Source of the DNA: Apostichopus japonicus
Lineage: Eukaryota; Echinodermata; Holothuroidea; Aspidochirotida; Stichopodidae
Length of the DNA stretch: 64,000 nt
NCBI RefSeq assembly: GCF_037975245.1
Contig: NC_092562.1
Location: 27,106,054 to 27,170,053, forward strand
Direction of reading: 5' to 3'
Program-made: the position numbers and the translations under genes
Notes under the pieces: model-generated
Seen by the model: only the letters and a program-made list of their open reading frames with translations
The model's database searches: none
What the model was told of the DNA's origin: nothing
Shown: positions 1 through 64,000 of the stretch, in pieces
Position numbering within the stretch: position 1 is the first letter of the stretch
How the letters are laid out: every line of letters begins with the position of its first letter

Positions 1-604
1 AAACGGTTAACCATATTTATTTTCTACAGTACATGATGAGTTAAAGTAAAATGAAGGTTCCACGTGTTCTCTGTTAAAAATAAACGTCAAATAATTCAAT
101 TTACGGGCTTTAAATCAGTAACAAACATTATTGGATCTCCTCGCTTCGAAGAAAAGTTTCATAGAAGTGTTATAATGACTGTATATTACCGTCGTACTAT
201 TCAGCCGCCTAATTAAACCTCGTTTGAAACTTTCAGACAACGTAGGTTATTGTATAGTACCGTTACTCTACTTAGGATACTCTTTAAGGCTTAGCAGTGA
301 AACCAAAATTGCCCTGCTGTCCGTGTAAACGTCAGGGAAGCCTGAAACGGAAGCCTGCTCCATTCAATTTCTTCATCCACATATTAACCGAACTTTATCA
401 AGCAAAGAAACCAGATTCAATGTGCATCTTACAGCGAGAGACGTTTATTCTTCTTTAAAGAAAACTGGCTCACCATTAATTCCTTATATTTATCATACAG
501 CATGGTGAGATTCACCTGTAGCATTTAAGTACATCCTTCTTTAATTAACGTTGCCTCTTATAACTTGAATTTTATTTTCATTATTCCATTTTTTACAAAT
601 GAAG
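1..604. other. Non-coding 5' flank, probably intron of gene 1
   Basis: AT-rich sequence with no exon or repeat that I can support. It ends at the acceptor before the first visible FN3 exon (AG at 603-604). Further ectodomain exons of gene 1 are expected to the left of the window. Confidence 0.5.
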
Positions 605-1242
605 TTCCTGAGGATAGCCCTATGAATGTAGTTGCAGAAGTCGCTGGAGGAGATCAGGAAAATGTGAAAATATCTTGGCAGGTTTGAATTTTTATATTTT
701 CATTCTCCGAGATATTGTCAAGTTCTTCATTATACCTGAATGCCAATACCATTGGAAATGGCTACAATTTTGTCGATTTTTATATTATTCAGTAACATTC
801 CTGTTTTTATCAAACCTTGTAGTTGATACGAAGCCATTAATGAACGTTCTTTCAAGGGAAAATGATGCAGAAAAGTTGGCTGCCTGACTTCATGCTTTGC
901 TTTGGTAAACAGGGTGGCAGCTTATCTCGCTGGATTTGATTGTCCCAAAGCATAAGAACACTTAATGTTTTACACTTGTAATTGTATTTTAATCCGTTCT
1001 GTTAACCTAGGTTCCCACTGATGACATATCATGTAGTTCTGGTGTGACTGTGTTAACTATATTCTATGCATCAATTAACTTGGAAACACTACACGAAGGC
1101 GAATATAACATAACAGATCCTTCAAATACCTCATTGACGCTAACTGATCTGAAGTCAGAAGGAAATTACAGCATCCAAATGACGCTGGCAACAAGTGGAG
1201 GTGAAAGTTCTAGCAGTGATGAGATTTACTACTATGTACCAA
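605..1242 (+). CDS. Gene 1 FN3 domain a (exons 605-681 and 1011-1242)
   Basis: This is an extracellular FN3-like domain made from two exons. The first ends after the B-strand tryptophan (ISWQ) in phase 0. The second ends in phase 1 after a typical G-strand (SGGESSSSDEIYYYVP). The E/F-strand pattern LTDLKSEGNYSIQMTLATSGGES is the standard L-x-x-L-x-x-x-x-x-Y arrangement. Exons 12 and 13 of gene 2 (59205-60477) are direct counterparts, with the same split position and the related text ENVEITWQ and TAGGES. The short intron between the exons carries nothing recognised. Confidence 0.85.
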
Positions 1243-2177
1243 GTATGTTTGTTAATCTTATAACTATCTATTTTTGTATTATATTGAATAACCATTGAAT
1301 AACCAAGCTTTACATCATATGCCATAATTTATATATTAGGATTTTGATAAAAACGATAGGATAACGCTTTTCATTCTTCAACGCGACTACTTTATAATGA
1401 CTCTTACGCGCTGATCAAAGTTTTGCTGCGAGCATCCGTATGATAATAGAATGAGAACGTGCGAATTCAACGACTAGTTTGGTGTTGAGTTGTAGAAATT
1501 ACATCACCCTTGATACAAAGTTTGTAATTTTACATGGATCAAATTTGAAAATATTGAGATTTTTAACATAGCGATACCTGTACCAACAGGGCACAACAAA
1601 AGATAAGTAACGTTTCTCTCAGAGATAATTATCTCTGTGTAATAGCCAAAAATATGATGTTTCAACAACGCAGGATCACAGATTATATGCTAAGGTGTAG
1701 ATATGTATATTACATTTATATGGCTATTATATTTGTTTTGTATTATTTTAGCATGCACTTGTTGCATTGAAGTTTATCCACCTTGGTAAATAGCTTACAT
1801 TTGCGCTGTAGTTTTAGCAATTGCTTAGAGTTATGTTGTCCTTATATAATTTGATCAAACCTTATGGTAGGCTCCAAATATTTGAATAAAACTCATTAGC
1901 GACTAATATAATAATACTTTCCAATTGTCAGTTTATTGTTGCTACCAGTATCATTCAATCAATTCATCATCGTCTTATAACGGTTATAACTGGTTAATTT
2001 GATGAACCGTTAATCTGTTAAAACCAATGTTTGTTACAATTCTTAACATTCTTAACTTTCTACAGAAAATGAATTGCAAACAGAAACTCCTCAGCACACA
2101 TACCTATGCATACCAATTGATAGTAATAAAATCTTATCAAAACGTGCCATTTCTTCAGTCGTGGCTTTAAAGTAGCA

Positions 2178-2267
<90 letters not shown>

Positions 2268-4770
2268 TACTATTATACAACTGTTACTGTATATATTTAA
2301 ATAGTTATACATTTATTTATTTATATATATATATATAGTGACGTTTACTAAATTTGTAGTGTCTTTCATATATCACATCATAACTTGTCTAGGACTTCCA
2401 GAGTACCAATCCGCTCCAACAGTCCTTCATGTCAGCTCAGATTCACTAACAATTAACTGGCCTCCATGGGATGGCGTCATTGGGACTCCTCCGGTAGTTG
2501 AATATAGATTATTTACCAAGAAGTCAGAGAGCGAAAACTGGACGAGTACCTTCATCACAGTTAATGCGAGCAATGACCAAGAAATGTATTATGTGATCAC
2601 GCCACCGTTAGAACCAGACACAGAATATGACTTCAGAGTTACAGCTGTGAGAGAAGGGCCTAATGGAGATGGAACACCGGGTCCAGTCTTAATTAGGACT
2701 AAAACATACTGCCACGGTAAAGAAATATAGAAGTTCAATTTAGAAAATGTTATTAAAATAAATACTGTAATTGTCACCAATGGTGGAATCATGTGAAGAG
2801 GACGTCAAAAGAATAACGATGACATTGTTACAGAGTTTATGTTCTTAAAATATGATATTACCAAACAGAAAAACAAATACAACAACATACAAATACTGGA
2901 CAAACACATTGATTGAAGTCCCACCCTTTCTATGATTCTAGTATTTATTCAATCCACGGTCACTTCATTGGTAGTAGAGAGGATTGATAGTTTGGTCTAT
3001 GTTAATCATGATAAAGCTTATGTGACTTAATCTAAAATTTTAAATACTACACCTATATTAGGGGCTTGTAGTTTTATGACCATTAGGCATTTGCTCATCA
3101 ACTGTATACTCATAGAATATTTCTTTATCGCTCTAAAGGTGAATTAGACACAAGTATCGTCTTCATACCATTTGCGTAGATTATACTTATCAGCTGGGTA
3201 TATAGACTAGCACGTGTACGTGTGTAATACAAGCAACATGGTAGAATATTTCATTCCACTTATTGGTCCGTTTAAGGATTCAAATCCATTACTTATCTTG
3301 TTAAGAAAATAATGTCATGATCTGTTTTCAGCAACTCCGTTATATATTCACAGATCCGGGAATCACACCAACTAATGTCGAAACATCTATAGCTGGGGAC
3401 CGACAGGAGCTTATAAATGTGACTTGGACGGTATAGTGTTAAAACAATTATAGTATCACATGTATTTATGAAGTCGTTGGACAGATACATATCATTTAAA
3501 GGAATTGTTTCAGTTACTTAAGTTCCTATTATGAGTGTTTTGGAAAATAAATATGCGATGTTACTTTGTAAAATATGCAAATCCATGTATTTACATGCAC
3601 ATTTTGAAGTCGTCTGAAATATCTCAAATATTTTGCCCTCGTGTTAACTACAATATCGATGGGGCTTATGTTTTTAATTTATATTACGGAAAAGATTGTC
3701 CATAAGCACTTCCAGCCTTACACATGTTGGTTTAATAATTAATCAAATTAAAAATATTTTGTTTTTAGCAGAACACAAGAAATTCTCATGTCTATCAAAA
3801 AACAGATAGTGGTCAAGTTAATGCCCAAAGTCTTGTTTTCTTCATTGTTCGTTTTCTTTCCTATTCTTTCAATAATCAGTTAGATAAAGATGGAATAGAC
3901 TGTAGCACGGGCGTGGAATACTTTAAAATATACTACTCTGATACATCAGAGCAGATCGATGACAGCAATGCTAGATGGTTCGTGGTGGAAGATCTTGAAG
4001 CAGCCCAGACTTACTCCTTTGTGGTCACATTCAGTACGTCGGGAGGAGAGAGCGGGAAGAGTGAAGAAAGTGAAATCTTATTGCCAGGTGCAAATGATTA
4101 ACTGTACAATGTGGTACTTTTATTATAGTTAGGGAAATTACTCACTATGCACTTCACATATGAGTCATGTCAATTGCGTGTTAATACAATATAATAACTT
4201 GTATCTATAGTAGAAAGTAGACAACGTTTAATTTAATTAGAGTACAATGACTTAATTTGATTATTACATTGATTTTTATGTCAAATAAAAAGGTCTTTTT
4301 TTTTGAAATTTTTCACGACAATATACAATATCATTGATTTATTTGAATCGATTTTTACAGTTTTGCCAGCTCTCAGTGGTTCTCTTAGTACACGGAACCG
4401 TGACTGTGAAACATTAACTATTCAGTGGGATACGTGGACTATTGACAGAGACCAAGGCACTCCTCCAATCATAGCCTATGTTCCTTACCACAAAAACACG
4501 TCATCTAGTCAATGGCAACGTGGTGAAAATGTGAAACACGACGCAGCTATGGAAACCCATTCTTATCAGTTTGAAAACTTGACCAAAGGTACACACTACA
4601 ATTTTAGTATTGCAGTTGTAAGAGGAGGCTATGGAGGAGAAGGATATCCACGTGAATATACAGACTCACCAGCTTGCAGTAAAGGCAGTAAGAACATTTG
4701 TTTTTGACCCAAATATAAATAGCTGCAGACACCTTTCATGATTAATTATCTCTAACGACTTAAGAGGTAT

Positions 4771-4843
<73 letters not shown>

Positions 4844-6296
4844 TGTTATGTAAAATCAGGAATTAGTCTTCTGCTGTAGAAACGGCGTATTGACGAAGAG
4901 AAACAGCATTGTGACATAGCGTTGTTAGTTAGTTTATTCGATATGCAGTACCTATTAGGCGATTTACATATCAAGACCATGCTCCTGCATTTTAAATTTG
5001 CTTCTTTGTAGTCCTGATATATATCATTGATTATTGGTGCTTGTTATTACGTTAACTTACTGAGCGACAGTTATTAACTTTATATTTACGATAATATTAA
5101 ATACCATTTGTAAACTGAACTGATCGATCCGATGTATGTATAAAAAAACAAATTTTTCATCTCCTTTTCTTTAGAATCTGGTCGTATTGCTGGATCGGTG
5201 ATAGGATCAGTGTGCTTTATTGTATTAGTCTTTGTTGTTATTTTCATTATGTAAGTATCCCTACAATGTATCTGACATGAATTTAAAACAAAAATAATTT
5301 AAGTGAGTCCACTTCCAAGCACTTGATATGAAAATGGTGTTCAAACAAACCAATAACTCACTTTCTTCATTGGCTAAATATTGCAGTGTTTTCAATGCTT
5401 TTCTTGGTGTCAGTTAAAGTTAAGCCTTCAATAACATACTTGATAAATTCACACATTAATTCAAGGCTAATGATAATAATGAACACAGGGCTAAAGACCC
5501 CAGCACCCTACATACATTTATATCGAGTACCAACGATATCCACCTAAAAAAGCTAAATAATAATAACTGGATCTAAAATAGCTTCCTAGGTTTATGATTT
5601 CTCAGTTGGAAATGCAAGAAATGCTACCATTTGTTGTCTCAGTAGTTGATACATTTACCGTGAACGATATTTAAAGAAATGATGCAAGGGTATATATTTT
5701 CCTTGCAGCACAAAAAGGAGCAAGTCGTTTAAAGATGATGAATATGGTAAGTTGGCTCATGATATAACTCAACTTAAATTTGATATAATTTTCAAGCTCA
5801 GTCACTTGTTTGCTTTATGAATAACCTCCTTGCTTTTGATTGACAAATAGGTAAGCTCATAATGATCATGATCATCGTGATCATGATCATGATCATGATC
5901 ATCATCATGATCATCATCATCATGATCATCATGATGATGATCATGATCATGATCATGATCATCATCATGATCATGATCATGATCATGATCATGATCATGA
6001 TCATCATCATCATGATCATCATAATCATCATGATCATCATAATCATCATCATCATCATGATCATGATCATGATGATCATGATCATCATCATCATCATCAT
6101 CATCATCATGATCATGATCATGATCATCATCATCATCATCATGATCATCATTATCATCATGATCATCATCATCATCATCATCATCATGATCATCATCATC
6201 ATCATGATCATCGTCATGATCATCATCATGATCATCATCATGATCATCATCATGATGATCATCATGATCATGATCATGATCATGATCATGATCATG

Positions 6297-6383
<87 letters not shown>

Positions 6384-9300
6384 GTTTTGAATCACGGGAT
6401 TTTCCTCTGGTTATTCGCTGTGAAAGGGGGAGGCGCCAGAGCGCTCGTTAAGCCCAAACCGTTTCGTGTTTTGTGCAGAAAGTTTGTCTTGGAAGTTGTT
6501 CTTAAAGAGAGTTGTTGAGATGCTAAGCTCATGGTCTGTAGGTCAACATTGGTAAGTCATAAATTGTTCATATCGATGCTCTTAATCAGAATGCTCCGGG
6601 TCAGAGTGCTCATGATATTCTTTTAGAGATGATCCTATTCAGAATCTAGGTATTACACTAACAAGTAAAAGAAGTGACCCTCTACCCTTAAATTATATAC
6701 CATACGTCACGTTTGATAATGTCCTGAAAATGTGTATTTCAAGCATATTGATATGAATATTTTACTTTGAATTATATATGATCAAGTGGAAGAGCAGTTT
6801 CGGTGAAAATATAATGCTCTTTTGAATGATAATTTGAAAGTAAGGTCATAATTCCAATATGTTTAAAGCAGACTTTGTAGTAATACGAAGTTTAAGGTAA
6901 CTTTACCATTGTATAATATATAATGAATACGTACAACAGTGACTGTCCTGTCGTAAACATTGCTTATACTGAATATATCATTTCTTCGACAGATTCGGGT
7001 ATTAAAAATCATGGCTTTACTGGTACTACTGATCTTGTCAAGGACAGCCCTAAAGATCTAGATAGTGATCCCATGGGTGACCATGTGTATGGTAATATTG
7101 AAAGGCCAGCTCCGATAGCTGTCAAACAGCTAGAGAGCTACATGAAGAATTGTGGAAAGACCACTAGTTCTACCGAGGAACAGTTTCAGGTTAGCTTTAT
7201 AATTTAACTTGTCGATTTATTTTAAAAGCATTCCAAATAACATGTCAAATGTAGATGGTTAATTATATCATTATAGTGTAAACATATTTGTAAAGCCATT
7301 TCGCTAAGTTCTTTAAAGTTCTTTTTAAGTTAACAAAACCATGTTAACTAAGTAACTCTTCCGAAGAATAATCTTTCAATGCATATAACACTTCATACAG
7401 GTAGGACAACTCAACACTGCATTCATTATAATGTGGTTCTTTTAATTTCCATTTCAGTTATTCAAAAGTGATAAGCAGCATCCTTCTGATGTGGGAGAGA
7501 AAGAAGAAAATAAACAGAAGAACAGATTTAGAAACATGATTGCTTGTACGTATGTTACTAAACAAAGATTCCAGAGAACACTATATGCATGTCCTGATTA
7601 TTGTCACGTAAAACAAGTATAAAGCAAAACAAGAGTTTTGGAGTAGTTTATGTTAAAAACATATGCCCTTATTTTGGAAAGAAGAGTTGAAATTGCTAAG
7701 TCAAATATATTATTCGTGTGTGCCAATTTGGTAGAAGGTGAATATTGAAGTTTTTTAGTTAAGTACATACTTTTGCCAGTTAAGAACTAATATTGTTAAT
7801 GGACACAGAAGTGATATTAAGCGGAATTACAACAAACGAACATCGATTACTTTCATTTTTTAGTTATTGCCGTTATTTAAGATGTTTTTTGTGCATGATA
7901 TTCAGGCGCGTATCCGGGGGGGGGGGCGTTGGGGCGCGCGCCCCCCGGGTAAGAAAAAGAGGAGAGAAAAAAATAAGAAAAAGGGAAAAAGGGGGGAAAA
8001 GAGGAGGAGAGAGGAAGAAAGGGAAAAGAATAAGAAGAAAGAGAAATAAGGAGGGAGTAAATTAAAAACGCCAAGACACCGGGAAGAGAACGAGGAACAG
8101 TGACATCATTATATCGCTGATCCCTATTATATACACAGGGTAGCTAGTGACGGATCGAGGATTTCGGAAAGGGCGTGCACCTCACCCTACCCTTACACCT
8201 ACAACTCCATTTTTGACGTTTCCATTTTCCTTCTCTCACTCATGATCTATATATATTTATACTATATATGGTCTATCATAACGCGCATGTGTGTATGGAC
8301 GCCATAAACAATTGTACAACTGTGCTATGAAACCAACTGAGGCTGGTCTCGAACTCGACCGAGTCATCGGGAACATGATGCATTTCGGGAAGGGGGCGAC
8401 CACCCCTCCCCCTCCCCCCTGAGCATATTTTTTTTATTATATCGCTAGTAATTTCAAAATAGAAAATGCTTAGATACAACTAGCAAGGCCTGGGAAGTGT
8501 CACATCCAGCGATCTGGGAGGCATTTTCGGCCAAAATTTTCCTGTACGCTTCGCGCCAACTCATGGTGGCGCTACGCTTAGATAGTTTGCCAACAGACCT
8601 CGCCCCTCCCTTGGCATATTCCTCGCTAAGCGCCTGTTCGAATTTGTAAAGCAAACAGCCAGATATCAAATCATATAAGTGAGCATGAGAATGGCGTTCC
8701 AGGATGAACAGCTTCAAAACTGTCGGTGTGTGTGAAGTCAAAGGCGAAGGAGACCAATTTGATTTGGGGAGCTGTAACGACTTGCCCGAAAAATATAACC
8801 AACATGTTAATGTCAATATCATAAAAACGAACATCGGTTATTACATCGCATGCCATCGTGTACCGTACGGTCCGTGAAAGTTGCGCAATACACCGCGGGA
8901 TGCCCATCTAAACAACGAAATGTCTTATGTAGATGGAGAAAAAGCACGGAGGTCCAATTGTGTCAAAACTCTCTTTACATTAGTAATGGCTAATTAGTCG
9001 GCCAAGCTTAGAACTTTATTTTAATTACCAAGGAGATGATTTTTAATTAATTTCCTGTAGATGTAGCTATGTATTGCAATTTATTTTTCTTTCAGTAGGC
9101 GCCCGAAAAATTCTCAGCATATTGCCCGAATTTTCAGAAAAAAATATTGGGGTGGGGGATGGGGTTGCAGCCCCCCGCCTCCTACGCCTATGTGTGTAGT
9201 GTTCGGTTTCGGAAATATCTGGTATTTGTTTCATTTCCTCAACGAAGTTTTAAAATAGCCGTTATAAGAGGTTTTAATATTTGTACACCAATAAATTAAG

Positions 9301-12300
9301 TGAATTTTCGAAAATTTCCTGACCAACATTCTTCATCATACTTCCTCTACTCGTGCAATTTTGGCCGGTCTGTTAGGGGTTCAAGGAGGTTTTTCTATTT
9401 TTTCAACATTATGGGTATGTTTTGAAGCAAGATTATTCACGAGAAACGTGAATTTTCAAGTTCTGAACAAATAATGGGCTTAAAACCTATAAAAGTGGGC
9501 TGTCGGGTATTGTGGGCCGCGACGTAGAATCACCTACAAAAGCAATGATCCACAGAACATGCGATGAGGTCGAACATGATGTGTGACTGGTGGCAATCTT
9601 CAAAAAGGTTATGGATGGAAAAAAAACTATTGGCAAATACTTGGTTCTCAGGCAAAAAGTATACATCTGGTTGGTCATTTTCAAGTCCGAAAAGTGCCAT
9701 TTCCGGTGATCTGGGGGTATCAAAACCCGAAATTTTCTTGTACGCTGCGCGCCAACGCTGCGCGCCAACCGATGGTGGCGCTCCGCTTAGATAGTAATTC
9801 GTAATTTAGTATTAAATCTGACTAATTTATATTAAATAAAACTATTAAATGTTAAACTTAACATGCAATGTTCACAATTATCCATTTAGATGATCATTCC
9901 AGAGTTGTTTTGCAAAAACTAGATGATGATCCTGACTCAGATTACTACAACGGTAACTACATCAAGGTAAATGTTCGCATTTATAGTCAAAGTAATTGCA
10001 CAATCTTTTGATTCATTCAAGTTATATAGAACATGTGTTCTCATTATAAATGTCATTAATATCTAAGAAAGACTTGGGTTTTCTATCAAAATGTATACAG
10101 TTTCTATACAATCATTAATAGAAGGGCAAAGTTAAACTTATAAAAGTATTGCTGATTCTATAAAGCTGTTCTGCCCTTTTCAAATTTGTGCATAAATTCC
10201 TTGATAAAAATCAAACCAAGATCCTTCCACCTACTGTTTCTCTAAAAACTCTTACTACTGACTTTATTAAGTATTTTAACGACAAATTAGCGCAGAAATG
10301 CTGAACAGCTTGTACTGGTTATCGTGGAGTTGTCTTATCTCAATTTAAACCTACTACTATTGATGAGTTAAGGAAGATAAGTTATAATAATGGAATTAAA
10401 TGCTCCCCTAGTGATAAACTTCCGAGAGTTCTCTTGCAAACTAATATTGACCTTCTTCTTTCTTGCATATGTCATCTTGTTAAGTTGTCTTTCATTGCTG
10501 GCAGTATGAATGGTCTTAAACTTGCAGATATTTCTCAAGTCATCAAAAAAATGGCTTAGATCATAACAATTTTAAAAATTATAGACCGATCTCCAATCTA
10601 TTTGGGGGGGGGGGGGTAAATTGATTGAAAGAGTTTTCCTTTAACGATATATTCACATGCATTCTAATAGCCTCAATATTTCCAGGCAATCTGCTTACAA
10701 AAAAATACCATAGTTTCGAAAACCTCCTTGTGAGATTGACTAATGACATATTAGTTGCCATTGAAATTGGACATGCCACTGTGCTGGTACTCCTTGACTT
10801 AAGCTCGGCTTTTGACACCATGTACCATAATGTCCTTTCGTCCGTATTATATAATGAAATTGGTATTACTGGTATTGTCCTAAACTGGTTTAAAAGTTTT
10901 ATTGTGGGCACATCTCAAAGAGTTAGAATAGGGGCATTTTTTTCTGGGTCCAGTCTTATTTAACATCTATATTCGTTCACTTTACACTGAAGTTTCTAGA
11001 ATGGGTTTTAATTCATGGTTTCGCTGATGATCACCAGGTTTATAACACTTCAGGCACCATAATCAAGGATCTGTTATGGTTGACTCTCTGCAATCCTCCT
11101 TTGGTTGTATTCAACGTTGGATGAGCAAATATTATTTGGAAATCAACCTTGAATATGATTAATTATGTTTATATGTGTATATACTATCCATTTCTTTGTA
11201 GAATGCGAAAGGCGAGGTCGGATTTATTGCTTGTCAAGGTATGTTTTGCATTATTGTTGTTCTTTTCTATGATAACCTTGAGGGACGAATAATTGCAAAC
11301 ATATCATTATACTAACATTTGCCCAATGGCTAATCAATTCGTTTGACTTATCTCGAACCTAATTTATTTTCTACGATGTATCTTAATAGAGTCCACATTT
11401 GAGATCGATCATTGGTATATCCCTGGTTCATAGAATAGTACGTAGGCCCTTCTTCTCAGTCTTTACCTACTTAAAAAATCAATTCAACATTACTAAGAAG
11501 TACATAGTTAAGCTTTTAATGTCGCAACTATTATAATCTTTTACCTTCCTGCAGGACCAAACACTGCTTCGCTCAACGACTTCTGGAGAATGATCTGGCA
11601 GGAGAAAGTATCGATTATAGTCATGCTGACAAATCTCATAGAGAAAGGAAAGGTACTTGTTGTAGTTAATTGGACAATACAAATTTCGATGATTAAGTAA
11701 GAAATATAACTTAAGTAGCTGGTCATCGTTATGAACCACATCATATGCTAAAGAGTACATGTGAGTACAATAATATTCGGAAAACAATAAATTCCATGAC
11801 ACTTTTCTTTGGTCAAAGGTAAAGCCCTCTTGATATCCATGCAATTCTGGGAGGACGCAGCAACAGACGCAGTGCATATACTATTGGTTTCGGGATAATG
11901 ATGGAAAAACTATTTTTAACCAAACGTATTCCTGTGGAAAGAACTGTTTGTAACGCGGCCAGCTACGAGTATACTTGAATATCATTCATTAAGGTCAATT
12001 TGAGACATTAATGTGCTTTGCATTCAGCATGAAACATTCAGCTAGTTTTGATCATCAGTATTACCAGAGATGCCACTGTTCTCAGTATTACCTCTTAATA
12101 GCTTATATTCATGGAACATTTAAGTGTATACAAAGAAGATACTGCTCTGTTAGTTACTGCAATTATAGACCAATACATATTTTATATATTCCACTGTTTC
12201 TTATTTCAAATTTCCATAGGATCGCTGCTTGCAATACTGGCCAGATTCAATTGGAAGCGTCAAATCGTTTGGCGAGATAAAAATAAAATTGCAGAAAAAA

Positions 12301-15300
12301 GAGCAATATGCTGACTTTGTTATGAGAGAACTGGATGTTACATTTGTAAGTACACTAGATAATACAGGAAATACGTTTCCATATAACGATATTGTAACAT
12401 CGATTGATCGATTGGTTACTTTAATTCTTGTTATTGTTATTTGTCAGATCTGTAATACCCTTTAAAGACATCTTATTTCATTCTCCACATCTTCCGTTCA
12501 CTTCCCCACTTACAGTATAATATCCTGGGACGGCAGTATATACACGTCTGGTCTGAACTTTGACTGTTGATTCATTGTATTTTTCCACTCCTTTGTTTGG
12601 AATGTGGCAATTAAAAACGTTCGGTTTGAAGACAAGTATATTCTGATAGACAGTCACAATAGTTTCCTTGCAAGTATCTTCTACTAAATATCAACTATAA
12701 ATTGGTTTGCAGGGAGACGTCAAAAGAAAAATTCGTAATTGGCATTATGTCACTTGGCCAGACATGAATGTTCCTTATCAGGCAACTCCATTGATCCGCT
12801 TCTCTAAGAAAGTGAAGAGTTATCAAACAGTGACTAAGGCTCCTTTATTGGTTCACTGCAGGTAAGAATTATACGCTTTTTGTGTTGTAAAGTATTGCTA
12901 TTTCCATAACTATTTCTGCATGTAGGGTTAGTACTTGCTGCGGTTCACAGAGAAGCCCAACAGTATGAATCGACATGTTTCTTGTTTGTTTACTGCCTTT
13001 AGCTGTATACTCTTTCTGTACGCACTCTAACCCTCTTTACGACCTTTTAGTACCACTTGACGCAAAAAATATCATCATCTCTGACATTCGCGCTGGTTGG
13101 GTTTCCCTGATGTATAGGGATACTCTTTGATGGTTTGTTATTGTATGTTTTATTTCAACATAACATATTTCAGCTCAAGATTAATGTTTCCTAACAATCA
13201 CTTTCTATGTAAATCTTACCTATTTTTACGTATTGTGTGCTGGTAAATGTGTTAAGTATTATCCTTTTTCTTTGCTGTTGCGCACGTTAAGGAAGGATAT
13301 GCAAACTATTTTGAGTTGAGTTGAAGCAATTTATGATTTTATACTTTTGTGGGCCATATGTCATGATAATCAGATCTGAAAATGAGATAGTAAACATAGA
13401 CTTTCATATATTTTTAAAGCCAGGTTAAGATCATATTACATAATAAATGAAAAATCTATTGCAGTGTGTAAAATGGTACATTGTTTTCTGTTATCCTACT
13501 GGCAGGCCAACGGGTTTAAACATTTTTTTTTCGATTAAGTGAGTGCTTACAAGAAGAAGGAAAAACGACCATACGTCCAATAGTCTAATCAACTTAATGG
13601 TTGTTAGTTGCTCCCTTAGTCAAAGTCCAGGCTATATGGTGTGCGTGTGTTTAAACTAATATAATTAGTATGCATAATTTATCCGTTATGTAGCGCCGGT
13701 GTCGGACGAACTGGTACTTTCATCGCACTCTGCTCTCTGATGGATGTCATCAAAACGGAGGAACAGATCGAAATATTTGGTTTTGTAGAAAATATGAGAG
13801 AAGACAGAATAATGATGATACAAACTGCGGTGAGAATTGATTATACTTCTCTGTTGGCTTGGCTTGGTTCATCACTGATGATGATACTGATGTGGAGAAG
13901 GAAATTTAGTACTGAATGCTAATAAGTTCTGGATATTTTCATATAATCGAATAAAGAAACCATCAAGGTACATATGACAATGAACATGCGAATAGGCTAT
14001 TACTAAATGTTCTCTCTGTCTATTTTGCTTTCAGTTCCTTCCAATTCATATTTAATAATTCATTTCTTGTCGTGTATTGTATGTTGGCTGCTATAAGTTT
14101 TGATGTAAAACTATTCAGAAATAACAAGATTTTTTTTTATCCTTGTCATTTCAACAGAAACAATTTCAGTTTCTACATGACTGTCTCTTAGAGTTTTACT
14201 TGAGTGGTAACACAAACATTCCACTGGACAAAGTTGCTTCATTTGATTTGGAAGCTAACCAGGATAGGCTCATCCATGAATTCAAGGTACGTAACACCGG
14301 TAAAGGAGATACCGAACTGACTGGAGTAGTATTTTGATACGAGAAATTTAGTAGGAAATTGATGGAACATTTCTTACAGCAATGAGACTATGTTGCCTAA
14401 CCCGTACTGCCTTTGGATAGAAATAACGATCAGAATGTACAACAAAGAACGTACGTTGCCCAACTGCACATCATATTTTTTGGGGAATTGTCAATGCAGG
14501 AATAAGAAAAAAATGCATAGTTATATTGTAATAAGAAATTTGATTCCGTTGAAATGTCATAATAATTAAACTTGACAGCCATGTTATCAAACAAAACTTG
14601 TTAAAAGCCTATCTCTGTTTTGATTTTACAATACTTCATTTAGACATTCTGTCTACCTCAATATGATATTATACTTACCTATATCATTAACATAAAATTT
14701 AGAATAAACAATAGAATTAGCTTTGATATAAGAATGCCTACTCTCCACAAAAACATGTGTATTCCACTAAGTTATACTTTATTTTTGTCTACTATAGCTT
14801 TTAGCCAAGCTTGACAAATTGTCAAAGACTGCCCACAAAGCCACTCCAGAGGAGGCTACAAGGTGCAGATTTCCGTCAATGGTTCCTGGTAGGTTAAACG
14901 ATTGCATCATGTATGTAATCTGCTTATTAACGCCATTTGTCAATTATCGATCCTGATTAATATATTCGTTGATTTTCCATATATATATCATGTACACGCT
15001 GAAGATGTAATTTTAATTAAGAAGGTTAAGAGCGAAAATGATACTATGATGTGAAAATGTGTTTTTTATCTGAATTTTATAGTGGAAAAGAAACGCCCTT
15101 TCTTACAGAGTCTGGGCAAGACTAGCTCTACCAACTACATCAATGCCTGTCTTACTATGGTGAGGTTCTTTATTTAATGCAAAAACCTTAAACTGACCTT
15201 GAAATGCAATGTTTATTCAGTAGTTTGTATTGTATAAAAATAAAGGATAATGTTTGTAAGGAACATCTCATACCGGCAGTCGTCTGCATATAGTCCATTT

Positions 15301-18300
15301 ATTCCATAATTGTTGCTCTGCATATCAACTGTCTGTTAAGTTAACAAATCAATTAGAGAATATCCAGCCTACTAAGTATGTAGGTAAAATCAATGATGTA
15401 ATTAATATTTAAATCTCTTAAAAAGTATGTTTAAGACCTTTTAAATATTTATAAAATCGTAAACTCTTTAACTGTTATTTCCAACAGTCTCACAACAAAG
15501 AAAAAGCGTTCATTGCCACGCAATCCCCGTTGCCGACAACTGTTGAAGATTTCTGGAGACTAATATACGATTGGAAGTGTCCTCTGATTGTAATGCTGAA
15601 CCAGCTGGATCCGAAAGACGAAGTAAGAACAGAAAGTATCTTTGATTTAGATTAGCACATGATAGCTGAACTAATTAGAACGATAGTTTTGAAGTAATAG
15701 CATAATCTCAGAGAGAATCGGCTTATTTATTAGTTTCTCGTCATAAGTTTCTTCAGGCTATCTTCAGATAACACAGCAATCATAAATACGACTATACGAA
15801 GACTAAAGGAACCGAATACTTCACAGTAACGTTTAGCTTTCAACTCTAGAGATGTATGCACAAAAATAGCGATCCTCAAACCTAAGACAACGTCTTGATA
15901 ACCTATCGACATCTTTTGCAAAAAAAGAATACTAATGACATGATCTCATGAGTGAGTTGAAAGTCTCGGTACTTGTTAACTGAATTTAAACTTCGACTTT
16001 TCCAGCTTACTGCACTAACAGCTCAGTGAAAAGGACAACGTTCTATGCAGAGTTATCTGTTGTTAACAATTTTGATCTGAATAAAATTCGCCAAATTTTT
16101 AGTCCGTAGATTCTACTAACTTCAATCGAAATGTGCAAGCCCCGCCCAACAGATCACGCGCCAATCAAATGTCTCTTTTGTTTACGAACGTTAGGCCTTA
16201 GGATCACTTTCACTTTCGTGACTCGCCTGGCTAAGATCCCTTCTCTTGAATATATCTTTCTATTCGTCTCAACGATGAAGCTTACGAAATTATGTCATTT
16301 TCTTCCATTGCAATGAATACAAAGGTGTTTTCAGACGTTTTTCTCCGTAGAATTGTAAAAGGTGGACGATACGAGTATTAGACACCATGTGTAGACTATT
16401 TTGTTTACATTTGTATATACATGGGAGGTCGCAGTGATTTTACGGTAAATCGTTCGCGCCATTGAGGCAAAAAAAAGTCTTTCTCTCGATTGCCACAGCT
16501 TTTCTCCATTAAACCCACCTGGTCAAAGTGCACTTAGAATAAGAAACAATGAATCTACTTCGGAAGTTTGTTTTCCGAAATTCATCAGTAAACAGGTATT
16601 GAGACTTTAAGCAAGTTTTTAGCTAGTTGCTAGACATACCTCTATCTGCTATAAAAGAGATGCACCAGATTGATATTACATTCGTGTTACTTGTTGTACC
16701 TCTCCCAACACAAACCCGGCTGCTATGCCGCTTGTTAGTAAATTGCAACATTTTATTTTGACTGCATGTCCTTTAGATTTTATAAGTTGATATGCGGTTT
16801 ATCAATTTTTTCCAACAATGTGTTCCTTGCTTGGATTGCTAATGTGGTTCTTTATATGACATTTCCTTTACGTCAGCAATTTCTGTCGAGAAGGTGCACG
16901 CACAGGTATTAATATTAACTAGATTTTTTGCTTTCTGAAATATTAGTGCGGTTGTGACATGCCGCAATATTATTTTTTACAATATAAAACGTTTGTCAGT
17001 CAAGTTGAAGGAACTGCTCAGCATAACAGCTAAGACTGGCATGCAACCGTATTCATGATCAAGTTTTACTCAAACTTCCTTTGAAATCTGGACACGATGA
17101 GCAACAATATTTACAATAGAACTTGGTTAAGAATTTAAGTTTATCGTATTTCAAATGGCCGTTACTCCCGAACTCATTCAGATATAAAATGCTGTATAAA
17201 GTAGTACATGGCAGAACATAACAGGAAAATATCGTATTGAGGTTTGCTTTATCTAGCACGGTAACATAAATATAAGATGATATTAGAATTGTACAATTTC
17301 TTGTCTTTTATTTTGTTTTGTTGTGATTTGTAAGAGTATTAAACATAAATTCCAAGCGTTTTCACTTAGCTCAATTGATCATGTGAAACTTACCTTGAAT
17401 AAATGTTACGCTTAAGGTGTTTTGATGGGAGGATATCTTAATCAATATGCATATACTGAGCCATACAAAATCCGTAAGTGGATTTCCCAAGTAACGTAAT
17501 TCCTTTTCTTTCATTTCTCTTTTTTTTTATTTCTGCATAATACATCTGCTTTGCAAAAAGTTGCCCGCAAACGATAATGACTGTAAGGTAGTCGAAAGAA
17601 GTCTTGAACATTATTTCAGTTATTAGTTAGCTTGTGGAATGGATTTGCTACGTTCTTATACTCTTATTAGTGTCGTAATAATCTTGCTAATTAACAAATC
17701 AGACTGCAAATAGCTTCGAGTATTTACCAAATATCGTAAATATAGCACTACGCGTTGTACGTCATCAAACTATCCGATTGATCAAAATTTTAATGGTATT
17801 ACTTATACCTTGCATAAAATGTGTTGGACATTTTCAAGACGTTCAAGATTAAAGTCGATCATTATGAGATAAATAAATTCATTGTTTCTTCCAGACTTGC
17901 TGTAAATACTGGCCAGATAACGGATCTTCTGAATTTGGTCACATAACTGTAGACCTCAAAGAAAAGCAAGATTGTGGTTTATATGAATATTGTATGTTCA
18001 ACCTAAGCCATGCATATTCACAGGTCAGTATAACAGAGTAATGTGTAATTGGAAATTGAGTTTTCTGCAACGCATAGTCAATAATATCAATGACATCATT
18101 ATCATCCAGCGATGTGTATAGCGAGTATGATTGCGCAATCACTGTCTCCGTGCGCTAATCTTTATGATAAGTAGTTTGTAACTGTAACAAAATTAACAAC
18201 AGTTTTAACATTGTTAAACGCCATAACCCAATATATGATTTACCTTTGTAAATAACATGAAATATGTAGTTCGTAAATGAAACTGGGCTTTTCATACTTC

Positions 18301-21300
18301 TTCATTGAAAATAATTGTTCTAGCAAATTTATTCACGAGTTAAGTATGCCAAACATATTACAAAGTTGTTTTATGTGTTTTATACCTGGAATGTACCCTC
18401 ATGATTGCAGAAAGTCCTTCCTGTCCACCACATGCTGCTTAAGTCATGGGATCATGGCAGTAATGTTACAACACTGATTAAAGCGATGGAAAAATTACAA
18501 GGAGATTTCAACATGGAAGAACCTACAGTAGTGCACTGCATGTGAGTATGAAACGGCACAACGTACATATATATAGGTCATTACACTAAAATAGGCTTAA
18601 CCTACCTCTGTCGACAGTGATGTATGTTCACAGTTAAAATAATTGCTGGTTTCATGACTGTTAAGTTGGCAGAATTATAGATATAATTATTTTATGTGCA
18701 GCAAACATAAGAAGGTATATATATTCGACAAAATATAATAACTCCCTACTTCCTTGCAATGTTTGATTGTGTTGTATTCTCGTTGGTATAACCCCTTGCG
18801 TTTATTTTTTATATAGAAAATTGTGAGCATTTGGGTTTACTTCTCCACAGTGTTGTTATTGAAATAGGGATAAAGTTTATTGTTTAACAACATGTTTGTG
18901 CATATTTCCATAACCTATAGCTTTTAACATCACAGAAGGAACTCCATAAAGCATTATTACGACGTAAATAATTTTCAAAAAGCTGCTCTTTTCCTGGAAT
19001 GACATTAATATCCTAACATAGCAGAATAACATATCAGCCAATACTATGAGTATTAGCAAAATTATATTGATGTTACACAAACTGTTTTCTTTGAAGATTT
19101 CAGAGAATACGTAATAAAAAATTGCTTCCCAAAGGCTTATTAATTTAAATTACCAGTGAGCCTTAACAGTTCAACTTTAAAACATCAGAACGTGCAGTTA
19201 CTTGGAGGATAAAGTTTCCATCTAAATCAATTATCTCTTATAGTCCATGGTTAGTGAATTCCAGACCAATAGTCATATTTTCATCATATATTACTTTGAG
19301 ACAATTTAAAGTAATGTGGGTTTTTCACCATACGTAGATGGATCACGGCAGTTAAGAAGTATTGCAAAACCACTATACTGTTGCAATACAAGTTTCCTCT
19401 TAGAACGTATAAACGTCTTTCGAATGCAAGGCCCATGCTAACTACGGGCTCATCCAAATATTTGATTTTTGTGAAGTGAAATTACCTCTGAGATTGCCCA
19501 CTGAAGATCACGAGTCACTTGAGAAGGAAATACACACTACACATGATCACTGTGTATCGAAAATAAAAGACTTTTATGAAAAGTTACTCAGAATAGAGCC
19601 TGTGCCCGAACACCAAACACTCACACACCCAGTCCCCTCACATCGAGACTGCAATCGTATGCACGTCAAATGATTATCACGAGTCTCTTGGAAAAAGGAA
19701 TTATTACTACATATGCTCTTAACCAAAGAGCGCCCAGTCAAGCAAGTGCACACCAATATTTTAAAGGTAAATTTAAGATCTTCTGAATGCGCTTCGCTTA
19801 AAGACTCCTTCAGTCCACTTAATGAATTGTTAATTTAACTTGTCTTCAACATAATGAGGCCAAATATAATGAATACACAATTTATCATTTACAAAGTAAC
19901 TTACATTCAAAAAGACCGACAGTTCAGAAGCTATAGATAGCGACCCAATGGTTAGGTTGCGAAGACTTTTCGAAGGATGGCGAGATAGTTTCAGAACTTT
20001 TCGAGGAATTTTATATTTTGTTTAGCAGTCTAGGCTATAACGATCGCTGTGCAAAACTTACAAAAAAGTAAACTACACTGCTCACGATAGTTATCGAGTT
20101 TCCGTTCGTACTAAAATGTAGCATGTGTACCAGGATTGTATTGCCGCGTCTGCAAGCCAAAGTCGACATAATTCTGATAATTAAGAAGTAGATTAAACTA
20201 TTCCTTTATCAAAAATATTATAATGTTATCTTAATAACATATATTAGACGGGGAAGGTGAGACCGGGCGGTGATGATGGATGGGTCGGGCAAAATGTGAA
20301 ATATGTTGGCTGGGTCGTGGTCTATAGGGTTGCGGACCACTGATATAGACAATTCTTTTCAAAGCTTTTTAACAGTCGTTTGTATCAACCTGCTCAACTA
20401 AATTTATGTAAACACCATCTATATAACATATAGGATTTATGGCGTAATTTCAATACATTATGACAGCATCTACATTTCCAGTGATGCAGATTCTTCCGTT
20501 ACAACAAAATGAAAACTTATATCAGTAAATAAAACAAAAAACAGACGTTTTTCATTATTCATTACTTGTATATTTACAGTATCTATAAAAAGCCAACTTT
20601 TTCATGAATTTCCCTTCCTTTACTATCGAATGAAACTGAGGCGTACGCCCTGCTTAAACGAAATAAAATGTAGCTTCTGACTGGCGCCCTTGCAGAGAAA
20701 TGGCAATATAGGGATCGCCACCAGCTATATAGGGGCTGGATAACTCAGTTGGTAGATCGCTGAGCTTGTCACCAAGGTCAAAGGTTCGAACCCCGTTGTG
20801 GCCATAAATGTCATTGCTATTATCCTCCCAAAAAATATTTAACTCTCGGGCTGGTTAGAAAAAAATGGTTTTCTTTGCCTTCTTAATGATAACACTTCCT
20901 CCCAATAGTTGGCTATTTTGGAGAAAACTCTATGAATTATTGAATTTGTCAAAGAACCAGATGTATCCTCAACCCAAACGATGACGTAATTTAGAAATAT
21001 TGAGTATGCCGTACAGTGTTCTAGTTTACATTTACGATATACTGTACTCTTCTGTATGTAACTTTTTATTACATTCTTTTTCTAAGAACTGTTTTTGATC
21101 TTCTGCCTCTCCGTGTAAACACATCTTCCCACAAACCCCATATAAAAGTAAAATGCATTCCATGCACACAACAACTTCAGGGTACTCTTTCTGGTGAAAG
21201 TCTATATAATATCTATTGGATACAGAACGATGCCATAGTATTACCCAAGAAGAATGGAATTGTTATAGGCATCATAAGGTGCTTTCATGCTGTAATAAAA

Positions 21301-22325
21301 CCAAAACGTTTCCCTTGAAATATCTTTATGACTGGTTATGTTCAGCATTGTCGAAGTATCTACGAATATAACCGCGAAAGTATATACATTAATGTACTAT
21401 ACTCATTCACCATTTTCCTTGAAATCATTCTACAGAAATGGTGCTGGTCGGACTGGGATCTTCCTTGCAGTAAAGTCCGAAATGGAAAGGATTAGCATGG
21501 AAAACAAAGTTGATTTATTCAACACAGTTCGACAGCTGAGAGGGAGCAACCATAGCATGGTTCTTTCAAAGGTTGGTTTATGTGTTGCTCTTAGCAATGT
21601 ATTCCACCATACTGAATACACTGGCTTAAATTCGAGTACGGGTGCTCGTTGGTATAAATGGAAAAGAGTATCCTTTCAGTTCTATAACTCAAAAAACTGT
21701 TCATTCGAGGTTATTCGCTACCACTTGTCATATGCGTACAGTTTAGACTAGCGCTCAGAATGTCCTCCACAAACATAATCCCTTACCGGAAACGGGATTC
21801 CTTCACATATCATCAAATTGCGGATATGAAGTGTTATTGAAAGAGGTATTTTGTGAAAGTACCTTTACCGGTTTGAAAATTGAACAAAATGTATTTTTTT
21901 AGGAAATGTCGTTAACAATGACTACACTGATGAACAGGAGTGCCGGTCCCTGGTGCAGATGAAGGTACAACAAGTACACGCTTGCCTCGTAGCACAATTA
22001 ACACTCGTGGAATGAAAAGGCTTAGTGAAAGCCGGTGTCAACGTACGATCATCACTGTCCAAATTTCCTGTCTTTGTGATACACTTTGCTTAACTACTTT
22101 GCAGTAACATGATCTGATGCAAAATTTTCAAATATATCCAAAACTTTATCTTGATTAAATTTTCTTTCAATTTCCAATTGTTTGGATGTGCTAGACCAAT
22201 GTTACTTTGAAATACTATGCAGTTCATATAAAGTATCCTCATTTTGTTCATAGGATGATTACGGTCTTTGTCATCACCTTCTCAAGGAAGATAATCCACA
22301 AGAACCAGAATATGCCAACATATAA
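605..22325 (+). CDS. Gene 1: receptor-type tyrosine phosphatase with FN3 ectodomain (5' partial, 24 exons)
   Basis: Membrane receptor that would dephosphorylate phosphotyrosine on cytoplasmic substrates. Exons seen: 605-681, 1011-1242, 2393-2716, 3354-3430, 3880-4087, 4361-4687, 5175-5250, 5709-5746, 6993-7189, 7458-7545, 9890-9966, 11202-11238, 11555-11652, 12220-12345, 12713-12861, 13694-13829, 14158-14286, 14798-14888, 15083-15159, 15488-15622, 17895-18023, 18411-18541, 21436-21571 and 22254-22325. All have AG/GT borders and their phases join without a break, giving about 1,055 codons. Order: four FN3 domains, one transmembrane segment, juxtamembrane region, active PTP D1, degenerate PTP D2, short tail. 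No start codon or signal peptide is seen, so more ectodomain probably lies upstream. Exon borders are read by eye and could be off by a few bases. The phosphatase identity is certain; the subfamily is not. FN3 exons resemble those of gene 2 downstream. Confidence 0.93.
2180..2267. repeat. (TA)n microsatellite
   Basis: This is an uninterrupted run of about 44 TA units in the intron before the second FN3 domain. A shorter TA tract lies at about 2324-2337. Confidence 0.97.
2393..2716 (+). CDS. Gene 1 FN3 domain b (single exon)
   Basis: This is a complete FN3 domain in one phase 1-1 exon of 324 bases. It shows the B-strand LTINWPPWDG, the C-strand VVEYRLFTKK, and the E/F strands LEPDTEYDFRVTAVREG, which are standard FN3 hallmarks. 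The acceptor is the AG at 2391-2392 and the donor GT starts at 2717. Its closest relatives in the window are the single-exon FN3 domains at 4361-4687 (gene 1) and 57558-57872 (gene 2). These share the W-x-x-W-D and GTPP or DPP turn and the AVREG motif. Confidence 0.92.
2717..3353. other. Intron of gene 1 with no recognised feature
   Basis: AT-rich intron sequence. I see no exon, repeat family or RNA gene in it. Confidence 0.5.
3354..4087 (+). CDS. Gene 1 FN3 domain c (exons 3354-3430 and 3880-4087)
   Basis: This is a second two-exon FN3 domain. Exon 3354-3430 is 77 bases, exactly the length of exon 605-681, and ends after NVTWT in phase 0. Exon 3880-4087 carries VEYFKIYYSD, the E/F strands LEAAQTYSFVVTF and the closing SGGESGKSEESEILLP. 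It ends in phase 1. The repeated 77-base first exon in three domains of two genes argues for module duplication. Confidence 0.88.
4361..4687 (+). CDS. Gene 1 FN3 domain d (single exon, membrane-proximal)
   Basis: This is a single-exon FN3 domain in phase 1-1 with TIQWDTWTIDRDQGTPP, IIAYVPYHKN, and E/F strands LTKGTHYNFSIAVVRGGYGGEG. The acceptor is TTTTTACAG at 4352-4360. It contains several N-x-S/T sequons (NTS, NLT, NFS), consistent with an extracellular position. It lies directly before the transmembrane exon. Confidence 0.9.
4777..4840. repeat. (TA)n microsatellite
   Basis: A run of about 32 TA units in the gene 1 intron between the last FN3 exon and the transmembrane exon. Confidence 0.97.
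5175..5250 (+). CDS. Gene 1 transmembrane exon
   Basis: Exon of 76 bases coding a small glycine/serine-rich lead (SGRIAGSVIGS) followed by a hydrophobic run CFIVLVFVVIFIM. This is a single-pass type I membrane segment. It is flanked by an extracellular FN3 exon on one side and a basic cytoplasmic exon (TKRSKSFK at 5709-5746) on the other, which sets the topology. The acceptor is TTTCTTTAG at 5166-5174 and the donor is GTAAGT at 5251. Confidence 0.93.
5709..7189 (+). CDS. Gene 1 juxtamembrane exons (5709-5746 and 6993-7189)
   Basis: The first exon gives the basic stop-transfer stretch TKRSKSFKDDEY. The second gives an acidic linker with DHVYGNIERPAP and then IAVKQLESYMKNC, which matches the helical lead-in that precedes the first PTP domain in receptor phosphatases. 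YGNI fits the pYxN pattern recognised by Grb2-type SH2 domains, but this is inference from motif alone. The two exons are separated by the ATC-rich microsatellite. Confidence 0.88.
5863..6383. repeat. ATC / ATGATC compound microsatellite (about 520 bp)
   Basis: This is an intronic array made only of ATC triplets and ATGATC hexamers in irregular alternation, ending in a pure ATC run of about 80 bases (roughly 6301-6383). Because the hexamer is palindromic (TGATCA), both strands stay open in several frames and give artefactual Met/Ile and Asp/His homopolymer reading frames. No coding role is suggested. Confidence 0.97.
7458..14286 (+). CDS. Gene 1 PTP domain D1, catalytic (10 exons)
   Basis: First, membrane-proximal tyrosine phosphatase domain, formed by exons 7458-7545, 9890-9966, 11202-11238, 11555-11652, 12220-12345, 12713-12861, 13694-13829 and 14158-14286. 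The lead-in comes from 6993-7189 and the C-terminal edge runs into 14798-14888. All catalytic elements are visible: phosphotyrosine loop KNRFRNMIAYDHSRVVL (the usual KNRY is KNRF), FWRMIWQE, WPD loop HYVTWPDMNVP with the general-acid Asp, P-loop HCSAGVGRTGT with nucleophile Cys and Arg (split between 12861 and 13694), and Q-loop QTAKQFQFLHD. It should be an active phosphatase. Two of its introns carry insertions: a hAT-like element at 7903-9804 and a retrotransposon fragment at 10180-11160. Confidence 0.94.
7903..9804 (+). mobile_element. hAT-like non-autonomous element, 3'-truncated copy (GCGTATCC family)
   Basis: Starts with CAGGCGCGTATCCGGGG, the same terminus as the complete element at 28072-31376, and follows that copy through the GC-rich end, the GA-rich tract (about 7945-8060) and the shared subterminal block (9777-9795). 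It stops at about 9804 just before the region where the other copy has its right terminus, so the right inverted repeat is missing. No target duplication is found. It has no transposase frame. It lies in an intron of gene 1, and it gives the empty-site sequence for insertions nested in the 28-kb copy. Confidence 0.8.
10180..11160 (+). pseudogene. Degenerate non-LTR retrotransposon reverse transcriptase fragment
   Basis: Translation in shifting frames gives recognisable RT pieces in order: NFKNYRPISNL near 10570, VLVLLDLSSAFDTMYHNVL near 10785-10830, GIVLNWFKSF near 10870 and FADD near 11022. Several stops and frameshifts and a poly-G insertion at about 10604-10616 break it. It lies in the gene 1 intron between exons 9890-9966 and 11202-11238, in the same orientation. 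It resembles a jockey/CR1-type polymerase and cannot be functional. Confidence 0.85.
14798..22325 (+). CDS. Gene 1 PTP domain D2, degenerate, and C-terminal tail
   Basis: Exons 14798-14888, 15083-15159, 15488-15622, 17895-18023, 18411-18541, 21436-21571 and 22254-22325. The fold is clear from NYINACL, KAFIATQSPLPTTVEDFWRL, IVMLNQLDPKDE and CKYWPDN. The P-loop HCINGAGRTG keeps Cys and Arg (split at 18541/21436). However, the phosphotyrosine loop is absent (KKRPFLQSLGKTSSTNY in its place), the WPD loop reads KSWDHG, and the Q-loop is SKDDYG. This D2 is therefore probably inactive, as in most receptor PTPs. The protein ends EPEYANI at a TAA (22323-22325). The last exon joins in phase 0 directly after MVLSK at 21571. 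Confidence 0.92.
15623..17894. other. Intron of gene 1 within D2, nothing recognised
   Basis: AT-rich intron of 2.3 kb. I see no exon, no coding similarity and no clear repeat. The small open frames here look like chance. Confidence 0.5.
18542..21435. other. Large intron of gene 1 splitting the D2 P-loop
   Basis: This 2.9-kb intron separates HC (ending 18541) from INGAGRTG (starting 21436). It contains a tRNA-like stretch at about 20727-20806. Otherwise nothing is recognised. Confidence 0.55.
20727..20806 (+). repeat. tRNA-like sequence, possible head of a tRNA-derived SINE
   Basis: Contains an A-box-like AACTCAGTTGGTAGA and a B-box GGTTCGAACCCC about 35 bases downstream, the spacing of an internal RNA polymerase III promoter. 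The T-arm pairs poorly (about 3 of 5) and the acceptor stem is weak, so a functional tRNA is unlikely. A tRNA-derived SINE or a tRNA pseudogene fits better. Confidence 0.4.
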
Positions 22326-22986
22326 AAAAGAACACAGAGTTGTAGGTTTAAGAAAGCTGTAAAATAATACGCCGTTCGCTTATAATACGCAGTAACATTT
22401 TGTCTTACTTAATGCTCCAATCACTGAAAGATATTAGCAATATTTGTATTTTATAACTGTAAATATCTCTGCCTGGCGCAAATGGTAAGAAAGATATGTA
22501 TGTTAAGAACAAAACTTGATATTGTGAAATTATAAATATAGATGAAACGTGTCTGTATAACAAAAATGCAATACTCTTCGTATAAATGTAATTTAGTACA
22601 GGGCCGTTGCCTGGGTACAATCTCTAGCGGGCAGCTGACAAACATCGAGAAACATCATGTATCGCTCAAATGTCACATAGTGATGCCTATCACGTGCATT
22701 TATACCAGGACCCTCAACAAAATAGTGAGCGGGGGAGGGGGGAACATTTCTCAAAAGGGACCATCATGACACTATCTTACATCGGTTGGCGTAGCATAGT
22801 ATTGGAATAATTGATGTAAATGCCTTCCAGTTTGCCGGAAATGGAACTTCCCAGGTCTTGTAATTGCATATTAACCTTCTTTATTTTGAGATCTCATGTT
22901 TAGTAATATACACTTCATTTTTTTTAAATTAGAAAAAATAGTATTCTTTTGGTAAAATCACTTTATTTTACTCAGGTAATTAAAGA

Positions 22987-22992
22987 AATAAA
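22987..22992 (+). promoter_or_regulatory. Candidate polyadenylation signal for gene 1
   Basis: AATAAA lies about 660 bases after the gene 1 stop codon. Nothing independent supports it, and AATAAA is common in this AT-rich DNA. Confidence 0.25.
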
Positions 22993-23163
22993 AGCAACTC
23001 TTACCTAGAATTTTGAGGTTGCACACTACTGACTAATGACATCAGAAGAAGTTATATGAACATTTCGCAAAAACTAAGTGTATTAGCGTATAATGTCCAG
23101 GCGTTTACATTACCGTATGCCTACTTTCATTAAGGAAGTGGAAATCTCAAGGGCATCTGCCTG

Positions 23164-23191
23164 CCCCCACCCCACCCCACCCCACCCTCCT
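23164..23191 (-). other. G-quadruplex motif on the minus strand
   Basis: The + strand reads five close C-runs (CCCCCACCCCACCCCACC and onward). The minus strand therefore carries four or more G-tracts of 3-5 separated by single T residues, a strong intramolecular G4 consensus. It lies in the intergenic region downstream of gene 1. Confidence 0.75.
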
Positions 23192-26100
23192 GTCACAATA
23201 AATGGTGACATTAGCCTACATAAATCAATATGTTACTTTAACGAAAGTTTTTTTTCCTTAAGTACTCAGAATATTAGGATAATCACAGGAGCCTTCCAAA
23301 AAATAACATCGATATTTTGGCTTGCCTTGTTGTTGTATCGTTATTCAGATGTTTTAATTTGTACTTTCACATTTACTCAGTTATAACATTTAGATAATAG
23401 GGATATTCATATCTCAAACATTCGAAGTTGTATTCTTAACCCAGACGTTATGAAAGACGTTTTGAAATCAATCGTTGTAAGAAAGACAACGTAATTGCTA
23501 CATTTAAATTTTGACCAAGTTACAACGTTCATTAATTTTCAAAATGTAATAGATAAAGCGCAAGAACGAAGATTCTAAAAGTAACGCTTTAAACAAGTGA
23601 ATATTCATCATATGTTTAACACATTAGATTGAATTATACTATCTTTGATGCAAGGGTCATCGTATATTTTGCTGTTCAATGAATATTACAAATAATAGGT
23701 ATGGGAATACCTCAGGCGTAACAATTCCGTCACATATACAGATGGCAACTCTCACTGATAAGCTGGTTTCATGTGAGATCTAACAAACCGTTGGTTCTAC
23801 TGGACGATTGCAACTGTTCAAAATTTCAATTAGATATATAGATATTCTAGTATCTTCTTGTCAATTGCTATACCACATATGTATTTATTCTCTCTACCTT
23901 AGTCACAATTGTACTTCAGAACCTTTCTACAAACAGTTGACTGTTGACAAATCAATTCACTGGTAATATCTGGCATGTGACGGTTAGTTACTGGATACTG
24001 ATGTTGACAAGCAGATGCATTATCTTAGTTTTAGACATCGTATACACAACTGATTATAATATGAAACAATTGTTCTACTTGATTATTTTTACATTTCGAT
24101 ATCTAAATATCTTTCTTCCATAGTTTAGATCATCTATGCAATTTTTTTCTCTATTTTACATTGAATTCGTATAATAAATCCACATTTTGATATAGAATAA
24201 CAGCATAAAATAAGCTATGTATTTTCCGTGTTTAGTACCAGTCTGCAAACGGTACCCCCAATAAATTGTATTTATCTGCGTTGAACAGAGAGACATATTT
24301 TGCATGGTTAACAAGGAAATAACAGATACGGTATCAGAATCTTGCTGAATACAATAGCAGTATTTACAGTTCACTCACTAATGCCGGGGACTTATGCATG
24401 GGAAGTTTCTCATCGCATTAGATAAGTTAAACTAGTGTTGTCTGCTTCCTTCATTTTGTGTATTTCTTTGTTTCAAATCAATAGGGTATGTGGTCGTCGA
24501 GTTGCCTAAGCAAGTAAACATAAATTCGGTGATGGCTTGAGAAAAGTAAAAAGAGATTATAAAACCGTGACTACGTTTCCATTTTTAAGTTTAACGTGTT
24601 AATGTAATGTGAAAGTGATTGCGTTTGTACAGTGATCTTTGTCAAACAGAATATTAAACAACGGTAATAAATAACTATACTTATTGAATATATGTTTCAT
24701 CTGTTTTGTTTTACAAACCATGATGGTCCGTATATGTTTTTTATTTTGTATTTGAAGTTTTGCATAGAAGACGGTAACTCCGTTAGCCTGGGCTAAACTT
24801 GCCCTCGGCCCTTAGTTACAAAATTTATAAAATAAAATAGTTGAAAGTATGACAGTAAACGAGCAATATATAAAAAAGAAAATAAGGAAAACGTAAAGCA
24901 TATAAAATTTTAAAAAATGGACATAAAATAGAAATATGAACATTGCAGTTAAAACCGGTACGTATTTATCCTTGAGTCAGTCTTATCGAAAACACGAAGA
25001 AAATACAAAATGTTTTGTCGTCTTATTTTCATTTAAAAATGTGTTCTTTCCAGCTTTTTTTAAATAGTTTCTAGCATCTATGAGAAACAAGATTGACGAA
25101 ACAGTTTTGACCCTTTGATTATTATATTACACAATACTTATAGTACCGATTATGTGATTCTACGATAATGCGTAACCTTCAAGCTTATTTGTATAGCTGC
25201 TAAAAGGAGAATTTGCAGCTTTGAATAGAGCAACATTTAGGGTTTGTAAATATGAACAGTAAATATTTATTCAAGTAACCCAGTAAGGTTACTTTTTTTT
25301 AATTCCCAAAGTTTTCAAAAAATTGCACATAGTCTTTCTGAAATATGTTACTTACTGCTAGAGGACTTACAAGATCATTGTCTCATCGTAACATCGGACT
25401 CCTAAATACCTTTCGGTGTGATATTTCTTCATTGAAGTGAAAACAAGTGTTTACTCTTTTATCGTACTGGGCTTAAATGCAAACTTGAAAACATAATTTT
25501 CACACGAGAAGAATGTAGAACCGTCTAGTTACAACTTAAGTCAGTTTAAACTTGGTTGCCAAGATAACAACGTGTAAATAAACGACCATGAACTAAAATA
25601 TTTTTCATGTAGCTGAATTAGTTGCTAGCTTAGCAATATTGCTGCAGAATTTTGTTTAAATCTTGAGGCGCAAACACCTCCCCTGTTTCATTTGTATGGC
25701 AAAGATAAATAATTTGTTTTTCAATTTTATTCCATTACGTTAATGTCTCTGGCAATGGCAGAGTGAATGATGTCATCAAGTCACATCAGCTAAAGTTTTT
25801 TCTTTTATTTTAATTTGTGCATCATTTATCCACAGAAGAAAACAGTATTTCTAATGAAGAAAATACACTTTCCCGTCCTTTGATCCAACTTCTCGGTGGA
25901 ATAGTTGAAGTATTAGCTACATTCATGCAATCAACCATCTCGAGACAGGACATCCTTGAATAGTTTTGAATGACACAAGCCCGATACTTTCAATGGTTGT
26001 TGGTTGTTGATACTTATTAACAAATGTGGCAAACAAGCCTTGTCAAATTCAAGTATATATTTCTAATGCTTTGGCTGATATTTATCTGTTGGTACGTTCG

Positions 26101-29100
26101 TGTTTATCAACGAAAACTTTGTCTTGAAATAAATGTTCGCCTGTTTCATGTCTGGTGTGAACACACGACTTCAACCACCCTCGGGCTGAGGCTCAGATGG
26201 CGGAAAGAAAGGACCAAACGGAACGAGTATCCCGTCTTTCCCGAACTTTCCCTGTCAAGTTTTGACCCGCACGTACAAAATTTGCTTAGTTTGTAAATGG
26301 TAGTGCATTTCGGCATATCCAAAACAGGATCTAGTCGCCCTTTTGTCTTCGTAGCCATGCATTCAAATGTTTCACAGAATATAAATTCCTGGTTTACATG
26401 TGATGACTCAACATGTGGTAGATTAGAAACAATTGCCTATAGATATAAATATATAAATAAAGTCTATAAATAAATATTAAACAGAAACCAAACGACAAAT
26501 ATAGACTTTGGTCAAGTGATTGGGTTGATAACTTTTGTATACCAATTAACTATTCCGCGATTGAATATGTTACATAAATACTGAACGCCTTTCCCACGAA
26601 GAATAATGAAGACCGAGATGGTCTCCTACCCCCTCCCCCCTTCTCCCTTAAGCAACCGATGTCGTATATTTACAACAACAAACTCTTGCAGCATACCACC
26701 GAAAATAACAATTCTTAAACGAATTCGTTGCATTTAAATAAGCCGACCCGGAAGGGTATGTTTCATAAATATCGTTTATTTATGTCATTCTCGCGAAAAT
26801 GTAACAATCATGGACAGATATAAGAAGCTTCGATATGCGTTTTGCCAGTTTCACAACACCCTTCTGTCAGTTGCATTATGGCGCTTGGGAAGCGGAAAAA
26901 AAACATTTGTTGTTGTTGAATGTGACAGTCACCGGCAACTATGAACACAAATCCTTGGCGTTTTTTGAAATATCAGTCAATACCATTTGACAAAAACAGG
27001 CATTTATGTGCTTTTGACAGTGTTTCATGGTTATACATACATTACATGGGAATATGATCAAACAGTACAATATTTACTTATACTCTAATTACTCATTGAC
27101 GCTGCTGTTCTATGAAATTTCCTATATCGTGACGTCTCAGTTTGAAATGTAAGGATATCGTCAAAACTTTACATACATTGTCGTGATCGAAAGCCTTTCA
27201 ATAGTCATGTTTTGTTATATTTTGTGAGCATAAGACTGCAGTTATCGTGAAAGCTATGGCTTCAGATTAAAAAAACACCAAACACGCCAAAACTAACAAA
27301 ATTAGCTAGGCCTTCCAAAGCAAAAAACCCCCCATAGCATAGGCCTACAAGTTAAAAGAACTGTAACAAAAAGGGGAGGATGAAGTACGGTCAGAGGGGC
27401 ACGTGCCCGTCCAGTTTTAAGTTTTAAGATCTATCTCGATAAAGCGATTATTTCCATTGTTTTTTTTTTTTAATTTTTGTTTATCGTTTTACAATGTGTG
27501 TTGTCGTTAATGTGGTGACTCCATATCAAAAATTAACCTATATGGTACTAATGTTTGCACAATTTACATTAAGATATGCCGGCAGAGAGAGCAGAAGGCC
27601 AATCATGTACATACCCAAATGAACCATTGTACTGAGAGATTTTGAACGATTAACAGGATAGTGACTGGTTTCTTGCAGTGGTGGTAAGTAATCTGCCTAT
27701 TGTGTGTGGTTCAGTCCCCGGGGAGAGGTTTCAAACTTTGGATGGGCCTGGATATGTTGGCCGAGTTGCTTGCTATTTGTTGTTTTGAGCAATTAAAGAA
27801 TGTTGACATCTAGCATTCATATTCTTTTCATGTGGAATTGGGATAGACCAACAAGCTAAGGCTAACTCAACACCACACTCAGACTTTGAAACTTTAATTG
27901 GGACACATATTAGTAGTCTAGGCCTTTCAGAGGGTCTCACAAACTAAGATCTACTGTAACCTTGCCTAGAGTCGTTATGTTTATAGGCTAGTGGCAGTTC
28001 GCGAGTCCTAAGTTAGGCACAGTTGTTTTGAACTAGTCAGACACAGGCTACAGCAGTAGTATGATTATATCCAGGTGCGTATCCAGGGGGGGGGCGTTGG
28101 GGGCGCGCGCCCCCCGGGTAAGAAAAAGAGGAGAGAAAAAAAAGAGAAGAAAAAAGGAAAAAAGAGGGGAAAAAGAGGAGGAGAGGAAGGAAGGGAAAAG
28201 AAAAAGAAGAAAGAGAGAAGAAGGAGAAAAGGAGGGAGTAAAAGAAAAACGCGAAGACACCGGGAAGAGAAAGAGGAACAGTGACATCATTACAGTGCTG
28301 AAGGGTAGCCAGTGACGGATCAATGATTTCGTAAAAGTGTGCCTCACCCTACCCCTTACACCGACAACTCCATTTTTTTGACGTTTCCATTTTCCTCTCT
28401 CACTAATGATCTATATATATACTATATATGGTCTATCATAACGCGTGTGTAGAATTGTGCTATGAAACCAACTGTGGCTGGTCTCGAACTCGACCGCGTC
28501 GTCGGGGAACATGACGCATTTTGGGATGGGGGCGACCGCCCCCCCCCCCCATTCAGCATTTTTTTAAATGATATCGCTAAGTAATTTCAAAATAGAAAGT
28601 GCTTAGATGCAACTTACAAAGCCTGGGAAGTGTCATTTCCAGCGATCTGGGAGACATTTTCAGCAAAAATTTGCTTGTACGCTTCGCGATAACAAATAGT
28701 CCTGGGTAGTGCCATTTCCAGCGATCTGGGAGGCATTTTCGGCCAAAATTTTCTTGTACGCTTCGCGCCAACCTATGGTGGCGCTACGCTTAGATAATTT
28801 GCCTACAGGCTTCGCCCCTCCCTTGGCAAATTCCTCGCTACGCGCCTGTTCGAATTTGTAACGCAAACAGCAGATATCACATCATATCAGTGAGCATGAA
28901 AATGGCGTTCCAGGATGAAAAGCCTCAAAACTGTCCGACTTGCCTGAAAAAATAACCAAAAATTTTCGCCGCGAAGCGCGCGTTCAACGTGTCAATGTCA
29001 ATATCATATAAGCAAGCATCGGTTATTACATCGCATGCCATCATGTACAGTACGGTCCGTTCAAATTGCGCAGTATACCGCGGGATGCTAATGTAAACAA

Positions 29101-29201
29101 CGACATGCCTCATGTAGATGTATAAAAAGCATGGAGGTCCAATTATGTCAAAACTCTCTTTTACATTAGTAATGGCGAATAGGGGCTGCACCCCCGCCGC
29201 G

Positions 29202-29583
29202 CAGTGGCGGAGCGTCCATACGGTCAGGGGGGCGGATGCCCCCCCCCCCCTGACGGACTCAAATGGACTGCTGGCGCTTTTGCAGCTCTTTACCACTTTT
29301 TACTTATTCTAGATTATTGACTTTTTTATTGCGCTCTCATCTACTTATTGACATTTCTCACATTTTGTTGGTGTAATTTGGCGATGACACCCTATTCTTC
29401 GTTTATCTGCAAATTAGCCAGGCCCTGAAAGGGTCATTTCCGGCGATCTAGGGAGTATCTTTACTCAAAAATTGTCTGTGCGCTACGCGTCAACCAGTGG
29501 TGGCGCTCCGCTTAGATAGTGTCGAAAGCGCCCCTACAGACCATTCTCGCCCCTCCTGACCAATACCCCTAGCTCCGCCACTG
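29202..29583 (+). mobile_element. hAT-type MITE with perfect 8-bp TSD, nested
   Basis: A 382-bp element with 12-bp perfect terminal inverted repeats (CAGTGGCGGAGC and GCTCCGCCACTG). It is flanked by the identical 8-bp direct repeat CCGCCGCG at 29194-29201 and 29584-29591. An 8-bp duplication and CAG...CTG ends are typical of hAT transposons. The related copy at 7903-9804 has the uninterrupted site (about 9165-9185). It is non-coding and closely similar to 30329-30730. Confidence 0.93.
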
Positions 29584-29952
29584 CCGCCGCGCCTCCTACG
29601 CCTATGTGTGTAGTGTTCGGTTGAAGGAAATATCTGCTATTTTTTTCATTTCCTTCAACCAAGTTTTATAATAGCCGTTATAAGAGGTTTAATATTTCTA
29701 CACCAATAAATTAACTGTGTCTGAATTTTCGAAAATTTCTGACCAACATTCTGCATCACACTTCCCTCTACTCGTGCAATTTTGACCGGTCTGTCAGGGG
29801 TTCAAGGAAGTTTTTCTATATTGGTTGTCCATAGATGAAATTTTGTACAACATTATGGGTATGTTTTCAAGTGAGCTTATTCACGAGAAATGTGAATTTT
29901 CCAATTCTGAACAAATTTGGGGCTTAAAACCTTGAAAAGTGGGGCTGACGGG

Positions 29953-31049
29953 CAGTGGCGGCGGAACCGGGGGGGGGGGGGGCTTAGGGGGCTCAGCCCC
30001 CCCAATGAAAAAGTTGAGGGGGCAAATGCATGATAAGCCCCCCCCCAATATTTACCAAGGTTCCGAAAAGTGCATCTGCCCATTTTTCAATGCATACTTG
30101 TCGATCTGTCCGATACACACGTATACTATATAGGTGTAATAATTTTAGTAATTGCTGGGGGACCCTCGGCCCGTCCCCTGGCTATAGACCACATTGTCAC
30201 CCCAACCGCGTCTTCACGCCCCGTGAAAAGTGGAAGAAGTTAGTGTAAGTACCGGTAAGCGTAACACAACTTTGTCTTAGGCCAATGACTTGCCTCATTT
30301 TCAGCCAGTTCTCCAACATCCCCTTACTTAGTGGCGGAGCGTCCATATATACAGTCAGGGGCGGATGGCCCCCCTCCCCCCTGACGGACTCAAATGGACT
30401 GCTGGCGCCCTTTTTCAGCTTTTCACTACTTTTTTACTTATTCGCGATTATTGACTATTTTATTGCGCTCTAGTATACCTATTGACATTTGTCATATTCT
30501 GTTGGTGTAATTTTCCGACAAAATGGCGACGACACCTATTTATTCTCCGTTTATCTGCAAATTAGTAAGGCCCGAAAGGGTGATTTCCTGCAATCTAGGG
30601 AGTGTCTTTACTCAAAAATTTCTGACCGCTCCGCGCCAACCTGTGGTGGCGCTACGCTTAGATAGTGTCGAAAGCGCCCCTACAGACTATTCTTGCCCCC
30701 CCCCAACCAATACCCCTAGCTCCGCCACTGCCCTTACTACACTCAAAAATGTCTTTGCGAGTACACTTCGAGTAATAGCTACTCTCTTAAAACACAATCG
30801 AATATACAAATTACAATGTTTTTACAGACTTTCGTGCAGTCTGAGAAATTGCAGGCTTGAGACCCATATTCTAGGGGTAGGTATTCGAAGCATAAAACAC
30901 TCGGGAAGTGCCGTTTCCGGCCATCTGGGGGTTTGAAAAAACCCAAAATTTTCTTGTACGCTCCGCGCCAACCGATGGTGGCGCTCCGCTTAGATAGTGT
31001 CCACACAATAGCCCCCCCCCCCAATAATTTTTCCGTTCCGCCGCGCCTG
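29953..31049 (+). mobile_element. hAT-type MITE with perfect 8-bp TSD, nested and itself interrupted
   Basis: The left end is CAGTGGCGGCGGAAC and the inverted right end is CAGGCGCGGCGGAAC (13 of 15 match). The 8-bp direct repeat CTGACGGG flanks it at 29945-29952 and 31050-31057. It contains the younger element 30329-30730; without that insert it is about 690 bp. The uninterrupted target is visible near 9497 in the first copy of the host element. Confidence 0.92.
30329..30730 (+). mobile_element. hAT-type MITE with perfect 8-bp TSD, third nesting level
   Basis: A 402-bp element of the same family as 29202-29583. The ends are TAGTGGCGGAGC (first base changed from C) and GCTCCGCCACTG. The 8-bp direct repeat CCCTTACT lies at 30321-30328 and 30731-30738. 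It sits inside 29953-31049, which sits inside 28072-31376. Confidence 0.93.
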
Positions 31050-31381
31050 CTGACGGGTATTGTGGGCCGCGACGTAGAATCACCTACAAAAGCAAAGACC
31101 CACAGGAGATGCGATCAGGTCGAACATGACGTGTGCCGGGTTGACAATCTTCAAAAAGGTTATGGATGGAAAAAAAAACTATTAGGAAATACTTGGTTCT
31201 CAGGCAAAAAGTCTACATCTGGTTGGTCATTTCAAGCCCGAGAAGTGCCGTTTCCGGTGATCTGGGGGGTATCAAAACCAGAAATTTTCTTGTACGCTGC
31301 GCGCCAACCGATGGTGGCGCTCCGCTTAGATAGTAATTCGCGCCCCCCGGGTTAGAAAATCCTGGATACGCGCCTGATATC

Positions 31382-32297
31382 CCAGCTACGTTGGTAAGAG
31401 GAACAACTGGTATTACTCAGGAAGACTTTGTAGGAAGGATATGCAAACTGGCATATTCTTTCTGATCAACTACACGTAGTCCTAGCCTTAATGGCTCATC
31501 TAATTACACTTCATGTTCAACTTTTTTAAACTAAATTTCCTAAGATTGAAAATTAGTAAAATAAGATTTGTTTAAAAAAAGTGTACTTTGATAGCTCACA
31601 GGGAATTCTCAGACAACTCCAGACCTTTCCAACATATTGCATCAAGTTCCTGTAGTATTTGTAGTGATGGTCACTGTCATATTTTTATAGTTTTACTGAT
31701 AATTATTGTACAGCTGAGGTAATAAAATATAACACAACATATTACCTTTTCTGTAGGCTGGAGTAGCTAGCTCCTTAAGCCAAACTTATTAACATGACAT
31801 GATTCCAGTGGAAGTATCAACTTTGACAGTAATATTCTCATGAATAATTTGAGCAGCAAAATGTAATCAACAATGCTGTTCATATAATCAGCCAACTGGG
31901 TTATTTTTTCTTTTGAACGATAAATGCTACAGTCAATATTGTCCTCCTTAATCATGCTTCAAAGCACTTGTAATGTTAGTATGGACTGTTCCTAATCTAT
32001 TTCAAATTGAAACTTGATGTTTATGCTGCTCTTAGTGGTAATACTCAAACTTCTGGTCAATACAAGGGACTTAAAAGCAGGATATGAAAGTACAAGACAA
32101 TGGTCCTAACTGGATAAAAGTAATGATTTACACCATCTGATTCTGAAAACGATTGCACTTAGAAACACTTGCACACTTCAAAGGCAATAGGCTTACTCTC
32201 TGTTTATTTGGTAAAGTCGTGAAATTAATAAAATGCATGTTTACTGTATGTGCCACATACCTACTCTTCATTTACAATATTTACAGTATGCTGATAA
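31382..32297. other. Intergenic DNA, nothing recognised
   Basis: AT-rich stretch between the nested transposon cluster and a retrotransposon remnant. No exon or repeat that I can name. Confidence 0.5.
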
Positions 32298-33150
32298 ATG
32301 CACACTCATCAATATTTGAACGTTCATATTAAAGAGTTTTTAACAAAGTCCATGCATTACTTGCATGCATGCCATACTATTGTTTTAGGACTAGTGATAA
32401 GTCACTTAGATTATGCTAACTCCCTCTTTGCTAATCTACCAAATGTTGTTATTATGATGCTTCAGAGAATTCAAAACATGGCTGCCAAACTTGTTCTGAA
32501 AAGAGGAAAGGAGGATAGTGCTTCTGAAGCTTTAAAGGAGTTGCATTGGCTTCCCATCAGACAAAGAATTTCTGCACAAAATATTAACGCTGGTCTTTAA
32601 ATGCGTTGTTGATAAATCTGCTCCTAATATCTTATATCTAGATTTACTTTAGCTCCACAATCAAGTAGGTCTCTACGTTAAAATGATATTCTTTATAAAC
32701 TGATCATTCCACGAACACAGAGGGTCACTTTTGTTTCAAGAGCAATAAGTGTATTTGGCGCCGAGCAATGGAATAAATTACCTAACCATGTCAACCAATC
32801 TGAGAATCTTGCAACTTTTAAAAGAAAACTCAAAACATATTTATTTCCTAGCTAATAACTTATATACTCAATTTTTCAATTTTTTTTTAATATTTGTATT
32901 CATTATATTTCATTTTTTTTTCTTTTAGATTTTTTATAACATTTTGTATTTTCAATTTTTCTCTTTGTTTTTCTTAGCAATTGTTTATTTTTGTACATTC
33001 ATCTAGTATATTTTTCTACGCCATTTGAGATCTTATTTTCTTATGAATGTTTTTTTCTTTCTTAGAATTTTGATGTAAAGCGCAACCGAAAACTTTGTTG
33101 GGGTTGCGCTATATGAAATTCAATAAATAATAATAATAATAATAATAATT
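32298..33150 (+). pseudogene. L2/CR1-like non-LTR retrotransposon 3' fragment
   Basis: Encodes the C-terminal region of a reverse transcriptase polyprotein (LVISHLDYANSLFANLP, LKELHWLPIRQRI), followed by frameshifted but recognisable continuation to about 32850. It then has an AT-rich 3' tail with TAAAGCGCAACC...GGTTGCGCTATA and a terminal (AAT)n run at about 33122-33149. It is 5'-truncated and broken by frameshifts. It lies just upstream of gene 2. Confidence 0.85.
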
Positions 33151-33661
33151 ACTTAGCAAGTTTAACCTTCTTGTAAGTGATATAGTTTCAAATGTGAATT
33201 TTAGGATGCCAGCTCTTAAAGGACAAGATGAAATTTAAAAACTTTTTTTTCAATTCACTTGACATGTTTAGAAAGAAATATTCTGACAGTGCGAAAATTT
33301 CATGACCAACCTGAGAAAGTGATCAACCAGTTCAATAGTGAACCTGCATACTTGAAGCTTTAACTTTTAAATGTTGTTTCAAGTATTGAAATAATCTTTT
33401 TGGACAATTTTTTGATTTTCACCCTCTGTTTCTGAGATGCATAAGCCAAATTGCACTTTCAGAGATATCCTGAGATAAATACTAAAAAGCATAATGTTCA
33501 ACAGTTGATACAATTCATCAGAAATGTTCTGTTTATTGTAGACATATACAGTCACCTGTACACAACATAGTGTTACTGAGGTTTATGATTGCACAAACTA
33601 TATCATATCTCTTCATTTGGATTTCCTCTCAGGTTGAACAAATATATTGACAGAAGAAAAT

Positions 33662-33737
33662 ATGACTTACAAAGTGCAGGTCATTGCGGTGACTACGTTG
33701 CTGCTGTGGCAAACACTCCTCAGTTATGGACAAAGTG
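33662..33737 (+). CDS. Gene 2 first coding exon, signal peptide
   Basis: The ATG at 33662 opens MTYKVQ followed by a hydrophobic core [10 protein letters not shown] and a polar end (LLSYGQS), a typical secretory signal. The exon ends in phase 1 at 33737. A splice-acceptor-like CCTCTCAG ends at 33632, so the 29 bases before the ATG may be the end of a 5' UTR intron-exon border. No promoter is identified upstream. Confidence 0.8.
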
Positions 33738-36700
33738 GTAATGTTGTGTTGTTGCCTTCACCGAAGTCCACATTGTTGATATTTTATAAAGTTTGTATGC
33801 TATGTCTATACTTGTGATATGAAATATACCAAATGGTAAGAGCAACGTAACTTCTAACCTTGCAGTACCAAAATGTTAAGTTTTCTGTTAATTATTTGGA
33901 TCCTTATAAGACTTGTGATATCAGCTAATGTGATCTTGATGTCATTACTCTGATCAATATTTTTTGCATTGGGTGATGGACATGCTTTATTTATGCAAAT
34001 CATATTACACTATGTGAGCTATTTAATTTACATTTCTGCTCATCTCTCATTCTTCAAGAAAATCAGGGCTTTACAACATCCTGTTTTACATGTTCATATC
34101 TGTTCATATCTACATGGGTCAGATAGATCACTGTACTGTTTCGACTGTACAGTTCTGTGAGACCATCACCATTCAAATATATTTCATGGTACAGTGAACA
34201 CCTTGATAAAATTATATCTGGAATTTGAACATCTATGTAATCATAAAAATATGTACAATTATCAAATGCTGTCCTATGTATCCTTAGGGGAAGAACTTAT
34301 AAATAGGTTTATTGTTGTCCTTAACCTTTAGCATGCAATGTACGCACTATTTAATTTATATAATGGGAGTTGTTAACGTTTACATTTTTTCCAAATTATG
34401 CAAGCCTTAGGGCAAATAGTGTTGAAAGTCAGTAAGGAAAGTCCTGTATATATGTAACGATGAAACTCCTAGATCAATTAAAGTTCACCCTTGTTTGTCT
34501 TTTCTGAATAACAATACACAACTTTACTGCAGAGGCTTAAGAAAGCAGCCAATCTATTAAAAACATTTTTTTTCTAATGAGCCATACTACAGGGCTTTTG
34601 ATGGAATCATTATGATTGTTTACTTGTTGATTTGATTTTATTCGGCAAGATATCAATCTTCATCTGCATACAAACAAAAAATTGCACATAAAGATAAACA
34701 TTTAAAATACAAGAAGGGAATAAACTTAAATGCATCGAAAAGAAGATAACATGCCAAGGATAACCCTTTAAGCTAAAAGCTTATTTCCAAAGGGGTCCTT
34801 AAAACCAATAAAATACAAAAGATAAGAAATAAACTATTAAAACAACTAAAACATGCATACAAACACTGTAAAAAAGAAAGATAATTACAAGCTAGACATT
34901 CATATGATTTAAAAGGTAGGCTTTGGCATCTTTTTTTAAATTGTAGTTCAGCAGGATGGATTTTATGTTTTCAGGTAGCCTGTTCCAGTTTTTAATTGCA
35001 TTGTAATAAAAAGACCCAGCACAGTGCGTTTTAATTTTGGGAAGTTGAAAATTAAAACTACTACCTCTTGTGTTATGGTTATGAACACTATTTACTCTAA
35101 TAAAACTCTCCCTCATATAGACTGGAGAGGTACCATGGAAAACATTAAAAACATGATTAAGACGAAGCTGTTCAGCCCTAGTGTTGATGTTCAAAATACC
35201 AAGAGTTTTAAAGTCAGCATGGTTAATGTGGTAATAAAAATCTTTACCCAGAATGAATCTGACAACTTTGTTCTGGGCACATTGTAATCTACGAGCGTGG
35301 TACTTAGAAATACCTCCATACCAAGATGAGATGGAATAATCAAACAGACAAAGAACAAGGGCTGTACAGATGGTCTTTTTCATATTTTGATTAAAATAAT
35401 TAGCTTGCCTGTAGAGGAATTTGAGTCGAGAATTTGTTTTACTAATAATGCCAAGAACAATTTGTTCGCCATCAAGGTATTGGTTTAATTCCAGACCGAG
35501 GTAAACAACAGAATGTTTGGCCTTAATCAGTTGACCATCACAAATAATTGAGAAGTCAGTATACTGACCAAGTTTACGTTTGGTCCCAAACAAAATCAAC
35601 TCGGTCTTACCCATGTGTAACGACAATTTGTTTTCAATGAGCCATTTATTGCCACTCTCCAGGTTAGAAGAAAGATTTTTTTTAATATTGTTAGGATCTT
35701 TGTCAGAGTAAATTAAAGCACTGTCATCGGCATATATGTTTTAACTTATTATGTGTTTCTGTTCTTTATGTTTACTGGCAGTAAACAAAAGTCTTATTTT
35801 TAACAGCTATACAGCAATTCCACTGACATTTAAGTCAGTAAATAGCCAACATTTTGGGAGCTACCACAATTAGTAACAATTGAATCATTACATTTTTGCC
35901 TGAACAGCCATAATAGATTAAGTTCATACTTGGGATGTGTATCGATCCCCCACGGTGTGTGCAAGGTATCTATTTAATTGAATCGGTGGAGTCACATTCT
36001 GAAAACCTTTAAAATATGATAACTGTATTAAAGGTTAAGCTACAATGACCACAAGTGGTATGTAGAGTGAGTAAAAGAACAAGATAATGTGTGGTCAATA
36101 TAGGTCGAGTCTGTGAACCCTGAAAATGTTGAATGAATTTTTATGCTAGGAAAGTGGATCCATGTTAGTAAGTAGAAGAAACCTATTGAGCCTGGAGAAT
36201 ATCTAAGGTCAATTGAGGTCAACTATGTAGACCCTTGTCAACTTGATAACTTAAACATGTTAAGCTTGAATTAATATAACATTTGGTATTTAGGTCTACA
36301 TTAGTGGGTACAAGAATAACTTTGCTTCTTGGGAAGTCTACTGTCATTTAAGAATATCAGAAGTTAAAGTCTTAAAGCTCTTGAATGCACAAATGTCTCA
36401 AGTACGGCATGAATAAACATGTTAGTTTATATAGAAATCTACAAACAGAGTGGACCTGGCAGATAAATTTATGTGAATAATGTTTAACACTTAAAACTCT
36501 GAAAAGTATTACCGTTGAAGGTTCTTGAATCTAAAATGAGGAAGTTATTACTCAGCCACTTGGCTCTCTGGTTTGTACGTGAGGTTGTTTGTAAGTTATG
36601 TTACTTTCCTGCTGTGGAATTGCAATATATCTTAATCATCTTTTGTTCTTCTTTTCTTAAATAAAATTGTATTATATTTATTATAAATTGTTATATTATG

Positions 36701-37846
36701 GTTGGATTTAGAGCAAATTGTTTTTATGCCATAATATGTATTGGTTTACTAGTTTCTTTGGGACCCTGACATGTTTCTTTTTTTTCCCCAATAACTCCAA
36801 CACAGGTGGAAAAGATCTTAGGAAATTTGATTGCCTCATGTTATAATACAAAATATTTGTTTTAATGTAACGAGAGGATTGTATAAGTTAAAAATGAGAG
36901 CATACATCTGTTTCGTTTGCAAGAATTTCATTGTATTCTTTCTTTTCAATGACAGTTAACATGTTATCTCTCAATAGAACCAGTTAAGATGACTTTCCTT
37001 GGAGTAAAGCCGTTTGAGCCTGAAAATATTGAAACACACTTTCAGTGTCACATAAGCGAATCCGATAACATTGCAGCGAATGCCCATGTAGAGTCTTTCA
37101 GGACTGTTCGGACAAGGAATAATGATGATGAAAATGTAGATCCACCAGCTCCAGTCTGGAATAATGGTATTTATAAACATTGGAGGGTAACATTGGACAA
37201 TGGTGGAAATAATGATGCCTTTGGGGTGCTTGGATGTGAAGCTGCATTAAATGAAAAGATCACTACACCAATCTCAGGGATATTTATGAGATCAGATGGT
37301 GAGTTAGTCACAGCTGTAGTTATAGGGCCGTTCATACAATATATCATTAGATAATGATACAACGTTATTACATGTGGTATGATAATGATATGTGGACGTT
37401 TTACTGCAGCGTGTTTAGAATAGATTACATAAAGTGGGCTTAACACATCACAAGTTTCCTGTTATATGCATATATTGCATATTTTCTAATGTATTCTTGA
37501 CAAGAACATTTTTTGGGAACAATATTCAAGCAGGGTGGCAAAAGTGGTTGAAGTGATTATATAAAATATTATATTTAGCATAGTGTAATAAAGGGTAAGC
37601 ATAATGTGGATGAAGATAATGACCGTGTAAATGTCAACTTCTAAAAATCCAGCAAATTTTGTATCATACCATTAAAAAATCTTCTAGAGTTTTACTGGAT
37701 ATTGGTACTGTAGTATTAAGTAATTTGAAGCATTTATGTTGACATGCTATATAAGAAGTGCTGACAAATATTATCCTTACAATAATTTGGTAAAGAGCTT
37801 GTTAACTGTTCGATGTAGTAATAATACCATATAGATTTTACACAAG

Positions 37847-37885
<39 letters not shown>

Positions 37886-40800
37886 TATTACAACGTCCTT
37901 GATTTCAGCTGATATTGTACCGAGTGATGAGTTGGTCTCATTAACTGTCAACACTGGTGATGCATGTGTGAGCATTGGTATGATGAGCACCGGATCGAAG
38001 AATGTTGCAGACTTCAGATGGTTGAAGGATAATTGTCACCGAGACGACGCTCAATGAAGCTGAACAAGGTTGTTGTATGTTTTAGCCCATTTATTCACAC
38101 GCGTGGTTTGAACAAGACCACGGTGAAAACTAGAAAGTAAAGATATCAATACATCAATATACAAACATTGGTGAAACAAACACATTAATTGAACAATTCA
38201 ATAATAACATAATAATAACATAATAATGCATTATATTTCTTCTTATAAAACAATGCACAAAAAAGGAAGAAGTATAACAAATAACATTTGGTAACATGAA
38301 ACAAGACATAAGGAAAGATTGGCGACAATTACATTCTTTATAATTAACTTACAATCGTTACCGGGCAAAACCAACAGCACGACAAACTGCGGTGTACAGG
38401 GGTTTACAGGGATTAACGGCGGCTTTCTGGGGTTAACGGCGGCTTTCTGGGGTTAACGGCGGCTTTCTGGAGAATGTACAGAACACCAACAAAGTAATAA
38501 CCTCTGGCGATACATCTACTCCAGATACTCTTACAAATAAGCAAACAACAAATACACAGTAAAAGGCAATAATAATAAATAACAGGCACGAGCATGCAGC
38601 AACATCACATTAAAGGCAAATATCTATAATGCGATATTAAAAGAGATATACAATTACAATATCAAGCCCCTTAATACTTATATAAAACAATTAGAATACT
38701 TACATACTAAGGAACAGTGCTACAGGAACACATGCGACGCCTCTCTGAGCCAGGAGAGGAATGAAGCATGTGCACTTCAAAATACGCAAGTATACATCGA
38801 TTACGTAATTGCGCATCGATTACATAAGTATGCAAATCGAGGTGGATAAGAAAGGCAACTAGTAAATGGGCAGTATTGACCTCTGCCCGACCTCGACCAA
38901 GCGGAAATTTCCATTTGGTCACGCTAAGCAAATAGCACACATCGGCAACGATGACACTCCCCCCACTGGAATACGTCATATTCAAGTATAACAACCTACA
39001 ATACCTAAACCACCCCATCGATGTACATTAAATTCCAAAACAGCTTTAGCAATCAAAATTGTGACGTAAAGCTTCTTTACCAAATAAACAACCATAAAGC
39101 CTGACACACCTGACAGCTCAATCAGGAAGATAAAACACATCAACTATATTTACATGAAATTTCAACGATAATGCTTGCAAACACTTAAGAAGAAGTGCCG
39201 ATTGAAGTAAAACAATCCTCTTGACCAACGGCCTTCCCTTAGTAACCCAAAAATCCTTCCTTACAATACTTAGCACCCACTCAATGCCAACATGGGCGAT
39301 ACTGTGTGCGTCCTTAACAATAGACTCAGCAATAGGATGTTTACCAGATATTATACACGGGTGTTTGCTGTCAAACTCTTTCAAACGGCCGCCTACCCTG
39401 AGAAGCCCTTTACCATCTAGAAACGGAGTTAACGTTTTAAGGGAACTAGATGCTCTGACAGCCTTACCCTGACTTAACCTTTCTAACTCAGAACAGAAAC
39501 TAGAAGACTGACTCTTACGGAGGAGGATATCTCCTGCACGACGAACTTCTTGGACAGATAATCTGCCCAAAGGTTTCTGCCCCTTAAAAAAAATCGCACA
39601 AGACGCAAGAGCCACGCTAAACCTCTCTTCATTTTAAACCATGAAGAATAATGATTCATGATCCTATATAATGGCTCATCTGAATCTCCAACATCACTTA
39701 ACCCAGGAGGGGACACATGACCAGCAACAGTCGTATAACCCACAGTGACGTCCGTCTCTTTGACTTCAGGATCGTCATCCGTTAAGACGAGCGAATTAAG
39801 TTTAGCAGTTTGCCAATCGTTCTTGTACCGACCCAATTTGTCAGGACCGTTAAACCATTTACTACTATTAAACTTTGAGAAGGAACAATTTCTAGTAACT
39901 AGATCAGCTGGGTTAGCTTTAGTTTCAATATGGAACCACTGTTGCGGGTCACTGAACTCCCTGATAAGACTAACCCTATTGCCAACGAAAACATGGAATC
40001 TTCTGCTATCATTGTGAATATACTTCAAGACAATTTCCGAGTCTGTCCAAAAATACGACTTAGCAAATTCAAGAGCTAACTCCCTTCTCAACAGAGAATC
40101 AACCTTTACGGCTAATACAGCAGCTTGCAGCTCCAAACGAGGTATAGTACGTAGCTTTAAAGGAGCAACTTTACTCTTACTCATGACTAACTGTACATGA
40201 ATTTCCCCTTTCCTATTTACACAGCGTACATAACAGCAACAGCCATAACCTTTAGAGCTAGCATCTGAAAAATGGTGAAGTTCGATGAATGCATCATCAA
40301 AGGAACAAGGCTTTATACAACGAGGTACCCTCAAACGACTAACAGAAGACAACGACTGGGCCCAGGTGTCCCAAGCCCTTACAATATCAGGGGGTATCTC
40401 CTCATCCCACGACAACCCACGGGCTGTAGCTTCCTGGAAAAGGAGCTTGCCTGAAAGGACTACAGGACTTATCAAGCCTAGCGGATCGAAAATTGACGAA
40501 ACTATACTAAGCATTCTCCACCTGGTTAACAAGCCACCAAAATCTTTCTCCAGTGCGAAGAAGAACTCATCGCGCGAAACCATCCACTTTATACCTAAAG
40601 CCCTGCTTTCACTACTAGTACCAAAATCTAGAACTTCCTTAGCCCTACATTCCACGGACACTTCAGCTAGCAATCTGAAATTATTGACTACAAACTTAGT
40701 TAACTTAAACCCTCCACTTTTCAGGGCCTTGGGGGTTTCCCTAATAATGATCTCAGCATCTGATTTACTCGACACAGAACTAAGACAATCATCTACATAA

Positions 40801-43800
40801 AACGATCTTTCAACCGCATACTTAACAAGCGGAATCACACTCGGCAGATCAGTAATTGTACGCCTGAGAGCATAGGCGGAGCTAGCCGCACACCACACCC
40901 CTCCAAACAAATGTGACGTCATACGAAGGTATCTTAATTTACCATTAATGTACCATAGGAATCGTAGGGCATCTCTATCCCTAGCTGGGATCCTAACTTG
41001 ATTATACATAGCTTCAATGTCTGCTTGAACTGCTATACTATGTTGCCGAAATCTCAACAAGACCGGCAGAAGCTTATTAATCATGTCGGGACCCTGCATA
41101 CAACGATCATTCAAAGACTTGCCTTTGAAGTTACTAGCGCAATCGAAAACTACCCTAAGTTTGCCTGGTTTCTTCTCTGACACTACAGCATGATGGGGTA
41201 AATACCATATCCTGTCTACCATGAACAACTCTGAATCTGGTACTGCCTCTGCATAACAGTTATCTACAAGTTTCACAATCTCAGCGTCATACCTATCATA
41301 AGAGCCGTTCCTAACAAGTTTCTTGTACAACGAGTCTAACCTAGTTTTGGCAACAACAAAATTATTTGGGAGGGTCTCCGACTGCCCTCCAAGGAATAGG
41401 AAGTTCATGGTGACCATCCACTTTCCTGTGCTCTTTGTCCCACAAAGATATCACCAACTTGTCCTCGTATGACCAAGACGGGAGATCCAACCCCGCATTC
41501 TCTATTTCCCACAAACGAGAAACATCAGTCTGAATAGTCGAAGTAGATATAAAATTTGAAATTATCTTACGACTCGGGAGGCTAATGGGAGATTGTCCAT
41601 TAAGACTCCAACCAAACATGTAACGTACCGCAAAGAGCTCCCCTGGAGCACCCCGCCTAACCTCCAACGGCACAAGTGCTTCAGAATTATCTTGACCTAC
41701 GAGAATGTCAACTGTAATATCAGTACTTTGATAAGCAGGTAGGGGACCGATACCACTAAGATGGGAATAACATTCCAGATCGACCATAGAATTCTTAACT
41801 GGTATTTCGTCAACTACGTAAACGGCAGATAATTTTAAGATTTCACCCGATTTAGAAGACAAAGACAGTTCTACCATTTCGGATTGCTGAATACCTGACG
41901 AGTTCAACGTTCTAAGCTCAAATTGATAAGAGTTACCAGTGATTCCTAATTGGTTGACCAATGCACGGGAACAAAATGAATTACTGGATGCACTCTCTAA
42001 CAATACAAATGCGTCACACAAACTGTTCACGGTGGCCTGAACTAAAGGCATATGTGTACTTTTGCTACGAGAGAAGCTAGCATTAGAAACCTCAATATCA
42101 GGTGAAGAATTTACAGTATTATCATCACAATGAATGTACATGGTATGTTTCCTACCACAACCTCGCACACTACAAACAGAGCGCTTGCCACAATCACTAG
42201 TGTTATGAGAGGCGCGAAGGCAGTTATGACACAACTTATGCTTAATTACAACAGTCAATCTCTCTCTGGGGCGCAATTGTTTAAACTTATCACAATGCCA
42301 CAGACGGTGTGATTGTTCACATAGTACACAAGGAGGTTCAGCCCTAGCGTACATTCCAGGTTTTGCTGCCTGGGCACCTTCACCAGTACACGTATTGGAC
42401 TTAGACAAAGAGATAGAATAGCTGCTAGAAGTACTTCTTTGTTCACGTTTACACTTATCTGAACGCTTGAGATACACGTCGCCATAAACTGGGTCATTTA
42501 CCTCACTGGCGATTTCACCTGCGAATTCAATGAATTCTTTAAACCCTGGATAACAACCATCGGCCCGTTTGGCCTTCAATGCAAATTTTTTCCATCTCAA
42601 CTGCACATAGTTAGGAAACCTGGCAACTATTTCGATTAAGACTGCTTGAGAATCAACCTCCTTCAAAGTTTTTAACTCTGAAAGTACAAGGAATGCATTT
42701 TGCATATCATCAGCTAACTGTTGTATGTCTTGCGGCAGTCTAACTTGTTTACCAAATCTTAACTCGCGTATTAAACGCTCAGTGACTAGGTGCGAGTTTC
42801 CAAACCGGTTTTCTAATATGGAAATGGCTTTAGCATAACCGCTACTACCTCCAACTAACTGGCAACTCCTAATGGCCTCTTTAGCAGAGCCCGACGTATA
42901 CTGCATTAACCTAGACAACTTTAAATCGTTGTCGTCACATACCCTATCAACATTGGCCTCGAAAGCCCTGATGAATTGATGATAATGTAATGGGTTACCA
43001 TGAAATATTTGCAGCTCTACCTTAGGTAAATTCAATAAATGTAGAAATTCTTTACGAGATAAATCTGCATTTGGATTATCCTTAAGGGATTGATCCTCAC
43101 GTTTTACTTCAGCAGAATTCAATGCATCTTTAACTAGATTTAAAGCGGAAATGTAATCTTTCTGCTTGTCACAGAAATAGTCGTCGCTCTCGTCAATATC
43201 CTTCTCATCAGTAAGCGTCTCGTGGTACTTGTCGTGAGCCAACGTAAACACTTGGAAAAGATCTTTCAATAAAATTACATGACTGTTAATGTCCACGTTA
43301 CCTTCCGCGATATACTGCCTGACACGATTAATCTGCGTCGTAACAGCCCTCTTAGCAGAAGTCCTGGGAGTCTTCAGGTCTTCCATGAGTCAGCAGGCTG
43401 ACGACGAGTACATTGGTGCTACGGGAATCAGGCACGTGGTACACTATTTCTGTCACTGGAATACGATGGTGAGCTTTTATACGACAGGAATTGGTAGGCT
43501 TATAGACGACAGGAATAGGTGAATAAGAAGCGACGGCCAGATACCGGACGGCGGAGGATATGCAGGACTTCCGGTTGTCGATACCCAACGATTTTTTCAC
43601 TGTCACCGAGACGACGCTCAATGAAGCTGAACAAGGTTGTTGTATGTTTTAGCCCATTTATTCACACGCGTGGTTTGAACAAGACCACGGTGAAAACTAG
43701 AAAGTAAAGATATCAATACATCAATATACAAACATTGGTGAAACAAACACATTAATTGAACAATTCATTAATAACATAATAATAACATAATAATGCATTA

Positions 43801-46800
43801 TATTTCTTCTTATAAAACAATGCACAAAAAAGGAAGAAGTATAACAAATAACATTTGGTAACATGAAACAAGACATAAGGAAAGATTGGCGACAATTACA
43901 TTCTTTATAATTAACTTACAATCGTTACCGGGCAAAACCAACAGCACGACAAACTGCGGTGTACAGGGGTTTACAGGGATTAACGGCGGCTTTCTGGGGT
44001 TAACGGCGGCTTTCTGGGGTTAACGGCGGCTTTCTGGAGAATGTACAGAACACCAACAAAGTAATAACCTCTGGCGATACATCTACTCCAGATACTCTTA
44101 CAAATAAGCAAACAACAAATACACAGTAAAAGGCAATAATAATAAATAACAGGCACGAGCATGCAGCAACATCACATTAAAGGCAAATATCTATAATGCG
44201 ATATTAAAAGAGATATACAATTACAATATCAAGCCCCTTAATACTTATATAAAACAATTAGAATACTTACATACTAAGGAACAGTGCTACAGGAACACAT
44301 GCGACGCCTCTCTGAGCCAGGAGAGGAATGAAGCATGTGCACTTCAAAATACGCAAGTATACATCGATTACGTAATTGCGCATCGATTACATAAGTATGC
44401 AAATCGAGGTGGATAAGAAAGGCAACTAGTAAATGGGCAGTATTGACCTCTGCCCGACCTCGACCAAGCGGAAATTTCCATTTGGTCACGCTAAGCAAAT
44501 AGCACACATCGGCAACGATGACAATAATGTAAAGAACAGTGCTAGTAATGGAGATGAAAGATGGCCCATCAGTGGACAAGTTGAGGTAGATGACGCTGGT
44601 GTCTATGAGTGTCACATCAACGGTGAGAGGAGTGATGCGAAACAAGGTCTGGAACTGTTGATAGTAAGAGGTTTGTAATGTTGTATTCCAGATATGAACT
44701 GATTAATAGCTACTTAATAAACATATGTTCGTTTCAAAGACATTTATAATCATATTTTGTATTAAAGCCAAACACGATTGTGGTTCATGACACAATAGCA
44801 ATCTCTTGTCGATGAAGTATGATAGTCTATCCGGTAATTTGAATATCCCAACTCATTGTCTTGTGCCTTGATTTATGATAGTTTCAAGTGTGAATTATTT
44901 GTACCAGATGAATCCTTCCTTTCCCCATTATGCAAATCACAGGTGGTGATGCTAGCAACAAACAACAAGTTCTTTAAAGCTATAGTAGCCTTGTATAACA
45001 TTGCATGTTATATATTGCTGTATCCTTCATATGTGGTAGATTTGGAATGTTTACATAAACTGTTTGTCCTTACTTCATCACTAGTGTAAGGAAGCACATA
45101 ATGGACATGCACATTGACACCTTATTACACACACTGCCAAATTTTAAAAATTTGAAATGGACAGTTTTACACACTTGCTACTATCTTGCCAAAAGGTTAA
45201 AACCAAACAAAATGTGTTTTACGATCATGTACTAAATTACAATAGAGTTACAATTCTGCAAAGTGTCATTTTTAATGTTTATGTGCAAAACTTTAACAAT
45301 CTGGTAATTACTATTTTGAAAAGATTTTCTAAGTGAATAAGACGACAATTATCTGAAAATTGCAGTTTTGCGGAGATGCGTTAATTGTGTAAGATTGTAC
45401 AAGTATGTAAATTACCGTTTGGTACACTTGCCAACATCTTGAAACCATCCACAAATCCGAAACTTGTTGCAGACTTACTACTTCTTGTCAAAATGTCCAC
45501 CAAATGTATTTTGCCATTCACAGATTTTTTTCACTTCAATTGCCATGATGACATTGACTACCTTTGCCGTGGCCAGATGTATCTATTAAATGTCACCATA
45601 TTAGAATAACATTGTACTTCCACATTATTTGGATGTGGTTGTTACTTCCAAGTACAGAAACTGCCAGCACTTTCGTTAAACTATGAACTTGAGTCATCAG
45701 ATTACACTCTATTGGACAATAATACTATTTAAATGGATTACCTTAAACTGGTATTTAATTTAAAACAAAAAGATCTACATATATCTATAGATTTTTGCTT
45801 TAATGCAAAGTTTTGTATTCGAGTACTTAATCGAAATAATTATGAATTCCTATTATTTGAGATGGATTACTGTACCTCCGAATTGAGTTATGTTTTAAGC
45901 AACATCCTTCACCAAAGGAAAATTGGTTAGAGTCGCGACAGATGTGACAGGTTAATGCTGCATTTACAGAAATTACTTTTATATAGACTAATTGGTATTA
46001 GTTTAATTTCTTAATTAATATTAGACAGATCTTCTTTCATCTATATTTTTTCTAGAAAAATTTGCTTTTCTCAAATTAGTTGTTTCTTGTTAAATAAGCA
46101 TCGCAAGTTAACAAGTAGCAATTGTGTCAATATTATAAATTTCAAAACAAGTGTGAGAGCAAGGACGGCATGCTTGAGGAATGGGTACACTAACAGAGGA
46201 TATGATTAATATGTGAAGCCGCAACCGTTATCAAAAAAGCAATTAGCGCCGGTTTTTGGATTGTGCTCTTCCAAATGCCTACTTTCAGTGGCGGAGATTT
46301 CTTGTCAGAAGTAGGGGGGGGGGGGGGGTTGCAGGCCATTGATGAAATAAAAAGTCATAACTGCTGGCTCACTATCTAAGTGGAGCGCCACCATAAGTTG
46401 GCGCAAAGTGCACAAGAATTTTTTGGCAAATATTGCCTCCCAGATTGCAGTAAATGGCACTGCCCAGGCCTTGAAAAGCTGCATTTAACCAGGGGCGTAT
46501 GCAGGATTTTCTAACCCGGGGGCGCGTATTACTATCTAAGCGGAGCGCCACCATTGGTTGGCTCGCAGCGTACAAGCAAATTTCTGGTTTTGGTACCCCC
46601 AGATCACTGGAAACTGACCAACCATATGTACACTTTTGCCTGAGAACCAAGTTTATTCCAAATACTTTTTTTCTCATCAATAACCTTTTTGAAGATTGTC
46701 ACCAGTCACACATCATGTTCGACTTCATCACATATCCTGTGGGTCATTGCTTTTGTAGGTGATTCTTCATCGCGGCCCACAATATCCGTCAGCCCCACTG

Positions 46801-49800
46801 TTCAGAATTTGAAAATTAACAATTCTCGTGCATAAATTCACTTCAAAACATACCCATAATGTTGCACAAAATATCATCTATGGACAACCGATATAGAAAA
46901 ACCTCCTTCAAACCCTAACAGACGGGTCAAAATTGCACGAGTATGATGAAGAATGTTGGTTAGGGAATTTTCGAAAATTCAGACGGCTACTAAAAAATTT
47001 CGTTGAAGGAAATAGAAATATACCAGATATTTCCGAAACCGAACACTACACACATCGACAGTTTTGAGCATGGGCGCAGATCAGTCTTGGATAATGATGG
47101 GGACGCGTGTCTGTTCTATGACACTATCTAAGCGGAGCGCGACCATGGGTTCACGCGTAGCGTACGATTTTTTTGGCCAAATATACCTCCCAGATCGCCG
47201 GAAATAACACTTCCCAGACCTAATAATGCTCCTAAACCTCCTTAAGTTTTAGATCTCATGGCTTAGAAATTTAGTTTGGAGAAATACATGGGCGTCTGCA
47301 GAAAGAAAATCAGGGGACAAATAATCCAAGTAGACTTTTGTATAAACGATGGGTCTGGGGTCCTCTCCCAGAAAACAAATATAGGCTGCCGCAAATGCAA
47401 TTTCCGTCCTATATTTAACAACTGTGGATAAAATACAATAAAATGAGAACTTTTGCATGTCATTTGCACAATGCTGGATCAAACTGCGCCAAAGTTCAAT
47501 ACAGGGGAACTTGAAATGCAGCTATTGGTCAAGACAAATTGGTGGGGACACGGTATATCATGTCCCCACTACTGAAAAAGTTGGTGGGGACGCGTCCCGC
47601 TGTCCTCACCAGGATCTGCGCCCATGGTTTGGAGGCTGTTTATCGTTGAACGCCATTTTCATGCTCACTGATATGATGTGATATCTGCTGTTTGCTTTAC
47701 AAATTCGAATAATTTTGTCACTGTTCCTCTTTCTCTTCCCGTTTTCTTGCCGTATTTTCTACTCCATCCTTTTCTCCTTTTCTCTCTTTCTTCTTTTTCT
47801 TTTCCATCCTTCACCTCGTTGAAGTTGGCAAGTGTATACAGTTCCAAAGCTATTCAACGGCAACAAAACGTTATTTTGTGTATGTCTGTTGTGGGGTGAA
47901 GTTAGCGCTATGAGCTACAAGTTCCAATGCGCAAGGTGGGGGAAAGGGGCTAGAAATAATGTGTGGGCGAATTCTAACTCGGTTTTCGGTCGTTAATTGT
48001 TGATGTAGCCTACCAGGTAAAAGGTTGAACCATTTCAAATTTAATAATTTGATTTATTATGCCATTTGGAGCACATAACATAGGCTATAACAGAACATTA
48101 CTGGCAAAAACTAGGGGGGTTGATTGTGTGGGCCAACCCCCCTCTTCAAAAAGTGGGGGGTTTACCCCCCCCCCCCCAACCCTCCCTGTTTCTCCGCCAC
48201 TGCCTACTTTTGTCACTGTGGTATTTGAGAGATCACGCTTGGATAGGTCGTCTGAATACATGAGAAGTTGCTGCAATAATGAATATGAAAATAGACCATG
48301 GCTGGTACATTGTAATCCAAAATTCGAAATGCAATTCTATAAAGTTCTTGCTTAAGTGTTTCACTAATAAATGTTGGATTTCATGAGGAACAATACACAT
48401 TCAGCATAGTGACGGTGCAGCACATGTATATTTTACTATATAGTAAGATAACTAACTATCATGTCAGCTGCATAATCATAACTTACATCTTTGCATGATC
48501 TTTCGTAATATCAGCTTGTCCAGCTTATCGATGGGGCCCAGATCATTGTGATGGTATATGTGATAACTGCTATAACGGAGGCATTTGTGATGAGAACAGT
48601 GGAAAATGCATTTGTGCGCCTGGATTCAAAGGAAGAAATTGTGAAGAAGGTAACAGTTTTCTGCATGTTTCACTATATATCAACATATATTCATTACAGA
48701 GAAGGATTCTAAATAAAGTGAATTTCAAAATCATAAATGTATATAACATTTGTTCAATTTCACTGGTAATCCACTTCACTTTTGATTTTTTTTTTTAAAT
48801 GACGTCACTTGAGGGAATCGAGCAATGGGCCAAGTCTACTGTTTCAAAAGCATTTAGACCTTAAATCTTGCACTTAAAGGCCTTATATAACTGTCATGTT
48901 TCCTTGTTTAGGTATATGAGTTCTTTTAAGCAATCAAGTAGAACACAGTCGACGTAGAGTATTAACAAATAACATGTTATAATTTATTGCGTTACATCAT
49001 GCTGTACAGGACAGATATGTAGGACGACATGTCCAAGGTTACTTGATGACAGATGGAGAGACAGGGTGAACAAGGACGAGTAGACGGCATTCTTTAACTT
49101 ATATACCAATATGCAAACACACAGCTCATTAGCACACAGGTGCAGATTATATAATGTAGTGCATCATTTGCACACGTACATGTGAATGCATATTCAATAA
49201 CATTACAATAACATCTGTTCAAGTTCACTTGTAATCCACTCCACTATTGATTTTTTTTAAATGACGTCACTAAAGGGAATCAAGCAATGGCTCAAGTCTA
49301 CTGTTTCAAAAGCTTTTAGACCTTAAATCTTGCACTTAAAGGCCTTATGCCGATCGTGCCTTTTCTGTCGCTGCGCTTTCTCTTTCGAACGAACTTCCAT
49401 TTCACGTTCCTGACTCTACCTCCCTCTCTGTTTCAACTTAAAACATTTTTGTTTGATTCCTAGTTTCTTTTTACCCTTGGTTTCCCTAGTTTCTTTCTAC
49501 TTGTAAAGCGCTTTGAAATGCTGTATTAAGCGCAATATAAATATGATTTGTTGTTATTAAAGGTATGCTGTTGGTAATTTCAAAACGTTTGCTACCATAT
49601 CTGCAGATTAGAAGGGGGTTCTGATATGGTGATGTGTTAGGCTTGATATGTTCAGAAATTCGAAAACCCAAGTGTATGCCCTTGACAAATTTAATTGTGT
49701 GATTTGAGCGGACTCACTTAAAACTTCTAATTAAGACAGTTATAGCCTTGTTAGCCATTGCATGCTGTTTGTGTTTTGTCTTCAATCCAGATTATATACT

Positions 49801-52800
49801 TGGATATTGTCAGGTAGTATTAATTTACCTAGAGTATTAAGAATGGTTTAATCATATCCTATTTTGTAGGCAAAACCTTATAACTTTTATTATTTTAAGT
49901 TCAACAACATTCACAAACTCACATATGCAAAATTACAACAAAAACCTATATCCTTGATTATACCGCAGCCTGTTGATGATACTGAGAAAGGTGTCAGCAA
50001 AATCAGCAAAGCTTATTCAATTAAGTTTCCTTGAACTGTTTGAACTGTAATTTACACCAAATATCAATTAAATTCAGTCATTCAAAGCCAACATATTTGT
50101 GATTAGGTTGCATATTAGGGTTTTCTTGATCATTATATATGGATATTGTCAGTGAAATACATGACAGGGTGCATGTACCATATTTGTTATTTTTAAATAA
50201 TTTCCAAATGTGTTGATAACACAATTTTACTAGCCCCGTTATATTACTTTGTTGAATGCGCTTGAAGTATTTATTACATTTGACAATAAACCTTTGCACT
50301 CATTATTCCTGTTCCTTTGCTTTTAAACAATGTATTGTTCTGCACTTGACTATGAACATGCAGCTTTTGTGTTGACTGGTAACTAATGATGTTGTATGCT
50401 CTTTTAGAAACAGCAATTAGTTTGAGATGCTTCTCAGGTGACTAGGGCAGCATTGTATTAATTAATTTATATTTTTCTATTAGGTTGTGGAGGTAACAGA
50501 TTTGGAGACACATGTGAGAAGAGATGTTCTAAGAGTGGCAGTGAGGGCAGTTGCAGTAAATACCTCTTCTGCCTGGCCCATCCATATGGCTGTAGATGTA
50601 ATACAGGATGGAAGGGGTTGGACTGCCTTACTGGTAAAGCTTTACTGTAATATTTGTTAAGGTTTTATCATTCCTACATTATAGTGTAATTTAGGGATGT
50701 ATTGGTTTTGGAATTTAAATTATGGTCGGATACTGGATTCAGCCCAAAAATCAATTTACCAGATTTCGAAAAATTGACATAATCCAACAGTTTCCGGGAT
50801 TGATATGTCACAAAATGTCAAAATTTGTGGTGTGGGGTGGGGGGGGGGGGAGGTGTACGTGCGGGTGGAGATTAAATTAGAAAATTCTCCATACTACTTC
50901 ATTCCTAATCATGTTATTCAGTAAGTGAAAATTAACAGAGTTATTTTCTTTTAATTGACTTTTTACAGAATAAGTATTGTTAGAACCCTACTACTTATAA
51001 GGCTTTAAGGTAAAACCCCACAAATATATTCTGACATTCTCTTAGACATTTGGCCTATAAACAAGACATTTCAGGACAACTTACTGCACAGTGCACTAAA
51101 TTTTGGTAAACTATTTTACTCCATTATGAGTGACATCGGTTCTGGCATTTTTTTCCTGTTAATAGAATTGACACTGATACCATACCAACAGTCTGGTTAT
51201 GTCCATCATGTGTGTCAGATAGTTTTTATAAATTTTATGTTATATTAACTTGTAGAGTATGCTTGTGTGAATAAACTTCATTATGTGTGTTACTTTTTGC
51301 CAGCTCAATATAAAATTCCCATCAGTTCAAACTTCATTTAAATAAGCAAGTTCTTTACCTAGCCATCAGCACGTGATTCGGGAAACTATGGAGCCAGCTG
51401 CCTACAGACCTGTCACTGTCAGTCTGGGCAGTGTAACAGATAACGTTAGTTACAAAAAAAACTTTGTTACAAGGGAAAGATTGAGCTTAACTGTATATCA
51501 AAGTTTATCAATCATTGCATTTATGGTAAAGTACTTCATGTAACAGAGTAAATTGCTAACTTTTTGAAATATTGATTTCTTTGTTACATTTTAGAGTGTG
51601 ACCAAGGAACCTTTGGAGCCAGCTGTCTACAGACCTGTCACTGTCAGTCTGGTCAGTGTAACAGATTTACAGGAATCTGTACAGGATCACCCCCAGGCTG
51701 TAGCAGTGGATGGACAGGGACTAATTGTCAGCAAGGTTGGTTGAAAACAATTAACTTTGTTACAAGGGAAAGATTGAGCTTAACTGTACATAAAAGTTTA
51801 TCAATCATTGCAGTTATGGTAAAGTTATTCATGTAACAGACTAACTTGCTTCATTTACTAATATATTGATTTCTTTGTTTCACTTTTTAGAGTGTGACCA
51901 AGGAACCTTTGGAGCCGACTGCCTACAGACCTGTCACTGTCAGTCTGGTCAATGTGACAGATTTTCAGGAATCTGTACAGGATCACCCCCAGGCTGCAGT
52001 AGTGGATGGACAGGGACTAATTGTCAGCAAGGTTGGTTGTAAAAAGTTAACTTTGTTACAAGGGAAAGACTAAGCTTAACTGTATACCAAAGTGTATCAA
52101 TCATTGCATTTATGGTAAAGTACTTCATGTAACAGAGTAACATGCCTATTTTAGAGTGTGACCAAGGAACCTTTGAAGCCAGCTGTGAACAGACCTGTCA
52201 CTGTCAGTCTGGGCAGTGTGACAGATTTACAGGATTTTGTACAGGATCACCATTAGACTGTAGTAGTGTTTGGACAGGGACTAATTGTTTGGGTTAGTAC
52301 TGTTACTTGATGGATATAGATCCACTATAACATTTGATACATTATTAGTGGAAAATGATTGCTCTTATCTCAGGGCTACTCCACTGCGTTAAGTTGCAGC
52401 TTCATTGACAAAGCGAAATAGGTGAAATGAATCCTTTGTGTCATGAGGATGTGTTGCAGGATCCCAAGGAACAGGTTCCTTCAGAGCTGTTAAGGATACA
52501 TTTGTTCAGTGCAATAAAAAACAGGAAACTCAGTTTGTATAGAATCAACAGGGAGTAAATATCTGATCATATATTTTAAATCTTGTACACTATTAAATTA
52601 CTGTGCGTTGTTTCAACCCTAATGGTTAGCAACCTTTTCAGCTCCTCCAAGTCCTCCCATTACGGTCAAAAATTAGTCACCAAAATCAAACAATTAGACT
52701 TTTTCATTGCCACTGTAAGAAAATTTGTACTCACTGGGACATTTGATATCCATACAAATGCACCGGATTATACTACAAGTTTAAGACGGCAGCTGAGACT

Positions 52801-55800
52801 GGTCAGGATCGCACGAATATTTTATAGTTGTTAAAGGTTGTTAACTGTCAGCTATATATTTTATAAAAAAAATATTACTCCTTGGACCACAAAAATAATT
52901 CAGCCAATTTTGGTGGCTTGATATCTTTTGACCAGTTCTCTCAGAGAAGAAATGCCATCATATCATTAAATCGTAAGTGATCTCTTCATGATGTTTTCCA
53001 CCATCTCGTGACTTGTTTGTCAGTTAGAGGGGGCGTGAAGGTGAAGGTGGTACATTGAGTTTTATCTCGAGGTGTCCTGTTGTTCCATCTAACTTAATTG
53101 TGATGATACTACACACGTTGGAACATGTTATGCTGTTATCATGGTAGTACTTTCCTTCTCTAACTTTTTGATATTTCTTCATTTCCATTTATTTTGTATC
53201 TGAAGGCTTAAATGTTTTTGCCAGTCAGTCAAATTTCAATTTTTGTAATGACTAGTCACAGTGGATTGTTTCTCAAGATCCTATTTCTGGTGTCCCTTTC
53301 AACTGTTTCATTTTGATCATACCTCGAGTCTACCACGATATTTTCTTTGTTTGAGGTGCTTGAAGACTTGTCTGAGAAAAAAATTAAACTTTGAGTTTAA
53401 ACCAATGACATAAAGTCTTCACAGTACAAAAGAAAATATATTTTGTATTGTTTTCATTGAATAAATATATTTTAAATATGCGTGGAGTGGGTATTAACTT
53501 TCAACTGTTCTGATCAATATATAGTCCTCCTATCATGAACACAACATGAAACCTCAAGCACAAGATTCTGGGCAGAATGCAGATTAGGACTAAGAATAGC
53601 AGTTGAGCTTATTAAAGAATACCACATGTGGATTGGGTTTTAACTTTTCATGTTCTGATCAATATAAAGTCCTCTTACCATGAACACAACATGAAACCTA
53701 AAGCACAAGATTCTGGACAGAATGCAGATTAGGACTAAGAATAGCAGCTGCGCTTATTAAACAACACCTCATGTGGACTGGGTTTTAACTGTTCATGTTC
53801 TGATCAATACATAGTCCTCCTACCATGAGCACAACATGAAACCTAAAGCACAAGATTCTGGACAGAATGCAGATTAGGTCTAAAGATAGCAGCTGGGCTT
53901 ATTAAAGAATACCACATGTGGAATAGGTTTTAACTTTTCATGTTCTGATCAATATGTAGTCCTCCTACCATGAGCACAACATGAAACCTAAAGCACAAGA
54001 TTCTAAACAGAATGCAGATTAGGTATAAGAATAGCAGCTGCATTTATACCACATGTGGAATGTGTTTTAACTTGATATGTTCTGATCAATATAAAGTCCT
54101 CCTATTATGAACACTACATGAAACCTAAAGCACAAGATTTTGGACAGAATGCAGATTAGGTCTAAAAATAGCAGCTGTGCTCATTAAAGAATACCACAAG
54201 TGGAGAAAAAGAAAGAAGACGAAGAGTATGATGAGGTAGATGAATATAGAAAAGAACAAACTGATGCAAAAAAAGGCCAAAATTACATAAATGGGCTTTA
54301 AAGGAAAGTAGCATTTGTATAAACAGTTTGTTTTAAATATAGACATATGACAGTTTATGTAGAGATGCATGTAACATAATAATTTACACAACTAACCGTA
54401 GCAGAAAAGCAACGCTGCACACTTCATATGCATTCCATGATGTTTGTAATATTGGCTATTATGTATCTACCTGCACTGATAAATGTTTCTGCATGGGGAG
54501 TGTTGAATGTTATATGTTGACGGGAGAATGTCTGGACCAAAGTTGTGCTCCAGGCTATGTAGTTCACTGGGACGAGTAAAATATGGCTTGAATCTGGAAT
54601 GGGAATTGTGTGACTAGATGTTAGATGGAAAACCAACATAAAATAACAGCTTTGTTCAAAAAAAAAATTCCATTTTCTCTTAGTCTTTTGATAAATTACA
54701 AATTTTAAAAAGAAATTCATTGCCACAACCAAAGTGTGGCATTTATATATTACTTTAAGAAAAATGGTGTAAGCTTGATAGTTGGAAATGTGTTTATTTC
54801 CCTTGAAGTAGCACAGTTTCCAGTAGCCTCCTTCCATCTGCAATGTTAGGTTTTGCAGCAACAGGAGTCTTGGTCAGAGCTGAACTGCCCCTCTAAATAA
54901 TTAAAGTAATCAGAGTGTTGTCTGTTTATTCTAATAATGGTTAAATGTGTTCTTCACTTCCACTATATATCAACTTGAGAAGAGAAGGTGAGAATAAATC
55001 ATCACCAGTTAGCAATTGAGTGAAGAATATGTTAACCTTTCATATCATTTTTACATAAAAATGATATTACATTTAACGAGGGTATCTTATACGACAATAT
55101 TTCAATAGCGAACAGTACAGGAAATTACATGAAGAGCATTTTGATTTACAGAATGCATAGGACCACGTTTTGGGATAGACTGTGAGAATGATTGCCACTG
55201 TTCAGAAAGTTACTGCGACAAAGTAACAGGAAGTTGCTCTGGAGGTTGCAATCCTGAGTGGGTAGAACTGTCTTCACCCAACTTTTGTCAGACAGGTAAG
55301 AAACATTCAGTCATGATCGCATCAAGGGATTGTACCACTGTGTAATCTGAGATGGCATTCAAAGAAAACTTGGAAACATTTATAGTCATGAAGGAAAGTT
55401 ATGCATATTGACATGATTCATTGCTATAGGTGATGATGAGTCTGTACCTACTCCTGTTCTTGTCTGAAGCGTGATCATTGTAATTATAACGTTTCTTACC
55501 CCAATGAATGGAAATGGAACACAGACTGTTTCATTGACTGTAGGAAATATGTACATTGTTTCTTTCTTAAAAAAAATAGAGAACTTGGTTGTAAGAAATG
55601 CCTTTTTCACTTGAAGCTATTAGTTCTTCGTTAGTGGCTGATCATGATTTCTCGATTTTTCAGCACTTAGATCAGTTGGTAGCTTTGCAGCTTCTACACC
55701 AATTGATCTATGATAAACCACTGTTACCAGTATCATAGACAATTTGAATAGAAATATACCTACATGTTTATTGTTTCATGTTATTTCTGTGCATTAATAA

Positions 55801-58800
55801 ACAAATAACTTTGCATGTGAATGATACAACAAATGAAAATTGTGTTAATTTAGGATTTGTTATGAATTACAGCATTACAATGTAATTGAAAGCCGTGGCA
55901 GAAATGTGTGGGATTTTGCACAGAATGATCTTATATGTTAAAAAGACCACTGTGAGTGTTTCTCATTCTTTCCTCATTTAAGGTATAATAGATGCCGCCT
56001 ATACTCGTAAGAATCCTGGAGTAACAGTTCCTGTGACTTGCACAGCTGCCAAGGGTCCAAGTCCTTCAGAAATTTCTAATTTAAATTTTGTTCTGTCAAG
56101 ACACCATGAGAATTTAGATGACAATGGCATTTCTCCTGAAGAGGTTGTTGGTAATGCAACAACAAGAACTGCTTCATTTGTGGTAGATAATGTCACAGAT
56201 GGAGAGACATTTTTCTGTCAGCTGAGGAAAAGTGGCAAGAAATATGCAGTATATAACATAACTATAGATGTGTTTGGTGAGTAGCATACTTGCATCTGTT
56301 ACATTTTTACTTTAGGGGTCAACCGTGGTCTCATTAGAATTGCTAAGTATTAAGCCGGAAGGTGGCAAAGTCAATGTTTTTGTATGTTTGATACACAGTT
56401 TGCAACTTGTAACAGTGAACTAAGTATACTATCCAAAACTATGGAAAGATAACCTATACAAGGAGGATGTTAAATATAAATTACACTAACCATGATATGA
56501 CAATGTCTTAAGTTCTAGAGAATAAAGTTTGATATGTACCGGTAACACATACTCTCATGCTACCACACTTTTGGAGATTTGATTTCTTATTACTCATTTA
56601 AAATTGGTGTATCAATGAACTTCATGCTTTTTTTAACCTTACAATTAATACAACGTAACAATAGGTAAACTGAGTTTTACTGTTTTCTTCTTTCCTTTAT
56701 TTTACTTTAATTTCAATCTGAAGACTATGTAAGGCAACATAAGTTCCAATATTAATGTTGTTTGATTTTATTATGTGGCATATTGGTCCGTTAACTTTGG
56801 TGAGTACAAGTATTATATTGTTTTGGTATGGATGAATGTTAGTGAAGTCAACATGTGTCAGAATCAAACCTTTGAAATAAGATATCTACAGATCCAATGT
56901 TTATATAACATCAGTCTGTATATGGCTCCTTGCACATTGGCAAAGATCAAAAGTTATATAATGTCAACATAGTTCAGACTTATGTTTGCCCATGGTTAAA
57001 AGGTTGCACTTTGCTTTCAGTGTACGATTTTCTTCACAATAATGATAAGCATGTTAAAACTGCTTTATCAACTTTGAATAAAAGTAGAATAAAGTGGAAC
57101 TTGAGTATTTTCGTGATGATCAGGTAGCTCACAGTCAAGTTGTATTCTAACAGTCTGGCCTCCACCATATATGTTCATTGCTTGCAATTCTAGCAATATC
57201 TTATAAGAAAATATTGCAACTGATTATAATCTATGACTAGCTATTAAATTACACTTAATTGTACACACCTTCATATAACTTTAAATGAATTACAGACTAA
57301 CCCTAAAGGTAGCAACAACATTACCAAATGAGTGTTAGGTAATATGTACATAAGTATTATTATCACCAGATTTCGACCTAGCCTACAATACAGCTGACTT
57401 CAGAACTACAATCCATGTCCAACTGTAGAAATTGAAGAGAAAATTACTCATTATCCAATGGTTTTTTAGTGTTCCTTGTATAAAGCAATAGACCATGTTC
57501 ACGTCTGATGAAACGTTATCTGTGTTTTCTTTACTACTTTCCCATTTGGGCCTCTAGATCTCCCTGTACTGCAATCTGCTCCCAAAAGAGGTTCTATAAC
57601 TAATTCAACAGTCACCATCAGCTGGTCAGCCTGGGATGAAGGAAATGAAGATGGGGACCCCCCTGTCATCGGGTATACACCTTACTACAAGCTGGCATCA
57701 GGACTGAATTGGTCCATCCAGGATACGTCTACCTCTATCAAGGCCTTGAATTTCACATTTACGGCCCTCACACCAGAGGACAGGTACTCATTCATTGTAG
57801 CAGCAGTAAGGGAAGGAGAGATGGGAGAAGGTCCAAAGAGTCCAGTGCTGAATGCTACTACCATTTGTACAGGTATTTTGTAGTATATATTACATCAGAG
57901 TGCATATTAATAGTTACATTTGTCACATATTTTTTTTTGCTTGTGACATATCAAAGTAAGTGCATGTGATACTAAATGCATTTCTTGCCAGTGTTAAATG
58001 TTGTTGATTCTTTCCCACCCTTCTAGATTTTATTTTGTTATATGATTGAAAAGAACATTTTATTAGTTTAACAGCACTCCTCCATGAATTTCTCACAGTG
58101 GTTTGTGAGCAAACAAATAATGAGAGCCCTGCGACAAAATAGTTTGAAGTCAGTGACTTCATGATTTAATGAGAGGTATGCTTGCTGATCGGAAAAACTA
58201 CTCTACACTCACTATTAAGTACTACATGTTAGTATCAACTACTCCAAGACTACTGGAAATCTTCTGAATGAGTACACAATGTAACCAACTAAATATTGCT
58301 ACTGTATGGACTTATGGAAAATCTACTGCTGACTTCCAAGAAATAAAATAAACAAGTTACAGGAAGTTAATGTGTCCTCTCATTTGCACTCTGTCATACG
58401 AAATAGAGGCAGGGTTATTGATAAACAACACTGTGACATCACCAATGACATCATACTCAAGTTTAATTTCTTGGCAGTGATCTGTGCAGATAGATATTAC
58501 AGACAGGTGTAGGGTTTCTGATGTGGAGAGTAACTTTAGAGTTCAAAATGTTATTGTTCTACTGGGATTGAAAAGTATATTATTATGATTTATTGTGTTC
58601 AGACTGGTAAATAGAAAGGTAAGTAATACTGTGTGAACTGTGATCTAGGAGGACTTCCAGTCTCTGCTCCTTGCTATAATATATTGTAAAGGTAAACCCA
58701 GGGTAAGCAAGAGGATGGGGTATTTCTCTATAAAATACTCTCTGTTAAAATTTCAATGCAACTGATTATTCAATGCAATGCAACCTCTATTCTATATCAA

Positions 58801-60477
58801 ATTTAGGGTATTTTTTTTTTTGCCTGTCAACATTCGTTGATTATGACAGTAACCTTTCATATATTACTTAATACCCCTTCTGCAATTCACCTAACAAAAG
58901 TTTGATATTAATATAAAGTGTACATATACCCTAGGATAGGCCAATTCTCAGAAACCTACACATTAGGTTGCACCCTTGTTATTTTCTTCTTCTGGAACAT
59001 ATATAGTGAATAGATAGTGAATTGTTGGTATTTTAAAAAATGTTTGAAAAACGACTTTCAACCCTTTATTTTGCAGAGTCTATGGCACATGTCAAAAACA
59101 TAATGTTATTATTAACTAGCTTTATATTAAAATGCACAAAGGAAGGCCTACTATTTTATACAAAATTAAGTTACTAGTTACTTCAATCTATTGATCCTTT
59201 TCAGTTCCATTCAGTGGTCCAGGAGAAGTTCAAGCAAATGTTGCTGGTGAAAGGCAAGAAAATGTAGAGATAACTTGGCAGGTATGTCAAATATAAGCTA
59301 ACTTCTTTTATAAACATGCATATTGCAGATTTAACACTATTCACTTGAAACAAGTGTAGTCCCATATTGTATCACTTATTCTGCTAGTTTAGTTTCCCTA
59401 TGGTAATAGTTTTGTTAGTTTATGAAGTCTGCAAAATTCTGCTCTGTTCACGAAGATAAATTTCACAAATTTAGATCCCGAATCAGAATTTCATAGAGGT
59501 ATGAAGAACATTGCTATGGTTAGTATCTTTCTCTGCAATCCCACAATGGATGCTGGTTTTTCAATGTTATCTCCATTTTGCATTGTTCTTTTGGAAAACA
59601 AAAATCAGGTTTCACAATAGATGTGGTAAACAGTAGAAGTTACATATTGTATTGATTGCTTATAGTCAAGCAAGGAGGCCAGTACCTTCTCATATACAGT
59701 TCTGATTTTGCTTCACCTAAATGGAGCAATGGACATGGACATTAATTGAGTTGAAATTAATATAATTGGTGAAGTGAAATCCACAGGTGGCATGAAAGTG
59801 GATGCATATGGTTTGTCCTGCTTTGCTATGCGGTTGAATTTACCTTTTTTACGGTTGTGTGTAGAGTTATTTGTGAAGATTTTGGTATATTGAGAGGGCA
59901 AGGAATCAGTTAACTAGGCCAGTAGCCTTTGCTTGCTTTTGTTATCATAAAATTGGAGGTACCCTTCTGTAATCTATAATTTCATACCACAAAATGTGAA
60001 TAAACGATTATGCGACATAAACATATGTATTGATCTAATTCCACCTCTTTTCATGTATTATGTAACCAAGCATACATGTACCGGTAGTAATATATCATGG
60101 AAATGTTCTGCTGATAAATTAATGTAGGAAAAATCTAGATTTTAGGTCTGAGTACTAGAAAATATTCCAGTTAGAAGTATGTAAAGATAGTTGAAACGAA
60201 GTTCTTATATTTCAAAATGTCTACTGCACTGCATTTGCAAAGGTACCCTCAGATAAACAAGTTAACTGCGGAAGTGGTGTTTCTAAGTTTACCATCTACT
60301 ACTCTTCACATAAAGTGGAACCATATGATGAAGGAACAAAAAGTATTTTGGATCCTGATGCTACATCATACATATTTGAGAATCTAATGGTGGGAAAAAA
60401 TTACAAATTCCAAATGACACTAACTACTGCTGGTGGTGAAAGCCCTTTCAGTGATGAAGTCACTCACCTTTTACCAA
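33662..60477 (+). CDS. Gene 2: Tie-like receptor ectodomain (3' partial, 13 exons, interrupted by an LTR element)
   Basis: Exons seen: 33662-33737, 36978-37298, 37909-38033 continued at 44529-44670, 48515-48649, 50484-50633, 51595-51735, 51891-52031, 52155-52292, 55152-55295, 55983-56276, 57558-57872, 59205-59281 and 60243-60477. Domain order is signal peptide, Ig, Ig, six EGF-like repeats, Ig, FN3, FN3, then beyond the window. This is the Tie1/Tie2 ectodomain order, with extra EGF repeats. Every border between domains is phase 1. In Tie receptors the second Ig and EGF region faces the angiopoietin ligand. The tail is unseen, so kinase versus phosphatase is open; FN3 exons match gene 1. In this haplotype the Ig2 exon is broken by a BEL/Pao insertion, so the allele is probably null unless the insert is spliced out. 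Confidence 0.88.
34630..35741 (-). pseudogene. 5'-truncated non-LTR retrotransposon, reverse transcriptase C-terminal part
   Basis: An open frame runs on the minus strand from the 5' break at about 35741 to 34892. It begins at the RT catalytic box YADD (35723-35734) and continues through [21 protein letters not shown] and the C-terminal segment NHNTRG...[11 protein letters not shown]. The 3' UTR runs to about 34630. Lacking everything upstream of YADD, it is a dead-on-arrival copy. The frame after truncation is still intact, so it is fairly young. It lies in intron 1 of gene 2, antisense to the gene. Confidence 0.88.
35742..36977. other. Intron 1 of gene 2, nothing recognised
   Basis: AT-rich intron remainder. 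No exon or nameable repeat is seen. Confidence 0.5.
36978..37298 (+). CDS. Gene 2 Ig-like domain 1
   Basis: Phase 1-1 exon of 321 bases. It carries a cysteine pair (HFQCHISES and [10 protein letters not shown]) about 75 residues apart with a WRVTLDNGG strand between, consistent with an Ig-like fold in the position of Tie Ig1. Sequence similarity to Tie Ig1 is weak by eye; placement rests on order (after the signal peptide, before Ig2 and the EGF repeats). Confidence 0.72.
37850..37881. repeat. (TA)n microsatellite
   Basis: A run of about 16 TA units, 27 bases before the acceptor of gene 2 exon 3. Confidence 0.95.
37909..44670 (+). CDS. Gene 2 Ig-like domain 2 exon, split by the BEL/Pao insertion
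   Basis: The left half, 37909-38033, encodes an Ig strand region ending [11 protein letters not shown]. The right half, 44529-44670, continues [15 protein letters not shown] and ends with the F-strand [12 protein letters not shown] and a linker ELLIVR. With one ATAAT target copy removed, the two halves join in frame as a 267-base phase 1-1 exon. This is the same phase class as its neighbours. As the sequence stands, the frame enters the LTR and meets TGA at 38055-38057. The linker continues into the first EGF exon as [13 protein letters not shown], very like the Tie Ig2-EGF junction. Confidence 0.9.
38034..38956 (-). repeat. BEL/Pao 3' LTR (relative to the element)
   Basis: 923 bp, beginning (+ strand) TGTCACCGAGACG and ending GCAACGATGACA. 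It contains three tandem copies of a 20-bp unit with core TTAACGGCGGCTTTCTGG at 38411-38470. It is identical to the LTR at 43601-44523 except for one base noticed by eye. Confidence 0.96.
38957..38967 (-). promoter_or_regulatory. Candidate polypurine tract of the BEL/Pao element
   Basis: On the minus strand GTGGGGGGAG ends directly against the LTR start TGTCATCG. This is the expected position and composition for the plus-strand DNA synthesis primer. Confidence 0.75.
39118..39615 (-). pseudogene. BEL/Pao integrase N-terminal fragment, catalytic core missing
   Basis: The reading frame continues the polyprotein after RNase H ([18 protein letters not shown]) and includes a histidine-rich segment ([18 protein letters not shown]) typical of the Pao integrase zinc-binding region. 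It then breaks off in unrelated residues and a stop, about 160 bases from the LTR. The CxxC half of the zinc site and the whole DDE core are absent. Its frame differs by one base from the RT frame across a T8 run (minus strand, about 39586-39593), a typical slippage or assembly-error site. Confidence 0.85.
39483..41417 (-). CDS. BEL/Pao reverse transcriptase and RNase H
   Basis: A 644-residue frame. RT motifs include [20 protein letters not shown] and the catalytic box YVDDCL. The following Pao RNase H region shows [12 protein letters not shown] and [13 protein letters not shown] with the expected acidic residues. Synthesises and degrades the RNA/DNA intermediate in reverse transcription. The first about 15 codons overlap the end of the gag frame. 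The real start is the polyprotein upstream rather than the first Met. The last about 25 residues are out of frame after a T8 run. Confidence 0.92.
   Translation of the reverse strand: MVTMNFLFLGGQSETLPNNFVVAKTRLDSLYKKLVRNGSYDRYDAEIVKLVDNCYAEAVPDSELFMVDRIWYLPHHAVVSEKKPGKLRVVFDCASNFKGKSLNDRCMQGPDMINKLLPVLLRFRQHSIAVQADIEAMYNQVRIPARDRDALRFLWYINGKLRYLRMTSHLFGGVWCAASSAYALRRTITDLPSVIPLVKYAVERSFYVDDCLSSVSSKSDAEIIIRETPKALKSGGFKLTKFVVNNFRLLAEVSVECRAKEVLDFGTSSESRALGIKWMVSRDEFFFALEKDFGGLLTRWRMLSIVSSIFDPLGLISPVVLSGKLLFQEATARGLSWDEEIPPDIVRAWDTWAQSLSSVSRLRVPRCIKPCSFDDAFIELHHFSDASSKGYGCCCYVRCVNRKGEIHVQLVMSKSKVAPLKLRTIPRLELQAAVLAVKVDSLLRRELALEFAKSYFWTDSEIVLKYIHNDSRRFHVFVGNRVSLIREFSDPQQWFHIETKANPADLVTRNCSFSKFNSSKWFNGPDKLGRYKNDWQTAKLNSLVLTDDDPEVKETDVTVGYTTVAGHVSPPGLSDVGDSDEPLYRIMNHYSSWFKMKRGLAWLLRLVRFFLRGRNLWADYLSKKFVVQEISSSVRVSLLVSVLS
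41362..43386 (-). CDS. BEL/Pao gag and aspartic protease region
   Basis: A 674-residue frame. The N-terminal half is the Pao-type gag (DUF1759-like, [19 protein letters not shown]). Three Cys/His clusters follow ([37 protein letters not shown]), acting as nucleic-acid-binding knuckles. A DUF1758-like protease region comes next, in which the usual D-S-G active site reads ESA ([10 protein letters not shown]), so proteolysis may be impaired. The frame ends [12 protein letters not shown] at 41362, and RT continues in the +1 frame. That is either a one-base change or programmed frameshifting. Confidence 0.9.
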   Translation of the reverse strand: MEDLKTPRTSAKRAVTTQINRVRQYIAEGNVDINSHVILLKDLFQVFTLAHDKYHETLTDEKDIDESDDYFCDKQKDYISALNLVKDALNSAEVKREDQSLKDNPNADLSRKEFLHLLNLPKVELQIFHGNPLHYHQFIRAFEANVDRVCDDNDLKLSRLMQYTSGSAKEAIRSCQLVGGSSGYAKAISILENRFGNSHLVTERLIRELRFGKQVRLPQDIQQLADDMQNAFLVLSELKTLKEVDSQAVLIEIVARFPNYVQLRWKKFALKAKRADGCYPGFKEFIEFAGEIASEVNDPVYGDVYLKRSDKCKREQRSTSSSYSISLSKSNTCTGEGAQAAKPGMYARAEPPCVLCEQSHRLWHCDKFKQLRPRERLTVVIKHKLCHNCLRASHNTSDCGKRSVCSVRGCGRKHTMYIHCDDNTVNSSPDIEVSNASFSRSKSTHMPLVQATVNSLCDAFVLLESASSNSFCSRALVNQLGITGNSYQFELRTLNSSGIQQSEMVELSLSSKSGEILKLSAVYVVDEIPVKNSMVDLECYSHLSGIGPLPAYQSTDITVDILVGQDNSEALVPLEVRRGAPGELFAVRYMFGWSLNGQSPISLPSRKIISNFISTSTIQTDVSRLWEIENAGLDLPSWSYEDKLVISLWDKEHRKVDGHHELPIPWRAVGDPPK
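43601..44523 (-). repeat. BEL/Pao 5' LTR (relative to the element)
   Basis: 923 bp, equal in length to the partner LTR, with the same 20-bp triplicated unit at 43978-44037. It would hold the element promoter, firing leftward. Its right end meets the ATAAT target copy and then gene 2 exon sequence. Confidence 0.96.
44671..46277. other. Intron of gene 2, nothing recognised
   Basis: AT-rich DNA with short chance frames. No supported exon. It ends at the target duplication of the next transposon cluster. Confidence 0.5.
46490..47835 (-). mobile_element. Reverse-orientation copy of the GCGTATCC-family element, incomplete
   Basis: The + strand begins CAGGGGCGTATGCAGGATTT, the complement of the right end of the 28072-31376 element. 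It then follows that element in reverse (subterminal block at 46531-46549, then the CACATCATGTTCGACTTCAT region) to a pyrimidine-rich tract near 47700-47810, the complement of the GA-rich tract. The far terminus is not found, so its outer limit is approximate. It is interrupted by 47069-47626. Confidence 0.7.
47069..47626 (+). mobile_element. hAT-like MITE with CATGGGCGCAGATC ends, nested
   Basis: A 558-bp element with 14-bp perfect terminal inverted repeats (CATGGGCGCAGATC). The flanks are GTTTTGAG (47061-47068) and GTTTGGAG (47627-47634), an 8-bp duplication with one mismatch. It is non-coding and contains the shared subterminal block in inverted form at 47123-47141. Confidence 0.88.
48515..48649 (+). 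CDS. Gene 2 EGF-like repeat 1
   Basis: Phase 1-1 exon of 135 bases. [27 protein letters not shown] and PGFKGRNCE form an EGF-like repeat strongly resembling the first Tie EGF (laminin-type) repeat, with RWGP and the terminal CxCxPGFxGxxC pattern. It follows the Ig2 exon through the IVRAC junction. Confidence 0.92.
48750..49350. repeat. Pair of about 140-bp direct repeats (48750-48895 and 49207-49350)
   Basis: The two segments share TTTTTTTAAATGACGTCACT, GGGAATC(G/A)AGCAATGG and the run ending CTTGCACTTAAAGGCC, with scattered differences. The roughly 310 bases between them are unrelated. They may be two copies of one dispersed repeat or the outer parts of an unrecognised element. Confidence 0.7.
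49386..49560 (+). pseudogene. 3' end fragment of an L2/CR1-like non-LTR retrotransposon
   Basis: Begins with a short coding relic ([13 protein letters not shown]) followed by the tail TTGTAAAGCGCTTTG...AAGCGCAATATAAAT and TTGTTGTTATTA. The AGCGC...GCGC pair followed by AATATAAAT is shared with the tails at 33072-33150 and 63361-63420. Confidence 0.7.
49561..50483. other. Intron of gene 2, nothing recognised
   Basis: AT-rich intron between the first and second EGF exons, without supported features. Confidence 0.5.
50484..50633 (+). CDS. Gene 2 EGF-like repeat 2
   Basis: Phase 1-1 exon of 150 bases. It encodes [14 protein letters not shown], then [21 protein letters not shown]. The unusual spacing with xFCLxxPYGCxCxxGW is the signature of the second Tie EGF repeat and is the strongest single link of this gene to the Tie family. 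Confidence 0.93.
50634..51381. other. Intron of gene 2, nothing recognised
   Basis: AT-rich intron with a poly-G run at about 50836-50849. No exon is seen. Confidence 0.5.
51382..51441 (+). pseudogene. Decayed duplicate of the EGF exon
   Basis: About 60 bases match the first half of exons 51595-51735 and 51891-52031 (GGAGCCAGCTGCCTACAGAC and CAGTCTGGGCAGTGTAACAG). The second half of the exon is missing, and the sequence passes straight into the copy of the downstream intron (ACTTTGTTACAAGGGAAAG). No acceptor or donor is present. It is a deleted member of the tandem array. Confidence 0.85.
51595..52292 (+). CDS. Gene 2 tandem EGF exon array (51595-51735, 51891-52031, 52155-52292)
   Basis: Three phase 1-1 exons of 141, 141 and 138 bases encode near-identical EGF-like repeats with [23 protein letters not shown] and [10 protein letters not shown]. 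They correspond to the third Tie EGF repeat, here present in triplicate. The introns between them are also near-identical (AAGGGAAAGATTGAGCTTAA, GTTTATCAATCATTGCA), so whole exon-intron units were copied. The third copy has diverged ([11 protein letters not shown]-type changes, CLG end). All can be skipped or added without changing the frame. Confidence 0.93.
52293..53477. other. Intron of gene 2 before the minisatellite
   Basis: AT-rich intron. No exon or recognised repeat. Confidence 0.5.
53478..54205. repeat. 145-bp minisatellite, five copies
   Basis: The landmark TGTTCTGATCAATA recurs at about 53506, 53651, 53796, 53941 and 54079, giving steps of 145, 145, 145 and 138 bases. Each unit also carries AACATGAAACCTAAAGCACA and AGAATGCAGATTAGG. 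Copies differ by a few percent. It is intronic in gene 2. Confidence 0.95.
54206..55151. other. Intron of gene 2 after the minisatellite, nothing recognised
   Basis: AT-rich. Open frames on the minus strand here show no domain and look like chance. Confidence 0.5.
55152..55295 (+). CDS. Gene 2 last EGF-like repeat
   Basis: Phase 1-1 exon of 144 bases. [30 protein letters not shown] and the end NFCQT form a divergent EGF-like repeat with the same starting pattern (xRFGxxCxxxCHC) as the array exons. It lies 2.9 kb from the array and joins the Ig3 exon. Confidence 0.88.
55983..56276 (+). CDS. Gene 2 Ig-like domain 3
   Basis: Phase 1-1 exon of 294 bases with [15 protein letters not shown] and [10 protein letters not shown] as the Ig cysteine pair and strands LNFVLSRH and ASFVVDNV. 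Position between the EGF block and FN3 block matches Ig3 of Tie receptors. Confidence 0.85.
56277..57557. other. Intron of gene 2, nothing recognised
   Basis: AT-rich intron of 1.3 kb without supported features. Confidence 0.5.
57558..57872 (+). CDS. Gene 2 FN3 domain 1 (single exon)
   Basis: Phase 1-1 exon of 315 bases with [24 protein letters not shown], and E/F strands [22 protein letters not shown]. It is the counterpart of the single-exon FN3 domains at 2393-2716 and 4361-4687 in gene 1; the start PVLQSAP resembles PEYQSAP at 2399. Confidence 0.92.
57873..59204. other. Intron of gene 2, nothing recognised
   Basis: AT-rich intron of 1.3 kb; no supported feature. Confidence 0.5.
59205..60477 (+). 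CDS. Gene 2 FN3 domain 2 (exons 59205-59281 and 60243-60477)
   Basis: This is a two-exon FN3 domain with the same split as in gene 1. The 77-base first exon ends NVEITWQ in phase 0. The second has [13 protein letters not shown] strands [20 protein letters not shown] and ends LLPS in phase 1. It is closely related to 605-1242 of gene 1. The following exon is not found before the window ends. Confidence 0.9.
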
Positions 60478-63285
60478 GTGAGTTAAAATTCAGCTGCAGT
60501 ATTGATATCATCATCTAGTTTAAAAATCTGCATCTAAACAAATATAATATAGTAACGTTTGTGGTATGGTAGAATTTCTTAGATATGCATGTAGACGGTA
60601 GCGTAGCAAAGATTTTAGGTTGCAGAGATTGAGTGAGGGAGGGGTGAAGGGAGCTGGCTGTTAAACTTGTGGAGGTAGTTTGCATTATCATATTAAATCA
60701 TAATGTATTTTTATAATTTTACTTGTCATGTCAAATTGTTTTACGCGGTCAGATGTAAACTGGCCAAATATCATTGCACTGTGTTCACTGTTTTTTATTG
60801 TTTTTTCGGCTTTAATAGATCTTAATGATCTTTTAACAGCGAGCATTTAGTATAAAAGCCATTGCAACTATTTTATTGTAAAGTTGTAACGAATTAATAT
60901 TTGTGTTGTGTTGAATATCAGCATTACTTGATAATGAAAGCAACCCTTGCGATATGCCCCTTGTAAAATTCACTTTGAAGTGTCTTGTTACTGAAAACTA
61001 AAAATACATTCACCATGTAGTTTCTCTTAAGGATATGCCAACTCTCACAAACCTACAAACGTAGATTTTTTATTTAGATGTTAACCGTGACCAATGCGAT
61101 CACGATGGCGTGTGTTCCTATGTATGTGGTGTGCATGTGTAGTTCAGACTGATATACATGAAATAACAAGGACTTTGACAGCAGTATGCTTTAATGCCTA
61201 ACACAACGATTCTCTGTCACCCAGTGATGTCCCCTATTGATTTGGGTACAGATGACATGCATATAAATAAGTAGGCGATATTTAAATATCGCATAGCATA
61301 GCTGGTAGTTTATCGACATCCTCTAATCTATTTCTCTTTTGGGACTAGGTAAAACTTGATCAAACCTAACACCTTTGGACAAGGAATTTGCTCTTTTCAC
61401 AAAACTTCTCAGCGTTCACTAGACTGCAGGTCAACCTGTGACGTACATGTGCGGAGTCGGATGAGGAAAACTTTCGATCAAGCTATTCAGTTTAGCACTA
61501 AACTACGCCTATAAGACACTTTGTCATATTGTTAAAATCAAAATTACAACGATTTGTGTAGCAGGAGCGTGCAAAACACTTTCGAAAACCGAAATTTAAG
61601 GTCACGTTTCCCAGTCATCAAACTGACGAAAAACGTCCCAGGCTTTGGATTAATTTGTAAGACATTTGTGAGACATACTCGAAGCTTATATTCCATGCAT
61701 GTATTCGATTAATATTGCATCTCCTGACTGGAACCTAAAACCGCAAACACGATTTATTGCAACAACAAATGAAGAAATACCTGCTTTGTCGACAGATTTC
61801 ACAAGGTAGGCTTTTCAATTGCGACAAGACCTCGATATCGTACGGCACAGTATTTACACTGGCCTATAATAGCAGCGAAACTTACGAAATATGATCAGAC
61901 TTTGAGGCATTTTTTAACCATAATTTACTTTTAATTGAAGAATTGCTACCCAAAATAAATTAACAAATCTGTGAACAATTCTAACAACCGTTCTTAACTC
62001 TTGTAGCTGCATGTTTTATTGGAAGTATTGTATTTGGAAATTCCATTGTTATTGTTTCGCGTTCGCGGTATACTCCGCAAAAAGACGTCACACGGTGACC
62101 TGTACGTTCATCAGCTTTTACACTTCAGGTTCCTGGTCATTGAAAATCTGCTAACTTTGACATCAAATTTCTCTGTATTACTGTCTCTTTTGACTAAACG
62201 GGCACCACATTGTTGTTTATGTACTAAATGCTTTAGTATGAGCCCCCAAAATGTTTTTTTTTTTCACCACCAGCTATGTATTTTAAAGTAAAAATAATTC
62301 AAACACAATTTCTCCCTAACTGTTTCTTGTGTTGACTTTAAATTTGATAGGTTATATGCTACATGTAGACTAAATCAACTTTTTTAGTAGAAATGTTTTT
62401 TTGTTTTGCGATCGCGATATATTGGGGCACTGAACTACGCAAATTTCATGACAAACTTTGAAATTAACGCTCGAAGGACACGAAACCGATTTTTGTGTGC
62501 ACATTTTGAACTTTTACAACATTCACAAACTAAGTAACACTCCAAAAGCATGAATACAAGCTTACTCAGTTATGCTATTATTCAAGTATTTCTGCTTTCG
62601 GGTCCTGCCGTAATAGGGGATAGTATGTCCCTAGCCAAAATGTAACGTACCTGATATTATGAATGAACGTGACAAACATGCTCGGCTCGTTTGTAGCTCT
62701 GTATAGGCTACATGATGCTAAGCTGATATTCCTTCCCGAATTCCTACTGCAATTGGTATCGTTGGCCTCTATTGGCAAAGTTTTGTTTTTGGGTTGTTTT
62801 TTTTTCTAGTCTAAGTCCTACTTATTATAAGTTAGGCCTAGGCTAAGGTTAGTTAGGGTATTTTGTCTTATGTATAATTTTCTGAAATTTAGTAGCATCC
62901 ATTCAATAATTTTTCTGTTATAGCTTGTTGAAACGGCTATTTTCCTTAGTTCTAAACACTTTACATATGTACTTTATAACGCAAATTGTTTTTTTTTTCT
63001 TGTTTTTTTTGGGGGGGGGGGGGATAATTGTGTGCTGCCCACTGTGGTGTCACAAGAACAATTACGAAATAAGGAAAGTAACATTATCGAGACTTACTTA
63101 CTTACTTCTTTTAATATTCACCAAATTTGTACGGATATTGACGCTTTTACTACGTAATGCATTTAGAGAGGTCTCGGTCTTGGTCTCGAACACCCAGGTC
63201 TCGTCTCGGTCTCAAACTAATATGTATCGACAACAACACTGATAATCATCCATGACACCTGGCATATCTAGCAGTTTGTGGAGAA

Positions 63286-63290
<5 letters not shown>
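60478..63290. other. Intron of gene 2, no exon recognised
   Basis: 2.8 kb of AT-rich DNA. Around 60590-60660 a G-rich patch may be a transposon scrap. No FN3, transmembrane or kinase/phosphatase exon is seen. Confidence 0.5.
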
Positions 63291-63346
<56 letters not shown>

Positions 63347-63360
63347 ATATATATATATAT
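63291..63360. repeat. (AT)n microsatellite
   Basis: A long AT run with one AAG interruption near 63343. It directly abuts the 3' tail of the adjacent retrotransposon. Confidence 0.96.
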
Positions 63361-64000
63361 AATAATAATAAATGCATTTATATAGCGCTAATTTTGTACA
63401 AAACATTCAAAAGCGCTTAACAAGGAAAAAGCCAACCAGTCGGGTCAATCAGAATAAGCAAGCTTAAACAGATATGTTTTTAACTTTATCTTGAAAGCAT
63501 CTAGGGTCAAGGAGTCGATACGCATCAATTCCACCGGAAGTGAATTCCACAACCGAGGTCCTTTGTAGGCAAAAGCCCTATTGCCTAATGTATTATGATT
63601 GATACAAGGAACATGCAGTGTGATTCGAGAATGTGAGCGCAAAGAGTAACAACTAGACTTCACCGAGATCATATCACATAAATACTTAGGTGCAAGACCT
63701 TTTAAACATTTAAATACTTGCAAGATTAGTTTAAATTCAATGCGTTGCTGTACAGGTAACCAATGAAGAGATTGTAAAGTAAAAGTAATATGACAAAATT
63801 TAGGAAGAGCGTAAATCAAACGAGCCGCTCCATTAAGTACCATTTGAACTCTACGAAGCTTATAATCAGGTAAACCAATCAAGAGTGCATTACAGTAGTC
63901 GATGTGACTAATTACAAAAGCATTAATAAGAGTTTTAGTACAGTCCTCATCCAGGAATTTTCTGATCTGACGAATATTATAGAGTCCATGGTATGCCCTT
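63361..64000 (-). pseudogene. L2/CR1-like non-LTR retrotransposon, 3' part of polymerase, continues past window
   Basis: The minus-strand frame is open from 64000 to 63445. It encodes the C-terminal region of a reverse transcriptase (FVISHIDYCNALLIGLPDY, LHWLPVQQRIEFKL, RAFAYKGPRLWNSLP). The 3' tail has AAGCGCTTTTGAA...TAGCGCTATATAAATGC and a terminal (ATT)n at 63361-63371. The frame is intact in the visible part. It is antisense to gene 2. Confidence 0.9.

Follow-up and report, generated by a model that had tools for sequence, protein, structure and literature searches.

A defective BEL/Pao retrotransposon was found inside the protein-coding Ig2 exon of a receptor gene in the window, the 64,000-nt stretch of Apostichopus japonicus DNA that was analysed. 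The element alone occupies 38034-44523 on the minus strand (6,490 bp), and exon plus insert span 37909-44670. Very probably, an integrase-less copy was recently inserted, presumably in trans, into the gene of a receptor with Tie2-like and phosphatase parts; loss of Ig2 is the most likely result, and the insertion is probably polymorphic.

The insertion site contained the following features.

37909-38033, plus strand, left-hand piece of the Ig2 exon (125 nt; no Ig model reached its cut-off, the best being Ig_4 at E 8.6e-4)

38029-38033, left copy of the target-site duplication ATAAT

44524-44528, right copy of the target-site duplication ATAAT

44529-44670, plus strand, right-hand piece of the Ig2 exon (142 nt, second ATAAT not counted)

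The insertion into the coding exon is real and was confirmed to the base. The first-pass annotation had placed the element between two halves of the Ig2 exon with a perfect 5-bp ATAAT duplication, and had proposed that removing the element and one ATAAT restores a 267-base phase 1-1 exon; both points were borne out. Joining 37909-38033 to 44529-44670 gave 267 nt with one frame open across 88 codons (DIVPSDEL...LLIVR), bordered by the acceptor TTTCAG and by the donor GTTTGT after a final exonic G. The interrupted frame runs into the stop that had been reported at 38055-38057, just inside the element, which is oriented antisense to the host gene. In the same genome, 22 of 22 paralogous Ig2 exons were uninterrupted at the insertion site. 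Each was 267 nt long between identical acceptor and donor positions and aligned to the joined exon at 83.9-92.9% identity (aligned part); the open reading frame was kept in 20, and stops were present in two. Chance was excluded for the joined exon because all 22 homologous exons align without gaps and uninterrupted. An assembly artefact, through chimeric joining of paralogs or collapse of a repeat, is highly improbable. The locus does belong to a set of closely similar genes, and the LTRs are those of a repetitive family, but the duplication is perfect, the LTR ends are canonical, the halves join gap-free into the expected exon and the sequence probably comes from a PacBio HiFi assembly (excerpt of PMC10344927).

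The inserted element was resolved into the following parts.

38034-44523, minus strand, BEL/Pao LTR retrotransposon (LTRs, target-site duplication, Peptidase_A17)

38034-38956, minus strand, 3' LTR (923 bp)

38957-38966, minus strand, purine-rich tract adjoining the 3' LTR, putative PPT (by eye)

39118-39633, minus strand, short ORF of 171 aa, part of an integrase zinc finger (Integrase_H2C2, E 0.0039, under cut-off)

39211-39217, minus strand, internal deletion junction with the 7-nt microhomology AACAATC (comparison with relatives)

39483-41450, minus strand, long ORF of 655 aa, RT and Pao-type peptidase region (Peptidase_A17, E 6.3e-49)

41362-43389, minus strand, long ORF of 675 aa, probably gag (DUF1759 match weak at E 5.9e-4, under curated cut-off)

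43601-44523, minus strand, 5' LTR (923 bp)

Assignment to the BEL/Pao superfamily, already made in the first-pass annotation, was upheld by the Peptidase_A17 match (PF05380). In common with BEL/Pao retrotransposons, the element has paired LTRs with TG...CA ends (TGTCA...TGACA on the plus strand), a short target duplication of 5 bp (BEL/Pao duplications range over 4-6 bp in an excerpt of PMC8220671), a Pao-type peptidase region, a YVDD motif (by eye) and a purine tract beside the 3' LTR. Evidence for RT in the 655-aa ORF comprised this motif and RVT_1 at E 0.01, under cut-off. An identical purine-rich stretch adjoins the LTR in relatives L034, L040, L049 and L051, with one change in L046. The zinc finger was partial, and a Pfam scan of the element ORFs found no integrase core in the 171-aa ORF; the core was lost in a deletion of slightly less than 1 kb within the element. 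In contrast to BEL/Pao retrotransposons at large, the element and five other copies share this deletion. From its sequence, the element is interpreted as a defective member of a BEL/Pao family rather than an autonomous one.

Of 30 matches, 6 ran across the deletion junction, each on a different contig. Because these six copies have the junction in common, the integrase-less copies are suggested to form a non-autonomous subfamily moved in trans; an LTR tree was mostly unresolved and was left out of this grouping. Two relatives keep integrase-region ORFs (H2C2 E 7e-8 and DUF5641 E 2e-28, with a weak match to the core model, E 0.022). Exact 5-bp duplications were present at 10 of the 12 LTR-family sites with both flanks visible, the split-exon site included, and LTR pairs of relatives were also young (differences 1/920, 0/932, 5/910 and 1/873). 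An element lacking the integrase core would have been copied from this young subfamily and inserted into the Ig2 exon by integrase that a relative presumably provided, an integration that left the 5-bp duplication seen here. A BEL/Pao subfamily seems to spread without its own integrase core. As described in an excerpt of PMC10886601, defective copies of TRIM-like non-autonomous LTR retrotransposons likewise retain LTRs and move presumably via the enzymes of relatives, whereas here only the integrase region was lost and long gag/RT frames remain. Among the papers listed by a narrow literature search, there was no BEL example of non-autonomous elements moved in trans.

The insertion is recent, in agreement with the first-pass annotation, which had counted one difference between LTRs of 923 bp each; that difference is at 38201 A / 43768 T (divergence 0.11%). 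Gene conversion could also have maintained the identity of the LTRs. Because published heterozygosity is 0.986% (PMC5437941), far above the LTR divergence, the population is probably polymorphic for the insertion, as the first-pass annotation had suggested; with the published nucleotide diversity of 0.00146 from the same paper, this argument is weak. The chance that a neutral insertion of such age is fixed was estimated as ~0.001 using the heterozygosity and ~0.34 using the diversity. Fixation in the species, by which the gene would be a pseudogene or an Ig2-less receptor throughout, is unlikely given the single LTR difference and the former estimate, but much less so under the latter. It would fit an assembly that contains no empty allele of the locus (no match without mismatch; the two one-mismatch matches are paralogs), the two paralogs with stops in Ig2, which indicate that family members die, and an accelerated Ig2 exon in the split gene.

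The exon model of the disrupted gene within the window contained, besides the split exon, the following pieces.

36978-37298, plus strand, upstream exon, N-terminal domain in the position of Ig1 (321 nt, phase 1-1 in the model)

48515-48649, plus strand, following exon with the first EGF domain (135 nt, phase 1-1 in the model; hEGF, E 1.4e-5, all EGF models under their cut-offs)

50484-50633, plus strand, EGF exon (150 nt, phase 1-1 in the model)

55152-55295, plus strand, EGF exon, the last in the model (144 nt, phase 1-1)

55983-56276, plus strand, third Ig-like exon (294 nt, phase 1-1 in the model; ig at E 3.3e-4 with 21.3 bits, under the cut-off of 21.8)

57512-57880, plus strand, ORF with the first FN3 exon (fn3, E 2e-6)

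60195-60515, plus strand, ORF with the second FN3 exon (fn3, E 2.1e-5)

In the order Ig1-Ig2-EGF-Ig3-FN3, the two FN3 exons were over their cut-offs, Ig and EGF matches were under them, and Pfam gave no Ig match for the upstream exon. The model is not clean for one EGF exon or at the FN3 boundaries.

The Ig2 domain would most likely be lost, either by the premature stop or by skipping of the split exon. Since both neighbouring exons are phase 1 in the model (splice sites for flanking exons were listed in phase 1 only), skipping would keep the frame, and RNA data could therefore separate a null from loss of the domain. The earlier proposal of a simple null of a single receptor gene was not supported, given at least 22 paralogs and an exon model in which skipping keeps the frame. 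The insertion need not destroy the protein; a null would be only one possible outcome, and an in-frame protein without Ig2 another. Continued production of a full-length or altered receptor, with the element spliced out like an intron or exonised, is improbable, because the interrupted frame stops so soon after entering the element. The locus offers a clean natural case for the effects of an exonic LTR insertion: the empty state is represented in 22 paralogs, the insertion is young and the exon could be skipped with the frame kept.

In the Ig2 exon, 16 changes were assigned to the split gene and 2 to its nearest paralog (1 ambiguous), whereas seven other exon pieces were balanced (53 to 51 changes). 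Given this difference, constraint on the Ig2 domain may have been relaxed already before the insertion, or conversion may have altered the paralog. Earlier acceleration of the exon, together with many paralogs as back-up, would also suit a gene that was already non-functional and took up the insertion as a harmless passenger. This is rather unlikely, as seven ectodomain and six cytoplasmic pieces are open (they were chosen as open frames matching paralogs, and a broken exon could be missed), and the six cytoplasmic pieces align ungapped to a paralog at 97-100% identity; neutrality since the split from the paralog L002 would predict some stops or frameshifts. A relative-rate test on the intron downstream of Ig2 (28-111 changes on the split gene against 221-433 on L002) was discarded, as L002 has extra sequence there.

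The host gene is, as judged from domain matches, a receptor whose ectodomain is partly Tie2-like and whose cytoplasmic domain resembles a tyrosine phosphatase. It had been called Tie-like, and this stood for part of the ectodomain: phmmer matched Tie2 (2gy5) at E 6.4e-33 over query residues 167-288 of 290 (122 residues), from the last part of Ig2 into the first EGF exons. Three Tie2 sequences were matched at E 6e-33 to 1e-32, and the next match was at E 1.5e-5. The name did not extend to a receptor kinase. Among 15 gene pieces scanned beyond the window end, none matched a kinase domain and two matched PF00102, at 77574-77756 (profile positions 38-80, E 3.7e-13) and 79080-79277 (profile positions 173-221, E 1.2e-5); a Tie kinase was rejected as the identity of the gene on these grounds. 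A hydrophobic, putative membrane segment was seen by eye near 74460-74530, with the PTP domain behind it. In this domain WPK replaces WPD and the signature is DGASRSG; HC-X5-R would be kept if the exons join as in the model. A 3' truncation of the gene, considered when no G-x-GR(T/S)G-type signature or homologous exon had been found, was dropped after the DGASRSG ORF, conserved in two paralogs compared, was matched by Pfam.

Like Tie/TEK (angiopoietin) receptors, the gene combines a Tie2 match with Ig and EGF exons ahead of further Ig and FN3 exons; it differs from them in having a tyrosine phosphatase domain instead of a cytoplasmic kinase, and in its many family members here (at least 23, the split gene included). 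FN3 repeats, the hydrophobic segment and the PTP domain are shared with receptor-type protein tyrosine phosphatases, from which it differs in the Tie2-like ectodomain part, the WPK, the DGASRSG signature and the single PTP domain found in the disrupted gene. As a mechanism the insertion is ordinary, if cleanly exemplified here; more surprising is the family of Tie-ectodomain phosphatases, which merits its own description. The open-access literature search on it was narrow, and the family may already have been described. A wider reading, of low probability, is that of a large, fast-changing family of receptors combining a Tie2-like ectodomain with phosphatase or pseudophosphatase domains, in which integrase-less BEL copies moved in trans would create presence/absence alleles and skipping would yield a receptor without Ig2. 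The DGASRSG signature is also carried by L052 on C16, and the neighbouring gene contains two PTP domains, with 4 of 4 pieces matching.

The insertion that splits the Ig2 exon (the second Ig-like exon of the modelled ectodomain) is ordinary in its mechanism, and was placed, with its neighbouring exons, as follows.

38034-44523, minus strand: BEL/Pao element
38029-38033 and 44524-44528: target-site duplication ATAAT, on both flanks
36978-37298: exon before the insertion, 321 nt, phase 1-1 in the model
48515-48649: exon after the insertion, 135 nt, phase 1-1 in the model

The LTRs are 923 bp each, with a single mismatch between them (38201 A versus 43768 T). Joining 37909-38033 to 44529-44670 gave a 267-nt exon with an open phase 1-1 frame, an acceptor TTTCAG and a donor G|GTTTGT. 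With the element in place, the frame runs into a stop at 38055-38057. The first-pass annotation had the ATAAT duplication, both LTR lengths and their one difference exact to the base, and its 267-base phase 1-1 exon and stop were both recovered; its claim of a recent insertion in a coding exon holds, given one LTR difference in 923 and the open joined exon. Open frames and splice sites were put together by eye into the exon model, with the splice-site listing restricted to phase 1. Because both flanking exons are phase 1-1 in this model, skipping of the split exon would drop 89 codons without a change of frame. The null allele proposed earlier is one of two main predicted outcomes, in-frame exon skipping being the other.

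The left half of the Ig2 exon was searched against the genome (671,581,487 bases in 35 contigs). At least 23 matches including itself were obtained, those counted lying on C2 (10; the contig of the window, which is C2:27106054-27170053) and C16 (13), which replaces the earlier single-copy view of the gene. These Ig2 exons of partly Tie-like receptors, at least 23 in number, lie at 26.65-27.53 Mb on C2 and 14.56-20.26 Mb on C16. All 22 paralogous exons read were uninterrupted, 267 nt long and gapless against the joined exon, with the acceptor TTTCAG and a GT donor. Twenty of the 22 were open; L019 and L020 carry in-frame stops and are likely pseudogenes. The highest identity was to L002 on C2 (92.9%). 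A 23-base pattern bridging the empty site was searched genome-wide with up to three mismatches (backward control, 1 match), yielding 16 matches: 12 in paralogous exons, one at the right junction of the filled site itself and three elsewhere. None in the assembly had zero mismatches, and thus no empty allele of the locus was found there.

LTR divergence was 0.108% (1/923; Poisson 95% range 0.003-0.60%). Assumed substitution rates between 2e-9 and 1e-8 per site per year gave a point estimate of 54,000-271,000 years and an upper bound of 1.5 million years. One published source gives A. japonicus a heterozygosity of 0.986% and a nucleotide diversity of 0.00146 (PMC5437941). With these figures, the chance that a neutral insertion predates the common ancestor of the population was about 0.001 at the former and 0.34 at the latter, averaged over a flat-prior age posterior and taking the insertion as neutral, the population size as constant and the LTRs as unconverted. 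Polymorphism is supported by the heterozygosity figure and hardly by the diversity figure; judged from sequence, the insertion is likely polymorphic.

Within the element, Pfam matched Peptidase_A17 (E 6.3e-49), while DUF1759, RVT_1 and the integrase zinc finger fell below their cut-offs. It has three overlapping ORFs on the minus strand, in different frames. The integrase core was absent in the Pfam scan and in comparison with two other copies, L034 (C17) and L040 (C7), which place a deletion of slightly less than 1 kb, marked by 7-nt microhomology, at 39211-39217. Both copies have an open ORF in the integrase region (H2C2, E 7e-8; DUF5641, E 2e-28), the integrase core model being weak there (0.022, below cut-off). 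Three further copies (L046, L049 and L051) were collinear with the element across the 1,500 bases compared. A 161-base junction query gave 30 matches. Six spanned the junction, on C2, C9, C14, C15, C16 and C17; ten were half-matches in five pairs, the two halves some 1 kb from each other as in copies keeping the integrase region, and 14 were single halves. LTR pairs of two deletion-bearing copies (C14 and C15) differed at 1/873 and 5/910 positions. Copies on six contigs share the deletion, and the LTR pairs of two of these copies are near-identical; this is best explained by spread after loss of the integrase core, with integrase presumably supplied in trans: enzyme from elsewhere would act on the integrase-less copies.

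Genome-wide, the LTR gave at least 42 matches (40 of 185 candidates scored). Twenty loci were read, making up 12 sites with two visible flanks (five pairs and seven solo LTRs) and three one-flank loci. An exact 5-bp duplication was present at 10 of the 12; at L047 one appears only on the assumption that the LTR has changed at its first two bases, and the two visible flanks of L048 showed none. The LTR tree was mostly unresolved.

A 290-residue ectodomain (first exon, joined Ig2 and two EGF exons) was modelled and searched in the PDB. Residues 167-288, covering the last part of Ig2 plus the EGF exons, matched Tie2 (2gy5; E 6.4e-33), with the best non-Tie match at E 1.5e-5. Pfam gave two FN3 matches above cut-off; its Ig and EGF matches were below theirs, and it matched no Ig model to the first exon. 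Downstream of the FN3 repeats, past the window end, a hydrophobic segment (identified by eye) is followed by a tyrosine phosphatase domain, matched at two places.

77574-77756: PF00102, profile 38-80, E 3.7e-13
79080-79277: PF00102, profile 173-221, E 1.2e-5

Fifteen gene pieces (one FN3 ORF counted in two lengths) were scanned with Pfam: PF00102 matched two, fn3 one (24.1 bits against a cut-off of 25) and 12 had no match. The DGASRSG exon is kept at the paralogous loci L052 and L053, and six cytoplasmic pieces aligned ungapped to L053 at 97-100% identity. Taken together, the Tie2 match, the PF00102 matches and the conserved cytoplasmic exons identify the split gene, at the sequence level, as a receptor whose ectodomain is partly Tie-like and whose cytoplasmic part is phosphatase-like, correcting its earlier description as a Tie-like gene. 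Because the WPD of the phosphatase domain reads WPK, the product may be a pseudophosphatase. A genome search with PF00102 gave at least 152 matches (150 of 548 initial candidates scored), many of them further phosphatase exons along C2.

The upstream neighbour gene (window 1-22000) combines FN3 repeats with two tyrosine phosphatase domains, the signature exons being at 13665 and 21332 and the first exons of the gene upstream of the window start; PF00102 matched four of four pieces, in an order that fits two domains. The cytoplasmic exons of L002 resemble the first phosphatase domain of this neighbour. In the split gene (36978-60477), Ig2 is nearest L002 while the cytoplasmic part (L010, 74001-84000, past the window end) shares 97% identity with L053; this suggests that members of the family have recombined.

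Changes in the Ig2 exon, with the majority state among the other 21 exons setting the polarity, numbered 16 on the split-gene lineage and two on that of L002, with one ambiguous; end branches in the exon tree were 0.073 and 0.013, respectively. Support for this pairing (91/86) was below the tool's strong-support mark. The upstream 1.5 kb including the first exon was nearly balanced (46-47 versus 34-42 changes, split gene versus L002, with four outgroups), as were the first exon by itself (11 versus 11 or 10 versus 13) and seven other exon pieces summed (53 versus 51, with 22 ambiguous sites dropped). The EGF exons that are repeated, another single EGF exon and the final two FN3 exons are outside this set; two of the seven extend slightly past likely splice sites. 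Ig2 differed from the seven by Fisher's test at p 0.0036, uncorrected though eight exons were looked at. Either Ig2 of the split gene had already lost constraint, or had diversified, when the element arrived, or else L002 took on the family type by conversion. On the split-gene branch the seven pieces carry 40 amino-acid and 13 silent changes, about a neutral ratio; such a large share of amino-acid changes in ectodomain exons is what receptors under weak constraint or in diversification show.

Elsewhere in the window, minus-strand ORFs at 34892-35740 and 63445-63999 resemble the C-terminal part of a non-LTR reverse transcriptase, of a family we take to be CR1-like. A long trinucleotide-type repeat at 5798-6518, read as runs of D, H, M and I, leaves several frames open on each strand.
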